Shown here in pieces: positions 1 to 64,000 of a DNA stretch of 64,000 nucleotides. This DNA comes from Spinacia oleracea. Taxonomy: Eukaryota > Streptophyta > Magnoliopsida > Caryophyllales > Amaranthaceae. The stretch lies in contig NC_079492.1 in the NCBI RefSeq assembly GCF_020520425.1, positions 66,517,671 to 66,581,670 of the forward strand, given 5' to 3'. Each line of letters starts with the position of its first letter. The stretch's first letter is position 1. The notes beneath the pieces are model-generated. The model saw only the letters and a program-made list of their open reading frames with translations, had not been told where the DNA came from and did no database searches. A program made the translations under genes and the position numbers.

Positions 1-1990
1 GCACATACACGGAACAATAACGAACACTTGGGGGGTACAACACGTATTCAGACATACGTACCACCAAAAAAATACATGTACTCAAAAAAAAATATATAAA
101 ACAAATTTTTGGCTTACGGCAAGGCAGCATATTAAAATAATAATAAACTTCACTTATTCTACCGTTTCAAATAATATGTTTCCACCTCAGAACGTACTTG
201 TTTAAAATCGGCATTCTAAAGAACCATTTTCCAGGCTAAGAACTACGCAAGACCTGATTCCAAATTAAATCTATTTAAGGCGGATACGTAGGCAATCCAT
301 GATTCGGACCAACCAATTTGCAAAAATGTTAGAGCCTATAGAATAACAAGAATAAGAAATAGAGTCCCTTATTGAAATTTAATTACTTGCAACCCAAGTC
401 GAAAGGAAAATTTAAGTCAAAGGAAGAATCCAAGTCATCAAGATGCCAAAATTCATGAGCACACATCGAAAAATAATAAGGGCACGTACCCTTGCCAGAA
501 GGAGCACTCACACTCCTAGGCACTTAGCCAAGACTCAAAAAGATCGCTTTGCCTCAATTGAATGGTGGCTAGCGCAAGCGTCCATGACCTCTAAAGTACT
601 CGACTTGACCCTCCCTAAAGCGAACTAACTCACTTAAAGACTTTCTTTCACCACTAGACATAGTCGTTCGCTTAAAGACCTTCTTTTACCACTAGACACA
701 GTCATAATCGCCAACAAGTAGTAAAGGCAGTAAGCTTGCAATAAAGAGGATTGTTCCACGGCGTCGCCCCATCGTTCCTTCGAGCTCAGGGCACCCATTC
801 ATGGTAACTCAAATGCTCGCGAATCCCTTTTTTTAAAAAAAATCAGACATTGTCAATAGGACTTGGCACTTAACCAAGGCTCACCCTACTCAGACATATG
901 ACACGGGCATCTAAAATCGAAATCTGAAACATCATTAATGGGAAGACATAACAGCAACTGGGGGCTAAAAAATTGAAATGAAAGAGCTAGGGAAAGAACT
1001 AAGTATACCTTAACCTTTTGTGCAGACATACACCAAGTAAATCTAAGTCAATTTGAAAACGGTTTATATTCCCGCAATTCTGGAAAAGATGGCCTTAAAA
1101 GCCTAAAGCATATGCCAAACGGGCACAAGTATATCTTGACGCCTGCACCCTGGCTTCCAGCAAATCCTAAGACAGCATTCCAAAAATCGTAACAGTATTT
1201 TGATTCATTCATGTAATCCTATACGAACCCTTCTATAAGTCAACTTACTTAGGACACCTCGGACTGTACACAGTAGGATTCGGATTTTAAATAATTTCCA
1301 AATAATTTTCAAAGACTTCTTCGAACATAATAAAGAGTCGTTGGTTTAATCTAAGTATGCGTTTATCCCGATGTTGCAAGTGAGTCAAAAAGATTTCTAA
1401 ATATGATTATGGGTAAAAAAAAAGCACATAACTTTTGGTCAACGCACACTTCCACATGTTACTACCTTGACCATGGCGATGTCGCATAATACGACATTTA
1501 CAAGAGAAGTAGCAGGCCACTACTCGAACGTACCTCGCACTAAACGAGTCTGGTTCAAACTATTCATGATCCATGTCACCATGAATGCATAAAGACGTAT
1601 GCAAAGCATTATAGCACCAAGCCAATCCCGTAGCTACAATTGGGGGCTTGAGAAAAACACTCTAAAAATGCTCGAAATGACTATTTTATCGCAAATTCTC
1701 GATGCTAATGCTATACATACATCACAGGGGCACAATCCTAAGCTTTAATCGTGTAAAACGAACCCTAGAATGGCTACAACCCCTCCCAAATTCTAAAAGC
1801 ACTACTTAGAATATATAAAGTCACCCCACTAACAAGGGTAACTGAAAATCGCGAGTCACCAAAACTCCGATCAAACTACTGCACATAACGCTCGCCCTAC
1901 AAGCGCCTGTTACACAGTCTACCTCGTTCCAAAGCAAAAGCGAAAGAAAAAAAAATCAAGGATAAGAACTGTCAAAATATACCCAGAAAT

Positions 1991-2050
1991 CATTTTCAAC
2001 GCCCAGAGCTGGGCGCCTATATCTTTAACGCCCCAGCCTGTGCGCTGAAT
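1991..2050. repeat. Paired GC-rich palindromes (gypsy family motif)
   Basis: Two neighbouring inverted repeats of the form GCCCAG..CTGGGC about 25 bases apart. The motif recurs at about 2911-2970, 5152-5212, 36305-36370, 38084-38135 and 58064-58123, in both the LTRs and the interior of the same gypsy family. The second palindrome in this copy is imperfect. Confidence 0.7.
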
Positions 2051-2910
2051 CTTTGTGCTAGCCAAGTTTTGCACAGATATAAAAATAAGAAAAAAAAAAC
2101 ACATATGAATCCTCGCATCGAACGAAGTGATAAGCCGTGCAAACCCACGCGGAAGGTGCTACACTTGTTCGAGCACCTGAACGAGGCGTGATGAAAGTAC
2201 TCCAATGCAAAAAATAATGATATCCCAACACCTGGAGAAATGTTCTAATACATGTTGTTAGGCCACACAAGCCTACGTCGTACCATAAGTTCAACCATCC
2301 CACGGTACAAGTCTAAAGAGAGAGAGTAAGGCATATTGCACTAACACGGGCACGACCAAGAGCACGTGTAAAAGAGGCAAAGACTACTTATCGCCCAAAT
2401 TCAAAATGCAAGCCACACAACTTCTACATTAAGGATTAAAGGTAGCAAAACATTACCGACCACGGAAGGGATAGCTCGCACCTACACGAGCGGAACCCCA
2501 AGGCATCTTTCTCGAAAGAACCTACAAAATCGTACGCCTAAAGGAAGCATCCCAACATGCATACTTGGGGGCTCCAAGCTACGAAACAACCATGGAAAAA
2601 TAAAAAAATCTCGAAGCAAATGTTTGACCAATCAAAAGGGCACGATGTTAGAACCCACATCGTGAAAGGGCCTGAGCCCTATCAAGCTCCTAAGCAAACT
2701 ATTCAAAATCAGTCATTGCAAAAAAAAAATTGATTCAACAAACTGATTGATGGACCGCACACAACGGCCATTCTATGAACGCTCGTTCGCACATACATAT
2801 CATCTTTTCTAAGTACCGAACATTTACGAACGCGTTCCAAAGAAAAAAAGAAAACGAACGAACAAGAGGCCAACTGTGTCATCAAAAAAAAAAAAAAACC
2901 TCGCCAGAAA

Positions 2911-2970
2911 TTATTTTCACCGCCCAGCACTGGGCGCCGAAATCTTTAACGCCCAGGCATGGGCGCCGAA
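2911..2970. repeat. Paired GC-rich palindromes (gypsy family motif)
   Basis: Second interior copy of the paired palindrome: GCCCAGCACTGGGC followed by GCCCAGGCATGGGC. The GC-rich arms stand out against AT-rich surroundings and could form two adjacent stem-loops in RNA. Confidence 0.7.
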
Positions 2971-3589
2971 AATGATCCCAGACCCAAAAAGGCCCCTGAC
3001 TTCTATAGGGCCCTGCCGTATCTGTTCGACTCGAAAATTACCGATTTCTGAAAGTCACACCTCACGGCTTTGTTAAGAGTAGCACACCACTACAAAGGTC
3101 GCTCGCACTTACGAGCATAATCCCAAACATAATCAAGGACATCACAAAATGCGTATCCCCAAGGAATCTCCTTGACAAGAACTGACCGTCAAGCACGAGT
3201 GCTGGGGGCTCGAAAGAAAAAATATATCTTAAAAGAAAGTATGCAAAGTTAAAACAATATTCCCAGACTACGCTGTACGAAGTCCCGTATTTGGATAATC
3301 TCAAAAAATAAAACCGGATTACGACCTCAAAATAAAGGTCGCCGTTGATACTTGTACATGGTCCCCTAATCAAGGACCTAGGTACTGGCAAAATTGAGCC
3401 GTAAAGACTAGCTCAAACCATGAAAGAAGATGACCACAAGACAATGGTCCGTCTAAGCACGTTGTCAATCCACATTCAGGTTGCAACTAAATCCGAGCAT
3501 CCCTCGGAAGAATTCGCTCCTACAAGAATGAATAAGAAAAGAAATTCTCAAAAGAAATCACGATGAACAAAAGAAATAGGAACTTGCTC

Positions 3590-4050
3590 ATCTTCAGCGG
3601 GCAAGATCGCGTCACGAACCACGCGAGTTCCAAATTGAAAAAAACGAATTCAGGGACGTCCACCCTCAGCGGACTGGGCTCGCCCACCTTCAGCGGGCGG
3701 GGTCTGCGTCACTAGCCGCGCAGGTCCTCAGTTTTCGAAAATAAAAAGAAAATAAAATCTTCAAAACAAAAACAGGCTCGCCATCTTCAGCCGGTGGGGT
3801 CTGCGTCACTAACCGCGCAGGTCCTCAGTTTTCAAAAAATGAGATCTTCAAAACACAAATAGGCTCGCCATCTTCAGCTGGCGGGGTCTACGGCGCAAAC
3901 CACGTAGGTCCTTATTTTCAAAAAATAAACACAAACAAATTTCGAAACAGATTCGTCCACTTCTATCGGACGGGGTGTCCACCCTTAGCGGACAGGCTGG
4001 CCATCTTTAGCCGGCGGGGTCTGCGTCACTAACCGCGCAGGTCCTTAGTC
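3590..4050. repeat. Degenerate tandem repeat with CTTCAGC-GGCGGGGTCTGCGTCAC core
   Basis: About five imperfect units spaced about 90-130 bases apart share a core reading roughly CATCTTCAGC, GGCGGGGTCTGCGTCAC, then CCGCGCAGGTCCT. Units start near 3590, 3680, 3780, 3869 and 4000. They lie in the 3' non-coding region of gypsy copy A, where tandem repeats are common in Tat-type elements. Confidence 0.75.
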
Positions 4051-4064
4051 GCTGCAGCGATAAC

Positions 4065-4260
4065 TCTTTTTGGTTTTCCGTTTTTCCCAAAAACGATGTG
4101 AGTAGCTTTTGGTTTTCCGTTTTTCCCAAAAACGATGTGAGTAGCTTTTGGTTTTCCGTTTTTCCAAAAAAGAACGATGTGAGTAGCTTTCCTTTTTCCA
4201 CAAAAAATTCAAAGATTGGTTTTCTGTTTTTCCAAAAAAGAACGATGTGCTGGATTTTCC
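4065..4260. repeat. 39-bp tandem repeat
   Basis: The block GGTTTTCCGTTTTTCC..AACGATGTGAGTAGC repeats with a 39-bp period (starts at 4072, 4111 and 4150) and decays after about 4200. It lies just upstream of the polypurine tract of gypsy copy A. Reading frames over it (4007-4285 minus, 4098-4307 plus) are repetitive translations, not genes. Confidence 0.85.
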
Positions 4261-4679
4261 TTCGTTTTACGTCCCATAAAAACAAGGGGGTTTTCTCTTT
4301 TAACTAGCCTTAAAAATGAGAATCTTTAAAAAAACATTTTTACCTCGTGGTTGGGCTTGGCCAGGCCCAATTACACTTTACAGCTTTGATTTCGAAAACA
4401 TCTGTAGCTACTCCCAATGACAAAGTGAGGGAGTTTCTACGCACCTTTAGATCCTTCCAATGACAAAGTGAGGAAGTTTCTATACTATCAGTTGACAAAT
4501 CCCAATGACACGTGAGGGATATGTCGACACTTCAAAGTGATGACCCTTAAGTCAAATGTTATCACTCGGGGGTTCGTGAGACCCTCGCAAAAAACAGGTC
4601 ACCATGGCTTGTGTGACGCACTCCGTCTAATACTTTGACCATCGTCTTACTCCAAGACTCAGTCAAAGTGGGGGCTAAC

Positions 4680-6146
4680 TGTAGACACCTACTTTTGTCC
4701 CCATTCCCGAAAGGGAAGGTTCGATGATGAGAACATAAATCTCCACTTGACAACGCATATCCTATAAAATAACGAATCTCAATCACCCTTCTCGTTTCAC
4801 CCGAAACCTACTATTTATAGAAACCTGCTATTTATGGAAACCTGCTAAAAATAGTAACTGCCGTAAAGGGTAGCTTCTAAAAGTGGCAAGTCATAAAAGA
4901 TAGAAACCTGTCAGAATTAGGTGTTGCACTCCAACATAAATCCTAAATGAGATAGAAAACTGCGAGAATCCTATTCCTAATATGATTCGGAAATAAGAGT
5001 TACGTATTAATTAAAATCCTAACGAGCCTAGAGTTCGTAACGGGCCCAGACACATTCCTTCATGAAATTGATACGCACTAAAAGACTCGATTAAGTCTCA
5101 AACACTACGGATTTCAGGAATCCGAATCTGACTAAGAAAACAGCCCAGACCCTATTTTCAACGCCTAGCTCTGGGCGCCGAAATCTTCGGCGCCCAGGCC
5201 TAGGCGCTGGAATTACCTGGGTACGTGTTTTTTCCTAATTCTTTGTGGATTAGAGATCTGCAATTCTATCTTTCCACAAACTCTTTTCTATAAATATATC
5301 CCAAGTTCGACGTGAAATCACAACACACAATTCATATTCTGAGTATGGACTCCAACCCTTAGCCTAAGCCTCACGCTGCGAAATTGTTCACGCGTTCTGT
5401 CGCAATCGATCCATAAATCGAACAGAACGTATCCTGTCCCATAATTTGAGATTCGTTAAATAAAAGGAGAAATAGCAAAGTCAAAGTGGTTAGTTTTCTG
5501 AGAACCGTGACGCACCTCTCAAGGGTGCGTCGTAATGTGTCCCTTTCCATGGTTTAATTGCTTTCCTAGCCCTTTTATGAACTGTTCAACTAACTAAATC
5601 TGATTGTTCGATCACGCCTAATAAATATGATATTTTTGGGAAATTGGATTATCATGCTAGGTCCCTTAAAACAATCTAAATCAGATAATCGCGCTCGATC
5701 TAGTACTATATGTTGCATATTGTTAAAATTAACTCAGATTAGTTTAATAGTTAACGCATGTCCCTTCAATTATTTATGCTGAGCTAGTAAGGATATCCTG
5801 CCTCTGGAGTTATCGACGAGCGAATTACTCCTCTCGGTAGTTACAGTCCCCCGAACCCTCAATCTCTACCTTGCGGGTGTATATTGAGAGATCCCCACAC
5901 CAGGGATCACAAGGGAACCTACGGCCGTCGTGGTCAAACATAATTGCACTCCCTTTATGTCACGATAACCGGGTTTTGTTAGTTTTTCTCATTGTCGTTA
6001 AAAAATGAATGGCGACTCCTATATTACTAGTCAATTGGGTGTAAACTCACGGGAAATCCAATTACACTTGATTGAATAAAAAGAATCGTCACACCCACGA
6101 GGGACGAGGTCACGCATTAGCCTCGTGCTTTTTCGACCCCCTCACA
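4680..6146 (+). repeat. 3' LTR of gypsy copy A
   Basis: Starts TGTAGACACC and ends CCTCACA. It aligns along its length with the LTR at 35846-37303, about 1.46 kb each with small indels. It is preceded by a polypurine tract, so it is a 3' LTR in plus orientation. It contains one paired-palindrome motif at about 5152-5212. The 6142-6351 minus reading frame begins at its edge and is not a gene. The matching 5' LTR lies outside the window. Confidence 0.9.
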
Positions 6147-7500
6147 TTGTGGGGCGACAAAAATACCAGAGGAGAGAGAAAGGAGATAGTGGTGAACATA
6201 GAGGGACAGGAGAAGAAGTGAACTGATCAGAAGTGAACTGATCAGGATTGATCAGTAAGGACTGTTCAGAACTGATCTGATCAGGACTGATCTGGACTGA
6301 TCTGATCAGGACTGATCTATTTTCTATGTCGTCTGAGAGTGCAAGTGTCACAGTCCATAGAAAGCTAGCTATTCCATTTATTACTCAAAAGTGATCACCA
6401 TACTCCGTATTAAGCAGCCATATTATCTCATATTCAAGGAAGTTGACAAAACACAACTCATAATTGAAGAGACTCCCAAAAGTTTTATAATAATATTAAT
6501 CCTACCTTGTTCTGTCTAATCTAAATATTAGTCATTATAGATTACTCTTCTATTATGACTCATCAATTCCACGATCAATTATTTATAACTTGTGCTCCGT
6601 AGCAATCAGTATGTATTACTCCACTTCTTAAGCTCTTAGCTAGTGTTTGTTTGAATAATGAAATAAGAATAGTAATCACAATTTTGGATTAGATTCTATT
6701 AATTTTTTAAGAATAGAGTTATTCAAATAGAACGATAATCTCATGATTGAGCTTGAACTGATTTAGTGAAACACTCCTATCCGGTGCAATTGCATAACCT
6801 CTAAAAAATTTTCTGTTAATGTTTCCCATTTTTTCTCGGTTATGCGCAACACATGATGTATATAGTTAAGGTTCGATAGTTATATTAGCAACACCAACAT
6901 AAATTGGGATGTTTTCCAATTCCAATTACATTATTTATGTGTGGGATAAAGTAATTAAACCTAAACAACACCAACACAAATCAGGAGAAGAAGTGAACTG
7001 ATCAGAAGTGAACTGATCAAAACTGATCAGGATGGATCAGTAAGGACTGATCAGGACTGATTTGATCAGGAATGATCCGATCAGGAGTGATCTGATCAGG
7101 ACTGATCCAATCAGGATTGATCAGAGCAGGACTGGTCTATTTTCTATGTCGTAAATAGCCTAGGACTGATCTATTGTCATGTAATGCATGATCTATTTTC
7201 TAAAATCAATAGAGATAAAAAGTTTAGGTATGTAATAAAAAATACTCTAAACAGCTCTATAGAGAAGCACTAAAAAAAGCTAGGTAACGACTCTTTACCA
7301 TAAACCCTTACTCGCAAGTTCAAAATAATTCAACAGAAGAATACAATGTCGTTCTTGCTAACAATAGAACCTAAAGTGTAGCCAAACCATCCATCTCAAA
7401 AATTTGCTACTGTTACTTTTAACTCGATACATGTTGAAACTAACTGATATGTTATTATCAAAGCTCGTAGTCATAAAAACCATTTATGCATGCTGCAGTT
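6147..7500. other. Intergenic; two GATCA-rich repeat blocks
   Basis: Two related blocks at 6207-6331 and 6984-7151 begin with AGGAGAAGAAGTGAACTGAT, run through many TGATCAGGACTGATC units and end with TATTTTCTATGTCGT. They flank about 650 bases of AT-rich sequence in which I see nothing else. 7152-7500 has no recognisable feature. Confidence 0.6.
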
Positions 7501-8662
7501 TATTGGGGCAAAGATGGGGGCCTCAGGACTACAAATACAAACAGAAAGTGGCCTAATTAGCATCCCAAGTAATATCTGATGTGTTGTTGTGGAATATCTT
7601 CCTAGAGGTGCCCTAAAGAAATACCTCATTGATAATCGAAGGAAGAATCTAGCTTTTAAGGTTGTCCACCAGTTGGCGCTTGATCTTTCTTGAGTGACAA
7701 ATAATTTTTCAAACTCAGATAAATAATACCGGATGATAAGCTATAGTTCAAAGCTACTCTCAACTTGGCATGATAAACTCAAATAAACAATAAGCTAGTG
7801 CTGATAAGATAACATTTGGTTAGCTATGACAGTTCAAAACCGGATGATAGAAACTCAGAAATGGTTATCTGAGTTTATCATCCCAGCTATGACAGTTCAA
7901 AAATCAAAACCGGATGTTCTATCCCTTAACTCAGATAAGCTATAGTTCAAAGCTACTCTGACTTCTCTGTGTTTTGAACTGCAGATATTCAGATTAGGGT
8001 GCTTACTGCATAGGTTTATTCCTTACTCCATACAACTGGTAGTCAAACCTATATTTGGTGCCAACTAAAGCAGGGAAAGGCAAAGAAATTTATAATAAAG
8101 ACAAGCAAAGTGCTGATAAGATAAGATATTTAACACTGCGATACACTGCCACTACCTAATACTACAATTATGACATATAGAAAGCATGCAGTAGCTTAAC
8201 ATAACGATGACAGACAGACAATGAGCTTATCAGTCACCTAATACTAAGTTCTGCTTTGTAAAGCTCAGTTCTGTTTTGTGTAAAGTTTGTTCAGTTCTTT
8301 TCTACTTACAGTCAGTCCATCGGTCACACATTTCACATAATCAGTCACAGAAAACAGTGTAGCCTCAAAAGGAGTCATAGATAACAGTAGAAAATGCTAA
8401 GTGAAAGGGTTCAAATAATTAGTATAAGTTCTATAGTGACAAATAATTTTGCAAACTCATCCAACCTAATATGTTGTGTTTTCAACAGGTTGAGCTATCT
8501 CCACTCTGAGAAGATTATTCATAGAGATGTAAAGACAGAGAACATGCTACTAGATAAAACTAGGACTCTGAAAATAGCAGATTTCGATGTAGCCCGTGTT
8601 GAGGCGTCAAATCCTAGTGACATGACTGGAGAGACGGGAACACTTGGTTATATGGCCCCGAG
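7501..8662 (+). pseudogene. Raf-like (MAPKKK/STY-type) protein kinase relic, two exon pieces
   Basis: Piece 1 (about 7501-7692) reads in one frame through CVVVEYLPRGALKKYL and AFKVVHQLALDLS, the hinge and helix D-E region of a plant Raf-like serine/threonine/tyrosine kinase. Piece 2 (8489-8662) follows a proper acceptor (TTTTCAACAG) and reads LSYLHSEKIIHRDVKTENML, then KIADFDVARVE and GTLGYMAP, ending at a GTAAGT donor. These are the catalytic loop (HRDVKTEN), the activation segment and the start of the APE motif. The gene is broken. DFG has become DFD, so the conserved glycine after the metal-binding aspartate is lost. The frame at the APE motif is shifted. The donor after piece 1 (CTTGAGTGAC) is not a good GT site. 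The N-lobe lysine region and the C-lobe are not found. I read it as a decayed partial copy with original intron positions, so not a retrocopy. An 8394 ATG start would read through intron sequence. Confidence 0.8.
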
Positions 8663-9139
8663 GTAAGTCTGTCACACTTACCTCTTTTCATTTTTAACGA
8701 GGATTGAGTTATGGGATGCAACTGAACAGTTAGCTCCAATGCCTTCCCCTAGTTTTTAGTTTTCTACGAGTTATGTTTGCCTAAATGGTGGCGTAGCTCA
8801 ATGATTAAGCTGAAAAATCTCATTCTAGTACTATAAATTGCTTGGAAGTTGTATCACCGTCTTCAAAAGGGAAAGAATGGACTGGAATATCCATATGTAT
8901 GGATTGCTTGTTTGGTTTCACTGCTATATTAACTTACCCCTACGGCCCTACTAGAACAAAAAAGAAAACAACTCTTCTAAAGTAACATGATGAGCTGTTG
9001 GAAACTATGAGTAGAGTAAATATGTAATAAAATTTACCATGCTACTACCATTTCCAAAGAGTGGCTTTTACTTTAGCATCTTGTTGTCAATGTATTTTGG
9101 AGTGTGGTTGATTTAACAAAGGAAAATACAAACTTTTAT

Positions 9140-9167
9140 AAAGGCGGTCTTACGCAAAAGACCGTCT
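9140..9167. repeat. Short hairpin AGGCGGTCTTACGC / AAAAGACCGTCTT
   Basis: GGCGGTCTTACGCAAAAGACCGTCTT is a near-perfect stem with a short loop. It resembles a transposon end, but I could not find a second end or target duplication. Confidence 0.35.
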
Positions 9168-10117
9168 TGGTGTCATATAAGTTACGTAAGCTCAACATAT
9201 GTATATAGATTAATCATAACAACTCTGAGTTTTAAAGCGAGTAAGCTCAATATATATACAGATTAATCAACAAGATGGCAACCACTTCGGCATCTGGATA
9301 CTAATCATCAGGAAAGTTGTCATATAGAACTAATATAGAAGTGCCATATTAATTAGCCTCTGTTTCTATTACTACTCTTAACTATTACTACTTTTAACAA
9401 GTATGTCATTCATTAAATCATAGAAACACTAATGAAGAAATCAAAGAAGAGAAAAGGCCTCTCTAAGGTCACAACATGCACATTTGATGCACCAAGTTTC
9501 TCACTATAGGCAACCTAAACTAACCAAGTACAGCTAGGTGTCTTAAAGATTGACAACAGATTTTTCATACTAAGTACCAGATATCTTGGTCAGAGATTAT
9601 CACCTAAATCTCACTAAATGTCTGTATGTCTTTATACAAATAATTCCCATGTATCCAAATTTCAAAGATTCTAAGCCAACTAAAAGTTGCAAATTTAAAA
9701 CTATGGAATCACAAAAGTACAAAGTAAATCAAGAAAGATACCGCAGAAAATTAGAAATAGATAGACAATACCTACAGTAGTAACAACACGGAAGAAGAAG
9801 TCAGACGTTCACCACTTTCCAACTATCGTCCAAACAACCAACTATCTGCAATTGAAAACTAAAATAAATGAAATAGCAAACACTCTGTAAGCGGTATATA
9901 GAAAAACACAGAAACTAAGAAGACCCATTCTAGTTTTTTTCTTGAAATAAGGATGCAATATAACATGGAAAACGTAAAGGCATATGATTGACATTAGAAA
10001 TTGACATGAAAAAACGTGAATTAACAATATATGACGGAAATTAAAATAGTGAATCAAACCTAAACATTGTTATATGATAAAAATCAAATAGTGAAGGCGT
10101 GAAGCAGACCAAAAATT

Positions 10118-10285
10118 ACCCGGCGAATATATCCGGCAACACCGAGGATGAAGCAGCAATTAAGAAACCAGAGTATGCTTGAATTTCTCCAATTAAAAAC
10201 CAGAGAGAGCAACGAATTTATCTTGAATTGTTGGGCGAATTGGGAATTCGATAATTGGGATTTTTCATGAATTTATAGGATGAGG
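10118..10285 (-). promoter_or_regulatory. Possible promoter and 5' leader on the minus strand
   Basis: On the minus strand a TATA-like CCTATAAATT (complement of about 10270-10279) is followed by a pyrimidine-rich leader and by GCCGG/GTAATTTTTGG, a plausible first-intron donor near 10120. No coding exon downstream on this strand is recognisable, so this may be the orphan 5' end of a lost gene or chance. Confidence 0.25.
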
Positions 10286-10608
10286 AGTGAGATAGCTTAT
10301 ACTGGGAGATTTGACTTTGCTAACGTAAAGGTTGAAAACGGAATTCAAGGAATTCGTTAATGGCCGGTGCTGAAGGTGAGGAGGAGAGAGACAAATTCAT
10401 CGGAAATCTGACGAGGGTGGTTAGTTTCGTAACGCAGAAAGGTATGTCGGTGGGAGGAGGTTGAGAGAAACGTGGGAGGTGGGTTGAGAGTTAGGCGGGA
10501 TCTGCGAAAAAATCAGATAGAGTTAGGCGGGATTTTTTGCCCGAAAATTCAGTTGCTTTGCTGCCTCACAAACACGTGGAACACACGTGTCTTTTTTTTG
10601 GAAAATAG

Positions 10609-10653
10609 CGACGCTTTAGAACGTCGAAATATTTTGCGGCTCTCTAAAGCGTC
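10609..10653. repeat. Inverted repeat GCGACGCTTTAGA / TCTAAAGCGTCGC
   Basis: GCGACGCTTTAGA near 10609 is matched by its complement ending near 10653, with a partial copy (ACGTCG) between. GC-rich palindromic units like this are common in the subterminal regions of CACTA-type elements. No CACTA end is visible, because the LINE begins about 90 bases later. Its identity as a CACTA remnant is inference. Confidence 0.4.
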
Positions 10654-10745
10654 GCAATTTACAAATTAATATTCGCGCCCCCACATTCCTTGCGACTCTT
10701 TGTTAGACCGTCACAATTATTCTGTCTCCATATGTACCACTTTGA

Positions 10746-11519
10746 GGGTTTTGTAGAAGAATCTGGAAAGATCTAGGGATTGATAAAATTGTTGCTATTG
10801 AACATGGTGTTTTTCTGGTCAGATTTTTCACTATGGAAAATCGAGATAAAGTTCTTGCTGATAATAGACCCACTTTTGATAAGAAACCTGTAATTTGCAA
10901 ACCTTGGCACAAGGACATTGTTGATTTCAAAGATGAAGTCAAGGTGGTTCCTATTTGGATTCATTTGAAACACCTAGATCTTAAATTTTGGGGAAATCGT
11001 AGTTTGGGTAAGATAGTGAGTTCTATTGGGGAATTCATCCAAGCTGATCAAGCAACCATCAATAGGGACAAACTGCAATTTGCTAGGGTCCAGGTGGAAG
11101 TTGCTTTATCTCAGGATTTACCTGACTGTGTGGAATTCCAGGATGAACATGGTATTTTGAAAACAATTAAGGTTGGATATGAATGGAAGCCAATTGTTTG
11201 TGAACATTGCAAGTTACTTGGGCACCTTGCTGTGGACTGCAGGAAGAAAAAAGGGAAGAAGGTGTGGGTGGCTAAAATAAACCAGACCATACAACCAGTT
11301 ACTAGGGACAGTGTTGTTCAGGATACTGGTGATGGGGAGGAGGGTTTTGTACAAGCCATCAACACTGTCCAGATTAGACAGGAAAGCATTTCCCCAGTTG
11401 TGGTGGCAAATTCTTTCCAGATGCTGCAGGATAATGGGGGTAACATAGAAGATACCATTGATAGTGGTGTAACTGCATTAGATGATGGGGGTGGACTACC
11501 TCATGATTCTAATGGATAG
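10746..11519 (+). pseudogene. LINE ORF1 remnant (DUF4283-type domain plus CCHC zinc knuckle)
   Basis: From the ATG at 10833 a 228-residue frame is open, but the same frame continues upstream to about 10746 with recognisable family sequence (RRIWKDLGIDKIVAIEHG), so the ATG is not the true start and the N-terminus is missing. Residues 1-75 of the frame match the C-terminal part of the DUF4283 domain of plant LINE ORF1 proteins. At about 127-140 lies CEHCKLLGHLAVDC, a CX2CX4HX4C zinc knuckle, followed by a basic patch (KKKGKK). The C-terminal ~80 residues are acidic and low-complexity. The family role is RNA binding in the ribonucleoprotein particle. ORF2 starts 15 bases after its stop. Confidence 0.8.
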
Positions 11520-11533
11520 ATTGCTATTTTAGA

Positions 11534-14500
11534 ATGTCATGGGGGGTGAATAGGGGCACTAAACAAAAAGATGTGAAAGCCTTTTTGAACTCTAACAAGT
11601 GCAGCCTGGTTTGCCTTCTTGAAACCAAGGTCAAAGCCAAGAATTTGGGGGCTTTGTACCTTAATTTGCTTGCTGGTTGGGCATTCACTTCCAATAGCAT
11701 GTGTCACCCTGTGGGTAGGATCATTCTTTCCTGGAATCCATCTGAATTTCAGGTGAATCCTTACTTTTGTTCTAGTCAGTTAATTCACTGTGACATCAAT
11801 ACCAAAAATGGTACTACCTTTGCCTATTCTTTTATATATGCTCACAACTCTCAGCATGAGAGAGTTTCTCTATGGAAAGATCTTTGTACTCTTGCTGGAA
11901 ACATCAATGGTGCTTGGATCATGATGGGGGACTTTAACTGTGTGCTTAATACAGATGAAAGGGTAGGTAGTGCAGTTAGATTGAATGAGATTCAAGATTT
12001 CCAGAATTGTGTCAACTGTTGTGGAACGGAGGATGCAAAGTTGAATGGTAATTTCTTTACTTGGAACAATAAACAGCAGGGCAGTAGGAGGGTTTTCTCA
12101 AAACTGGATAGAGTCATGATTAATCATGACTGGTGCACTCAGTTTCCAAACACTGAGGTATGTTTTAAAAATGAGGGTTATTTTGATCATTGTCCTGGCA
12201 TCATTTCTGTGTATCCTCACCTTGATGTGGGGAAAAAACCTTTCAAGTTCTTTCCTATGTGGCAAGCAGCACCACAGTATAATGAAATTATAAAGCTAGC
12301 ATGGAACAAGAATATTCTTGGTACCCCTATGTACCAAGTGGTACAGAAATTGAAAAATGTGAAAATTGCTTTGAAAAAACTGAATAAGGAGGGGTTTGGA
12401 GATATTGAAGCTTTGGAGGCTAAAACTGCTCATGCCTTGCAATTGCTCCAAGATGAGTTGCATCTTAACCCTGCTGATAATGTGATAGCTGACAAAGAAA
12501 AACAGGCTCAACATGATTATATGGTGGCTCATAAAGCCATGATTAGCTTTCTTGCTCACAAAGCTAAAGATAGGTGGGTTAAAGAAGGGGATGAGAACAC
12601 TGCAATGTTCCACAAATAAATTAGAAGAAGATAGATGCAGAACACTATCCTGTCAATCAAAGACATGAATGGTAAATGGACTATTGATCCAGGGCAAGTT
12701 CCAGTTGTGTTTTTGGATTACTATAAATGGCTTCTGGGAACTAAAGGTGGTGATAGAACTCCAGTCAAGCAGTCAGTAGTGAATAAAGGGCCTTTGGTAT
12801 CTGAAGATATGGCTTGTATGCTGTCTAATAGCTTTTCTAAAGAAGAGATTAAGGTCGCTATGTGGGACATTGATGGTAGCAAAGCTCCTGACCCTGATGG
12901 GTTTGGAAGTTCTTTCTTCAAGGGTGCTTGGGAGGAAGTAGGTGAGGATGTGTGTAAAGTTGTGCTGGATTTCTTGAATACTGGAAAGTTGTTGAAAGAA
13001 ATTAATGCTACAAGTATCACTCTCATTCCTAAGGGGAAATGTCCAGATAGTGTGCAAGAATACAGACCAATATATTGCTGTAATGTGGTGTACAAATGCA
13101 TCTCCAAGGTTCTCTGTAACAGATTGAGAATTTTTCTACCTGAGGTGATTTCCCAGAACCAAGGTGCTTTTGTTCATAGCAGGTTTATAGCTCATAACAT
13201 CATGGTATGTCAAGATCTGGTGAAAGGTTATGAAAGGAAAAACAACTCTGCAGGGTGTCTTATTAAACTTGATTTACAGAAAGCTTATGATTCTGTTGAT
13301 TGGGATTTTATAGAAGAAATGATGGTGGCTCTTAATTTCCCTATTCATTTCACCAAGTTGTTCATGCAATGTGTGAGATCTCCTAAATTTTCTTTATCTA
13401 TTAATGGTTCCTTACATGGTTTTTTTGAGGGAAAAGGGGGGCTCAGACAGGGTGATCCACTGTCTCCTCTACTTTTTGTGTTGTGCATTGAATACCTTTC
13501 TAGAACTCTGGTGATGGTTGGTGAGAAAAAGGAGTTCAAATTTCACCCAAAGTGTGCAGATGTCAAACTTAATCATTTATGTTTTGCAGATGACATAATA
13601 TTGTGTTGCAAAGGAGAATTTACATCTGTTCACTTGTTGATGCAAGGGTTTTAGCTTTTCTCTATGTCCACTGGTTTGAAAGCAAGCCCCTCCAAAACCT
13701 CAGTGTATGGTTTTGGTATGGATGATCACACAATGCAGAGAATACTGGAGATGACTGGTTTTGCCAGAGGTGTTTTTCCATTTAGATATCTTGGCATACC
13801 AATATGTTCTAAGAAGATAAGTGTGGCTGATTGTGAAAAAATTGTTGAGAGAATGTGTTCTAGAATCCAAAGCTGGAGCCATAAAAACCTCTCATTTGCT
13901 AGCAGATTAACCCTGGTCCAGTTTGTGCTGATGACTATTCAGACTTATTGGGCTCAAATCATGATTCTCCCAAAGTGCATCTTGAAAAATGTCAATAGTA
14001 TATGTAGATATTTCCTCTGGAATGGTGTTGCAGAACATGTGGGGCCTGGGAAAGTTGCTTGGAAGCAGTTGTGTAGTTCAAAAAAAGAAGGGGGTTTGGG
14101 GCTTATTAATTTACATGTGTGGAATACAGCTGCTATGGGCAAGCATGTATGGACGGTAGCCTCAAGAAAGGAGAATGTGTGGGTTAGATGGGTAGAGTCA
14201 GTGTATCTCAAAGGAGGGAATTGGTGGAATTACTCTCCTAAGATTACTGATAGCTGGTACTGGAAGTCCATATGTCAAGTGAAAGAAATGATGAAGCTGC
14301 ATTTGTCTGAAGTTCAGTTGTGCTCATTGTCTAAATATTCAATTAAGTTGGCTTACAGTCAGCTTGTTTCTCCTAGTGGTAACAAGATGTATTGGGCTAA
14401 TGCTATTTGGTGTAGACTAGCTCAGCCTAAACACAGATTCATCTCATGGCTAGCAGTTTTAGAGAGACTGAGTACCAAGGATAGATTGAAGCTGTTTGGG

Positions 14501-14896
14501 GTCTCAGTGGATGATATATGTCTTCTGTGTGGTGTTGAAGTGGAAAATCACAGTCACCTGTTTTTTGTTTGTCAGTATAGCTCAAGATGTTGGAAGCAGA
14601 TTGCTGATTTCCTGCAAATCAATACAAGTATCAGAAGCTTGCCTCAACTGATTAAATGGATTCATAGGAGAAAGTTCACTAAGTTCAGGAAAGGGGTGTT
14701 ATTCACCTTTGCCTAGTGCTTAGTGTACCATATTTGGAAAGAAAGAAACAATGCACTGTGGAATAATCAGATTAGATGTATTGATAATATTTGTAGCCTA
14801 GTCAAGCACACTGCTAGCAGCAGGGTTCATTCAGTTTTACCTCGAGCAATTAGCTCAAGGGATCACAGTTGGTTCATCACCCTCTTAGAAGGGTAG
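11534..14896 (+). pseudogene. LINE ORF2: endonuclease / reverse transcriptase, four nonsense codons
   Basis: One continuous frame runs from 11534 to the final stop near 14896, broken only by in-frame stops at 12617, about 12632, 13652 and 14714; no frameshift is needed. Order: apurinic-type endonuclease (11534 to about 12220; LLETKV, GDFNCVL, then FDHCPG where SDHxP is usual); reverse transcriptase (about 13000-13640; LDLQKAYDSVDW at about 13268, GLRQGDPLSPLLF at about 13438, catalytic FADD at about 13586); and a C-terminal zf-RVT region (WCRLAQPKHRFISWLA; CLLCGVEVENHSHLFFVC). No RNase H domain follows, as in many plant L1s. The enzyme would nick genomic DNA and copy its own RNA at the nick; this copy cannot make it. 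The pattern suggests point-mutation decay rather than rearrangement. Confidence 0.9.
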
Positions 14897-17094
14897 TTTT
14901 GTTTGCCTTAGTGCCTGTTTTTTGGCTGTTTCGGTGGAGCTTGTTCCACTTAACTCCTTGATTTGTAAATGTTGTGCATAATATATACAATACTTGCTTA
15001 TCAAAAAAAAAGTATTTTAGTTTCATAAAATATACATGAATCTTATAAATGTATAAGAAGTTTAGTGGGAGTACGTAAAACTTAATTGGTCCTATGTGTA
15101 CTACACATATCTCTCTATTGTGAAAGAACACTCAAATTCTAATGACTTAGATTTGAAATTATTCATCAATGATGGACCAAGGAGAAACTTAGTACATATT
15201 GGGTATTAAAATCTATACTCAAAAGATCTTAGAATATTGTTTTGGATTAAGTAATGGAATTTACTAAATCAAACATGAAAGACTCCGGTGGGGATATTCG
15301 ACCCATGTGAATAAATCTAAGTAATGAATGTTTGAACTATGTATAAGCATTTACTAAGTTAAACATCAAAGAATCTAATGAGATTCTTCACCTATATTAT
15401 ATGCCAAAGAATTTAGCTGGATTTAGTGTCTACTGAAATTGGATAGCTAAAGTTACATGAATAGAATTCAATTGGGAATTATTCTGCAAAAGAATTTATC
15501 ATGTATGATATAATATAAGGATTGCCAAAAATATATCGTATGGCTCTAGGCATGACAAACATATACCAATCTTTATTGTTCTAAGTAAAGATCAACTAGA
15601 TTGAGATCAAGAAAAACTTATGGTACTTGAAAAGGTACATAGGAATAGTTCTTGATTCAAGGAAATAAATATATGCTGTATATCAATGCTACACGCATAA
15701 ACACTGGCAAATGATCAAGCAAGATCCCTTTGGAGTTAACCATTGGAAAGGACGACCTACAACGCATCGTGTTTTGAAATGGCAACATGGATTGAAGACT
15801 ATGAGTTATTATGTGGGAAATTAAATATTAATTTCTATGTTCTAAGTTACAGCTGGAAAGTATTCCGCATATCCGTGAACTGCTTGGATAAGCCAATCCA
15901 AACAAAGCGTCACTAGCAACCTATACAGTTGAAGTACAGTACTTATTGCCTAATGAGCAATGAAACTGAGTTGTTTACGTTAAGAGTTCTTCACTGAACT
16001 TGGGTAGATCACATGTCTGCTGACTTGATGGTTCTTCATTGCAAAATGCGTAGAACCACTATTGAATACTAGATCACATAATAAACAAACTCAAAAGATC
16101 TTATCATCCTATCTCGAAAGACATTCGATGAAAAAGGATATTAAGATTGGAAAAGCATGATTACTAAACCTATGCAACAAGTGAAATACAACACTCACAT
16201 TGTGGCACTGGAAGTCAAACATAGCTTTGAATTCCATTAATTGTTTTAAAAATGGGTTAGAGGCCCATGGTTGTAAAACATTGGGGTTGAACATTTATCA
16301 TATATAAAAATGTATTTTCATATTCCATTTAATCTTGATCTAGTATTAAATGATGAGTCCTTTCAATTTGACGATATATTCAAGATAGACTGTCTGGACC
16401 AGTCATGTGACTAAGAAAGGTCTATCAAGTGAACTTGAATGTCAAAAGTTGAAAATGGTCCCTGATCGGAAGTTTTCTATAAAGGTGGACGCATAGAAAA
16501 CGCTAGACGACTAGAATGCAAGATGACTATTAGTTCTGTTTCTTGAACTATGTGGACATGGCAATTTCACAATCATTTGCATAGATACTTACTTGAGAAG
16601 ATTAGTATTGGACAGACCTATGAAACTTTACTATAAGAGATGAAAATCTGTCATAAGTAAATTAAATTACATTATTAGACACTAATCCTCAATACCTGAG
16701 TGATTTGAGATTACTTGTTTGAGAACTGGTTACTTTGACGTTGTCAAGCGTCACACTGTAAAAGGAGACTATAACGGCAACGCTCAGGTAATCACCTATC
16801 AAACGAAGTCTAACCTCAAGATCACAAGATTGGGATTGTCCTCCCTTAAATCGGGATAAGATGCTGAAAGTTGTACAAGGCCACTCGGAGAGCTAGAAAC
16901 TGAAAAAATGCATGGCCGTGCTCAGATGAATCATAGGCTATGATTATCTGTTTAATTGATCAGTTGAACTCTGAAACCGAGAAATACCTCTGGACATAAT
17001 AAGGATGACTACTCTTACCTTATGTTCACGAGCAGGCATCAAGCGACAAAGGAATTAGGAAATGCACACTTGTCCCTAAGGACAAGTGGGAGAC

Positions 17095-18518
17095 TGAAGG
17101 AAATAATTCCCTTAGTCCAAGTATGCATTCAATTCTAAGTCTAATAAATGTGGTTCAGTATTAATTAACAAGTTAATAAATTCAGTGAGATCAAGTGATA
17201 TAAATGCCTAGTTAGAGGCCGCTTCAGTTCAAGTGGAATTAATAATATTAATCCACAACTTACTCTTGACTGAACCCGTAGGGTCACACAAATAGTACGT
17301 GAACGGATCAAGTATTTAAGTGAATATATTATTCATTAAGTACTCCATTTATAAACATTCGGAAACGAAGGATCTCGGTTCCAGTGGGAGCTGAAATCGT
17401 CAAAAGGCAAAGTAAAGAATATTTCGGAAATGAAGATGTTGCCGGAAACGGAAATATGGTTCATGATGGAAATATAAATATTATCCAAGTCGTAGATTTT
17501 TCCGGAAACGGAAACATGGTTCGTATCGGAAAATATTATCGGAAATTGAAATATTGCCGGAATCGGAAATATTACCGGAATCGAAAATATTGTCGGAATA
17601 GGAAATTATTACCGGAATCAGAAATATTAACGGAAACGTAAATATTGTTCGAAACGGAAATAAATTCCGGAATCGGAAAACGAATCGGAAGCTCGACGAG
17701 CGACAAGCTGGCAAGCGAGCCGGCTCATCACTCAACGAACAAAGGCCGCACGCACATCGCAAGGAACAAGGCCCAACGCCGACGCCGAGCACAATGCCCA
17801 GGGCCTAGCAATGGTGCTGGCGTGTTGTGCGACGGGCCACGAACAAGCAGCAAGCAATGGGCCGAAGGCTAGCAGCGAGCCTCGCTTGGGCCAAGCCAAG
17901 GAGCGCGCCAACATGGGCCTGCAAGGCTGCGTTGGTGGGGAGTTCCTTGTGCACTAAGGCTTGTGCGATTTCTTCTGTGCCAAGTAACTTGGTCCTTAAG
18001 AAATCAGTTTTCCTATTTCTACTAAAATTAGATATTTGGATAGAATTTAAACACTTAGTGTTTAATTAATCCTAGAATTCTAATGCTACTAATTAACTAG
18101 AGTCCTAATAGGATTTAATTGAATCCTAGTAGAATACTAATTTCTTATTTCCTACTCTATAAATATGTGATTAGCATTCACAATTCATATACAACTCATA
18201 ACATATACTTCACATAGATTGTGTTCAAGGGAGAACATAATTCATATCCTAACCCGAGTGCATAAAACCTTAGTGAATATCCTAGTTATTGGTTGAACCT
18301 AAGGCGGATCCGAACGTGCTGTGAACTATCAATGAAGGGGCGACACTTGGAGCTCTAAAGACTTGTTCTTGGTCGGTTCGAGAGCAGCTAGGCAAGGCAC
18401 GCATCACATTGTATGTATCCTAAATTATGCTAATTGACAATGTGGAAATGAATTTGGATTCCTGGATTTATGGTTTTTCCGAATGAATTATATTGTTTAT
18501 ATTGTTCATAACCTAACA
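17095..18518 (+). repeat. LTR of decayed copia-derived element, copy 1
   Basis: Begins TGAAGGAAATAATTCCC and ends CATAACCTAACA; the inverted copy at 58680-60068 begins TGTTAGGTTATG and ends TTCCTTCA. Length is 1,424 bp. It contains a degenerate minisatellite (17400-17690) and a GC-rich stretch (17690-17940). Reading frames at 17384-18069 are translations of these repeats, not genes. Confidence 0.9.
17400..17690. repeat. LTR-embedded minisatellite, CCGGAAACGGAAATATT-type units
   Basis: About a dozen degenerate units of GGAA(A/T)C(G)GAAATATT(G/A)(T)CC. The inverted copy lies at about 59430-59760 in the other LTR, so the array is an inherited part of this LTR family. Confidence 0.85.
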
Positions 18519-19203
18519 TGAAAATCTGTCTAACAATCCAAGATTCTTTTGTGTGTGTAAAGAGAGTCACTGAGGGCAAGGCGACAAATAATGTAGACGA
18601 GATTCAATCTCAGGTCTTGGGTACCATCTCCTCAAGTCTTTACCAACTAAGCTAGTTGACAATCCAAGATTCTTGCGTAGGAGCATTCATTTGGGTAATT
18701 ACCTACCTTTTCTTCCCTGTTCCCAAAAAATGATATCATCGGTTTAGAAATACTGGTTCATTAATAATCATGTTTTATACATGACATTTTATGTTTACCT
18801 CCTTTTTTCATAGTAAGTTCAAAAGGTCTTACCAAAATAAGTTGGTGGAATTGGTGGGAACTCATCTTGTGACTTGGAGGTCATAGGGTTGGGCCCCATC
18901 AACTATGAAATGCTTGGTAATGGCTCAAGCAAAGACCAGTGTAGCTGGACTGGTTAACCTGTGATAGATGTTGGTTTAGTAAAGTCAATCTTCTTACCTA
19001 ATAAAAGAAAAAAAAAGTTCAGAACGTCTTGCACGCACAATTTATTGTACACCAAGTTTTTTGTAACTTTTAATATGTTTTTTTTTAATGACAAATATTG
19101 ATTGATAAACATTTTAAAGGGTTAACTAGTTACATCTTTTTTTACTGATGATTTTGAATGAATATTTTTTATTAAAATTAATAAAAATTATCACTAAATA
19201 ATA
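18519..19203. other. Intergenic with a SINE-like stretch
   Basis: 18836-19018 contains a tRNA-like start (AAGTTGGTGGAATTGGTGGGA), a B-box-like GGTCATAGGGTTGGG and ends TAATAAAAGAAAAAAAAAG, which fits a plant SINE. I found no clear target duplication. A partial inverted tRNA-like segment with CAAGTCTTTACCAACTAAGC lies near 18634. The rest has no feature I recognise. Confidence 0.4.
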
Positions 19204-19458
19204 TACTTCCTCCTTTCCTAAAATATCGCACAATGGTTGAATTTTACTCCTCTAACACATTACTTAGGCTGAATATCTCAAATCGTGTTCAGTTAAAAAT
19301 TATAAAAATTAATATTTAGAAATATATATTGATATGAATCTAACATGACCCCACATGACTACAATTTTATTACGTACGAATCACACAAAATGACCAAAAT
19401 CGTAGCGTGAATAGTGTGAAAAATAAAATGGTGCAATATTTCCGGAATAGAGGAAGTA
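19204..19458. mobile_element. Stowaway-like MITE
   Basis: Ends are CTTCCTCCTTTCC and its imperfect complement GGAATAGAGGAAG, flanked on both sides by TA. The internal TCGCACAATGG / GGTGCAATATT pairing extends the inverted repeat. About 250 bp with no coding capacity, as expected for a Tc1/mariner-derived MITE. Confidence 0.75.
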
Positions 19459-19822
19459 TAACTTTTACCTATATTCGGGGTAACATAATTCTTGTACACC
19501 ACTTGTAACTAAAAAAATGTATAGTAAGTTTATATTTACCTCCTTTTCCTGCGTTGTAGTTTATTAGAAAAAAAAAAGTTGTTTTCAAGTAATCTATACT
19601 AATATTTTAAAACACAATGTTTGCATAAAGTGATGTCACCTGTCATCTCTTTTACACTATCGCCGTTCCTTAATGCTTTTTACGCTTACTATGTGCACAA
19701 ACTCCAATGCTATATTTCAACAAGGCAATTACAACAATCAAGGGCCGACAATGAAAGACCCAACTATCTTTTCGTCTCTTCGGTCTATAAGTTTAATTTG
19801 TATTGTAATGTGTGTAATTGTC

Positions 19823-20484
19823 TGTTGCAAGTCCTTGTTGAAAGTGCAAAAGAAAAAGAGTGGAAAAGTGAGAAAGTGAAAAATCTCATATTGATAAAAC
19901 CCAACCTTAGTCTTTGTTTATAATTGGGTACTTGAGTGCAATACTTGTTTAAGAAAGTATGAGAGTGGTATGGGTAGACACATAACACAAACGCCGGCTA
20001 ATCAGGTCGGGCTCGGGCCGTGGGCCTTAGGAATGCGGTTCGCAGGCGTGGGGTGGGTTTTGTGAGCCCGTATATTCTTTTTGGTCAGAAACGGGTTGAT
20101 CAATTATTGTTGTAAGGGTCAGAAGAATCAATCAACCCCACTTAATGTTGTAACTGCTCCACTACTTCCGTTTTTATTACTTTCAGTTCCCATATATATT
20201 CTATAATTCCATTCTCAGAAACACAATACACAAAACAATGTTAAATCATTCTCTCTCTAAAATTATCTTCTGTTCTGGGCAAATATTCTGGTCTCCAATC
20301 GAGGTTTGTGAGTGCACACAACCCTTGGTGTCGTGTTAACCCTGGAGGGAAACCGCAAGCGTTCTACTGCACCGGGGTAGCGCATAATTGTCTTTTTAGA
20401 GAAGTGGTTCTGCCACGGCGTTACAAGTTGTTCGGTTCGTATTTTGTAACACCCAGATAAGTCCTTCTAATTTTATTGCTAACA
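19823..20484 (+). repeat. 5' LTR of the copia element
   Basis: 662 bp, TG..CA ends. It differs from the 3' LTR by scattered substitutions and small indels, so the element is not very recent. It carries the GTCGGGCTCGGGCCGTGGGCC block and a TATATATTC region shared with the 3' LTR. Reading frames at 19621-19988 overlap the LTR edge and are not genes. Confidence 0.9.
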
Positions 20485-20532
20485 ATCTAAAAGACAATTG
20501 TGGCTTTCAATTCAAAATTCCCGATTCCTGAT

Positions 20533-23500
20533 ATGTCTAAGTTAGAACCTCTTGATGGAAAGAATTATAAACATTGGGTTGTTAGGATGCGATTTTATTT
20601 AGAACAAATTGATCTTGTGTATGTTATTGCTGATGTTGTGAAACCTAATGATGAATCTGAAATGATTTTCAGTTGAAGTTTTCTAAGGATGATAGAACAT
20701 GTACGGGCATGTTGCTGCATCATATGTCGGATGCATTGCTTGATATTTATATGGGTTATAATCATGCTAGGGATATTTGGGATGCATTAGATAAGAAGTA
20801 TGGAACTATTGATGGTGGTACTAAGCGTTACTGTGTTAGTAAGTGGTTAGGTTTTCAAGTTGAGGATGATAAACCTATGGCAGATGATGGTCTGTGTAGT
20901 TGTGATATCACTCTTGCTATTGTTTTGATTGAGAAACTGCCACCCTCATGGAAGGATTTTAGAAATCATTTAATGCATAAGAAGAAAGACCTTACCTTAG
21001 AGGAGCTTGTAGGTCACCTGAAAATTGAGGTGGAGAACTGCATTAAGGATAAGGGTCAATCTGTGTTTTCTGGTTCTGCTAAAGCTAATTTTGTTTAACC
21101 TAAGGGCAATTTCAGTTCTGATAGGTTTAAGGGGAAGGGAAGTTTGTTCAAGCCTCAAGGGAAAATTCAGAAGTATAAGTTTAAAGGAAACTGTTTTGAA
21201 TGTGGGAAGGCTGGTCACAAATCCAGGGATTGTAGGGTCAAGAAGAAGCCGAATCAGAATCCATCCCACCTTACTGAAGTTGTTGCTGATCCTAACAATT
21301 TTGTTGCTGTTGTTTCAGAAGCTAACCTGACAGGTGATGTTGCTGAATGTATCGTTGATACAGGAGCAACCAGACACATTTGCACCAACAAAGACATATT
21401 CACTGCCTATGAGAAGATTGATGGTGATAATTTCTTCATGGGTAACTCTGCTTCGACAATTGTCCAAGGCAAAGGGAAGATCGTTCTCACTCTCACCTCT
21501 GGAAAAAAATTCTACTTTAACCAATGTTTTGCATGTTCCATAAATGCGTAGGAACCTGATTTATGGTAGCTTAATATATAATGAAGGCTGGTTTGAAGCT
21601 TTCTTTTGATTCTGATAGGCTAGTTATTACTCACAATGGGGAATTTGTGAGAAAGGGCTTTTCTAATGGGGGGATGTTTACTCTTGATGTTTCAATTGAA
21701 ATTATGAATAAGAAAGCTAGCAATTCTTCTGCTTGTATTGCTGAATCTATCGATTTGTGGCATGCAAGATTGGACTATGTTAATATTGCTTCAATCAAAA
21801 GACTTAAACACTTAAATCTGATTCCAAGTTTTTCTAAAACTGGCTTTTCAAAATGTGAAGTATGTGTTGAAGAAAAATGATCAAAGAAACCATTTAAATC
21901 AATAGACAGACATATGGAAGTAATAGAACTTGTTCATAGTGACTTGGGGTATTTTGAAAATTATGAGAGCAGGGGCGGTAAAAGATATCACATTACTTTT
22001 GTTGATGACTGCTCTCGATTTACCATGGTTTATCTTCTCATGTCAAAGAATGAGGCTCAGGAAATGTTTCTCAAATACAAGGCTGAAGTTGAAAATCAAC
22101 TAGACAGTAACATCAAGAGACTTAGAAATGATCGGGGTGGTGAGTATGACCCTAACACTCTTAAGAAATTTTGTGAACAGAATGGCATAGTTCACGAAAC
22201 AAAGGCTCCTTACACACCCGAACAAAACGGGATTGCTGAAAGGAAAATTTAAACTTTTAAAATATGATGAATTCAATGCTTATTAGTTCTGGGCTTCCTG
22301 ATAATATGTGGGGGGGGGGGGGTATTCTTTCTACTTGTCATGTTTTGAACAGGGTGCCTCACAAGAAGCTGGACAAGACCTCATATGAGCTATGGAAAGA
22401 TCGAGCACCAAGCCTAAAATACTTGAAAGTGTGGGGGTGCTTAGCAAAAGTTGGCATACCCAGCTTCAAAAGGGATAAGATTGGTCTCAAAACTATTGAT
22501 TCTATCTTTATTGGTTATGCTTATCAAAGTGTTGCTTATCGTTTTATTGTTAAGGGTGATAACAACTCTTATGCAGGTGGTAACATTATTGAAGCAAGAG
22601 ATACTGAGTTTTTTTAAAATACTTTTCCTTTAAAAATCTCTTGCATTAGTAATGATGTACTATCTTCTATCACTTTTAATGCTTTGCCCATTGCTCCTTC
22701 CTCCACTAATAATAATGATTCTGATTTAGAGCCAAGGAGAAGAAAAAGGGAAAGAAAGGAAACAAGTTATGGTGATGATTTCATTATTGCTTTTCTAACT
22801 GAACCTTTCTTGATTAATGATGATTTTGTGTATGTCTTTATTTTAGAAGATGACCCTAGAACCTACGAAGAGGTAATGAGGTCAGTTGATGCAATTTTCT
22901 GGAAAGAGGCTATTGATAGCGAACTTCAGTCAATCCTAAGTAACAATACTTAATTGGGAATTGGTTGATCTGCCTAGAGGTTGTAAGCCCATTACTCGTA
23001 AATGGATCTTTAGGGAAAAAATTGAAATCTTGTGGATCCATTGACAAGTATAAGGCCAGGGTTGTGGTAAGGGGTTTTACCCAAAAACATGGCATTGATT
23101 ATTTTGATACATATTCTCCTGTAACTAAAATTGCAACCATTAGAACCTTAATTGCTCTTGCTTGCATTCATGATCTTGTTGTGCATCAAATGGATGTAAA
23201 AACTGCATTTTTGAATGGTGATTTGGATGAAGAGATTTATATGGTTCAACTTGAAGGTTTTGTTATCCCAGGTCAAGAGAAGAACGTTTGTAAACTAGTT
23301 AAGTCATTGTATGGGCTTAAGCAAGCTCCTAAGCAATGACATGACAAGTTTGACAAGACAATGACTGGTAATGGCTATCATGTAAATGAAGGTGAATCTT
23401 GCGTTTATTCTAAACATGATTTATTTGGTTGTGTGATTATTTGTCTTTATGTGGATGATATGCTAATTTTTGGTACTGATTTGGATCGAGTGAATGAAAC

Positions 23501-24715
23501 AAAAGAATTTTTGAGTTTAAAATTTGAAATGAAAGACATGGGTGAGGCAGATGTGATTTTAGGAGTACAAATTATTAGAACTCCAAATGATATCTGTCTT
23601 AGTCAAGCTCACTACGTTGAAAAGCTTCATAAAAAGTTTGATTCATTCAATGTCGATCCAATCAAGACCCCCTATGATATAAGCCTCCATTTAAAGAAAA
23701 ATAAAGGTGATCCTGTTTGTCAATCGGAGTATGCTTAGATTATTGGTAGTGTCATGTTTCTTATGAAGTACTCCCTCCGTCCCGGAATACTTGACCTGCT
23801 TTCCTTATCGGGTCGTCCCTTAATACTTGACATGTTTCTAAAAATGGAAATATTCTAACAATATTATATTATTTCTCACTCCTCCCCTATTAACCCACCT
23901 ACCCCCTACTCCATACAAAAAATAATTAAAAATTCAACCCCTACTCTCCCCCAACCCCACCCCTTTACACATTTCCCACTAACTACATTAAAATAATACC
24001 CGACTATCAACTACTACCTATTAAATTAAATAAGTCAATTCAATTCCCTTAAACTCTGTGCCGGTCAAACCGGGTCGAGTATTCCGGGACGGAGGAAGTA
24101 CACTAGACCTGACATTGCTTATTTTGTAAGTAGGTTGAGCAAGTACACACATTACCCAAGCAATGATCATTGGGGTGCTTTGAGGCGGTTGCTTAAGTAC
24201 CTAAGGGGTACTATGGATTGGAGTTTGCACTACTCCAAGTTTTCAGGAGTGTTGGAGGGATTTTGTGATACTTACTGGGTATTCGATAATGATGAAGTCA
24301 ACTCTACTAGTGGTTATGTCTTCACCCTAGGGGTGGAGCTGTTTCTTGCAAATCCTGTAAGTAATCTTGTATTGCTATGTCTACTATGGAATCTGAGTTT
24401 ATTGCTATTGAATTGGCAGGTCACGAGGCAGAATGGTTGAGGAACGTGCTTGCAGATATTCCACTGTGGGGGAAACCAACTCCTTCAGTTGCACTTCATT
24501 GTGATTCGCAATCTGTTATTGCCGTGGCAAACAACCATGCATACAATGGGAAGAAGAGACACATTCGTCTGAGGCACAAAGAATTATTGTCAAGTGGAAT
24601 GATATCACTAGACTATGTTAAGTCTGAAAAGAACATCGTGGATCCGTTAACGAAAGGCGTATGTAAAAAATTAGTTTTAGAAACGTTGGAGGGGATGGGC
24701 TTGAGGCCCATTAGA
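20533..24715 (+). pseudogene. Copia Gag-Pol polyprotein, disrupted
   Basis: Start: ATG at 20533 (MSKLEPLDGKNYKHWVVRMR), a copia gag N-terminus; an early frameshift follows near 20670. Gag continues to about 21090, with a zinc knuckle CFECGKAGHKSRDC at about 21192. Protease: VDTGATRHIC near 21352. Pre-integrase domain: LWHARLDYVN near 21755. Integrase: HSDLG at about 21935, NDRGGEY at about 22130, APYTPEQNGIAER at about 22205 (DDE residues present), then a stop at 22249. Reverse transcriptase: VRGFTQKHGIDYFDTYSPVTK, QMDVKTAFLNG, then YVDDML at about 23450. RNase H: LHCDSQSVIAVANN near 24496 to DPLTKG near 24642. Breaks include stops near 21097, 21549, 21878, 22250, 22615, 22951 and 23337, a G-run at 22310-22322, and a MITE at 23769-24100. 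No functional protein can be made. Confidence 0.93.
23769..24100. mobile_element. Stowaway-type MITE inside the copia polyprotein region
   Basis: Terminal inverted repeats CTCCCTCCGTCCCGGAATAC at the left and the near-complement (GTATTCCGGGACGGAGGAAG) at the right, flanked by TA duplications (23769-23770 and 24099-24100). The copia reading frame (ending in MFLMKY) resumes directly after it ([11 protein letters not shown]). A second member in opposite orientation spans 30109-31747. Confidence 0.93.
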
Positions 24716-25269
24716 TGAATTGTAAGGTAATGAACTCCTACTCACTATGAGTTTAAAGGGGAACATTATGTAATAATTCAGAAGCACAAATTTTATTTTG
24801 TCCATCCCTTAGATGTTTATTATGTGCTTGCTACTATTTGGAACAAGGTTGAGCACACAGCTCTTAATGAACCCATATCCATATTTTTGATGGTGTGATG
24901 TAGCTCACACTTGATGGGATTCACCTACTTAGGTGTGGAAGTGAGGCCGCTACCTATGAGAATTGCATGGGCTATTCTCTAGAGCACCTAAGAGCATCTA
25001 GGTTATGGACTAGTATACTGCGTCACTTTTATTGGCGGAGATTCAGAATATTACACATGTTCAATTGTGTGCTTTGAGTAATGGGTTTCTGACCACCTAT
25101 TAAGTTCAACACGAAAGTCACTTGGTAGGAAAGAGATCCTAGTTTGAATGCCACTAAGTGTTAATTCAAGTCACAAGACATTGACACTTATTCAATTGTT
25201 TATTTTTCCCAGAAATTCAATTTCTTAATTTCTTTCTTTTCTCTTCTCATCTTCGAACTTGTGGGGGAT
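24716..25269 (+). other. 3' untranslated interior of the copia element
   Basis: Non-coding, between the end of RNase H and the polypurine tract. No internal repeats or reading frames of interest. Confidence 0.7.
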
Positions 25270-25910
25270 TGTTGGAAATCCTTATTGAAAGTGAAAAAGA
25301 AAAATATTAGAAAAAGTGAGAAAGTGAAAAATTCCACATTGATAAAATGGCAACCCTTTTCTTTGTTTATAATTGGGGGCTTGAGTGCAATACTTGTTTA
25401 AGAAAGTATGAGAGTGGTATGGAAGGACACATAATACACACGCGCGCGTGTGGGATGACCGAGTCGGGCTCGGGCCGTGGGCCTTGGGAATGCGGTTCGC
25501 GGGCGTGGGTGAGTTTTGTGGGCCGTATATTAGTTTTGGTCAGAAGCGGTTTGATCAATTTTTGTTGTAAAGGTCAGAAGAATGATTTTCTAGCCGTTTA
25601 TGGCTGTTATAGTTTCCATATATATTCTACACTTCCGTTCTTTAGAAACACAATACACAAAAAACTGTTAAATCATTCTTTCTCTAAAATTCTCTTATGT
25701 TCTGGGCAAATATTCTGGTCTCGAATCGAGATTTTTGAGTGCACACAACCCTTGGTGTCGTGTTAACCACGGAGGGCAACCGCAAGCGTTCTACTGCACC
25801 GGGGTAGCGCATAATTGTCTTTTAGAGCAGTGGTTCGGCCACGGCGCGGCAAGTTCTTCAATTCGTATTTCGTAACATCCAGATAAATTGTTCTAATTTT
25901 ATTGCTAACA
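25270..25910 (+). repeat. 3' LTR of the copia element
   Basis: 641 bp, TGTTGGAAATCC..GCTAACA, preceded by a polypurine tract. Some differences from the 5' LTR lie at a CG-rich site (ACACGCGCGCGTG here, ACAAACGCCGG there). Confidence 0.9.
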
Positions 25911-27005
<1,095 letters not shown>

Positions 27006-27013
27006 TATAAATA
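27006..27013 (+). promoter_or_regulatory. TATA box of the TFIIB gene
   Basis: TATAAATA in the context GTCTATAAATATGCC, 119 bases before the ATG. The leader between is pyrimidine-rich (TCTCTCTCTCTTTTGC near 27100), as in many plant 5' UTRs. Confidence 0.7.
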
Positions 27014-27131
27014 TGCCATCAACCTTTCAATCTGATTCTATTTTCCTGGAACCCTTTTCCCCAATTCCAACAAACAATCCCTTTCTGTCTCTCCGAATTT
27101 TCTCTCTCTCTTTTGCTTCAATCGATCAACA

Positions 27132-28103
27132 ATGGCGGACTACTACTTGTGCGGCGACTGCAAGAGACAAACCGAAGTAGTCTACGATCACACCTCCGGC
27201 GATACCGTCTGCTCCGAATGCGGCCTCGTCTTGGAGTCTCACTCCATCGACGAAACCTCCGAATGGCGGACCTTCTCCGATTCCGGCAACAATGCGGACC
27301 CTAACCGTGTCGGCGGCCCTACAAATCCTCTCCTCGGCGACATGGCTCTCACCACCGTCATCTCCGATACCAACGGTACCTTCCGTAAATCCACCGCCGC
27401 TTCCGTAGACAAGAAGTCGAACCGCCTCCAATCGGCGTTTGGCACCATCGCTACGATGGCGGACCGCCTTTCGCTTGTCCCTGCGATCAAGAATCGCGCA
27501 AACGAGATTTATAAGAATCTGCTGGACAACAAGAATCACAAGTCTAGCCGGGGAAAGAGCGACGCCGTGCTCGCCGCCTGTCTGTTCGTCGCTTGCCAGG
27601 AGGAAAAACTACCGCGAACACTGAAAGAAGTCTGCTCCGTCGTCGCTCCCGGAACGACGAAGAAAGACATAGGGAGGGCTAAATTGTTCATAATGCAGCA
27701 CCTGAAAAACGATGAGGATGATAATAATAATGATAATAAAACTAACGACATTAATAACAATAACAGGGTGATAAGTGCTACTGATTTTGTTAGGAGGTTT
27801 TGTTCAAACTTGGGAACTATGGATCACCGTGCTGTGAAGGCGGCATACGAGGCGGTCCAAACCTCAGAGGAGGAGATCGACGTAAGGAGGAGTCCATTAT
27901 CGCTGGCGGCCGCTGTGATATACATTGTTTGCCAGCTAATTGAAGAGAAGAAACGGCCCTCTTTAAGAGACATTGCTGTTGCTACTGGTGTTGCTGAGGG
28001 GACTATTAAGAGTGCATTTAAGGATCTTAGGCCTCATCTTAGTAAGATTGTTCCTAGCTGGTTCGCCTCTGGGGATGAATTGAAGAATGTGTGCACTCTT
28101 TAG
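27132..28103 (+). CDS. TFIIB: Transcription initiation factor IIB (TFIIB)
   Basis: A 323-residue intact reading frame. TFIIB bridges TBP on the TATA box and RNA polymerase II in the nucleus and sets the start site. N-terminal zinc ribbon: C7-x2-C10 and C27-x2-C30 (VCSECGLV). The following block, DETSEWRTF and [13 protein letters not shown], is the near-invariant B-reader/B-linker region. Cyclin repeat 1 spans about 105-193 and repeat 2 about 212-312. Between them is an Asp/Asn-rich insert (about 195-212, [10 protein letters not shown] and on) that explains the extra length over the roughly 312 residues usual in plants. The ATG context (CAACAATGGCGG) is good and a TATA box lies upstream. There is no intron, and the CDS is GC-rich against AT-rich flanks. 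From memory, plant TFIIB genes usually have introns, so this may be a functional retrocopy or a naturally intronless paralogue. The intact frame argues that it is active. Confidence 0.95.
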
Positions 28104-28402
28104 ATGATGATGATGATGATGGAGATTGTTCCTAGCTGGGAAATCAAGGCCATGAAATTCAAGAAGAATGAATTGGAATTTTTTTGGGGGGGTGGGTTTG
28201 GTGGACTGCACACAAGTCACAACCATATTAATTTTGTTGTTTTTGGTAGATAGTTGGAGTGGTTTTGGTAGTAGTATGTTAACAACTGTGAAAAAGAACA
28301 CACAATTTTGCAATTGGTTTATTATTGTTGTGAATTCAATATTAAACATACGGAGATAAAGTGAGCTCGAAGATTTTTGTCTGCAATTGTACATATTAAT
28401 GT
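28104..28402 (+). other. TFIIB 3' region, probable 3' UTR
   Basis: Starts with a short (GAT)n run directly after the stop, then AT-rich sequence. No clear poly(A) signal can be singled out. The minus-strand frames at 27963-28650 are shadows. Confidence 0.4.
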
Positions 28403-28902
28403 TTGTACCAATGATGTCTTGGCATAGAGGTTAAAACTGAGTGTCTGTGAATTATAGGTCCGTGCCTTTGGCCGTTCTTGTACAATTTGAATCCGAAGTT
28501 GTTGGCTACAAAGGGCAAGTGTGATTTGTTTACGGGTTTGTAAAGTGATGTATAGTATGGAGTGTGGAGCTTTTGGAAACTGTTTTTCAGACATAGTAAA
28601 CTGAGGTGTGTTCTTGATAGAAAACCAGAAACAGTTGTTAGTAGTAACATCTTCCTGACTTAGTAACTGATCATTATTTATTCCTTACAAATGAAACGTA
28701 TATACGTTGCTAAGAGCCTAGAGACTAACTAATCAAGATAGCTATGTATATAATGGTGGACTGATGGTCTATGATTTCATCCTGAATGACATTTCTAACA
28801 TATGCAATGGAAAAGTTCCCTGTCCTTAGCAAGATAACAAGTTTAAAGTAATGTCTTTGCATAATCAAAGTGCAAATCATGAATATGCAACAACAACATA
28901 CA

Positions 28903-29181
28903 CCAATGAGATCTTGGTTTAGTGGTTAAACTTGACGACATGTGTACGATATGTCTCATGTTCGATTCTCCACTCTCTCAAGATGTAACATAAATCAATT
29001 GATGCGTATCAATGAGGAGATATTGATTAGATAATGCTGAATTTTGTAGAAGCAATGCAATCCCACATAACAAATTGAGTCATTTGCATAGCACTATAGC
29101 AGCATAAGGTATTAGGGTAGGCTCAAATAGAAGACTATCCTAACTTCTGTGTACCTTTCCTTTACCAAAAAAAAAATAAAA
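28903..29181 (+). mobile_element. tRNA-derived SINE
   Basis: A-box-like TTGGTTTAGTGGTTAAACTTG at about 28913 and B-box-like TGTTCGATTCTCC at about 28960 match a tRNA-derived Pol III promoter. The unit ends in an A-run near 29167-29181. I could not confirm target duplications, so the boundaries are approximate. Confidence 0.6.
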
Positions 29182-29185
29182 ATTA

Positions 29186-29370
29186 GGGTGGGCTCAAATA
29201 GTTTTAGTTTGCCATTTTTTTGGGTTAGGTTCCTTTGGGCTTGGGTTTTCCCTTTTCTTTTACCAGCCTTTTTGCTCGTGGGCTCAAATAGTTTCAGTTT
29301 GGCACTTTTTTGGGGTTAGGTTCCTTTGGGCTTGGGTTTTCCCTTTTCTTTCACCACTCTCTTTGCTCAT
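29186..29370. repeat. 94-bp tandem duplication
   Basis: The block GGGCTCAAATAGTTT..GGTTCCTTTGGGCTTGGGTTTTCCC..TTGCTC occurs twice in a row with minor changes (starts at about 29186 and 29280). Non-coding. Confidence 0.85.
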
Positions 29371-29832
29371 TGCTGGATGCTGTAAGTGAAAAGGGTAATA
29401 CCATAAAGGACGCCAGGACGAGTGATATTTATGTCACTTTTTGGTTTATGATTTTAAAAGGATATAAAGTTTGATTTAGAGAGATCATGAGTTAAAAATT
29501 AGTTACACGTATGGTAATTATATTGATTATAATACAAAAAACAAAACAAAAAAAAAAAATTAGAAATAAAAAACGATAAAGGATGGACAGTTCCAGCCTA
29601 GTGGCTAGTGCTTTTCTCTTTTCTTGTGTAATTTTGAAAAATCTTTATCTAATTGTTTCTGTATATATAAATTTTTTCAAATAGAATCATATTCTTTCGT
29701 TTTTAAAATGACGGACCCAATTAACATTTGCATGTTAATGCACTAGTTTAACTATTAATATACCTAAACGAGTACTGTGTATAAAATAAGAAAAGAAAAA
29801 TTAAACATGTAAGTTATTATGAAACATATGGA

Positions 29833-30018
29833 CCAATTGAGGTTGACATGAGTGGTTAAGGGTCTCTTGCTCCTTAACCAAGATATCGGGTTCGAGTCTT
29901 GGGAATGGAAAAAAATCTCAATTGGGAGGGAGGCTGCCCATCGAGGTACCCATGCAAACTCTCATAAGAGATTAGTCCACTCGTGAAAGGCGATCAAACT
30001 CCTCGTAGTAGAAAAAAA
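29833..30018 (+). mobile_element. SINE with 17-bp target duplication
   Basis: A-box-like GACATGAGTGGTTAAGGG and B-box-like CGGGTTCGAGTC give a tRNA-like head; the tail ends GTAGTAGAAAAAAA. Flanks ATTATGAAACATATGGA (29816-29832) and ATTATGAAACGTATGGA (30019-30035) differ at one base and are the target duplication. Strong evidence for a retrotransposed SINE of about 186 bp. Confidence 0.85.
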
Positions 30019-30400
30019 ATTATGAAACGTATGGAGTAATGCTTAATGGATCAATTCCATTTTTGATGTCAGATCATATCCCATAGTAGTAGTTCTGGAA
30101 AACATATTTACTCCCTCCGTCTCGGAATACTCGACCCGATTTGACCGGCACATAGTTTAAGGGACTTGAATTGACTTATTTAATTTAATAGGTAGTAGTT
30201 GATAGTGGGGGTATTATTTTAATGTAGTTAGTGGGAGGTGGGTTAAAAGGTGGGGTTGGGAGAGAGTAGGGGTTGAATTTTTAATTATTTTTTGTATAGA
30301 GTAGGGGGTAGGTGGGTTGATAGGGGTGGAGTGAGAAATAATATAATATTGTTAGAATATTTCCATTTTTAGAAACATGTCAAGTATTAAGGGACGGCCC

Positions 30401-30576
30401 CAGTGGCGGACCTTGAACGGTTTTATGAGGGGGGCCGGTAGAAAAAAATTAAGCAATATGCTATTTAATTATACAATTATGCACAAATTTTAGGGGGGCC
30501 GTAACTAAAATACACTACAAAATTTTTCGGCCGGGGGGGCCAGGCCCACCCCAGCCATACCTAAGATCCGCCGTTG
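30401..30576. mobile_element. hAT-type MITE, 176 bp
   Basis: Ends CAGTGGCGGACCTT and AAGATCCGCCGTTG are imperfect inverted repeats. It is flanked by the 8-bp direct repeat GACGGCCC (30393-30400 and 30577-30584), the target duplication size of hAT elements. The two GACGGCCC copies are one site in the intact Stowaway MITE at 23769-24100. Confidence 0.92.
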
Positions 30577-30654
30577 GACGGCCCGATAAGGAAAACAGGT
30601 CAAGTATTCCAGGACTAATTGCTAACTGCTGTACCCCCAAAAATGACGCGCTCA

Positions 30655-31345
30655 TATTGTTTGTTAATTCTTGTCGACTGCTTGTTCTTTTTTATTGTAC
30701 TGTTTGTTCATTCTTATTGTACTGTTTGTTCTTTCTTGTTGTACTGTTTGTTCTTTCATGTTGTTTTTTAAATTCATCATCAAATTTTCATAATTGTTGT
30801 ATTTTTTGTTCTTTCTTCTGGAATGTTATGTTTTTTTTTATATTGTTTGTTCTTTCTTGTTTATTTGTTTGTTTATAATAATCATATGGTTAATGTTCAT
30901 AATTAAGCTCTTCATTAATCTTTTATTCTTTCTTTTTGTATTGTTTGTTCTTTCTTGTTGTTTTTTAAATTCATTCATCAAACTTATTGTTGTATTGTTT
31001 GTTCTTTCATGTTGGGTTTAAAATTCATCATAAAATTGTTCATAATTGTTGTATTGTTTGTTCTTTTTTCTGGAATTTTATGTTCTTTTTTATATTTGTT
31101 CTTTTTTGTTGAATTATTTGTTCTTTCTTGTTTATTTGTTTATTCATAATAATTATCTGCTTTATTGTTTGTTCTTTCTTGTTGTATTGTTTGTTCTTTC
31201 ATGTTGGCTTTAAAATTCATCATAAAATTGTTCATAATTGTTGTATTGTTTATTCTTTTTTCTTGAATTTTATGTTCTTTTTTATATTGTTTGTTCTTTT
31301 TTGTTGAATTATTTGTTCTTTCTTGTTTATTTGTTTGTTCACAAT
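30655..31345. repeat. Minisatellite of TTGTATTGTTTGTTCTTTC-type units
   Basis: Dozens of degenerate TTGTTCTTTCTTGTTG / TATTGTTTGTTC units with interspersed AATTCATCA and TTCATAATTG pieces. All reading frames through it are Cys/Phe/Leu/Val-rich repeats (FVLSC-like) and not genes. Confidence 0.9.
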
Positions 31346-31419
31346 AAATATATTGCTAATGTTCATAATGAAATTGTTCACTTCATTGGTCTTTTATGTT
31401 TTTACAAGCGCCTATATTG

Positions 31420-31640
31420 TTTATTTCCAAATAAATAAATAAATGTTCATTTCCAAAATATTAAATGTTCATTCCAAAAAATAAATGTTCATTTCCGAAA
31501 TAGTAAATGTTCATTTTTATAGTTTATTTCCAAATAAATAAATAAATGTTCATTTCCAAAATAGTAAACGTTCATTCCAAATAAATAAATAAATGTTCAT
31601 TTCCGAAATAGTAAATGTCCATTTTTGTACCAGTATATTA
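31420..31640. repeat. AAATAAATGTTCATTTCC minisatellite
   Basis: Alternating AAATAAATAAATGTTCATTTCC and AAAATAGTAAATGTTCATT units for about 200 bases. Non-coding. Confidence 0.9.
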
Positions 31641-31747
31641 TGTTCATTTTAAACAACACAAAACGACATCGTTTTGGATGGGGGTACAGCCAGCTTTGGC
31701 TGTACCCGGGTATAGCCAAAAATTTGCGTTCCGGGACGGAGGGAGTA

Positions 31748-33513
31748 TTTGGGAAAAAACCTTACAAAAGGGCCCAAATTAAAAGTCTTAAATGCAAGGC
31801 CCATAATATGTCTATTTGGGCTATTGATCGAAACTGAAAGTTACCATAAATCATAATACTACCTCTACACCCTAGCCTGTCAAATGGCGGGCCTGGCCGC
31901 AACCAAAATCCACATCCCCAATATATCGGGCTGGGCTGACAAGTGAGTAATTTTGTATGCCCACAATCTGTTATTTCGGGCTACATTATGACTAGTCAAA
32001 TTTATTAACTATTCTACAAATATAAAGGGGTGTCAAATTGGGTCATTTGTCGGTTAAGGGTCGGGAAAAATCGATTCGGGTATAATCGAATGATGTAGAT
32101 GTACGAGGCTATTATGATTTTGCGGATTGAATGTGTGAAGTTTTTTTCGGGTCACTTTGATTTTTGTCAGAAATCGGTTCGATCGGGTCAGTTTTTGACA
32201 GTCCTAAAATATCTCACCATTTTGACGTTTACACTATTCGTGATTTGCCTTTGACCACCTTTTGTAATATACTAGTGGCCTGGGCGCGCGCACACGCGCG
32301 ATATGGCTAGGAGTGACTACATGACTCCATTTTTGGTCCAATATTCTATGTGCGTATATGTAAAAGTTATGAATTGAAATGAATTAACACGTGACAACAT
32401 TAAGACGAATTTAATAAACAAAGAATAGGTAGAAAACATAGGATTTTAGTACAATATAGCACCTTGTGATACATCAATTGAATACTTTGAAAGAGATAAT
32501 TTCATACGAATGTAAACCTAGAGTGTGATAATTTCATACGAATATACACCCTGCTTGTATGGAGAATTATCATGTAAATAATTAATTAATAAGGAATGAG
32601 AAAAATTCTTAGTACTAAAACTTAAACTTGTTAAAAAAAGAGCATAATTGGTTGCAGCAACACATTCTTCTAGATGCGTAGCAAATATCACCTCCCGCTT
32701 TAAGTCTCTAGCCACGACTCTCAATCAAAGAACACAATACCCTACACAATAAACAATGATCATTAACTATGGACAAATATGAACGTAATATTAAATAAAC
32801 TTACTTTGAAAAAAACAAATACATTCAACAAAACATGAAATATAAAGAAATAAATAAAAATAAAAGGAGAAACCAAACAAAACCGAACAAAACATAGAGT
32901 TGGGGGAGGTAGGATTGATATGTGGCAATCAATAATTAATCTTCATTGGTAAAAAAGAAGTTAAAAAAAAAGTAAAAAACAAAACGATTATTGAAAATTT
33001 TGTTATCAGTTATTTATTTGCAAATTTCTATCTTTTTTTTTTTTTAATTTTTTTGTTTATTTTGCAAATGTTTATCTTTTTGTTTGTTGGACTAATCAGA
33101 TTTGTAAACCGATTATTAATTATCCAACTTTTTTATTTAATATTTATTTTAAATTACATGACATGGCTTTCCTATGTGGCACTCTGGAATCTCTTCAAAA
33201 CCCCCCTTTTTTTTTATATATATACTAGATTTTAGCCTGTGCGATGCGCGAATTCTAATAAATTGTTAAGTTAAAATAAAACTTCTTTATATACCAACTG
33301 TTAATATTAGATTAGATTATTTTTTATTTTTGATTGAATTTCATTTTAGATTTTTTTTTTTAATTATTAGAGTGTTTGATTTTGGATGAAATTTTATTTG
33401 CGTAAAATTAATAAGGACAAATTATTTTTTACCACCTATAAAAATCGAAAAATAGTTTTTTACCACCTAAAAATTTAAAACTTGTATTTTACCACCTAAA
33501 AAAATATTAAAAT
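31748..33513. other. Intergenic, AT-rich
   Basis: No gene recognised. Contains GCGCGCGCACACGCGCG at about 32283 and, at 33420-33530, a TTTTTTACCACCTAAAAA motif repeated four times that abuts the nucleoredoxin-like relic. Reading frames at 32518-32724 and 33053-33235 are AT-rich noise. Confidence 0.5.
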
Positions 33514-35279
33514 TTGTTTTTTTACCACTTGCATCTGCATGAGTTTTTCGAAGAAAGTTCCAATGATTTTATATCGTTCTTTGATAAGCTAGTAAAAGCA
33601 ACATGGCCTGTGATCAAGGGGCAGGTAATGTATTCCCGGAGAGACCTATCTTTGAAAAGCAATCCTGTAATTGATAAATTGGGAGCTGTTATACCTACAT
33701 ATCCTGATCTGGTTGTTTCTGAATCAAAAGCAGGTTTGCAATCTATGATTGAGATTGGCAAGAAGTGTAATTTTGTATCCTTGTTGTCTGGTGATGGTCG
33801 GATGAATTACCTTGAACGAATTTCTGGGAGGCGAGTTGAAGTTAAGGAGAAGATGTTTAGTAACAAGTACATTCCGGTTTGTTGTTTACATGTGCCTATC
33901 TTCGGTGAAGATTTTGATGCTCTGTATCTCCAGTCTCTGATAACTACATGTTCTGAATTGTATTCTAAAGACATTCTTGAGATGGTAGTGGTAGCAAAGA
34001 TGAATCCTTTGGCCAATTATGAGGGGATTTTCGATCATTTCTTGTCTGGGTTTCCTTCATGGTGTCTTGCGGTACCATTTGAGGACTCACAACACCGTGA
34101 CTTTATATGCAGGTACCTTGACTTTCGTAATTGTAGTATTAAATGTCTCCTTTTGAATGCCGAGGGAACTGTTTTTCTCCATGAACATCCTAGCGTTGTA
34201 CGGCAATATGGAGCTGAGGCCTTTCCCTTTACTCAAGATTGTCTACCCGAACTTGATGAACCTGACATCCCATTCTGGAAAACTTCCTCTACATCCACGC
34301 TTGGGGGACTTTTGCAGTGCGAATCCTCTTTTGTTCTTGGTAAAACTAATCCAAATCCATCATCAGGTGAAAGTGAGACGACTTGTATCTCACAACTCCA
34401 AGGGAAGGTTGTTGGGTTATACTTGTGTTGGGAAGGAAATTTCATTGGCAAGCTGCATGACGTCTATAAACACTGCAAAGAGAAGTCACTGGAGTTTGAA
34501 ATTGTGCTGGTTTACATACCCTTTGGTGACTGTCTTGACCCTGAGTTATTTATAGCCAAAATGAATAGTTTGTTGCTGGGTTGTAACGCATCTTGGTGGT
34601 GTTTTCCGTTCAACAACTCTGTAAGTCACAGATTCAGGCGACTTGCCTTTGACTGCGGGGAGGATAGGCTCATCATTATGGGACCCAATGATCAATATGT
34701 AGACCCTTTTGGAAGAGAGGTGATGGAGATATACAGATGTGATTCTTATCCGTTCACTAGAGAGGTCCTTGTCGAAAGGGAAATAAACAAGTTAAAGAAA
34801 GTTAACTTGGAGTCATTGTTTCTTCAGTGTAAGGATAGTTTTCTGGTGGAAAAACTCCGAGGTAAGAATATACTTGTTTATCTTGATTCTTTTTCCAACA
34901 ATGATCTTTATTTGGAAGTATTGTCATGGTATGATGACATCAAGAAAGTCGTGGAACCTCAACTTCCTTTGAGGTGGTCTTTGTTCGCATGAAAGACTAT
35001 GATGAGGATACTGCTTCAACCTTATCTCCATTAATGCCTTGGTTGGTATGCCCATTTGATGTTGTTCACTCAACTTTTGTTGAGAAGGAACTATTCGGTG
35101 AGAGAGGAGTATCTGATACTAGTACCCTTGTCAGTTTTGATAAAAATGGCCGGCTTTGTTTACTTTTCGCTCAAGAATGTCTAAAGACTGCATTTCCATT
35201 TGCTGATAATCTGCGCAAGGATGTCATTCTTCACCTCCAAAGTCTATCTTACCATGACTTCATGGATTATTTTGAATAA
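33514..35279 (+). pseudogene. Nucleoredoxin-like (thioredoxin-fold) protein, frameshifted and without CxxC
   Basis: 33514-34992 (492 codons) plus an overlapping frame 34974-35279 form one protein: near 34960-34975 the first frame ends (LPLRWSLFA) while the shifted frame continues a typical strand (FEVVFVRMKD). Three diverged repeats are visible, each ending in a PFT-like box: RQYGAEAFPFTQD (about residues 232-244), EIYRCDSYPFTREV (about 408-421) and KTAFPFAD near the end. Blocks such as LQGKVVGLYLCWEGNFIGKLHDVY and FEIVLVYIPFGD match the thioredoxin-like repeats of plant nucleoredoxins, which reduce disulfides. Where WCxPC is expected, repeat 2 has CWEGNF, so the redox cysteine pair is missing. 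The 5' end is abrupt: it joins TTTTACCACC repeats, and the ATG at 33514 falls in them, so the true N-terminus is missing or in a distant exon. Either a pseudogene or a diverged, possibly misassembled, gene. Confidence 0.65.
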
Positions 35280-35845
35280 CTTTCAACTTTTCATGCTGTC
35301 TAATCTAATGTTGATCTACCTCTATTTCAACTTTTCATACTGTCTAATGTGTATCTCCCTAGTTTGTGGAGTCATTTTTTCGGATATCAGATATGTGTGG
35401 CACAACTAAAAGACATAAAAGGAAGTATCATTCATGTTAAAAAAATACCATTATGTAAAAAAAAGTATCACTTTTGTTTAAAAAAGTACCATTCAATTTC
35501 TTTTAGTTTTATTTTTTATTTTTTATTTTGTCTTTTGCTATGATATGCATTTGCAAGCACATATCAAATATCCGAAAATACTTACTCGTTTGTTTAATGA
35601 TGTGTTTCATGAGGGCGAAGAGGTCAATATCTGATATGTATTTCAAGATACATATTACCCTACTAAACGACATAGATATAAGACAAAAATGAAAGTAGGT
35701 GCCATTTTAATGCCATTTTTCAAAAATCAATGCCATTTCCCAAAGACGGATGACATTTTCAAGAAATATTGATTTTGTCCTTTAGTGTTTGTCTTTTCCC
35801 TATTTTATCGTTTAGTGAGTAATATGTATTTGTGAAATACATATC
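35280..35845. other. Intergenic, AT-rich
   Basis: Begins with a short tandem duplication (CAACTTTTCATGCTGTCTAAT / CAACTTTTCATACTGTCTAAT). The rest is low-complexity sequence with repeated TACCATT and TGCCATTTT words. Ends with ATATC (35841-35845), the target site of gypsy copy B. Confidence 0.5.
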
Positions 35846-37303
35846 TGTAGACACCTACTTTTGTCCCCATTCCCGAAAGGGAAAGGTTCGATGATGAAAG
35901 CATAAATCTCCACTTGACAACGCATCTCCTATAAAATAAACGAATCTCGATTCCCCATTTCATTTCACCCGAAACCTGCTATTTATGGAAACCTGCTAAA
36001 AATAGTAACTGCCGTAAAAGGTAGCTTCTAAAAGTGGCAAATCATAAAGCATAGAAACCTGTCAGAATTAGGTGTTGCATTCTAACATAAATCCTAAAAT
36101 GAGATAGAAAACCGCGAGAATCCTATTCCTAATAGGATTCGGAAATAAGAGTTACGTATTAATTAAAATCCTAACGAGCCTAGAGTTCGTAACGGGCCCA
36201 GACGCGTTCCGTCATAAAATTGATACGCGCTAAAAGACTCGATTAAATCTCAAACTCTACGGATTTCAGGAATCCGAATCTGACTAAAGAAAACAGCCCA
36301 GACCCTATTTTCAACGCCTGGCTCTGGGCGCCGAAATCTTCGGCGCCCAGGCCTGGGCGCTGAAAATACCTGGGTACGTGTTTTTTGCTAATTCTTTGTG
36401 GATTAGAACTCTGCAATTCTATCTTTCCACGAACTCTTCCCTATAAATAGACCCCTAAAATTTGACGTAAAGGACACAACACATAATTATATTCTGAGTA
36501 TTGACTCCAACCCTTAGCCTAAGCCTCTCGCTGCGAAATTGTTCACGCGTTCTGTCGCAATCGATCCATAAATCGAACAGAACGTATCCTGTCCCATAAT
36601 TGAGATTCGTTAAATAAAAAGGAGAAATAGCAAAGTCAAAGTGGTTAGTTTTCTGAGAATCGTGACGCACCTCTCAAGGGTGCGTCGTAATGTGTCCCTT
36701 CTCGATGATTTAACAGCTTTCCTCGCCTTTTTATGAACTGTTAAACTAACCTAATCTGATTGTTCTATCACGCCTAACAAATATAATATTTTTGGGAAAT
36801 CGGAATTATCATGCTAGGTCCCTTAATGCTATTTAAATCAGATAATCACGATCGAATTAGTATTATATGTTGCATATTGCTAAAATCAATTCAGATTAGT
36901 TTAATAGTTAACGCATGTCCCTTCAATTATTTATGCTGAGCTAGTAAGGATATCCTGCCTCTGGAGTTATCGACGAGCGAAGTACTCCTCTCGGTAGTTA
37001 CAGTCCCCCGAACCCTCAATCTCTACCTTGCGGGTGTATGTTGAGAGATCCCCACACCAGGGATCACAAGGGAACCTACGGTCGTCGTGGTCAAACATAA
37101 TTGCACTCCCTTTATGTCACGATAACCGGGTTTTGTCAGTTTTTCTCATTGTCGTTAAAAACTGAATGGCGACTCCTATATTACTAGTCAATTGGGTGTA
37201 AACTCACAGGAAATCCAATTACACTTGATTGAATAAAAAGAATCGTCACACCCACGAGGGACGAGGTCACGCATTAGCCTCGTGATTTTTCGACCCCTTC
37301 ACA
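35846..37303 (+). repeat. 5' LTR of gypsy copy B
   Basis: TGTAGACACC..CCCCTTCACA, 1,458 bp, matching the LTR at 4680-6146 nearly throughout. Contains a paired palindrome at about 36305-36370. A TATA-like CCCTATAAATAGACC lies at about 36440, a plausible promoter for the element RNA. Confidence 0.93.
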
Positions 37304-37304
37304 G

Positions 37305-37322
37305 TGGCGACTCTGCTGGGGA
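37305..37322 (+). promoter_or_regulatory. Primer-binding site of gypsy copy B
   Basis: TGGCGACTCTGCTGGGGA starts one base after the LTR. TGGCGACT..GCTGGGGA is the form seen in many plant Tat/Ogre-type gypsy elements. I do not assign the tRNA. Confidence 0.85.
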
Positions 37323-38531
37323 TAGTGAAGGAAATACTCGTGCTTGTAGGTAATCAAAATAGCCGAAGGGTGAAACGATCCTACCCCGCGTTTATTTCCC
37401 CATCAAGTTGGGACGACCTGAAAATCAGCATATTAATGTGAACGGGCAGAACCTCATAACGAATCTCGGCTCCCTTGGGAGTTGGGACTAAGGATACCTT
37501 TTTCCGCCAATAGGGGGGTGCATACGCCGCGCATGTTTTCCACTCGGTACTTGTGCAGGTAGTACACCTATCCCGAACCCAATCGCTCGCTCATTAGGTC
37601 TCTTTCGCCTGCATGCCCCCTTGGCTTGCACTTGCGGGTTGGCCTTTTGAGCGAAATTCCTCTTTTGAAGACACTACCTCGACCGGGGCATGTGTTGGAT
37701 CTACGATAGAAGCGGTACCAAGCCAGGGGCAAATAAACTACCCATAGAAGCCTATCATAAACTACGTGGCATATTTAATTTTCAAATCCATGTTTGTAAT
37801 GTAGTTATGTGTAGCGAAATATGTGATTGTGTGCGACAAACTATCCTAGAAAACCAACGACCTTAAAAATTGCCCAAACATTCATAAACTAATTTGCCAA
37901 AGAGTTATACCGAAACACGTGTTCCGCAAGCCCGAATGATCGCCACAAAAATAAGCGACGCTCGGGACGGCCTGTAACGAATCCCACAAACGCTGTTATG
38001 CGTAAAGGACGTTATTAGGCAAGCACGCAAATCGAAGTCGCATAAACAGAAGACAGAAAACGATAACCAGCCAGGGACGCATTTTCAACGCCCCTGGCTG
38101 GGCGCCAGAAATTCTCACGCCCCTCGCTGGGCGCTGAAGTTGCTGCTTGGCCTTCTGGTCAGGCGCAGCAGCCTCGGTGCCCGCGCGAAAGGAAAATACG
38201 TAGCGCAAAAAAAAAATGTTCATAAAAAGAATTGCTACGAGGGCGTAAGAAAAGCACTCGATTTCAAAAGCGACTCGTGAAAAAAAATTAATAACTCTTT
38301 GTGTCGTTGTTAGGCCTCCTACGACGACCATACACGGCACCAAAACCGAACGTGCTAATAACTATGAATGTCACACGGGCAAGTGTTTCGAAAATCCATA
38401 GAATGACCGAAATAAAAAAAAAAAACCAAAAAGTGTACCGACAAAAGAAAGAGTGAAAAACCAATTTAGAGAGTCGAAGTCTAGACTAAGTAATGCTTGA
38501 AACTTTGGGAACCTAAACTTTAGCTTATCTT
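37323..38531 (+). other. 5' leader of gypsy copy B
   Basis: Non-coding 1.2-kb leader between primer-binding site and gag, with a paired palindrome at about 38084-38135. The minus-strand frame 37996-38343 is a shadow. Confidence 0.7.
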
Positions 38532-40914
38532 ATGCCTAGGACTGGTCCTGCCACTTGGTGCCGATCAGGGAATCAACGGTTAGTGCGTCTCGAAGATACA
38601 TCACCAACATCAGGTTTAGTGACTCCAAGCTCCGTCCATCGTCCCTCATTTCAAGGATCTCCGCTTCCCCAACCTCGATTCGCACCTTCAAACATGTCCA
38701 TCGAAGATTTGCGAGACCAGATGGTCCAAATGACCCAACTTATGGGCCAACTGAAAATGGAAAATGAAAAACCAATACTTCTCCCTCGATCCTGAACCTT
38801 TTCCTGGCAAACTACCAGAAAAGTTCAGTTCATCTGACTTACCAAAGTTCAAGGCCACGGACAACCCCCGTGATCATCTACTGAGCTTTGTGAATACCAT
38901 GAACTTGAAAGGCGTGGACAAGTCCATGTATTTACCTGCCTTTCCTTTGTCCTTGGAACTATCACCAGGACCCTAAGCTCTTCCCCACTTGGGAAGACTT
39001 TGTCAATGTCTTCATCAAGCAATACTCGTCGAACATGGATTTCCAAGTTACCATGCGCGAGCTAGAAGTTCTCTTCCAAAAGAAAAACGAGGGTTTCACG
39101 ACCTACTTTGCTAGATGGAGGGACCAGGCGGCCCAGCTAATCAATAGGCCTCCCGAAACAGAATTGGTCCAAAAATTTATCGACAACCTGGACCCGGCTT
39201 ACAAACAACACCTTAGGTACCTGGGACTTGACACTTTCAAAAGAGCTTATGATGTGGGAATAAAGATCGAGGACGACCTCGCCAAAACCATACAGAGCAA
39301 ACCCACATATAAGACCAACACCTATAATCGGGGTAACACATCCCAAGCCCAAGAAGTCCATGCTGTAGAAGAGACTCCCGCCCGAAGAAACCCTGGAAGA
39401 TGGGTCCGAGACCGAAAGTTTGCCCCACTCGGGTCGACTTTGGTACAAGCCTTTGAAAGACTAACCAATCAAGGAAAGTTGAGACCTATAGGCCCCACCC
39501 GTGACCCTCCTGTCAAAAGCAAATATTGGGTCGAAGGTACTTACTGCAAATTCCATCAAGGAAGTGGGCATTACACTGAAAACTGCTGGAATCTAAAACA
39601 TATGATCCAGGACATGATAGAGGATGAAGTGATACCTCTCCCTAACGTTGGCAAACCCAACAACAACAAGAGCCCACTCGGCTCTTGTCACATCTCTCTC
39701 GACCAACCAGAGAATTTTGATCCCACGGTGTATATTACACCTCAAGGTGCACCACTCGCTGTGGTCCCTATGGATCGAATCGAGAGGGAAGTGTGCGGTG
39801 TGTGGAATGATGATGCTGAAGATATTTACCTATCTCAAGTCTCGGGCCAGGACCTCTTCACTGAAACTTGGCCTGGGTATGCTCTCATTGACACCACCCC
39901 CCCAGGAGCCCGAGGTCGACAACCTCACCCGATCCGGAAGGATATACCAACCGGATATTCACCCACCTCCTATGGACGACATCCCGGTTAGGCAAACTTC
40001 TGAGAATGGACGGCACGCCACCGTCACGGAAGTCATTGAAAATCCTCTCCTGAAACAACTAAAAAGAACCAAGGCCGAGATTACCATCTGGGATCTTATG
40101 TGTACTTCAAAGGAACATCGCGAAAAGCTTATTCGCTCACTTGACCTCATCTCAGTACTTACAGATATCACACCTGACTCATTGGTTAGCCATGTCACGA
40201 GAGATGCCGGAGAAAAGGCCATAGTTTTCACTGATAAAGACTTACCCAAAGAGGGGGGTGCTCACAATAAAGCCCTTTACCTAGTGGTTGGATGCAAAGG
40301 ACAAAACATCCCCCTAGCGCTCGTAGATAATGGTTCGGCGGTTAACGTCTGCCCATTGCGAACCGCCCATTACTTGGGGCTAGGAAACGATGACTTCCAA
40401 ACCTCCACGCAAGGGGTACGAGCTTATGATAACTCCCGAAGCCCTGTATTGGGAAAAATCAACCTTACCATACAAACCGGGCCTGTGGCACGCACCACGT
40501 AGTTTCAAATAATCCACATCAAGCCCACTTTCAACCTCCTCTTGGGGCGACCTTAGCTCCATGGCTTGGGAGGTGTGGCTTCTACCTTGCACCAAATGGT
40601 TAAACTTAACCATAACGGGGTAATACTAGAAATCCGCGCCCCTCCTCTCGACGTCAGTTGTACTATGGTTGGAACGGCCGAGACTGCAGACGATCTTTAT
40701 GGGTTTCAAATGGAAGAAACAATCCAGTTCATCGAAGATTATGATCCAGCATTCCTAGACCCGCATGCATCCCGAGTCATCCCTAGAATGCTGTTAGCTC
40801 AAGGTTATTTCCCAGGAACCCCATTGGGCATAAGGAAGAAGGAATACACATTCCATCCTTTTCCCGACAAATCTACTCCCTTTGGCTTAGGTTATGAACC
40901 AACGGAGGAAGATA
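38532..40914 (+). pseudogene. Gypsy Gag-protease, disrupted, cut by the CACTA
   Basis: Gag starts MPRTGPATWCRSGNQ (38532) and shifts frame near 38764-38795, again near 38975-39035 and at a C-run near 39895-39903. The capsid region, NMDFQVTMRELEVLFQKKNE to ATYFARWRDQ-like and FIDNLDPAYKQHL, is the Retrotrans_gag domain of Tat-type elements. A variant zinc knuckle reads CKFHQGSGHYTENC (about 39544-39587). Retropepsin follows, with active-site LVDNGSAVNVCP at about 40321-40356. LLGRP then meets a stop where tryptophan is usual (about 40553), and another stop lies at about 40500. The 40566-40914 frame continues without domains I recognise until the CACTA at 40915, and the same frame resumes at 56846. 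Gag forms the particle and the protease cleaves it; this copy can do neither. Confidence 0.85.
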
Positions 40915-40938
40915 CACTAGTGGAAAAAATACCTGTTG
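40915..40938. repeat. CACTA left terminal inverted repeat
   Basis: CACTAGTGGAAAAAA then TACCTGTTG; the right end reads the same on the minus strand except two mismatches (TA against CC). These ends are the transposase cleavage sites. Confidence 0.95.
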
Positions 40939-41265
40939 AGGGGGGCATTTTGGGTTTATTGAGGCGAACAAGGCCCGCTGCGACAGACGTAGCTTCAACA
41001 GCTCAGTGATCTGTTGAGGCGGGCTTTGTTCGCCTCAACAGGTGATCTGTTGTGGGGGGCTTTCAAAAGCCCGCCTCAAAAACCTCTACAGAAAGCGCGA
41101 AAATAAGGACCTGTTGAGGGGGGCATTTAAGAAGCCCGCCTCAACAGCCTCCTCTGTTGAGGCTCACTTCTTAAATGCCCCCCTCAACAGGTCCTTATTT
41201 TTGCGCCAAAAGTTCATATGTTGTTGAGGCGTACATTAAAAGCCCCCTTCAACAACATTAATTTT
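40937..41265. repeat. CACTA left subterminal repeats
   Basis: At least ten copies of TTGAGG(C/G)GGGC or its complement GCCC(G/C)CCTCAA, several as facing pairs forming hairpins (for example 41009-41040 and 41103-41142). In En/Spm elements such clusters bind the accessory protein TnpA. Function here is by analogy. Confidence 0.85.
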
Positions 41266-41269
41266 TTTT

Positions 41270-41779
41270 TTCCAAATTCTTTTAAAATATAAAATAGGCG
41301 GCAATAACCACAACTAGATATATACTCCATTGAGTATTGAAACCTGTACCCAATCAACACCAAAATAGCAAAGGTATGAATCTGCTTATCTTTGATAAAT
41401 AAATCATTACATTAACTTCATTTATATTAACCCAACAGAGCAAAGCGTATATATAGTACGTATGTTTACAATTTTTAAACACCTAGCTAGTCTAACAAAT
41501 TACAACTAATATTAACAACTAAAGACAAAAGGCTAGAGAGCTAATCTAACAAATGTCTCTAATCCAGCCACTTAGGTCCCTTTAGATCATGCATTACAAA
41601 CCTTAAGTAAGGTCGTGTTGACTTTCTTCCAATCGACTCGATCCCTAGCCTGCAAGTTGCATGGAAGGAAAATATATATGAGTACCAAAGTTTACACTCA
41701 CGATATTGTCTTTACATTCCATTGAAGCATAAAATTAAAAGATATAGTTGCAGACTATAGAGATAATTAAGTACGTTGT
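41270..41779. other. CACTA interior, no gene seen
   Basis: AT-rich sequence between the subterminal repeats and the 161-bp array. No coding signal. Confidence 0.6.
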
Positions 41780-44700
41780 TGACCTATAACGACCCAATGA
41801 GCCTTAAATGTGCATACGTAGATTAGAATGAGTTTTAGAAAGTTAAAGCTATGTATATTAGTAATGTAATAAGAATCAAATGAGTCCTTAGGTTCTTTAG
41901 TTCAAAGTTGGGAGCGGAAATGTCATTTTAGCTCTAAACATGACCTATAACGACATAATGAGCCTTAAATGTGCATAAATAGATTCGAATGAGTTTTAGA
42001 AAGTTAAAACTATGTATATTAGTCATGTAATAAGAATCAAATGAGTCCTTAGGTTTTTTAGTTCAAAGTTGGGAGCGGAAATGTCATTTTAGCTCTAAAC
42101 ATGACCTATAACGACCTAATGAGCCTTAAATGTGCATAAATAGATTCGAATGAGTTTTAGAAAGTTAAAACTATGTATATTAGTCATGTAATAAGAATCA
42201 AATGAGTCCTTAGGTTCTTTAGTTCAAAGTTGGGAGCGGAAATGTCATTTTAGCTCTAAACATGACCTATAACGACCTAATGAGCCTTAAATGTGCATAA
42301 ATAGATTCGAATGAGTTTTAGAAAGTTAAAACTATGTATATTAGTCATGTAATAAGAATCAAATGAGTCCTTAGGTTCTTTAGTTCAAAGTTGGGAGCGG
42401 AAATGTCATTTTAGCTCTAAACATGACCTATAACGACCTAATGAGCCTTAAATGTGCATAAATAGATTCGAATGAGTTTTAGAAAGTTTTAACTATGCAT
42501 ATTAGACATGTAATAAGAATCAAATGAGTCCTTAGGTTTTTTAGTTCAAAGTTGGGAGCGGAAATGTCATTTTAGCTCTAAACATGACCTATAACGACCT
42601 AATGAGCCTTAAATGTGCATAAATAGATTCGAATGAGTTTTAGAAAGTTTTAACTATGCATATTAATCATGTAATAAGAATCAAATGAGTCCTTAGGTTC
42701 TTTAGTTCAAAGTTGGGAGCGAAATTTCATTTTAGCTCTAAACATGACCTATAACGACCTAATGAGCCTTAAATGTGCATAAATAGATTCGAATGAGTTT
42801 TAGAAAGTTTTAACTATGCATATTAGACATGTAATAAGAATCAAATGAGTCCTTAGGTTCTTTAGTTCAAAGTTGGGAGCGGAAATGTCATTTTAGCTCT
42901 AAACATGACCTATAACGACCTAATGAGCCTTAAATGTGCATAAATAGATTCGAATGAGTTTTAGAAAGTTTTAACTATGCATATTAGACATGTAATAAGA
43001 ATCAAATGAGTCCTTAGGTTCTTTAGTTCAAAGTTGGGAGCGGAAATGTCATTTTAGCTCTAAACATGACCTATAACGACCTAATGAGCCTTAAATGTGC
43101 ATAAATAGATTCGAATGAGTTTTAGAAAGTTAAAACTATGCATATTAATCATGTAATAAGAATCAAATGAGTCCTTAGGTTTTTTAGTTCAAAGTTGGGA
43201 GCGGAAATGTCATTTTAGCTCTAAACATGACCTATAACGACCTAATGAGCCTTAAATGTGCATAAATAGATTCGAATGAGTTTTAGAAAGTTAAAACTAT
43301 GCATATTAGACATGTAATAAGAATCAAATGAGTCCTTAGGTTCTTTAGTTCAAAGTTGGGAGCGGAAATGTCATTTTAACTCTAAACATGACCTATAACG
43401 ACCTAATGAGCCTTAAATGTGCATAAATAGATTCGAATGAGTCTTAGAAAGTTAAAACTATGTATATTAATCATGTAATAAGAATCAAATGAGTCCTTAG
43501 GTTTTTTAGTTCAAAGTTGGGAGCGGAAATGTCATTTTAGCTCTAAACATGACCTATAACGACCTAATGAGCCTTAAATGTGCATAAATAGATTCGAATG
43601 AGTTTTAGAAAGTTAAAACTATGTATATTAGTCATGTAATAAGAATCAAATGAGTCCTTAGGTTCTTTAGTTCAAAGTTGGGAGCGGAAATGTCATTTTA
43701 GCTCTAAACATGACCTATAACGACCTAATGAGCCTTAAATGTGCATAAATAGATTCGAATGAGTTTTAGAAAGTTTTAACTATGCATATTAGACATGTAA
43801 TAAGAATCAAATGAGTCCTTAGGTTCTTTAGTTCAAAGTTGGGAGCGGAAATGTCATTTTAGCTCTAAACATGACCTATAACGACCTAATGAGCCTTAAA
43901 TGTGCATAAATAGATTCGAATGAGTTTTAGAAAGTTTTAACTATGCATATTAGACATGTAATAAGAATCAAATGAGTCCTTAGGTTCTTTAGTTCAGAGT
44001 TGGGAGCGGAAATGTCATTTTAGCTCTAAACATGACCTATAACGACCTAATGAGCCTTAAATGTGCATAAATAGATTCGAATGAGTTTTAGAAAGTTAAA
44101 ACTATGCATATTAATCATGTAATAAGAATCAAATGAGTCCTTAGGTTTTTTAGTTCAAAGTTGGGAGCGGAAATGTCATTTTAGCTCTAAACATGACCTA
44201 TAACGACCTAATGAGCCTTAAATGTGCATAATAGATTCGAATGAGTTTTAGAAAGTTAAAACTATGTATATTAGTCATGTAATAAGAATCAAATGAGTCC
44301 TTAGGTTCTTTAGTTCAAAGTTGGGAGCGGAAATGTCATTTTAGCTCTAAACATGACCTATAACGACCTAATGAGCCTTAAATGTGCATAAATAGATTCG
44401 AATGAGTTTTAGAAAGTTTTAACTATGCATATTAGACATGTAATAAGAATCAAATGAGTCCTTAGGTTCTTTAGTTCAAAGTTGGGAGCGGAAATGTCAT
44501 TTTAGCTCTAAACATGACCTATAACGACCTAATGAGCCTTAAATGTGCATAAATAGATTCGAATGAGTTTTAGAAAGTTTTAACTATGCATATTAGACAT
44601 GTAATAAGAATCAAATGAGTCCTTAGGTTCTTTAGTTCAAAGTTGGGAGCGGAAATGTCATTTTAGCTCTAAACATGACCTATAACGACCTAATGAGCCT

Positions 44701-44997
44701 TAAATGTGCATAAATAGATTCGAATGAGTTTTAGAAAGTTTTAACTATGCATATTAGACATGTAATAAGAATCAAATGAGTCCTTAGGTTCTTTAGTTCA
44801 GAGTTGGGAGCGGAAATGTCATTTTAGCTCTAAACATGACCTATAACGACCTAATGAGCCTTAAATGTGCATAAATAGATTCGAATGAGTTTTAGAAAGT
44901 TAAAACTATGCATATTAGACATGTAATAAGAATCAAATGAGTCCTTAGGTTTTTTAGTTCAAAGTTGGGAGCGGAAATGTCATTTTAGCTCTAAACA
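41780..44997. repeat. 161-bp tandem array, 20 copies
   Basis: Each unit starts TGACCTATAACGACCTAATG and ends AGCTCTAAACA. Starts at 41780, 41941, 42102, 42263 and 42424 give an exact 161-bp period; two single-base deletions shift later units. The last unit starts at 44837. Variants alternate between a few forms (AAAACTATGTATATTAGTC against TTTAACTATGCATATTAGAC), which suggests expansion by multi-unit duplication. No reading frame. Lies downstream of the stop of the Ulp1-domain gene. Confidence 0.97.
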
Positions 44998-45203
44998 GAA
45001 GCAAACAGAGGAGAAACACACAGATGGAAGTGAAATTCTAAAGACCACCAGATCAGAATTCACATGCAACAGCAGCAAGACCAGCAGATTAGTATTCAAA
45101 GCAATAAATTAGCAAATCCAGCAGACTTGTAATTATGGAAAAATTAAAGAACTTTACCAAATCCATGAAGATATAAACGCTTCCATCTTTGTGTCTAAAC
45201 AAC
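44998..45203 (-). other. 3' flank of the Ulp1-domain gene
   Basis: About 200 bases between the array and the stop codon, probably the 3' UTR of the minus-strand gene. No other feature. Confidence 0.5.
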
Positions 45204-48200
45204 CTAAGTAAATAAATACTCGGTTGTAAAAAACTTAGCCCATTGCTCACGAACCACATCTATTTCCTCATCGGTATAAGGCGCATTTCTTGGAGTGTAA
45301 GCCTGAAATAAGTAACATGATAAGTAATGCTACTTGTAAATTAAGAATTCTACTACGTAAAAGTACTAGTATTAGTAGTTCAACTAACATATGGTAAAAG
45401 AACGAACATTGTCTAACCGCTCATCAGTGTTATGGTGTAACGTGACTATTTCATGCATGAACTTCATAACGTAATAGCCACACTCGTGGGCGCCGACTTG
45501 TTGAGCACACTGATTTGGAGATAAATCATAAATTATATATCCAAGTAGTTACCCAAAAAAAAAAGTAAAGCTAATTAGTAAGCATGATATACCTTTACAT
45601 GGAAGCCTTTCAACCCCTGCATAGTCGCTCTATTCGGACAAATCCCATCATTAAACTTGTACACTTGGTATGCCCTGGAAGTTGAGTAAAACTTCATGAA
45701 TCTGATTCGGCACGAAAAGAAATAACTTAAAAAGAATTGAAAGTAACTTACAAACACAAGATTCCCCATGCACTATTTTCTCGGTTGGAACCTATCGCAG
45801 AGTCGAAAATATACGCACAACCTCTACGTAGGTCTAACACGTACAAAATCCAATGATTTCTGCATTATATATAAATGTTATTGCAACCTTATGCATGAAA
45901 ATAACAATAACATAGCTATTTACCAAATATCGATCAATCTCTAACACTTACTCTTGATGGTATGGGATCAAAAACCACTTGGTAATGTTAGGATCACCCT
46001 TCTTCTCCTTTTCAATTTCAGCATTGAAAACTACTTTCAAATACATTGATGCAGCCTGAGGGTTGGCCTTGATTCTAGAGCTTGACATTGCCTCGGGACA
46101 AACAAACCCAATCTGAGAGTTGTCAAATGCAAAGGTGTGTTCGTGGAATAAACACCTACAAAGTAAATGTATAATGCAAAAATTTCAAAAACTATTATAG
46201 TTGACAAAACCAAAAACAAAAATATCGATGGAAAAGTTTACATCATATAGACTTGGATCACTGAAATGTTGAGGCACGCCCCTCTAAGGAACTCTTCAAC
46301 GTCAACCTCATTTACATAAGTTTGTCGATCTTCGTCATAATGCCAAACCGAAGCGGGCAATGGGATTGAAGTATTTTTATATACATCACCGGGCGCCGTA
46401 TTGATGATAAACTTCAAATAATTGCATGATGGGCCAAGACCTTGAATTGTGTCGTCTGCCAAATTTTGCTTCTTACTTTTGGCGGCTGATTCTTCAGTTT
46501 TACGATCACAACTACCTACCATCTCTTTGGCCGTCTTAGAGTTCTTCGACTTCGATTTCGACTCCAACTTATTTGAGCATGAATTTCCCTGTAACAATAA
46601 TGTTAAGCTAGCATGAAAAGTTCAGTTTTGATTTCAGTGTTGAAGCACAGGGGAGTGGGAAGCATATGGTTTACCTTGGCCGTTAACTTCAGTGTTGTCT
46701 TCTCTTTGGACCCTAAATCAAGTGTTGCCTTCTCTTTGACAATTAATTCTGTTGTCTTATCTTTGACAACTAATTCTGTTGTCTTCTCTTTGACAATTAA
46801 TTCGTTTTTCTTCCCTTTGGAGCTACCAACCACCTCTTCAAAAATCTGACTCCTGGACTTCTTTGTTGGGCGTGGAGTAGAGTACTCCTAAACAGAGGTA
46901 GAAACCAAAGGAGTTCAAGGCTCTGAATCTAATTCTAAACAGATGCATAACGCAATGAATGACAATTAATAATAAAAAAGTTATACCTCGTCTTCTTCGA
47001 AAATCACCAAGTGAATTGGCCATTGCACAAAACTAGCAAGAGCCCTGCCTAAGTTATTGAATCCATCTCCAGTAGGTACCGGAAGAGTGTCATCATCATG
47101 TCCGTCGTAAATACAATCAACTTGGACCTTATAATGACTAGGCTTCATCGATCTAAAGTGTTGGTGCAACGAACCATCCAATGGGTACGCCATACCATCT
47201 GCCACTATCACTTTGTTACCCAAAACTTTATCCTCAAGGGCAAGACGACATGGAGTTATGGCCTTCACAAATAAATTTACAAAATTTCAGAAATCACTAC
47301 AAAGTACAATATTAAAAACCTAGCTAGGGGTGTTTTGAGTGTATGCACTATAGAGAATATATACCTTCAGCTCGCGTGGTTGCTGCGATGAACTCGGACA
47401 ACAGGTTACGAGTGCACGGTTAACATCAAACTCATCACTTACAAGAGCAGAATCAAGTGCGGGGGTAGAGAGGGTGTGTAGTTGACCGGTTGCTTTCAAT
47501 GTGGCTAGTTGGTTTTGGAGGGCCTCCGCCACCTTTCTCTCTAATTGATCTTCAAACTCCCTTCTCACCGAAGCTCTGATTGATTCGATAGCCTCCGGTG
47601 ATGGTTCAATATGGCCACATCTACTACTTCGGTCTATTGGACCGAAAGCAACTTTGTAACCGACATTAACTCCACCTGTTGCCTTGACACGCCCACGGTG
47701 ATCCTTTTTTCCCATAGCCTTGGTGAGGGCATCTTCTCCCTGGGTGAATGAAATATTTCCTTTTCCCTCTTCTTCTATGTACTCCAACTATAAGAATTAG
47801 GAAAGTAAAAATTAGATGGTATACATGATGGAAAGGAGAAGCAATCTTAGCAATAGAACTAGGAATTAGGAAAGAAAAGGATATAGAACGTAAAATTTCA
47901 TATGCACTTACAGCCATCTTAGCAATATTTACGGCTTCTTTATCATTCGGGTCAACTTCCCACTTTCCCTCTTTGTTTTTAACTTGATGAGCCAAGATCC
48001 ACTCTACTGATCTAAACTTCTTAAATCTATCTGGCGCTGTGGTGAGTGATGAGGTCACTGAGGAGGAGCCACTTGAGAGGGTTAAAGCTGCCTCTGGCGG
48101 TAGTCGCCCATCATTTATCCACTCTGGTCTCTTTCTAACATAACCCTTTTGGCCTGTGCGATGTGGGTGCTTGTTTTGTAATGCACTTTTACTTGCTTTT

Positions 48201-48936
48201 TCTCTACGAACCTGTCAAAAAACACATAAAGAACATGTCGAACATTTAAAGATGGCAACAACAAACTAATCATATAATTATATAAAAAAATATCTAGCAA
48301 AGTAAATTCATTATTACCAACATCTCCGGCTTGTTTCGTTCTATCACAAATGTTTTCCAATCATCCTCTGTGATTTGATGGTAGATGTCCCAAGGCATGT
48401 CATTTGTCTGATGTTTCGGCATTTTTTCTTTCTTAGTTATCCAACGCCGCGTTAACCTGGACTTGAAAGCTCCAAAGCGTTTCGCCACACACATATGAAA
48501 ATATTTTTCTCTCCTTTTAGCCGGATCATCAATAATGTGGAACAGAAGCTGTTAATTTTATGGATAAGAGATTGTTAGAAACGTATGCTACACAAATAGA
48601 TAATCTAGGAGAATACAAATCAAGTTTTTATTCAATGTTTACCTTGGTCTCCTCCCAAAACCCCTTCTTTGTGTGTTCATCTAACGTTGAATATTCTTTC
48701 ACATTAATGTTAATTCTAGCAGCACAAGACCCAACTTGCTTCCCGTATTCTCCTGACCATTCTCCATCGGGGATTCCATATTGATTATACTGAAGATGCA
48801 TAGGCTTTTTGGCTTGAACTCCTTTTGACGGACCACGGAATTTGGTCTTTTTACTAGTGTTGGTACCTTGTGATTCCCCCGTAGGATGACTAGCTCCATC
48901 AATTCCCTGTATTTCATTATCACGATGATCATCCAT
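45204..48936 (-). CDS. CACTA accessory protein with Ulp1-type (C48) cysteine protease domain, 12 exons
   Basis: Exons on the minus strand, in order: 48936-48643, 48548-48318, 48211-47912, 47787-47365, 47262-46987, 46887-46675, 46588-46242, 46155-45952, 45859-45752, 45674-45593, 45509-45408, 45302-45204. All introns are GT..AG and all phases agree, giving 893 codons with the stop. The start is MDDHRDNEIQG. Residues ~30-275 resemble the plant En/Spm (Ptta) transposase family (QYNQYGIPDGEWSGEYGKQV; WDIYHQITEDDWKTF). Residues ~340-385 are a probable coiled coil, ~417-508 resemble DUF8039, ~509-600 are Lys/Glu/Thr-rich. The C-terminus is the protease: H765 (NHWILYVLD), D782 (YIFDSAIG), Q830 and C836 (HECGYYVM), in the H-D-Q-C order and spacing of Ulp1. 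Ulp1 enzymes cut SUMO from proteins; the role in transposition is unknown. No defect seen. Confidence 0.85.
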
Positions 48937-49130
48937 GGTAGCTACGGTCCTGCAACAAAGAAAAGAGAGCAATACTTAGTAAAGGGAGCAATACTTAGAA
49001 AAGAGAGCAAAATGCTACAATTGGCCATTTACAAAGCTATACCTAAAATAATGGCCTTATGGTATTACACCTAACATGCAAAACAATCCCAAATCAAACC
49101 TCACCTAAAAAAACAACCCAAAAAAAATCA
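48937..49130 (-). promoter_or_regulatory. Probable 5' leader of the Ulp1-domain gene
   Basis: A good acceptor (TTGCAG) lies about 17 bases before the ATG, which suggests a non-coding first exon upstream. Part of this leader (49007-49146) is duplicated at 49477-49618, so the upstream exon or promoter may exist twice. Confidence 0.4.
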
Positions 49131-49618
49131 TAACTCACCAGTTCTACGAGATCAATGCACAGAACTGATCAGAACTGACCAGTTCTGTGCACTGATCTGC
49201 ACAGTTCTGATCTGAGCTGTGCAGATCAGTGCACAGAACTGATCAGAACCTGACCAGTTTTGTGCACTGATCTGCACAGTTCTGATCTGAGCTGTGCAGA
49301 TCAATGCACAGAACTGATCAGAACTGACCAGTTCTGTGCACTGATCTGCACAGTTCTGATCTGAGCTGTGCAGATCAGTGCACAGAACTGATCAGAACTG
49401 ACCAGTTCTGTGCACTGATCTGCACAGTTCTGATCTGAGCTGTGCAGATCAGTGCACATAACTGCACAGTTCTGGGCAAAATGCTACAATTGGCCATTTA
49501 CAAAGCTATACCTAAAATAATGGCCTTATGGTATTACACCTAACATGCAAAACAATCCCAAATCAAACCTCACCTAAAAAAACAACCCAAAAAAAAAATC
49601 ATAACTCACCAGTTCTAC
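49007..49618. repeat. Direct duplication of a 140-bp block with a palindromic array between
   Basis: GCAAAATGCTACAATTGGCC.. to ..CATAACTCACCAGTTCTACG at 49007-49146 recurs at 49477-49618 almost unchanged. The space between is filled by ~74-bp TGATCTGCACAG units. Confidence 0.9.
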
Positions 49619-50000
49619 GCACTGATCTGCACAGCTCAGATCAGAACTGTGCAGATCAATGCATAGAACTGATCAGAACTGACCAGTTCTGTGCACTGAT
49701 CTGCACAGTTCTGATCTGAACTGTGCAGATCAATGCACAGAACTGATCAGAACTGACCAGTTCTGTGCACTGATCTGCACAGTTCTGAACTGAGCTTTGC
49801 AGATCAGTGCACAGAACTGATCAGAACTGACCAGTTCTGTGCACTGATCTGCACAGTTCTGATCTGAGCTGTGCAGATCAGTGCACAGAACTGATCATAA
49901 CTGACCAGTTCTGTGCACTGATCTGCACAGTTCTGATCTGAGCTGTGCAGATCAGTGCACATAACTGCACAGTTCTGATCAGTGCATATTCCTTGTGCTA
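49147..50000. repeat. Palindromic ~74-bp tandem array (left arm)
   Basis: Units of CTGATCAGAACTGACCAG, TTCTGTGCACTGATCTGCAC and AGTTCTGATCTGAGCTGTGC then AGATCAGTGCAC. Each unit is itself near-palindromic through GTGCACTGATCTGCACAG / CTGTGCAGATCAGTGCAC. Short open frames through it (49528-49719 plus, 49804-50031 minus) are repeats (DQNCAVMCTDLHSS) and not genes. Confidence 0.95.
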
Positions 50001-50215
50001 CTTGCAGTTCTCGTGGATTGATAAAATGCAATATATGTCAAATTTGATTCCTGGTCTAATTTGATGATTCTGGAGTTCAAATCTTCACCTTCAAACATGT
50101 AAATTACACCATACTGTAAGCAAAGTATCAAATTGTAAACAAAGTCATCTTCAAAACGGTTTTTATGTACTTATCCATCATCAACCACCAGAAAGCAAAC
50201 ATCAGAAACTAAGTT
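49603..50215. repeat. Left arm of the inverted repeat around the TNP2 gene
   Basis: Reverse-complement match to 54110-54720. From the inside out: the pair TTTCTGATGTTTGCTTTCTG / CAGAAAGCAAACATCAGAAA, then the GTAAATTACACCATACTGTA region, the palindromic array, and AACTCACCAGTTCTAC. The arms are about 0.6 kb each; the spacer is about 3.9 kb. Confidence 0.9.
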
Positions 50216-50682
50216 ACCAATCACAAAGCCATGCAAACAAGAACAGGTAATTGATATTATTAGACAAAATGTACTGAAAACTAACCTAGGAAAATTCAAC
50301 TGCAATTTCTGCAACCTGTGCTTGGAACCTGGCTCACATAAGAGGATACGACATTCACCAAGTTTACACCTGTGTGAAAAAACCAGATAAAGTTAGTCAA
50401 GTTATTAGAAGTATCAGACTCTCAGTAACTTAAATAGGAGGGATAAAGTAGGAGACTATCACTGCAATTCCTCTTCACAATACAAGTGGCAATTGATTGG
50501 GGTTGAATTTTTAGAAAAAAAATATGAATTAATATCCACAAGTATCCTTCACTATTCAAATTTAAGTAGTCAAGATAACAAAAATTCCAAGGCGCACAGG
50601 CTTTCAGATATGAATAGAAAGAACAAAGTCAAAAACTTCAACAATGCATCAGAAGTGAAGCCCGAACTTACACATGTATGTT
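50216..50682. other. Downstream flank of TNP2
   Basis: AT-rich, between the left arm and the TNP2 stop codon. Probably the TNP2 3' UTR and terminator region; nothing else seen. Confidence 0.5.
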
Positions 50683-53600
50683 TCAATTACGATTCGTAAC
50701 CCATATTCCTTCCGTATGATCTGTACGCATATGATTAGTATTATTTGCATCCTCCTCTTCTGGCAATGGTTGAACAACCATTGGTAACGGAGGTGTGTCA
50801 TCATACTCATCATACTCATCTTCATCTACAACATCATCAATACCCAAAATATGTCTTTTTCCTTGGGCAACAACACGCCATCTAGGATCAATATTGTCAA
50901 CCACATAAAAAACTTGCTTAGCTAGTGATGCTAGAATGAATGGCTCGTCACTGTCACTTAGTCGATCAAAATTCACCAAGGTTAAACCCGGGAAAATTTC
51001 ATCTCGCTTCACACCATTTTGGTTGTTAGCCCACTGACACCGAAAAACAGGGATCACAAAATAGGTATAATCAAGCTCCCATATTTCTTCGATAACACCA
51101 TAATATGATTGTGTTGAATCAACCGGCCTTTTATCCTTAGCGCTTGCATAGACCCTAGATGATGCAACAACCTTTACTCCACTATTTTGCACTACACTCT
51201 TTTCATCTTGCCTTCTAGTGTAGAATGTGAACCCATTGATATCATATCCTTCAAAAGATCGAACACATAGTCGAGGACCTCGAGATAACCACTTGATCGT
51301 ATCAGAAACATCATGGTCTTGTTTCTTTCCAACTTCCTTCTTAAACCATTCAATAAATGTGCGATTATGTTCCCGCATCAACGCTCTTTCCTTCAACTTA
51401 GGATTACAATGTTGAAATTCAAGCAGATGCTTTTCTAAATAAGGATGAACCTCTGTAAGATGCTGCAACACACAAAGATGTGCCTTCTTCTTCCTCTCCG
51501 ATGGAGGAGATATCACATTTTTACCAATTACTCCCTCCCCTGCGAGCCTACCAACATGTCGAGATTTTGGAAGTCCTATTGGTTCAAGGCTTGACAAAAA
51601 CTCAGCTAGATATCCAGAAATCTCTTCTTTAAGGACTCCCCGAATGATACTACCCTCTGGATTAGCCGGATTCCTTGCTTTGTCCTTTAAAGTCTTAAAA
51701 AATCTCTCAAAAGGATACATCCATCTTAAGAACACCGGACCACATAACTTGACTTCGCGAACTAAATGGACAATCAAATGCACCATTATATCAAAGAAAG
51801 AAGGCGGAAAATACATTTCAAATCGACATAGAGTTTCAACAACATCATTGTGCAAAGCATCCAAAGTCTCCGGATCAATCACCTTAGCACATATGGAATT
51901 GAAAAACAAACAAAGTTTTGTTATAACATGTCTCACGTGTTTCGGCAATATCCCACGAAGTGCAATTGGCAAAAATACATTAATCAGTGCATGACAATCA
52001 TGAGACTTCATACCAATCAACCTAAGGTCCGAGAGAGACACTAGGCGCTTAACATTCGACGAATATCCCGAGGGAACCTTAATGCCATGTAAGCACTCAC
52101 AAAACTTCTTCTTCTCCTTTCTCGACATTGTGTAACACGCTGGAGGCAGAAAGGTCTTTGTACCATCCTTTTTTTTAACAGGCCACAAATCTGGTCGAAT
52201 ATTCTTCTTTTTCATATCTTTCCGCACATTCTCATTGTCCTTGGTCTTTCCTGGTATGTTTAGCAAAGTCCCGATGATAGCATCGCACACATTTTTCTCA
52301 ATGTGCATTACATCGAGACAATGCCTAACCGACAAATCTTTCCAGTAGGGAAGATCCCATAATGGAGACACTTTCTTCCATAAAACACCCTTTTTAGACT
52401 TGGACTTGAAGCACTTACCGTATTTGGTTTCAACATTTTTGATACGTTCATAAACTTGTGATCCTGTCAAAGGTGTACGAGCTACTCCTTCCTCGGTGAA
52501 CCCATTGAATTCCTTCTTCTTCTTACGATAAGGATGATATCGACTAAGGTGCTTCCTGAAATCTGGGTAGATATTTTTCTTGAAATGATCCAACCGTGTG
52601 GGCTTCATGTCCTCTTCACATATAGGGCATGCTTGTTCTCCTTTGGTTTTGTACCCAGACAAGTTTCCATAGGCCGGAAAATCATTTATGGTACAGAAAA
52701 CCATTGCCCGCAATGTAAAGTTTGAGTTGGTGTGAGCATCGAACATTGGAACACCTTCATTCCACAACAATTTCAAATCATCTATGAGTGGAGCGAGATA
52801 CACATCTATATCATGTCCTGGCTGCTTAGGCCCTGAGATGAGGAGTGACAACATGATATACTTGCGTTTCATACACAACCATGGAGGAAGATTGTAAATT
52901 GCAAGAAGAACCGGCCAAGTGCTATGCTGACTACTCAGAGAGCCGTATGGATTCATCCCATCTGTACATAGAGCAAGTCTCAGATTTCTAACCTCCTTGC
53001 CAAATTCAGGATACTTCTTATCAATAGTTCTCCATTGAGGAGAATCAGCCGGATGTCTAAGGAATTCATCTTTCTTCCTCCCTTCCGCATGCCACCTCAG
53101 ATACTTAGCATTCTTCTTTACGGAGAACAAGCGCTCAAACCTAGGTATGATCGGAAGATACCACAATACCTTGGCGGGCGGTCCCCTCTTAGCTGAATTG
53201 GCCCCTTTACGCTTGTAACGCGACATAGAACACGTTGGACACTTATCCAAATTTTCATACTCTTTTCTGTAAAGAATACAATCATTTGGGCAAGCATCTA
53301 TCTTGACGGCCTCTAAGCCTAAGGGATTCGTCAATTTGTTGGCATAATAGGCAGAGGTGGGAATGTCATTGCCATCGGGAAACCAAAGACCTAGTCGTTT
53401 CAATAATTTCGTGAAACTTTCTTCGGTCCAACCACTCTCCGCTTTCAAGTTGGAAAGTGATGCCACACATTCTAACAATTTGAATTTTGTACACCCAGGG
53501 TACAAAGGCGTCTCAGCAGCCTTTAATACCTGCTCGAGTATGTGAGGTCGTTCATTCAAGTGATCTTTCACCGCATCCATCATTTCATTTATTTCATTAT

Positions 53601-53970
53601 CTTCTTGCTCATCATCATCCATCTCATTATTCTCAGAAATATCAGAATCACTCTCATCACTCTCATCACTCTCTGCCAGAACATCAAATTCATTCACACT
53701 AGAACTTGGACGATCAAGTATTTTCTCACCATGCCAAAACCAGACATGGTAATCTTGCTTAAACCCACGACGAAATAAATGATCCTCAATTTCATCAATA
53801 TCAGCTAACCGCCTTACATTGTTACAATCACGGCAAGGACAATAGATCTTTGCGGCTTTCGTATTCCGTTGGTGTGCTAAAGCACATCTAAGGAACTCCT
53901 CAACCCCACTCAAGTATTCCACCGTAGTATGGTCACCGTACATCCAACGACGACTCATTTCTAATAACAC
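50683..53970 (-). CDS. TNP2-type CACTA transposase
   Basis: Single open frame of 1,095 codons; the first ATG is at 53970 and the fifth codon (53958, MSRRWMYGDH) is the more likely start. TNP2/TnpD-like proteins bind and cut the element ends. Order: transposase-associated domain at about 5-85 (SRRWMYGD, YCPCRDCNN, HLFRRGF, YHVWFWHGE); Transposase_21 region at about 225-620 (ACPNDCILYRKEYENLDKCP, FNGFT, CPICEEDM, SVRHCLDVMHIEKNVCDA); DUF4218 at about 660-800 (MKSHDCHALI, FEMYFPPSFFDIMVHL, FLRWMYPFERFFKTLK); DUF4216 at about 955-1040 (YYGVIEEIWELDY, PVFRCQW). The ends are acidic (residues 102-140 and 1057-1085). No frameshift or stop and no intron, whereas many TNP2 genes have introns. It sits between inverted repeats. 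It looks functional on paper. Confidence 0.93.
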   Translation of the reverse strand: MLLEMSRRWMYGDHTTVEYLSGVEEFLRCALAHQRNTKAAKIYCPCRDCNNVRRLADIDEIEDHLFRRGFKQDYHVWFWHGEKILDRPSSSVNEFDVLAESDESDESDSDISENNEMDDDEQEDNEINEMMDAVKDHLNERPHILEQVLKAAETPLYPGCTKFKLLECVASLSNLKAESGWTEESFTKLLKRLGLWFPDGNDIPTSAYYANKLTNPLGLEAVKIDACPNDCILYRKEYENLDKCPTCSMSRYKRKGANSAKRGPPAKVLWYLPIIPRFERLFSVKKNAKYLRWHAEGRKKDEFLRHPADSPQWRTIDKKYPEFGKEVRNLRLALCTDGMNPYGSLSSQHSTWPVLLAIYNLPPWLCMKRKYIMLSLLISGPKQPGHDIDVYLAPLIDDLKLLWNEGVPMFDAHTNSNFTLRAMVFCTINDFPAYGNLSGYKTKGEQACPICEEDMKPTRLDHFKKNIYPDFRKHLSRYHPYRKKKKEFNGFTEEGVARTPLTGSQVYERIKNVETKYGKCFKSKSKKGVLWKKVSPLWDLPYWKDLSVRHCLDVMHIEKNVCDAIIGTLLNIPGKTKDNENVRKDMKKKNIRPDLWPVKKKDGTKTFLPPACYTMSRKEKKKFCECLHGIKVPSGYSSNVKRLVSLSDLRLIGMKSHDCHALINVFLPIALRGILPKHVRHVITKLCLFFNSICAKVIDPETLDALHNDVVETLCRFEMYFPPSFFDIMVHLIVHLVREVKLCGPVFLRWMYPFERFFKTLKDKARNPANPEGSIIRGVLKEEISGYLAEFLSSLEPIGLPKSRHVGRLAGEGVIGKNVISPPSERKKKAHLCVLQHLTEVHPYLEKHLLEFQHCNPKLKERALMREHNRTFIEWFKKEVGKKQDHDVSDTIKWLSRGPRLCVRSFEGYDINGFTFYTRRQDEKSVVQNSGVKVVASSRVYASAKDKRPVDSTQSYYGVIEEIWELDYTYFVIPVFRCQWANNQNGVKRDEIFPGLTLVNFDRLSDSDEPFILASLAKQVFYVVDNIDPRWRVVAQGKRHILGIDDVVDEDEYDEYDDTPPLPMVVQPLPEEEDANNTNHMRTDHTEGIWVTNRN

Positions 53971-54109
53971 AAGGTTTTACACAGAATTAGATAAATCAAG
54001 CCACAAATTCTTAATTTTGACACAAGAACTATACTAGCTTGGCATAAGATCTTTGTTCTCTAATGATGCAATCTTAATTTTGACACACGAACTATACTAG
54101 CTTAGTTTC
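53971..54109 (-). promoter_or_regulatory. Upstream region of TNP2
   Basis: About 140 bases between the ATG and the right inverted-repeat arm. Contains a short direct repeat (CTTAATTTTGACACAAGAACTATACTAGCTT / CTTAATTTTGACACACGAAC..). No TATA box stands out, so the promoter may lie in or beyond the inverted repeat. Confidence 0.35.
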
Positions 54110-54720
54110 TGATGTTTGCTTTCTGGTGGTTGATGATGGATAAGTACATAAAAACCGTTTTGAAGATGACTTTGTTTACAATTTGATACTTTGCTTACAG
54201 TATGGTGTAATTTACATGTTTGAAGGTGTAATTTACATGCATGAAGTACTGTTTTAGCTTCTCAGTGCACTGATCAGTTCTGTTCTGTGCACTGATCTGC
54301 ACTGCCCAGATCAGAACTGTGCAGATCAGTGGACAAAACTGATCAGAACTGTGCAGTTATGTGCACTGATCTGCACAGCTCAGATCAGAACTGTGCAGAT
54401 CAGTGCACAGAACTGGTCAGTTCTGATCAGTTCTGTGCACTGATCTGCACAGCTCAGATCAGAACTGTGCAGATCAGTGCACAGAACTGGTCAGTTCTGA
54501 TCAGTTCTGTGCACTGATCTGCACAGCTCAGATCAGAACTGTGCAGATCAGTGCACAAAACTGGTCAGTTCTGATCAGTTCTGTGCATTGATCTGCACAG
54601 CTCAGATCAGAACTGTGCAGATCAGTGCACAGAACTGGTCAGTTCTGATCAGTTCTGTGCATTGATCTGCACAGTTCTGATCTGAGCTGTGCAGATCAGT
54701 GCGTAGAACTGGTGAGTTAA
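54110..54720. repeat. Right arm of the inverted repeat around the TNP2 gene
   Basis: Inverted match of 49603-50215, including about six near-palindromic units with GTGCACTGATCTGCACAG. Ends at GTAGAACTGGTGAGTT. Confidence 0.9.
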
Positions 54721-54751
54721 AAAAAACTAAGATTTGGTTTTAAGTCCAAAC

Positions 54752-54940
54752 CTTGGTCTGATGGCTGATTCTTCTATTGCAAAATGAGGAATAGATGGAT
54801 ATAAGGAAGACAGGGTTGAATAGCTTGGTCTGAAGTTCCTCGAGAACTGGCACCAAGAAGCATAAAACAGAACATCTACACAGTCCTGATTGAGGTTGTA
54901 CACCAAATGCAGCGCTTTTTGCAATGATGCTTCATCTCCC
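54752..54940 (-). pseudogene. Captured exon of a 5'-adenylylsulfate reductase-like (APRL) gene
   Basis: On the minus strand an exon runs from after TTTTCAAG (acceptor, about 54941) to the donor CCAAG/GTTTGG (about 54751). It reads GDEASLQKALHLVYNLNQ, then VDVLFYASWCQFSRNFRPSY, then SSLYPSIPHFAIEESAIRP. This is the thioredoxin-like core of plant APR-like proteins, where a single active cysteine (YASWC) replaces CxxC. Intact splice sites show that genomic DNA, not cDNA, was copied. Only this exon is recognisable, so it is a gene fragment, in the same orientation as TNP2 and upstream of it. It could be spliced into a chimeric RNA. Confidence 0.85.
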
Positions 54941-55493
54941 TTGAAAATTAGAAGTAAGCAAATGCTATTAGATTTAGTTGAAAAGTAACAGAAAGGAAAA
55001 AGCTCCACATAAAATAACATAGCTATAGAATCTCCTAATTTGGTTATTAAAGTCCTTTCTTAAGTTAAATATCAAACCACAGTTTGTTTCCATGCAACAT
55101 GATGGATAACTGAATGAGCCCCTATGCATGCAACTATGCAAGAGTTAAGCTACAAGCACCTGGCACTACTCATACTCAGCCATAGTCAAAAGCCTTGTAA
55201 GTAGAACTAGTTAATATGAGACTGGTCCTCGGCAAAGGAAGAGGCACGGAGGTTTGCTGCGGACTGTGCATACATTTTCAAATTTTGACAGGTGCTCGAC
55301 GACCTGGCTTGATTAAATTTTTAACCAAGAAACAAAAAAAGACTAAAAAAATCTCTAGGGGGGCAGACTAGTTTTTTTCACACCGTTAACATAATACTTG
55401 CAATAAAGAAGTGTTTACAATCTGCGTTATTATCAGATACTGTAGCAGGCTATATCAGGTACACCAGCTGGTTGCATCAGGTACACCAGCTGG
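54941..55493 (-). other. CACTA interior between captured exons
   Basis: AT-rich and intron-like. A short direct duplication (TCAGGTACACCAGCTGGTTG, about 55455-55495) lies beside the MATE fragment. No other exon recognised. Confidence 0.5.
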
Positions 55494-55673
55494 TTGAGCT
55501 GCTGCGAGCCCAAACCACAGACCGATAAATCCAACCTTGACCGAAAATGCCATAACAACTAGTACAGGCAATGCAACCAAGTAGAAGGTGACAAAGTTTA
55601 TTGTTGCACCTATTTTAGTCCTTGTTGAACCTGTCAAAGCCCCACAGGCAGTTGTCTATGGACAGTTTCCGAT
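55494..55673 (-). pseudogene. Captured exon of a MATE (DTX) efflux transporter gene
   Basis: On the minus strand an acceptor (TTTTGTGAG, about 55674) is followed by GNCP, a TAG stop where glutamine is normal, then TTACGALTGSTRTKIGA and NFVTFYLVALPVLVVMAFSVKVGF, then GLWFGLAAAQ. This matches the exon of plant MATE transporters of the DTX48-51 type that carries the GNCPQTT..CG motif and the next membrane helix. The family exports organic solutes across the plasma or organelle membranes. The stop near 55656-55658 shows decay or lack of selection. After GLAAAQ the sequence diverges (PAGVPD) at a short duplication. A fragment only, on the same strand as the other captured exon. Confidence 0.85.
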
Positions 55674-56334
55674 CTCACAAAACCCCAGAATAGGAACTCA
55701 ACAATAGCAAGAGCAATATTGTAGCATAATAAAAATGGAACTAAAAGAACTTGAAAATCAAAGCAGCAGCAACAACAGTCTCCACTGTCATACATCAGAA
55801 TATTGTAGATAAGCGTGTACAAAAAACATCACAATATACTATAGTGAATACATCAAGCTATGGTAATTTTAGAGCCTATAAAGCTACAATCCAATATCAA
55901 CGATTAGTTTACATCATTAATAAACTATCAATATTACAATGAACACATGAGTATATTTTATGCAGACATATTTTCAACAGATTCATATCGATTCGCTCCA
56001 CTTAAAAGTTCAAACACTTCATTTCATCTGCATACTTTGGATCGAGCTACTCACATAGCTTACATAAACCATCACCATAAAAGAGACCTTCATCATTTAG
56101 ACACAAAACCCATATCACTAACTTCTATTTTGTAACTGAACTAGAAAAATTTAACCTAACATCTATTTTGTAACTGAACTAGAAAAACCACAAATATCAA
56201 ACCCTAATTTGTAAATTCATCCAATATTGAAACATTAGCCTAAATTCTCTGCATAATCAACTCATTATGCTCAACTAATTGAAGAGAAACTGAATTTTAA
56301 GACCAAGCAAAACAAGAATCAATTATAACCTAAC
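55674..56334 (-). other. CACTA interior, intron-like
   Basis: AT-rich. Directly repeated TAACATCTATTTTGTAACTGAACTAGAAAAA pieces (about 56125-56185) are the only internal structure. No coding signal. Confidence 0.5.
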
Positions 56335-56560
56335 CTTGATATATTGCGGCACTGTGTGAAACAGAGTCAACCGAGATAGGGAAGACGACGGTGGGGAAAC
56401 TCTCCTTCAGATGGTGGTGGTGGAGCCGCGCGGTGAGGAAGGTGGTGGTGGTGGTTATGGTGGTGGTGGAGTCGCGCGGTGAAGAGAAGAGATGTGAAGA
56501 GAAGAGAAGTGAAGAGAAGAGAAGCTTATCGATCTGTACGTTTGGCGGTGGTTTTATTTT
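56335..56560 (-). promoter_or_regulatory. Leader-like exon near the right end of the CACTA
   Basis: On the minus strand a CT-rich and CCACCACC-rich segment ends at ATATCAAG/GTTAGG, a good donor at about 56334. This looks like a 5' UTR first exon and could start transcripts reading leftward through the captured exons and TNP2. It may be the original TE promoter or a third captured fragment. Confidence 0.45.
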
Positions 56561-56574
56561 TTTAAAATTTAATG

Positions 56575-56818
56575 TAGCCTATTGAGGCGGGCAATTAAAA
56601 GCCCCCTTCAACAGATAGACCCTATTGAGGCGGGCAATTAAAAGCCCCCTTCAACAGCTTCTATCTATTGAGGCGGGCAAGTAAAGCCCCCTTCAACAGC
56701 TTCTGTAGAAGCGAACACTAAAAAAGCCCGCCTCAACAGAATAGTAAAATATTTGACCCGCGTTGACTAAGTAGCTATTGAGGCGCGCTTATGTATGCCC
56801 CCCTCAACAAGGGGGCTA
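56575..56818. repeat. CACTA right subterminal repeats
   Basis: Four to five units of CTATTGAGGCGGGCAATTAA followed by AAGCCCCCTTCAACAG, as facing pairs, plus a final pair next to the terminus. The same motif as at the left end. Confidence 0.88.
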
Positions 56819-56842
56819 CAACAGGGGTTTTTTCCACTAGTG
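56819..56842. repeat. CACTA right terminal inverted repeat
   Basis: On the minus strand CACTAGTGGAAAAAA then CCCCTGTTG, matching the left end with two mismatches in 24. Followed by the ATA duplication. Confidence 0.95.
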
Positions 56843-56845
56843 ATA

Positions 56846-57330
56846 TTGCTGACCGCCTATCTAGGCTACGCCTTAACAAAGCCAAACAAACCACCCTCCT
56901 TCCCCCATATCAAAGGACCCTTAACGGGAAGTTCGTTCGGGAAGGAGAAGAACACCCATGCTGTGATTTCCCTGAACCCTTCGTTCAGGATGGCTTGCTA
57001 AAACCCGGATTTGAAATTTTCCATGACTGCCACACCTTGGAAGAGGCACCCCACCTCACCAAGACTAAAACAGCTGAAATATTGGACAACCAGGCTCTAT
57101 GGACATTGTTTAACGAATCGAGGCCTATGGAGAACGAGACTGTGATGACTACCCTAGCTTTACAAGATGAAGGTTTCGATCCAACCCGGTTAATCTCTCC
57201 TGCATCAACACTAGAAGAGGTCGAGAACGGATGGGTGAAGACATACCAGTGGGTCAATGCAAAAGGAATGGAATTCAAGATGAGTACCGGTGAAGGACCG
57301 AAGTTTTATGAGACTAAACCCCAGGCTTGA
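56846..57330 (+). pseudogene. C-terminal remainder of the gypsy copy B polyprotein
   Basis: The frame resumes directly after the target duplication (IADRLSRLRLNKAK) in the same phase as the frame cut at 40914, and runs to a stop at about 57328. The downstream 160 residues show no domain I know; no reverse transcriptase motif appears. The ATG at 56791 belongs to CACTA terminal sequence and is not a start of this protein. Confidence 0.75.
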
Positions 57331-58679
57331 GCCACATAGAGCACCATTAGTAAAAAGCGCCTAGTAGTTCTTTAGATTGATAGAAAAAAATAATAGAGAC
57401 TTTAGATGGTCCTAAGGCCCCTTAGAATATGGGTCAGTTTTATTTCAGTGTGTTTTCCTTACTTTCCGAATCAATAAAGGCGTAACATTTCTCCTAAAAA
57501 TTTTATTCTAACACTAAATAAACACCAAATGTACTTGCAAAATACAAAAATAAAGAGGCGGCCCACTCTAGGCCCAACAAACAAAGCCCACTCGGTTTTG
57601 AAATAGTGCCATGGGAACCAATTCCCGAAACCCACAAAATAAACCACACTATCCCATTCATATCCCCAAAACCTAAAAAGCCAACCAGTGTCATCATAAG
57701 AGCCAATCCATGCAACCCAAAATCAAAGGAAATCAAAAATCCAAAACAATGCAAATGTTACCAAAAAAAATAGATTCATAAAACATAGATTCCATCATAC
57801 CCTTCGCTAACAACCCACCTCCAAAGCCTATACAAAGGTCTTCATAACTTCCGCATCCTAACTCCATTTTCAAAACTGTTTCGAGTCACCAATAGAAAAA
57901 AATTAATCCGGACAAAAATGCGTTTCACGCTAACAGTCAAACAAGCCTCCAAAATAGCCTCAAAATTAACTTTAAGTACGAGCGAAATATCAAGGCGCAA
58001 AAAAAAGAAAAAGAAATAAACGCAAGAACATGTGAAGCAAAGCGTCAAAAATTGACCGCCCAAGTCATTTTTAGCGCCCAGGGCTGGGCGCCGAAATTTC
58101 TGACGCCCCAGCCTGGGCGTTGAAACTCTCTGCCTGCCAAAAGTTTTCTTTTCGAAAGTGCTCGCCATTTTATCCGCACACAACGGAAAAATAACGAACA
58201 CTTGGGGGGGTTCAGTACGTATCCAAATAGGTTTACCAAGAATATAGCTATACAAATTAGTCGAATTTTACGCGAGAACGGCAAAAAAAGAGAACGGCAG
58301 ATGAAAATAAAGATAATACTTCACTCATTTGACCGATCAAGTAATATGTTTCCACCTCAGGGCATATCTACCGAAATCCGGCATACTAGAACTTATTCTA
58401 AAGCTAGAACTACGCGCGACCTGATTCTGACAAGATACGTAGGCAATCCTTACCAAGGATTCGGTCCAACTGAAATAAAAAAGGGCACCTACACCCTAGC
58501 AAGAACTACACTACTCTAGTTCTTCCGGATCATCAAATAAAGTCTTGTAGAGAGCAATGTTCGCAGGATCCACCCCCACAGTCTTCTGCGCTGCCCCAAT
58601 ATCAATCTCCATAAGAACCGGCTCCTGGACACTAACTTCCAAAGATGTCAAGGCTTCAGAAACATTCTCAATTATAGCC
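57331..58679 (+). other. 3' non-coding region of gypsy copy B
   Basis: Contains a paired palindrome (58064-58123) and the 58170-58510 segment homologous to 1-340. No gene; frames at 57842-58519 are translations of non-coding element sequence. Ended by the copia-family LTR at 58680. Confidence 0.7.
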
Positions 58680-60068
58680 TGTTAGGTTATGATACATATG
58701 ACAATTCATAAATCATGCGGAAAAACCATAAAGCCAGGAAAGCATATTATTTACACATAATCATTTAGCATAGTTTAGATGCATACACTTTGTTGCGTGC
58801 CCTCCCTAGCTGCGCCCGAACCGAACAAGTACAAGTCTTTAGGACTCCAAGTGTCGTCCCTCCGTAGATAGTCCACAGCACATCCGGATCCGCCTTAAGC
58901 TTGACCAACTAGGATCGCCCTTAAGGTACTTAGAATTTTCGGCTAATGTAGGCAATTATATGACTGAATTTTTGCTCTCAAAAATCACTTTGAATACTTG
59001 AATACTCTATACAAAATAATGACCCTAGGCCTTTATTTATAGAGGTATGAAAAGGGAATCGTAATCCTATTAGGATACGAATTAATTAAACTAGAATCCT
59101 AATAGAATTCTTATTTAATTAATTCATCCTTTTAGGTTTAGGAATTTAGTCGAAACCTGATAGCTTTAGGATTCGTATAGCACACCAACACACATGCAAG
59201 CACAGCAGCCCACGAGGGGCGCCATGCGCGCGCGCACAGCCCGCGAGCTCGCAGCCCATTGCTGCGAGGCCCACACGCTGCCGCAGCGTTGGCGCGCACT
59301 GGGCCTGCCTTGCGGTGGGCCTGGCGCAGCCTTGGCTGGTGCGTTGTGGCGCGCTGGCTTGCTGGGCGATGGCCCGGCTTCGTGCTGGGACTTCGTCTGG
59401 CAGGCCTCGTCCGATGCTAATTCGTACGATACGCTTCCGATTAATTTCCCGATTCCGGAATTCATTTCCGATACGAACAATATTTAATATTTCCGATTCC
59501 GGAACTAATTTCCGTTTCGAACAAATATTTAATATTTCCGTTTCCGGAATTATTTTCCGATTCCGATAATATTTCCGATTCTGACAATATTTCCGTTTCC
59601 GGCAATATTTCCGATTCCGGCAATATTTCCATTTCCGATAATATTTTCCGATACGTACCATGTTTCCGTTTCCGGCAACATCTACGACTTGGATAATATT
59701 TATATTTCCGATACGATCCATATTTCCGTTTCCGGCAATATCATCGTTTCCGGAGCATTCATTTCTTGCCTGTGACGATCTCAGCTCCCACTGAAACCAA
59801 GATCCGTCGATTCCGAATATCCATAGATGGAGTATTTAATGCCATTAAATACTTGATCCGTTTACGTACTATTTGTGTGACCCTACGGGTTCAGTCAAGA
59901 GTAAGCTGTGGATTAATATCATTAATTCCACTTGAACTGAAGCGGCCTCTAGCTAGGCATTCAGCTCACTTGATCTCACTGAATTATTAACTTGTTAATT
60001 AATACTGAACCGCACTTATTAGACTTAACATAGAATGCATACTTGGACCAAGGGCATTATTTCCTTCA
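58680..60068 (-). repeat. LTR of decayed copia-derived element, copy 2
   Basis: TGTTAGGTTATG..TTCCTTCA as read on the plus strand, 1,389 bp; the reverse complement matches 17095-18518. It carries the TTCCGATTCCGG minisatellite (59430-59760) and a GC-rich block (59210-59410). Being next to the polypurine tract, it is the 3' LTR of a minus-strand element. Confidence 0.9.
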
Positions 60069-62289
60069 ATCTCCCACTTGTCCTTAGGGACAAGTGTGCA
60101 TTTCCTAATTCCTTTGTCGCTCGATGCTTGCTCTTGAACATAAGGTAAGAGTTGTCATCCTTATTATGTCTAGAGGTGTTCCTCGGTTTCAGAGTTCAAC
60201 TGATCAAATAAACAGATAATTATAGCCTATGATTCATCCGAGCACGGCCATGCATTTCACAGTTTCTAGCTCTCCGAGTGGCCTTGTACAACTTTTAAGC
60301 ATCTCATTCCGATTTATGGGAGGACAATCCCAATCTTGCGATCTTGAGATTAGACTTCGTTTGATAGGTGATTACCTGAGCGTTGCCTTTATAGCCTCCT
60401 TTTACGGTGCGACGGTTGGTCAACGTTAAAGCAACCAGTTCTCAAACAAGTAATCTCAAATCACTCAGGTATTGAGGATTTAGTGTCTAATAATTTTAAT
60501 GAAATTTACTTATGACAGATTTTCATCTCTTACAGTAAAGTTTCATAGGTCATGTCCGATACTAGTCTTCCCAAAGTAAGTATCTATGCAAATGATTATG
60601 ACATTGCCATGTCCACATAGTTCAAGAAACAGAACTACTAGTCATCTTGCATTCTAGTCGTCTAACGTTTTCTATGCGTCCAATTTTATAGAAAACTCCG
60701 ACTAGGGACCATTTTCAACCTTTGACATTCAAGTTCACTTGATAGACATTTCTTAGTCACAGGACTTGTCCTGACAGTCTATCTTGAATATATCGTCAAA
60801 TTGAAGGGACTCATCATTTAATACTAAACCAAGATTAAATGGAATATGAAAATACATTTCATATATGATAAATGTTCAACCCCTAATGTTTTACAACCAT
60901 GGGCCTCGAACCCATCTTTAAAACATTTCATGGAATTCAAAGCTATGCTTGATTTCCAGTGCTACAATGTGAGTGTTGCTTCTCACTTGTTGCATAGGTT
61001 TAGTTATCATGCTTTGCCAATCTTAATATCTTTTTCATCGAATGATATTCGAGATAGGATGATAAGATCTTTTGAGTTTGTTTATTATGTGATCTAGTCT
61101 TTCTTACTTCGATAGTGGTTCTACGCATTTTGCAATGAAGAGCCATCAAGTTAGCAGACATGTGATCCACCCAAGTTCAATAAAGAACTCATTAATATAA
61201 ACAACTCTGTTTTATTGCTTCTTAGGCAATAAGTACTTTTACTTCAACTGTTTAGGTTGCTAGTGATGCTTTGTTTGTATCTTAGAACATAGAAATTAAT
61301 ATTTTAATTTCCCACGCAACAACTCATGGTCTCCAACCCATGTTGCCATTTTCAAAACACGATGCTCTATAGCTCGTCCTTGCCAATGGTTAACTCCAAG
61401 GGAATCTTGCTTGATCCTTTGCCAGTGTTTTATGCGTGTAGCATCAATATTTAGCATATATTTATTTCCATGAATCAAGAACTATTCTTATGTACCTTTT
61501 AAGTACCATAAGTTTTTCTTGATCTCAATCTAGTTGATCTTTACTTAGATCAATAGAGACTTGTATATTTTCGTCATGCCTAAAGCCATGCGATACGTTT
61601 TTGGCAATCCTCATATTATATCATACATGATAAATTCTTTTGCAGAATAATTCCCAATTGAATTCTATTCTTGTAACTTTAGCTTATCTAGTTTCAGTAG
61701 ATACTAAATCCAGCTAAATTCTTTGACATATAATATAGGTTAAGAATCTTATTTAGATCCTTTGATGTTTAACTTAGTAAATGCTTATACATAGTTCAAA
61801 CATCCTTTACTTAGATTTATTCACATGGGTCGAATATCTCCAATGGAGTCTTTCGTGTTTGATTTAGTAAATGCCATTACTTAATCCAAAACATTAATAT
61901 AAGATCTTTGTAAATAGATCTTAATACCCAGTATGTACTAAGTTTCGCCTTGGTCCATCATTGATGAATAATTTCAAATCTAAGTCATTAGCATTTGAAT
62001 GTTATTTCACAATAGAGAGATATGTGTGTGATACACACAGGACCAATCAAGTTTTTATGTACTCCCACTAAACTTCTTATATATCTATAAGAATCATGTA
62101 CATTTTATGAAACTAAAATACTTATTAGTTTCACTAAAATACAATTCCAATTCCCAATTGCTTGCTTAAATCTATACTTAGATTTCATAAGCTAACATTC
62201 ATTTCAAGCATTATTTGGATCCACAAATCCTATGACATACCATGTACATAGTTTCTTCCAACATTGAGGAATACGTTTTGTCATCCAGT

Positions 62290-62420
62290 TGTCATATGTA
62301 CCAATATGCAATCATTGCTTGAATTATAGACTTGAGCATTACGATTATGCATGAGGTTTCAACACAATCCATGCCATGAATTTGCTTGTAACCTTTAGCA
62401 ACTAATTTAGCTTTGTGTGT
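62290..62420 (-). pseudogene. Relic of copia reverse transcriptase
   Basis: Minus-strand translation gives THKAKLVAKGYKQIHGMD then CVETSC and VIMLKSIIQAMIAYWYI before a stop. This is the N-terminal motif of copia reverse transcriptase (VAKGYKQ..G.DY.ETFSPV). The YVDD catalytic motif is not found. Confidence 0.8.
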
Positions 62421-64000
62421 GAACACAATTCCATGTTTGATGGTTTAAAACAAACTTGCAACCAATAGGTGTGAAACTATTCTTGCAAATCAACAAAATT
62501 TCAATTTTGTCATCAAAACATTGGTTATGTTTTATGGCCTTTAACCATCTAAAACATTTGAGTCTATATATGGCCTCTAACCATTTTAGGGAATCTGGGT
62601 TTCGTCATAGCTTTCTTACAGGTCACAAACTCATTAATCTACATGATAATAGTTTGACTGCAAGTTGTAGGTTTCTTCACTATCTAATAGAAGAATTGCA
62701 TAGTTTCAGTGACCTGAACTCCATGTTTCTTCATTATCTAATAGAAGAATCTCATAGTTTCAGTGACTTGAACTCTATGCCTACAAGGGTATAGAACATC
62801 AAACAACAGAATATCAATAGCCACTTAAAAGTCCTTTGAATATTCTGTTCTCCTTGAAGCACTTGTAAAGTCTTCTAAGAGATTGTCTATTCTTTAAAGC
62901 CACTTCTAAAGTCCTTAAAGAATACGTGTTCGGATTTTCTAAAGAACTTCGAAAAGCCTCCGGAATGTCCGTTTATGTTTGTTGTTCGCCTCGAAGACTT
63001 TCGAGGTCTATTTTCTCCCACTTGTCATTTTGGAAACGAATCTCCAAAAGGACATTATTTCGAGCAAACAAACATTATGTTCTCAAAAATTCGTGGTAGA
63101 AACAATACCCTTGTGTCTCATTTGAATAAATCACAATGAAACATATATCTATACTTGGGCCTTAGTTTGTCGAATGACAAACACTAAGCTCCCACTGAGT
63201 TTTGCAACTCTCTAGATATATTTTATGAAAAGTTATTCTGAAATTACTTTTCAATAGCTTTGACGAATTTGGTTTAGTTTGGTGGTAGTTGAGCATTTTG
63301 TTTTATAAATTATAGGAAAAGTCCTTTATGATTCATCATTAATCGAATCAAGTACTAATTGACTTCGATTATTCCAACTAAGATATGCCATATCTTATGG
63401 ACCTAGATTGTGAAATTACAACACACAACCATTGATGATCATATTTGGTCTCAAGTAATCATCAACATGATCTAACCTAGATCTTTATGATTTCTTGCCA
63501 AGTGGATTTTATACTTCTGAATGTTGGAACTACCCAAACAGATTCAACTTATATCACATTTGAGTCAATAAACCTATATTCACTCAAATCCATGTGAAAT
63601 AATAAAGTCATAAAATCTTTCTTTAGCTTTGAACTCTATTGTCTAGGCGTTCTAACAATAGTTCATATCTTTTGTTACTTTCAACAAGTAAGACTAGTCG
63701 TCTTAAATTGATCTAGAAATCAATGAACTTTCAAAAGTCCATTAAAATAGAGCTTTTGAATGTTAACTTGTTGATATGGTCTAAGCAACAATGCCAAAGA
63801 TTAGTGGAACTCAAATCAAGGGGTTGATTTGAACCCAGTAAAGTTTTTATTGTTAAAGAGTTGTTTGTTTTAATCAAGCATATTGACTCAACCCGTAAAT
63901 GACCATTTCATTCAAATAAACAAACAAACATTGTTTTTGTTTTTCTTGAATGTGAGTCTTTCTGTGTTTGAAACAGAAATTTAGGTATGCTGATTATGGA

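Follow-up and report, generated by a model that had tools for sequence, protein, structure and literature searches.

Structure of the element and its insertion site

The window, by which we mean the whole 64-kb stretch of spinach DNA that was analysed, contains a CACTA element of 15,928 bp (40915-56842) inside the reading frame of a gypsy element. The CACTA element carries two genes and several tandem arrays, arranged as follows, in order of position.

38909-39991, plus strand: gag frame of the gypsy host (Retrotrans_gag, E = 4e-6)
40912-40914: target-site duplication ATA, left copy
40915-40929, plus strand: left terminal inverted repeat, CACTAGTGGAAAAAA; the 3' end by direction of transcription
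40930-41244: left subterminal region, with GCCCGCCTCAA-type repeats and an 87.5% palindrome at 41095-41206
41780-44997: 161-bp tandem array, 20 units, 97% matches
45204-48936, minus strand: second gene, modelled with 12 exons and GT..AG introns; 892 aa, with a C-terminal Peptidase_C48 (Ulp1) domain
48936-48643, 48548-48318, 48211-47912, 47787-47365, 47262-46987 and 46887-46675, minus strand: exons 1-6 of the second gene (high to low)
46588-46242, 46155-45952, 45859-45752, 45674-45593, 45509-45408 and 45302-45204, minus strand: exons 7-12 of the second gene (high to low)
49149-49983: intergenic 74-bp tandem arrays, in two blocks (49149-49464 and 49598-49967)
50079-50216: inner arm of an inverted repeat around TNP2, 97.8% to 54234-54098
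50683-53958, minus strand: TNP2 transposase gene with one coding exon; counted from the Met at 53958, the protein has 1,091 aa
54098-54234: second inner arm of the TNP2-flanking inverted repeat
54282-54719: further 74-bp tandem array, lying upstream of TNP2 and matching 49602-49983 in inverted orientation (98.4%)
56578-56827: right subterminal region, with GCCCGCCTCAA-type repeats and 43-bp tandem units at 56578-56704
56828-56842, minus strand: right terminal inverted repeat, the exact reverse complement of CACTAGTGGAAAAAA; the 5' end by direction of transcription
56843-56845: target-site duplication ATA, right copy

The sequence-only reading had described an intact-looking CACTA transposon nested in a gypsy element, and this description was borne out in each of its structural parts. 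The termini are of the CACTA type and inverted at both ends, with 15/15 bases identical, and the ATA duplication lies immediately outside them. Subterminal repeats, which had also been claimed for both ends, were confirmed by counting: on either strand, there were seven occurrences of the 10-mer GCCCGCCTCA in the terminal 330 and 300 bp and none in the interior, and the highest count that a 10-mer reached when the termini were shuffled base by base 200 times was two. Together with its relatives, GCCCGCCTCA made up the commonest 10-mers of the termini, and the subterminal repeats were present in both orientations.

The host frame continues in phase on either side, as had been noted, being open to 40913 (..EED) and resuming at 56845 (IADRL..). 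All of the 10 gypsy paralogues examined, the best of 39 other gypsy matches listed, were uninterrupted at this site and had a single ATA, and these empty sites differed from the joined flanks of the insertion by 2-4 bases per 200. For the gypsy host, no second long terminal repeat was recognised within the 64-kb window. The inverted CACTA termini, the 3-bp duplication, the Transposase_21 domain and the subterminal repeats place the element in the CACTA (En/Spm, CMC) superfamily.

Coding regions and internal arrays

Both coding regions are full length and free of stops and frameshifts, in agreement with the claim that neither has a defect. The TNP2 frame (50683-53976, minus strand) matched Transpos_assoc, Transposase_21, DUF4218 and DUF4216 in a Pfam search, and the match to Transposase_21 (tnp2, PF02992; E = 3e-88) covered the whole profile length. 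A comparison of TNP2 with solved structures returned no relative at E up to 0.1. The exons of the second gene are a model from splice-site scoring, and the encoded protein matched Peptidase_C48 with E = 8.8e-10. The catalytic residues of Ulp1/SENP cysteine proteases (C48) are His, Asp, Gln and Cys, and all four are in place and in order in alignments to SENP2 and SENP1 (HW..DS..QQ..CG against SENP2). The N-terminal 392 aa gave no match to Transposase_24 or to any other Pfam family even at E up to 10.

The TNP2 protein, as a TNPD-like transposase, would cut at the CACTA ends, and the element would then insert into a 3-bp staggered cut in the target. Motifs of the GCCCGCCTCAA type, which recur close to both ends, are putative binding sites that may bring the ends together. 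In En/Spm the binding role at subterminal motifs belongs to a second protein, and here the second gene may fill the end-binding role; its Ulp1-type domain would be a SUMO-type protease.

The sequence-only reading was silent on the 161-bp array and on the inverted 74-bp arrays flanking TNP2, as it was on the many sibling copies described below. Self-comparison revealed no match of the 161-bp unit to the rest of the CACTA element. In six full-length copies, the 161-bp array had between 7 and 39 units.

Sibling copies in the spinach genome

A search of the genome for other copies with the same ends, which had been proposed as a check, found them: the 40 that were scored of 484 candidates for the left end were all at least 99% identical. 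For TNP2 DNA, the 40 scored of 997 candidates were all 100% identical after rounding, and for TNP2 protein the best 42 of 2,431 candidates were all at least 99% identical. Among these best protein matches, which do not give a whole-family fraction, 39/42 were stop-free and 3/42 had one stop. Ten copies, namely the ten best TNP2 matches and thus a sample that favours intact copies, were read at length; both genes were uninterrupted in eight (the window copy included) and the second gene was broken in two. The earlier supposition that few copies keep both genes is not supported by these copies.

Identical 3-bp duplications flanked 11 of the 13 copies in which both ends were read, and the other two had none. 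In 18 of 30 further TNP2 copies, the 3' end was absent from the expected 301-base stretch. Part of the family is therefore shifted, truncated or damaged, as is also apparent from the broken second genes and missing duplications. The many distinct insertion sites point, indirectly, to probable transposition. We also considered whether the best-matching copy (contig C23) was the same locus assembled twice, and this was rejected, as its flanks and its duplication (CTA) differ.

Substitutions among eight copies, compared over up to 10,617 columns, were distributed in a star-like manner, with 36 private and 3 shared. The window copy is a tip with two private substitutions, not an ancestor. Coding differences among the copies were 13 non-synonymous to 3 synonymous, near the 0.69 to 0.27 expected under neutrality with a 4 to 1 weighting of transitions. 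The intactness of both genes is due mainly to the youth of the copies, not to any visible upkeep by selection since insertion. One private missense difference falls in the TNP2 frame at codon 854, which encodes F in the window copy only and L in 9/9 other compared copies.

Related elements and interpretation

CACTA ends, a 3-bp duplication, subterminal repeats and a TNP2/TNPD-type transposase are all common to maize En/Spm and the spinach element. The spinach element differs from En/Spm in carrying large tandem arrays and in its second gene, which is modelled separately with 12 exons and an Ulp1-type domain. None of the 20 titles listed, out of 22 that a literature search found, dealt with a spinach CACTA element.

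The closest described element is Jozin of Chenopodium. In the text of that report available to us (PMC8978399), the end of the C. sosnowskyi element as printed equals the first 15 bases of the spinach element, and later bases differ; the first gene of Jozin is ~3.3 kb with the same four domains as the spinach TNP2, and in its architecture Type 2 the second gene encodes Peptidase_C48, as found here. In some quinoa Jozin elements a 171-bp satellite array lies close to the 3' end, the position of the spinach 161-bp array by direction of transcription, and one of these elements is 16.5 kb long, near the size of the spinach element. In contrast, the complete elements described in that text are 8.3-10.1 kb, compared with 15,928 bp in spinach, and the 12-bp subterminal motif is of the TATTTGTAAC / TATTTGCGTC type there and of the GCCCGCCTCAA type in spinach. 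A relationship between the 161-bp unit and the quinoa satellite was rejected, since the two were no more alike than shuffles: 43/200 shuffles of the 161-bp unit reached the score against the monomer, which is printed as 171 bp and has 169 letters in the sequence compared (PMC8978399). Grapevine Cactavine, a CACTA-ULP element compared by description, also combines TNP2 with an Ulp1-like region (PMC2528002). However, a section heading of that paper calls CACTA the less active superfamily in grapevine, whereas spinach has dozens of near-identical copies.

Taken together, we regard the element as a CACTA (En/Spm, CMC) transposon, complete and coding-competent, that entered a gypsy element and belongs to the many near-identical copies produced by a recent burst (probability about 0.88); it may be active at present. 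The recent burst follows from the star-like differences, and the dozens of near-identical copies likewise argue for a burst of jumping, not a single driver. The sequence-only reading had proposed the window copy as a possible autonomous driver of its family. Its unbroken genes and its perfect ends and duplication would suit such a role, but with stop-free TNP2 in nearly all of the best matches, both genes kept in most copies read at length and the window copy at a tip of a star-like set with no sign of a source role, this proposal is extremely improbable; within its CACTA family the copy is nothing special. We give somewhat less than even odds to the window copy being complete but inactive, either because it is silenced or because its private TNP2 difference impairs it, with any movement owed to siblings acting in trans. 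The F at codon 854 is consistent with this, as is the location of the copy within a gypsy element, where methylation is likely, and the inverted 74-bp arrays around TNP2 could give double-stranded RNA; codon 854, however, falls outside the four matched Pfam domains. On account of the private missense difference, the window copy may be less active than its siblings.

The near-identity of the copies could be inflated by consensus polishing of a long-read assembly, as repeats can be homogenised in this step and the Monoe-Viroflay assembly was, according to the part of its description available, made from PacBio reads with CANU and the Arrow program (PMC8668906). That near-identity or intactness is itself an assembly or polishing artefact is nevertheless very improbable, given that the copies have different flanking sequences and individual 3-bp duplications and differ in array lengths and private substitutions. 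By analogy with VANDAL/KIU elements of Arabidopsis, the Ulp1-bearing gene could be an anti-silencing factor of the VANC kind that works through the non-coding, fast-changing 161-bp and 74-bp arrays, a sequence-specific system that would have enabled a burst of dozens of coding-competent copies. As described in the portions available of two reports, the binding targets of VANC proteins are non-coding tandem repeats, which shrink and grow rapidly (PMC10398659), and an Ulp1 domain is present in some VANC genes (PMC13317346); array lengths also vary between the young spinach copies. Yet the first 392 aa of the second protein gave no Pfam match, VANDAL elements are Mutator-like and belong to a different superfamily from CACTA, and the anti-silencing reported for them (PMC10398659, PMC13317346) would for the spinach element be conjecture from repeat variation; this idea is very unlikely.

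With its at least 39 stop-free transposase frames and several complete copies that have both genes, this young CACTA family is well suited to studying how a large DNA transposon escapes silencing. It also suits the questions of whether the Ulp1-type second gene contributes and of how internal satellite arrays grow and shrink, and insertion differences among resequenced spinach accessions could serve directly as markers of recent movement.

Structure and insertion site of the element

The CACTA transposon spans 40915-56842 of the window (15,928 bp) and ends in 15-bp inverted repeats that match exactly. The sequence-only reading had placed it inside a gypsy element, and this was borne out. ATA flanks the element on the left and right, and its left flank (400 bases) is gypsy sequence, as seen in the best 40 of 1,442 candidates scored, the window's own included. 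Of the 39 further gypsy copies listed, the ten best were read over 200 bases each at the matching site. All ten run directly into the right flank of the window with a single ATA, differing from the joined flanks by 2-4 bases per 200, and the gypsy reading frame stays in phase over the insertion site. The empty gypsy sites prove that the element was inserted. Direct repeats of ~1.47 kb at 4676-6146 and 35842-37303 of the window, 92.7% identical, probably represent long terminal repeats (LTRs) from a single gypsy family; the one at 35842-37303 may belong to the gypsy host as its left LTR.

The element carries two genes, a transposase gene (TNP2) and a second gene with an Ulp1-type domain (gene 2). 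Both are on the minus strand, and transcription therefore goes from the right end to the left end.

53976 to 50683, minus strand: TNP2 open frame, 1,091 aa from the first Met, taken at 53958
48936 to 45204, minus strand: gene 2 model, open segments joined over eleven GT..AG introns, 892 aa
49149-49983 and 54282-54719: 74-bp arrays around TNP2
50079-50216 and 54098-54234: inner arms of the inverted repeat around TNP2

TNP2 contains Transpos_assoc, Transposase_21 (E = 3e-88), DUF4218 and DUF4216 domains. The C-terminus of gene 2 matches Peptidase_C48 (E = 8.8e-10). Its alignments to the solved structures of SENP1, SENP2 and Ulp1 are weak (best E = 0.0039); the catalytic residues of the SENP/Ulp1 family, His, Asp, Gln and Cys, are at their expected positions. 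No Pfam family was matched by the first 392 aa of gene 2 in a Pfam search. The absence of defects from both coding regions was confirmed, in that the TNP2 frame is open and the 12 exons of the gene 2 model are free of stops and joined at intact splice sites.

Subterminal repeats had also been proposed at both ends, and indeed the 10-mer GCCCGCCTCA occurs seven times in the termini and not at all in the interior. TNP2 is flanked by 74-bp unit arrays that are inverted relative to each other (98.4% over 382 bp) and form, together with the 138-bp inner arms, an inverted repeat enclosing the gene. A read-through transcript across these arrays could form a long hairpin. Elsewhere in the window, an inverted repeat pair (~90% identical) lies at 15010-17679 and 59490-62123. 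Judged by eye from the translation, long open frames on the plus strand look like a TFIIB-type factor (27036-28103) and a nucleoredoxin-like protein (33511-34992), and an open-frame run at 10746-14716 (+) resembles a LINE with endonuclease and reverse transcriptase.

Copies in the spinach genome

The genome searched, in which the window lies on contig C6, has 242 contigs and a total of 894,210,420 bases; the contigs seen include six of 115-189 Mb. The proposed search for copies with the same ends yielded 484 left-end candidates, and every one of the best 40, which were scored, was >=99% identical, with a full score in five, the window's included; a second 40 table rows gave the same places, matching the palindromic part. 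For TNP2 DNA, the best 40 of 997 candidates were scored, and all were full length and 100% identical after rounding. In the TNP2 protein search (best 42 of 2,431 scored), 39 matches had no stop and three had one; C6:34597147, a DNA match with a span one base longer, was absent from the protein list. Because only the best candidates were scored, the copy numbers are lower bounds and 39/42 does not give the share of intact family members.

The ten best TNP2 DNA copies (c0-c9), the window's own included, were read over 20 kb each. The expectation that few copies keep both genes did not hold: in eight of the ten, TNP2 and all 12 gene 2 exons were present, free of stops and with their splice sites intact, whereas gene 2 was broken in c6 and c8. 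The inverted array pair around TNP2 was present in nine; in the tenth, the broken copy c6, a 58-bp match was all that was seen. Both ends lay within the stretch read in six copies, with duplications ATA, CTA, ACA, TTT, AAA and CCA. In c7 the left end was absent from this stretch and the array continued into other sequence; c4 had 7,500 N and neither end, c6 lacked the right end, and c8 had neither, its left end being listed 19 kb from TNP2. Sequence near c1, c6, c8 and c9 is matched (~86-91%) by window 58679-59842.

For the remaining 30 listed TNP2 copies, only 301 bases were read, at the expected right-end position; the right end was seen there in 12, and the other 18, where it was not seen, may be truncated or shifted copies. 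Identical 3-bp duplications flanked 11 of the 13 copies with both ends readable, and in the other two the first left-end bases were altered and the flanking triplets unlike. C2:75799000 has an identical duplication and is among the three copies with a TNP2 stop.

Three neighbouring pairs lay within 250 kb, vs 0.39 expected (p ~0.008; 38 left ends on chromosomes). One, on C3 (L092 at 140289251 and L091 at 140526897), consists of left ends 238 kb apart that share a 20-base flank and lie on opposite strands; it is probably one insertion duplicated later in inverted orientation. On C5, three left ends fall within ~200 kb (~120.57, 120.65 and 120.77 Mb), and their left flanks differ each time (10-25 bases looked at). 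This cluster perhaps reflects local jumps, for which the evidence is weak because one of the three close pairs is the duplicated C3 insertion.

Age of the copies and change in the arrays

Outside the arrays, eight copies differed by 36 substitutions private to one copy and three shared, all three common to c2 and c5 (up to 10,617 columns, c4 and c7 being without part of them). Such a private-heavy distribution is the pattern that a burst from one source would leave, and one branch may be older or separate. Copy c2 alone had 17 private substitutions; leaving it out, seven copies had 19, or ~2.6e-4 per site. At a plant mutation rate of 7e-9 per site per generation, the age of the copies would be in the low tens of thousands of generations, as an order of magnitude only.

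The window copy had two private substitutions, one of which changes a TNP2 amino acid at frame codon 854. This codon falls outside the matched domains, and 9/9 other copies read agree there against the window copy. Coding differences numbered 13 non-synonymous and 3 synonymous in total (6 and 1 in TNP2 over ten copies, 7 and 2 in gene 2 over eight). These proportions are near the neutral expectation (0.69 non-synonymous, 0.27 synonymous and ~0.04 nonsense, with transitions weighted 4 to 1), so the open frames can be explained without selection since insertion. It is nonetheless very likely that both genes were open in the source of the burst.

In the window copy, a 161-bp repeat forms a tandem array of 20 units at 41780-44997. 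Counted via an exact 14-base landmark, the full-length copies had 20 (c0), 20 (c1), 14 (c2), 22 (c3), 39 (c5) and 7 (c9) units; one landmark interval in c2 was twice the normal length, and one c2 unit is thus without the landmark. The six were 99.78-99.96% alike in sequence other than the array. Although they have 20 and 7 units, the window copy and c9 differ at four sites in 10.6 kb of non-array sequence. Unit-type order in the C23 copy was that of the window copy, with two units differing; other arrays showed loss of internal units (c9), duplication within the array (c3) or short-pattern expansion (c5). The internal arrays change fast.

Relation to known elements

The element shows all four features of the CACTA superfamily that could be tested. 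The nearest described element is Jozin of Chenopodium (PMC8978399), which has the same first-gene domains; of its ends, as printed for C. sosnowskyi, the first 15 bases equal those of the window's element and later bases differ. Its Type 2 likewise has a second gene with Peptidase_C48, and in quinoa copies, one of them 16.5 kb long, a satellite array is located on the 3' side. However, the subterminal motif differs from Jozin's, and the element is therefore filed as a relative in kind, not as Jozin. Ulp1-type regions are also known in grapevine CACTA elements (PMC2528002). The available portions of spinach repeat surveys give CACTA (EnSpm) totals (PMC6337768, PMC7840529), and the element was found described neither in these portions nor among the papers that a literature search listed.

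Taken together, these features make the element a good representative of CACTA elements that are young, complete and potentially autonomous. The sequence-only reading was right that it is intact, but its claim that two-gene copies are rare, the reason for singling the element out, is wrong for the genome searched. The interest lies in the family, in which coding-competent copies, whose internal satellites vary and whose second gene is of the Ulp1 type, likely arose in a burst.
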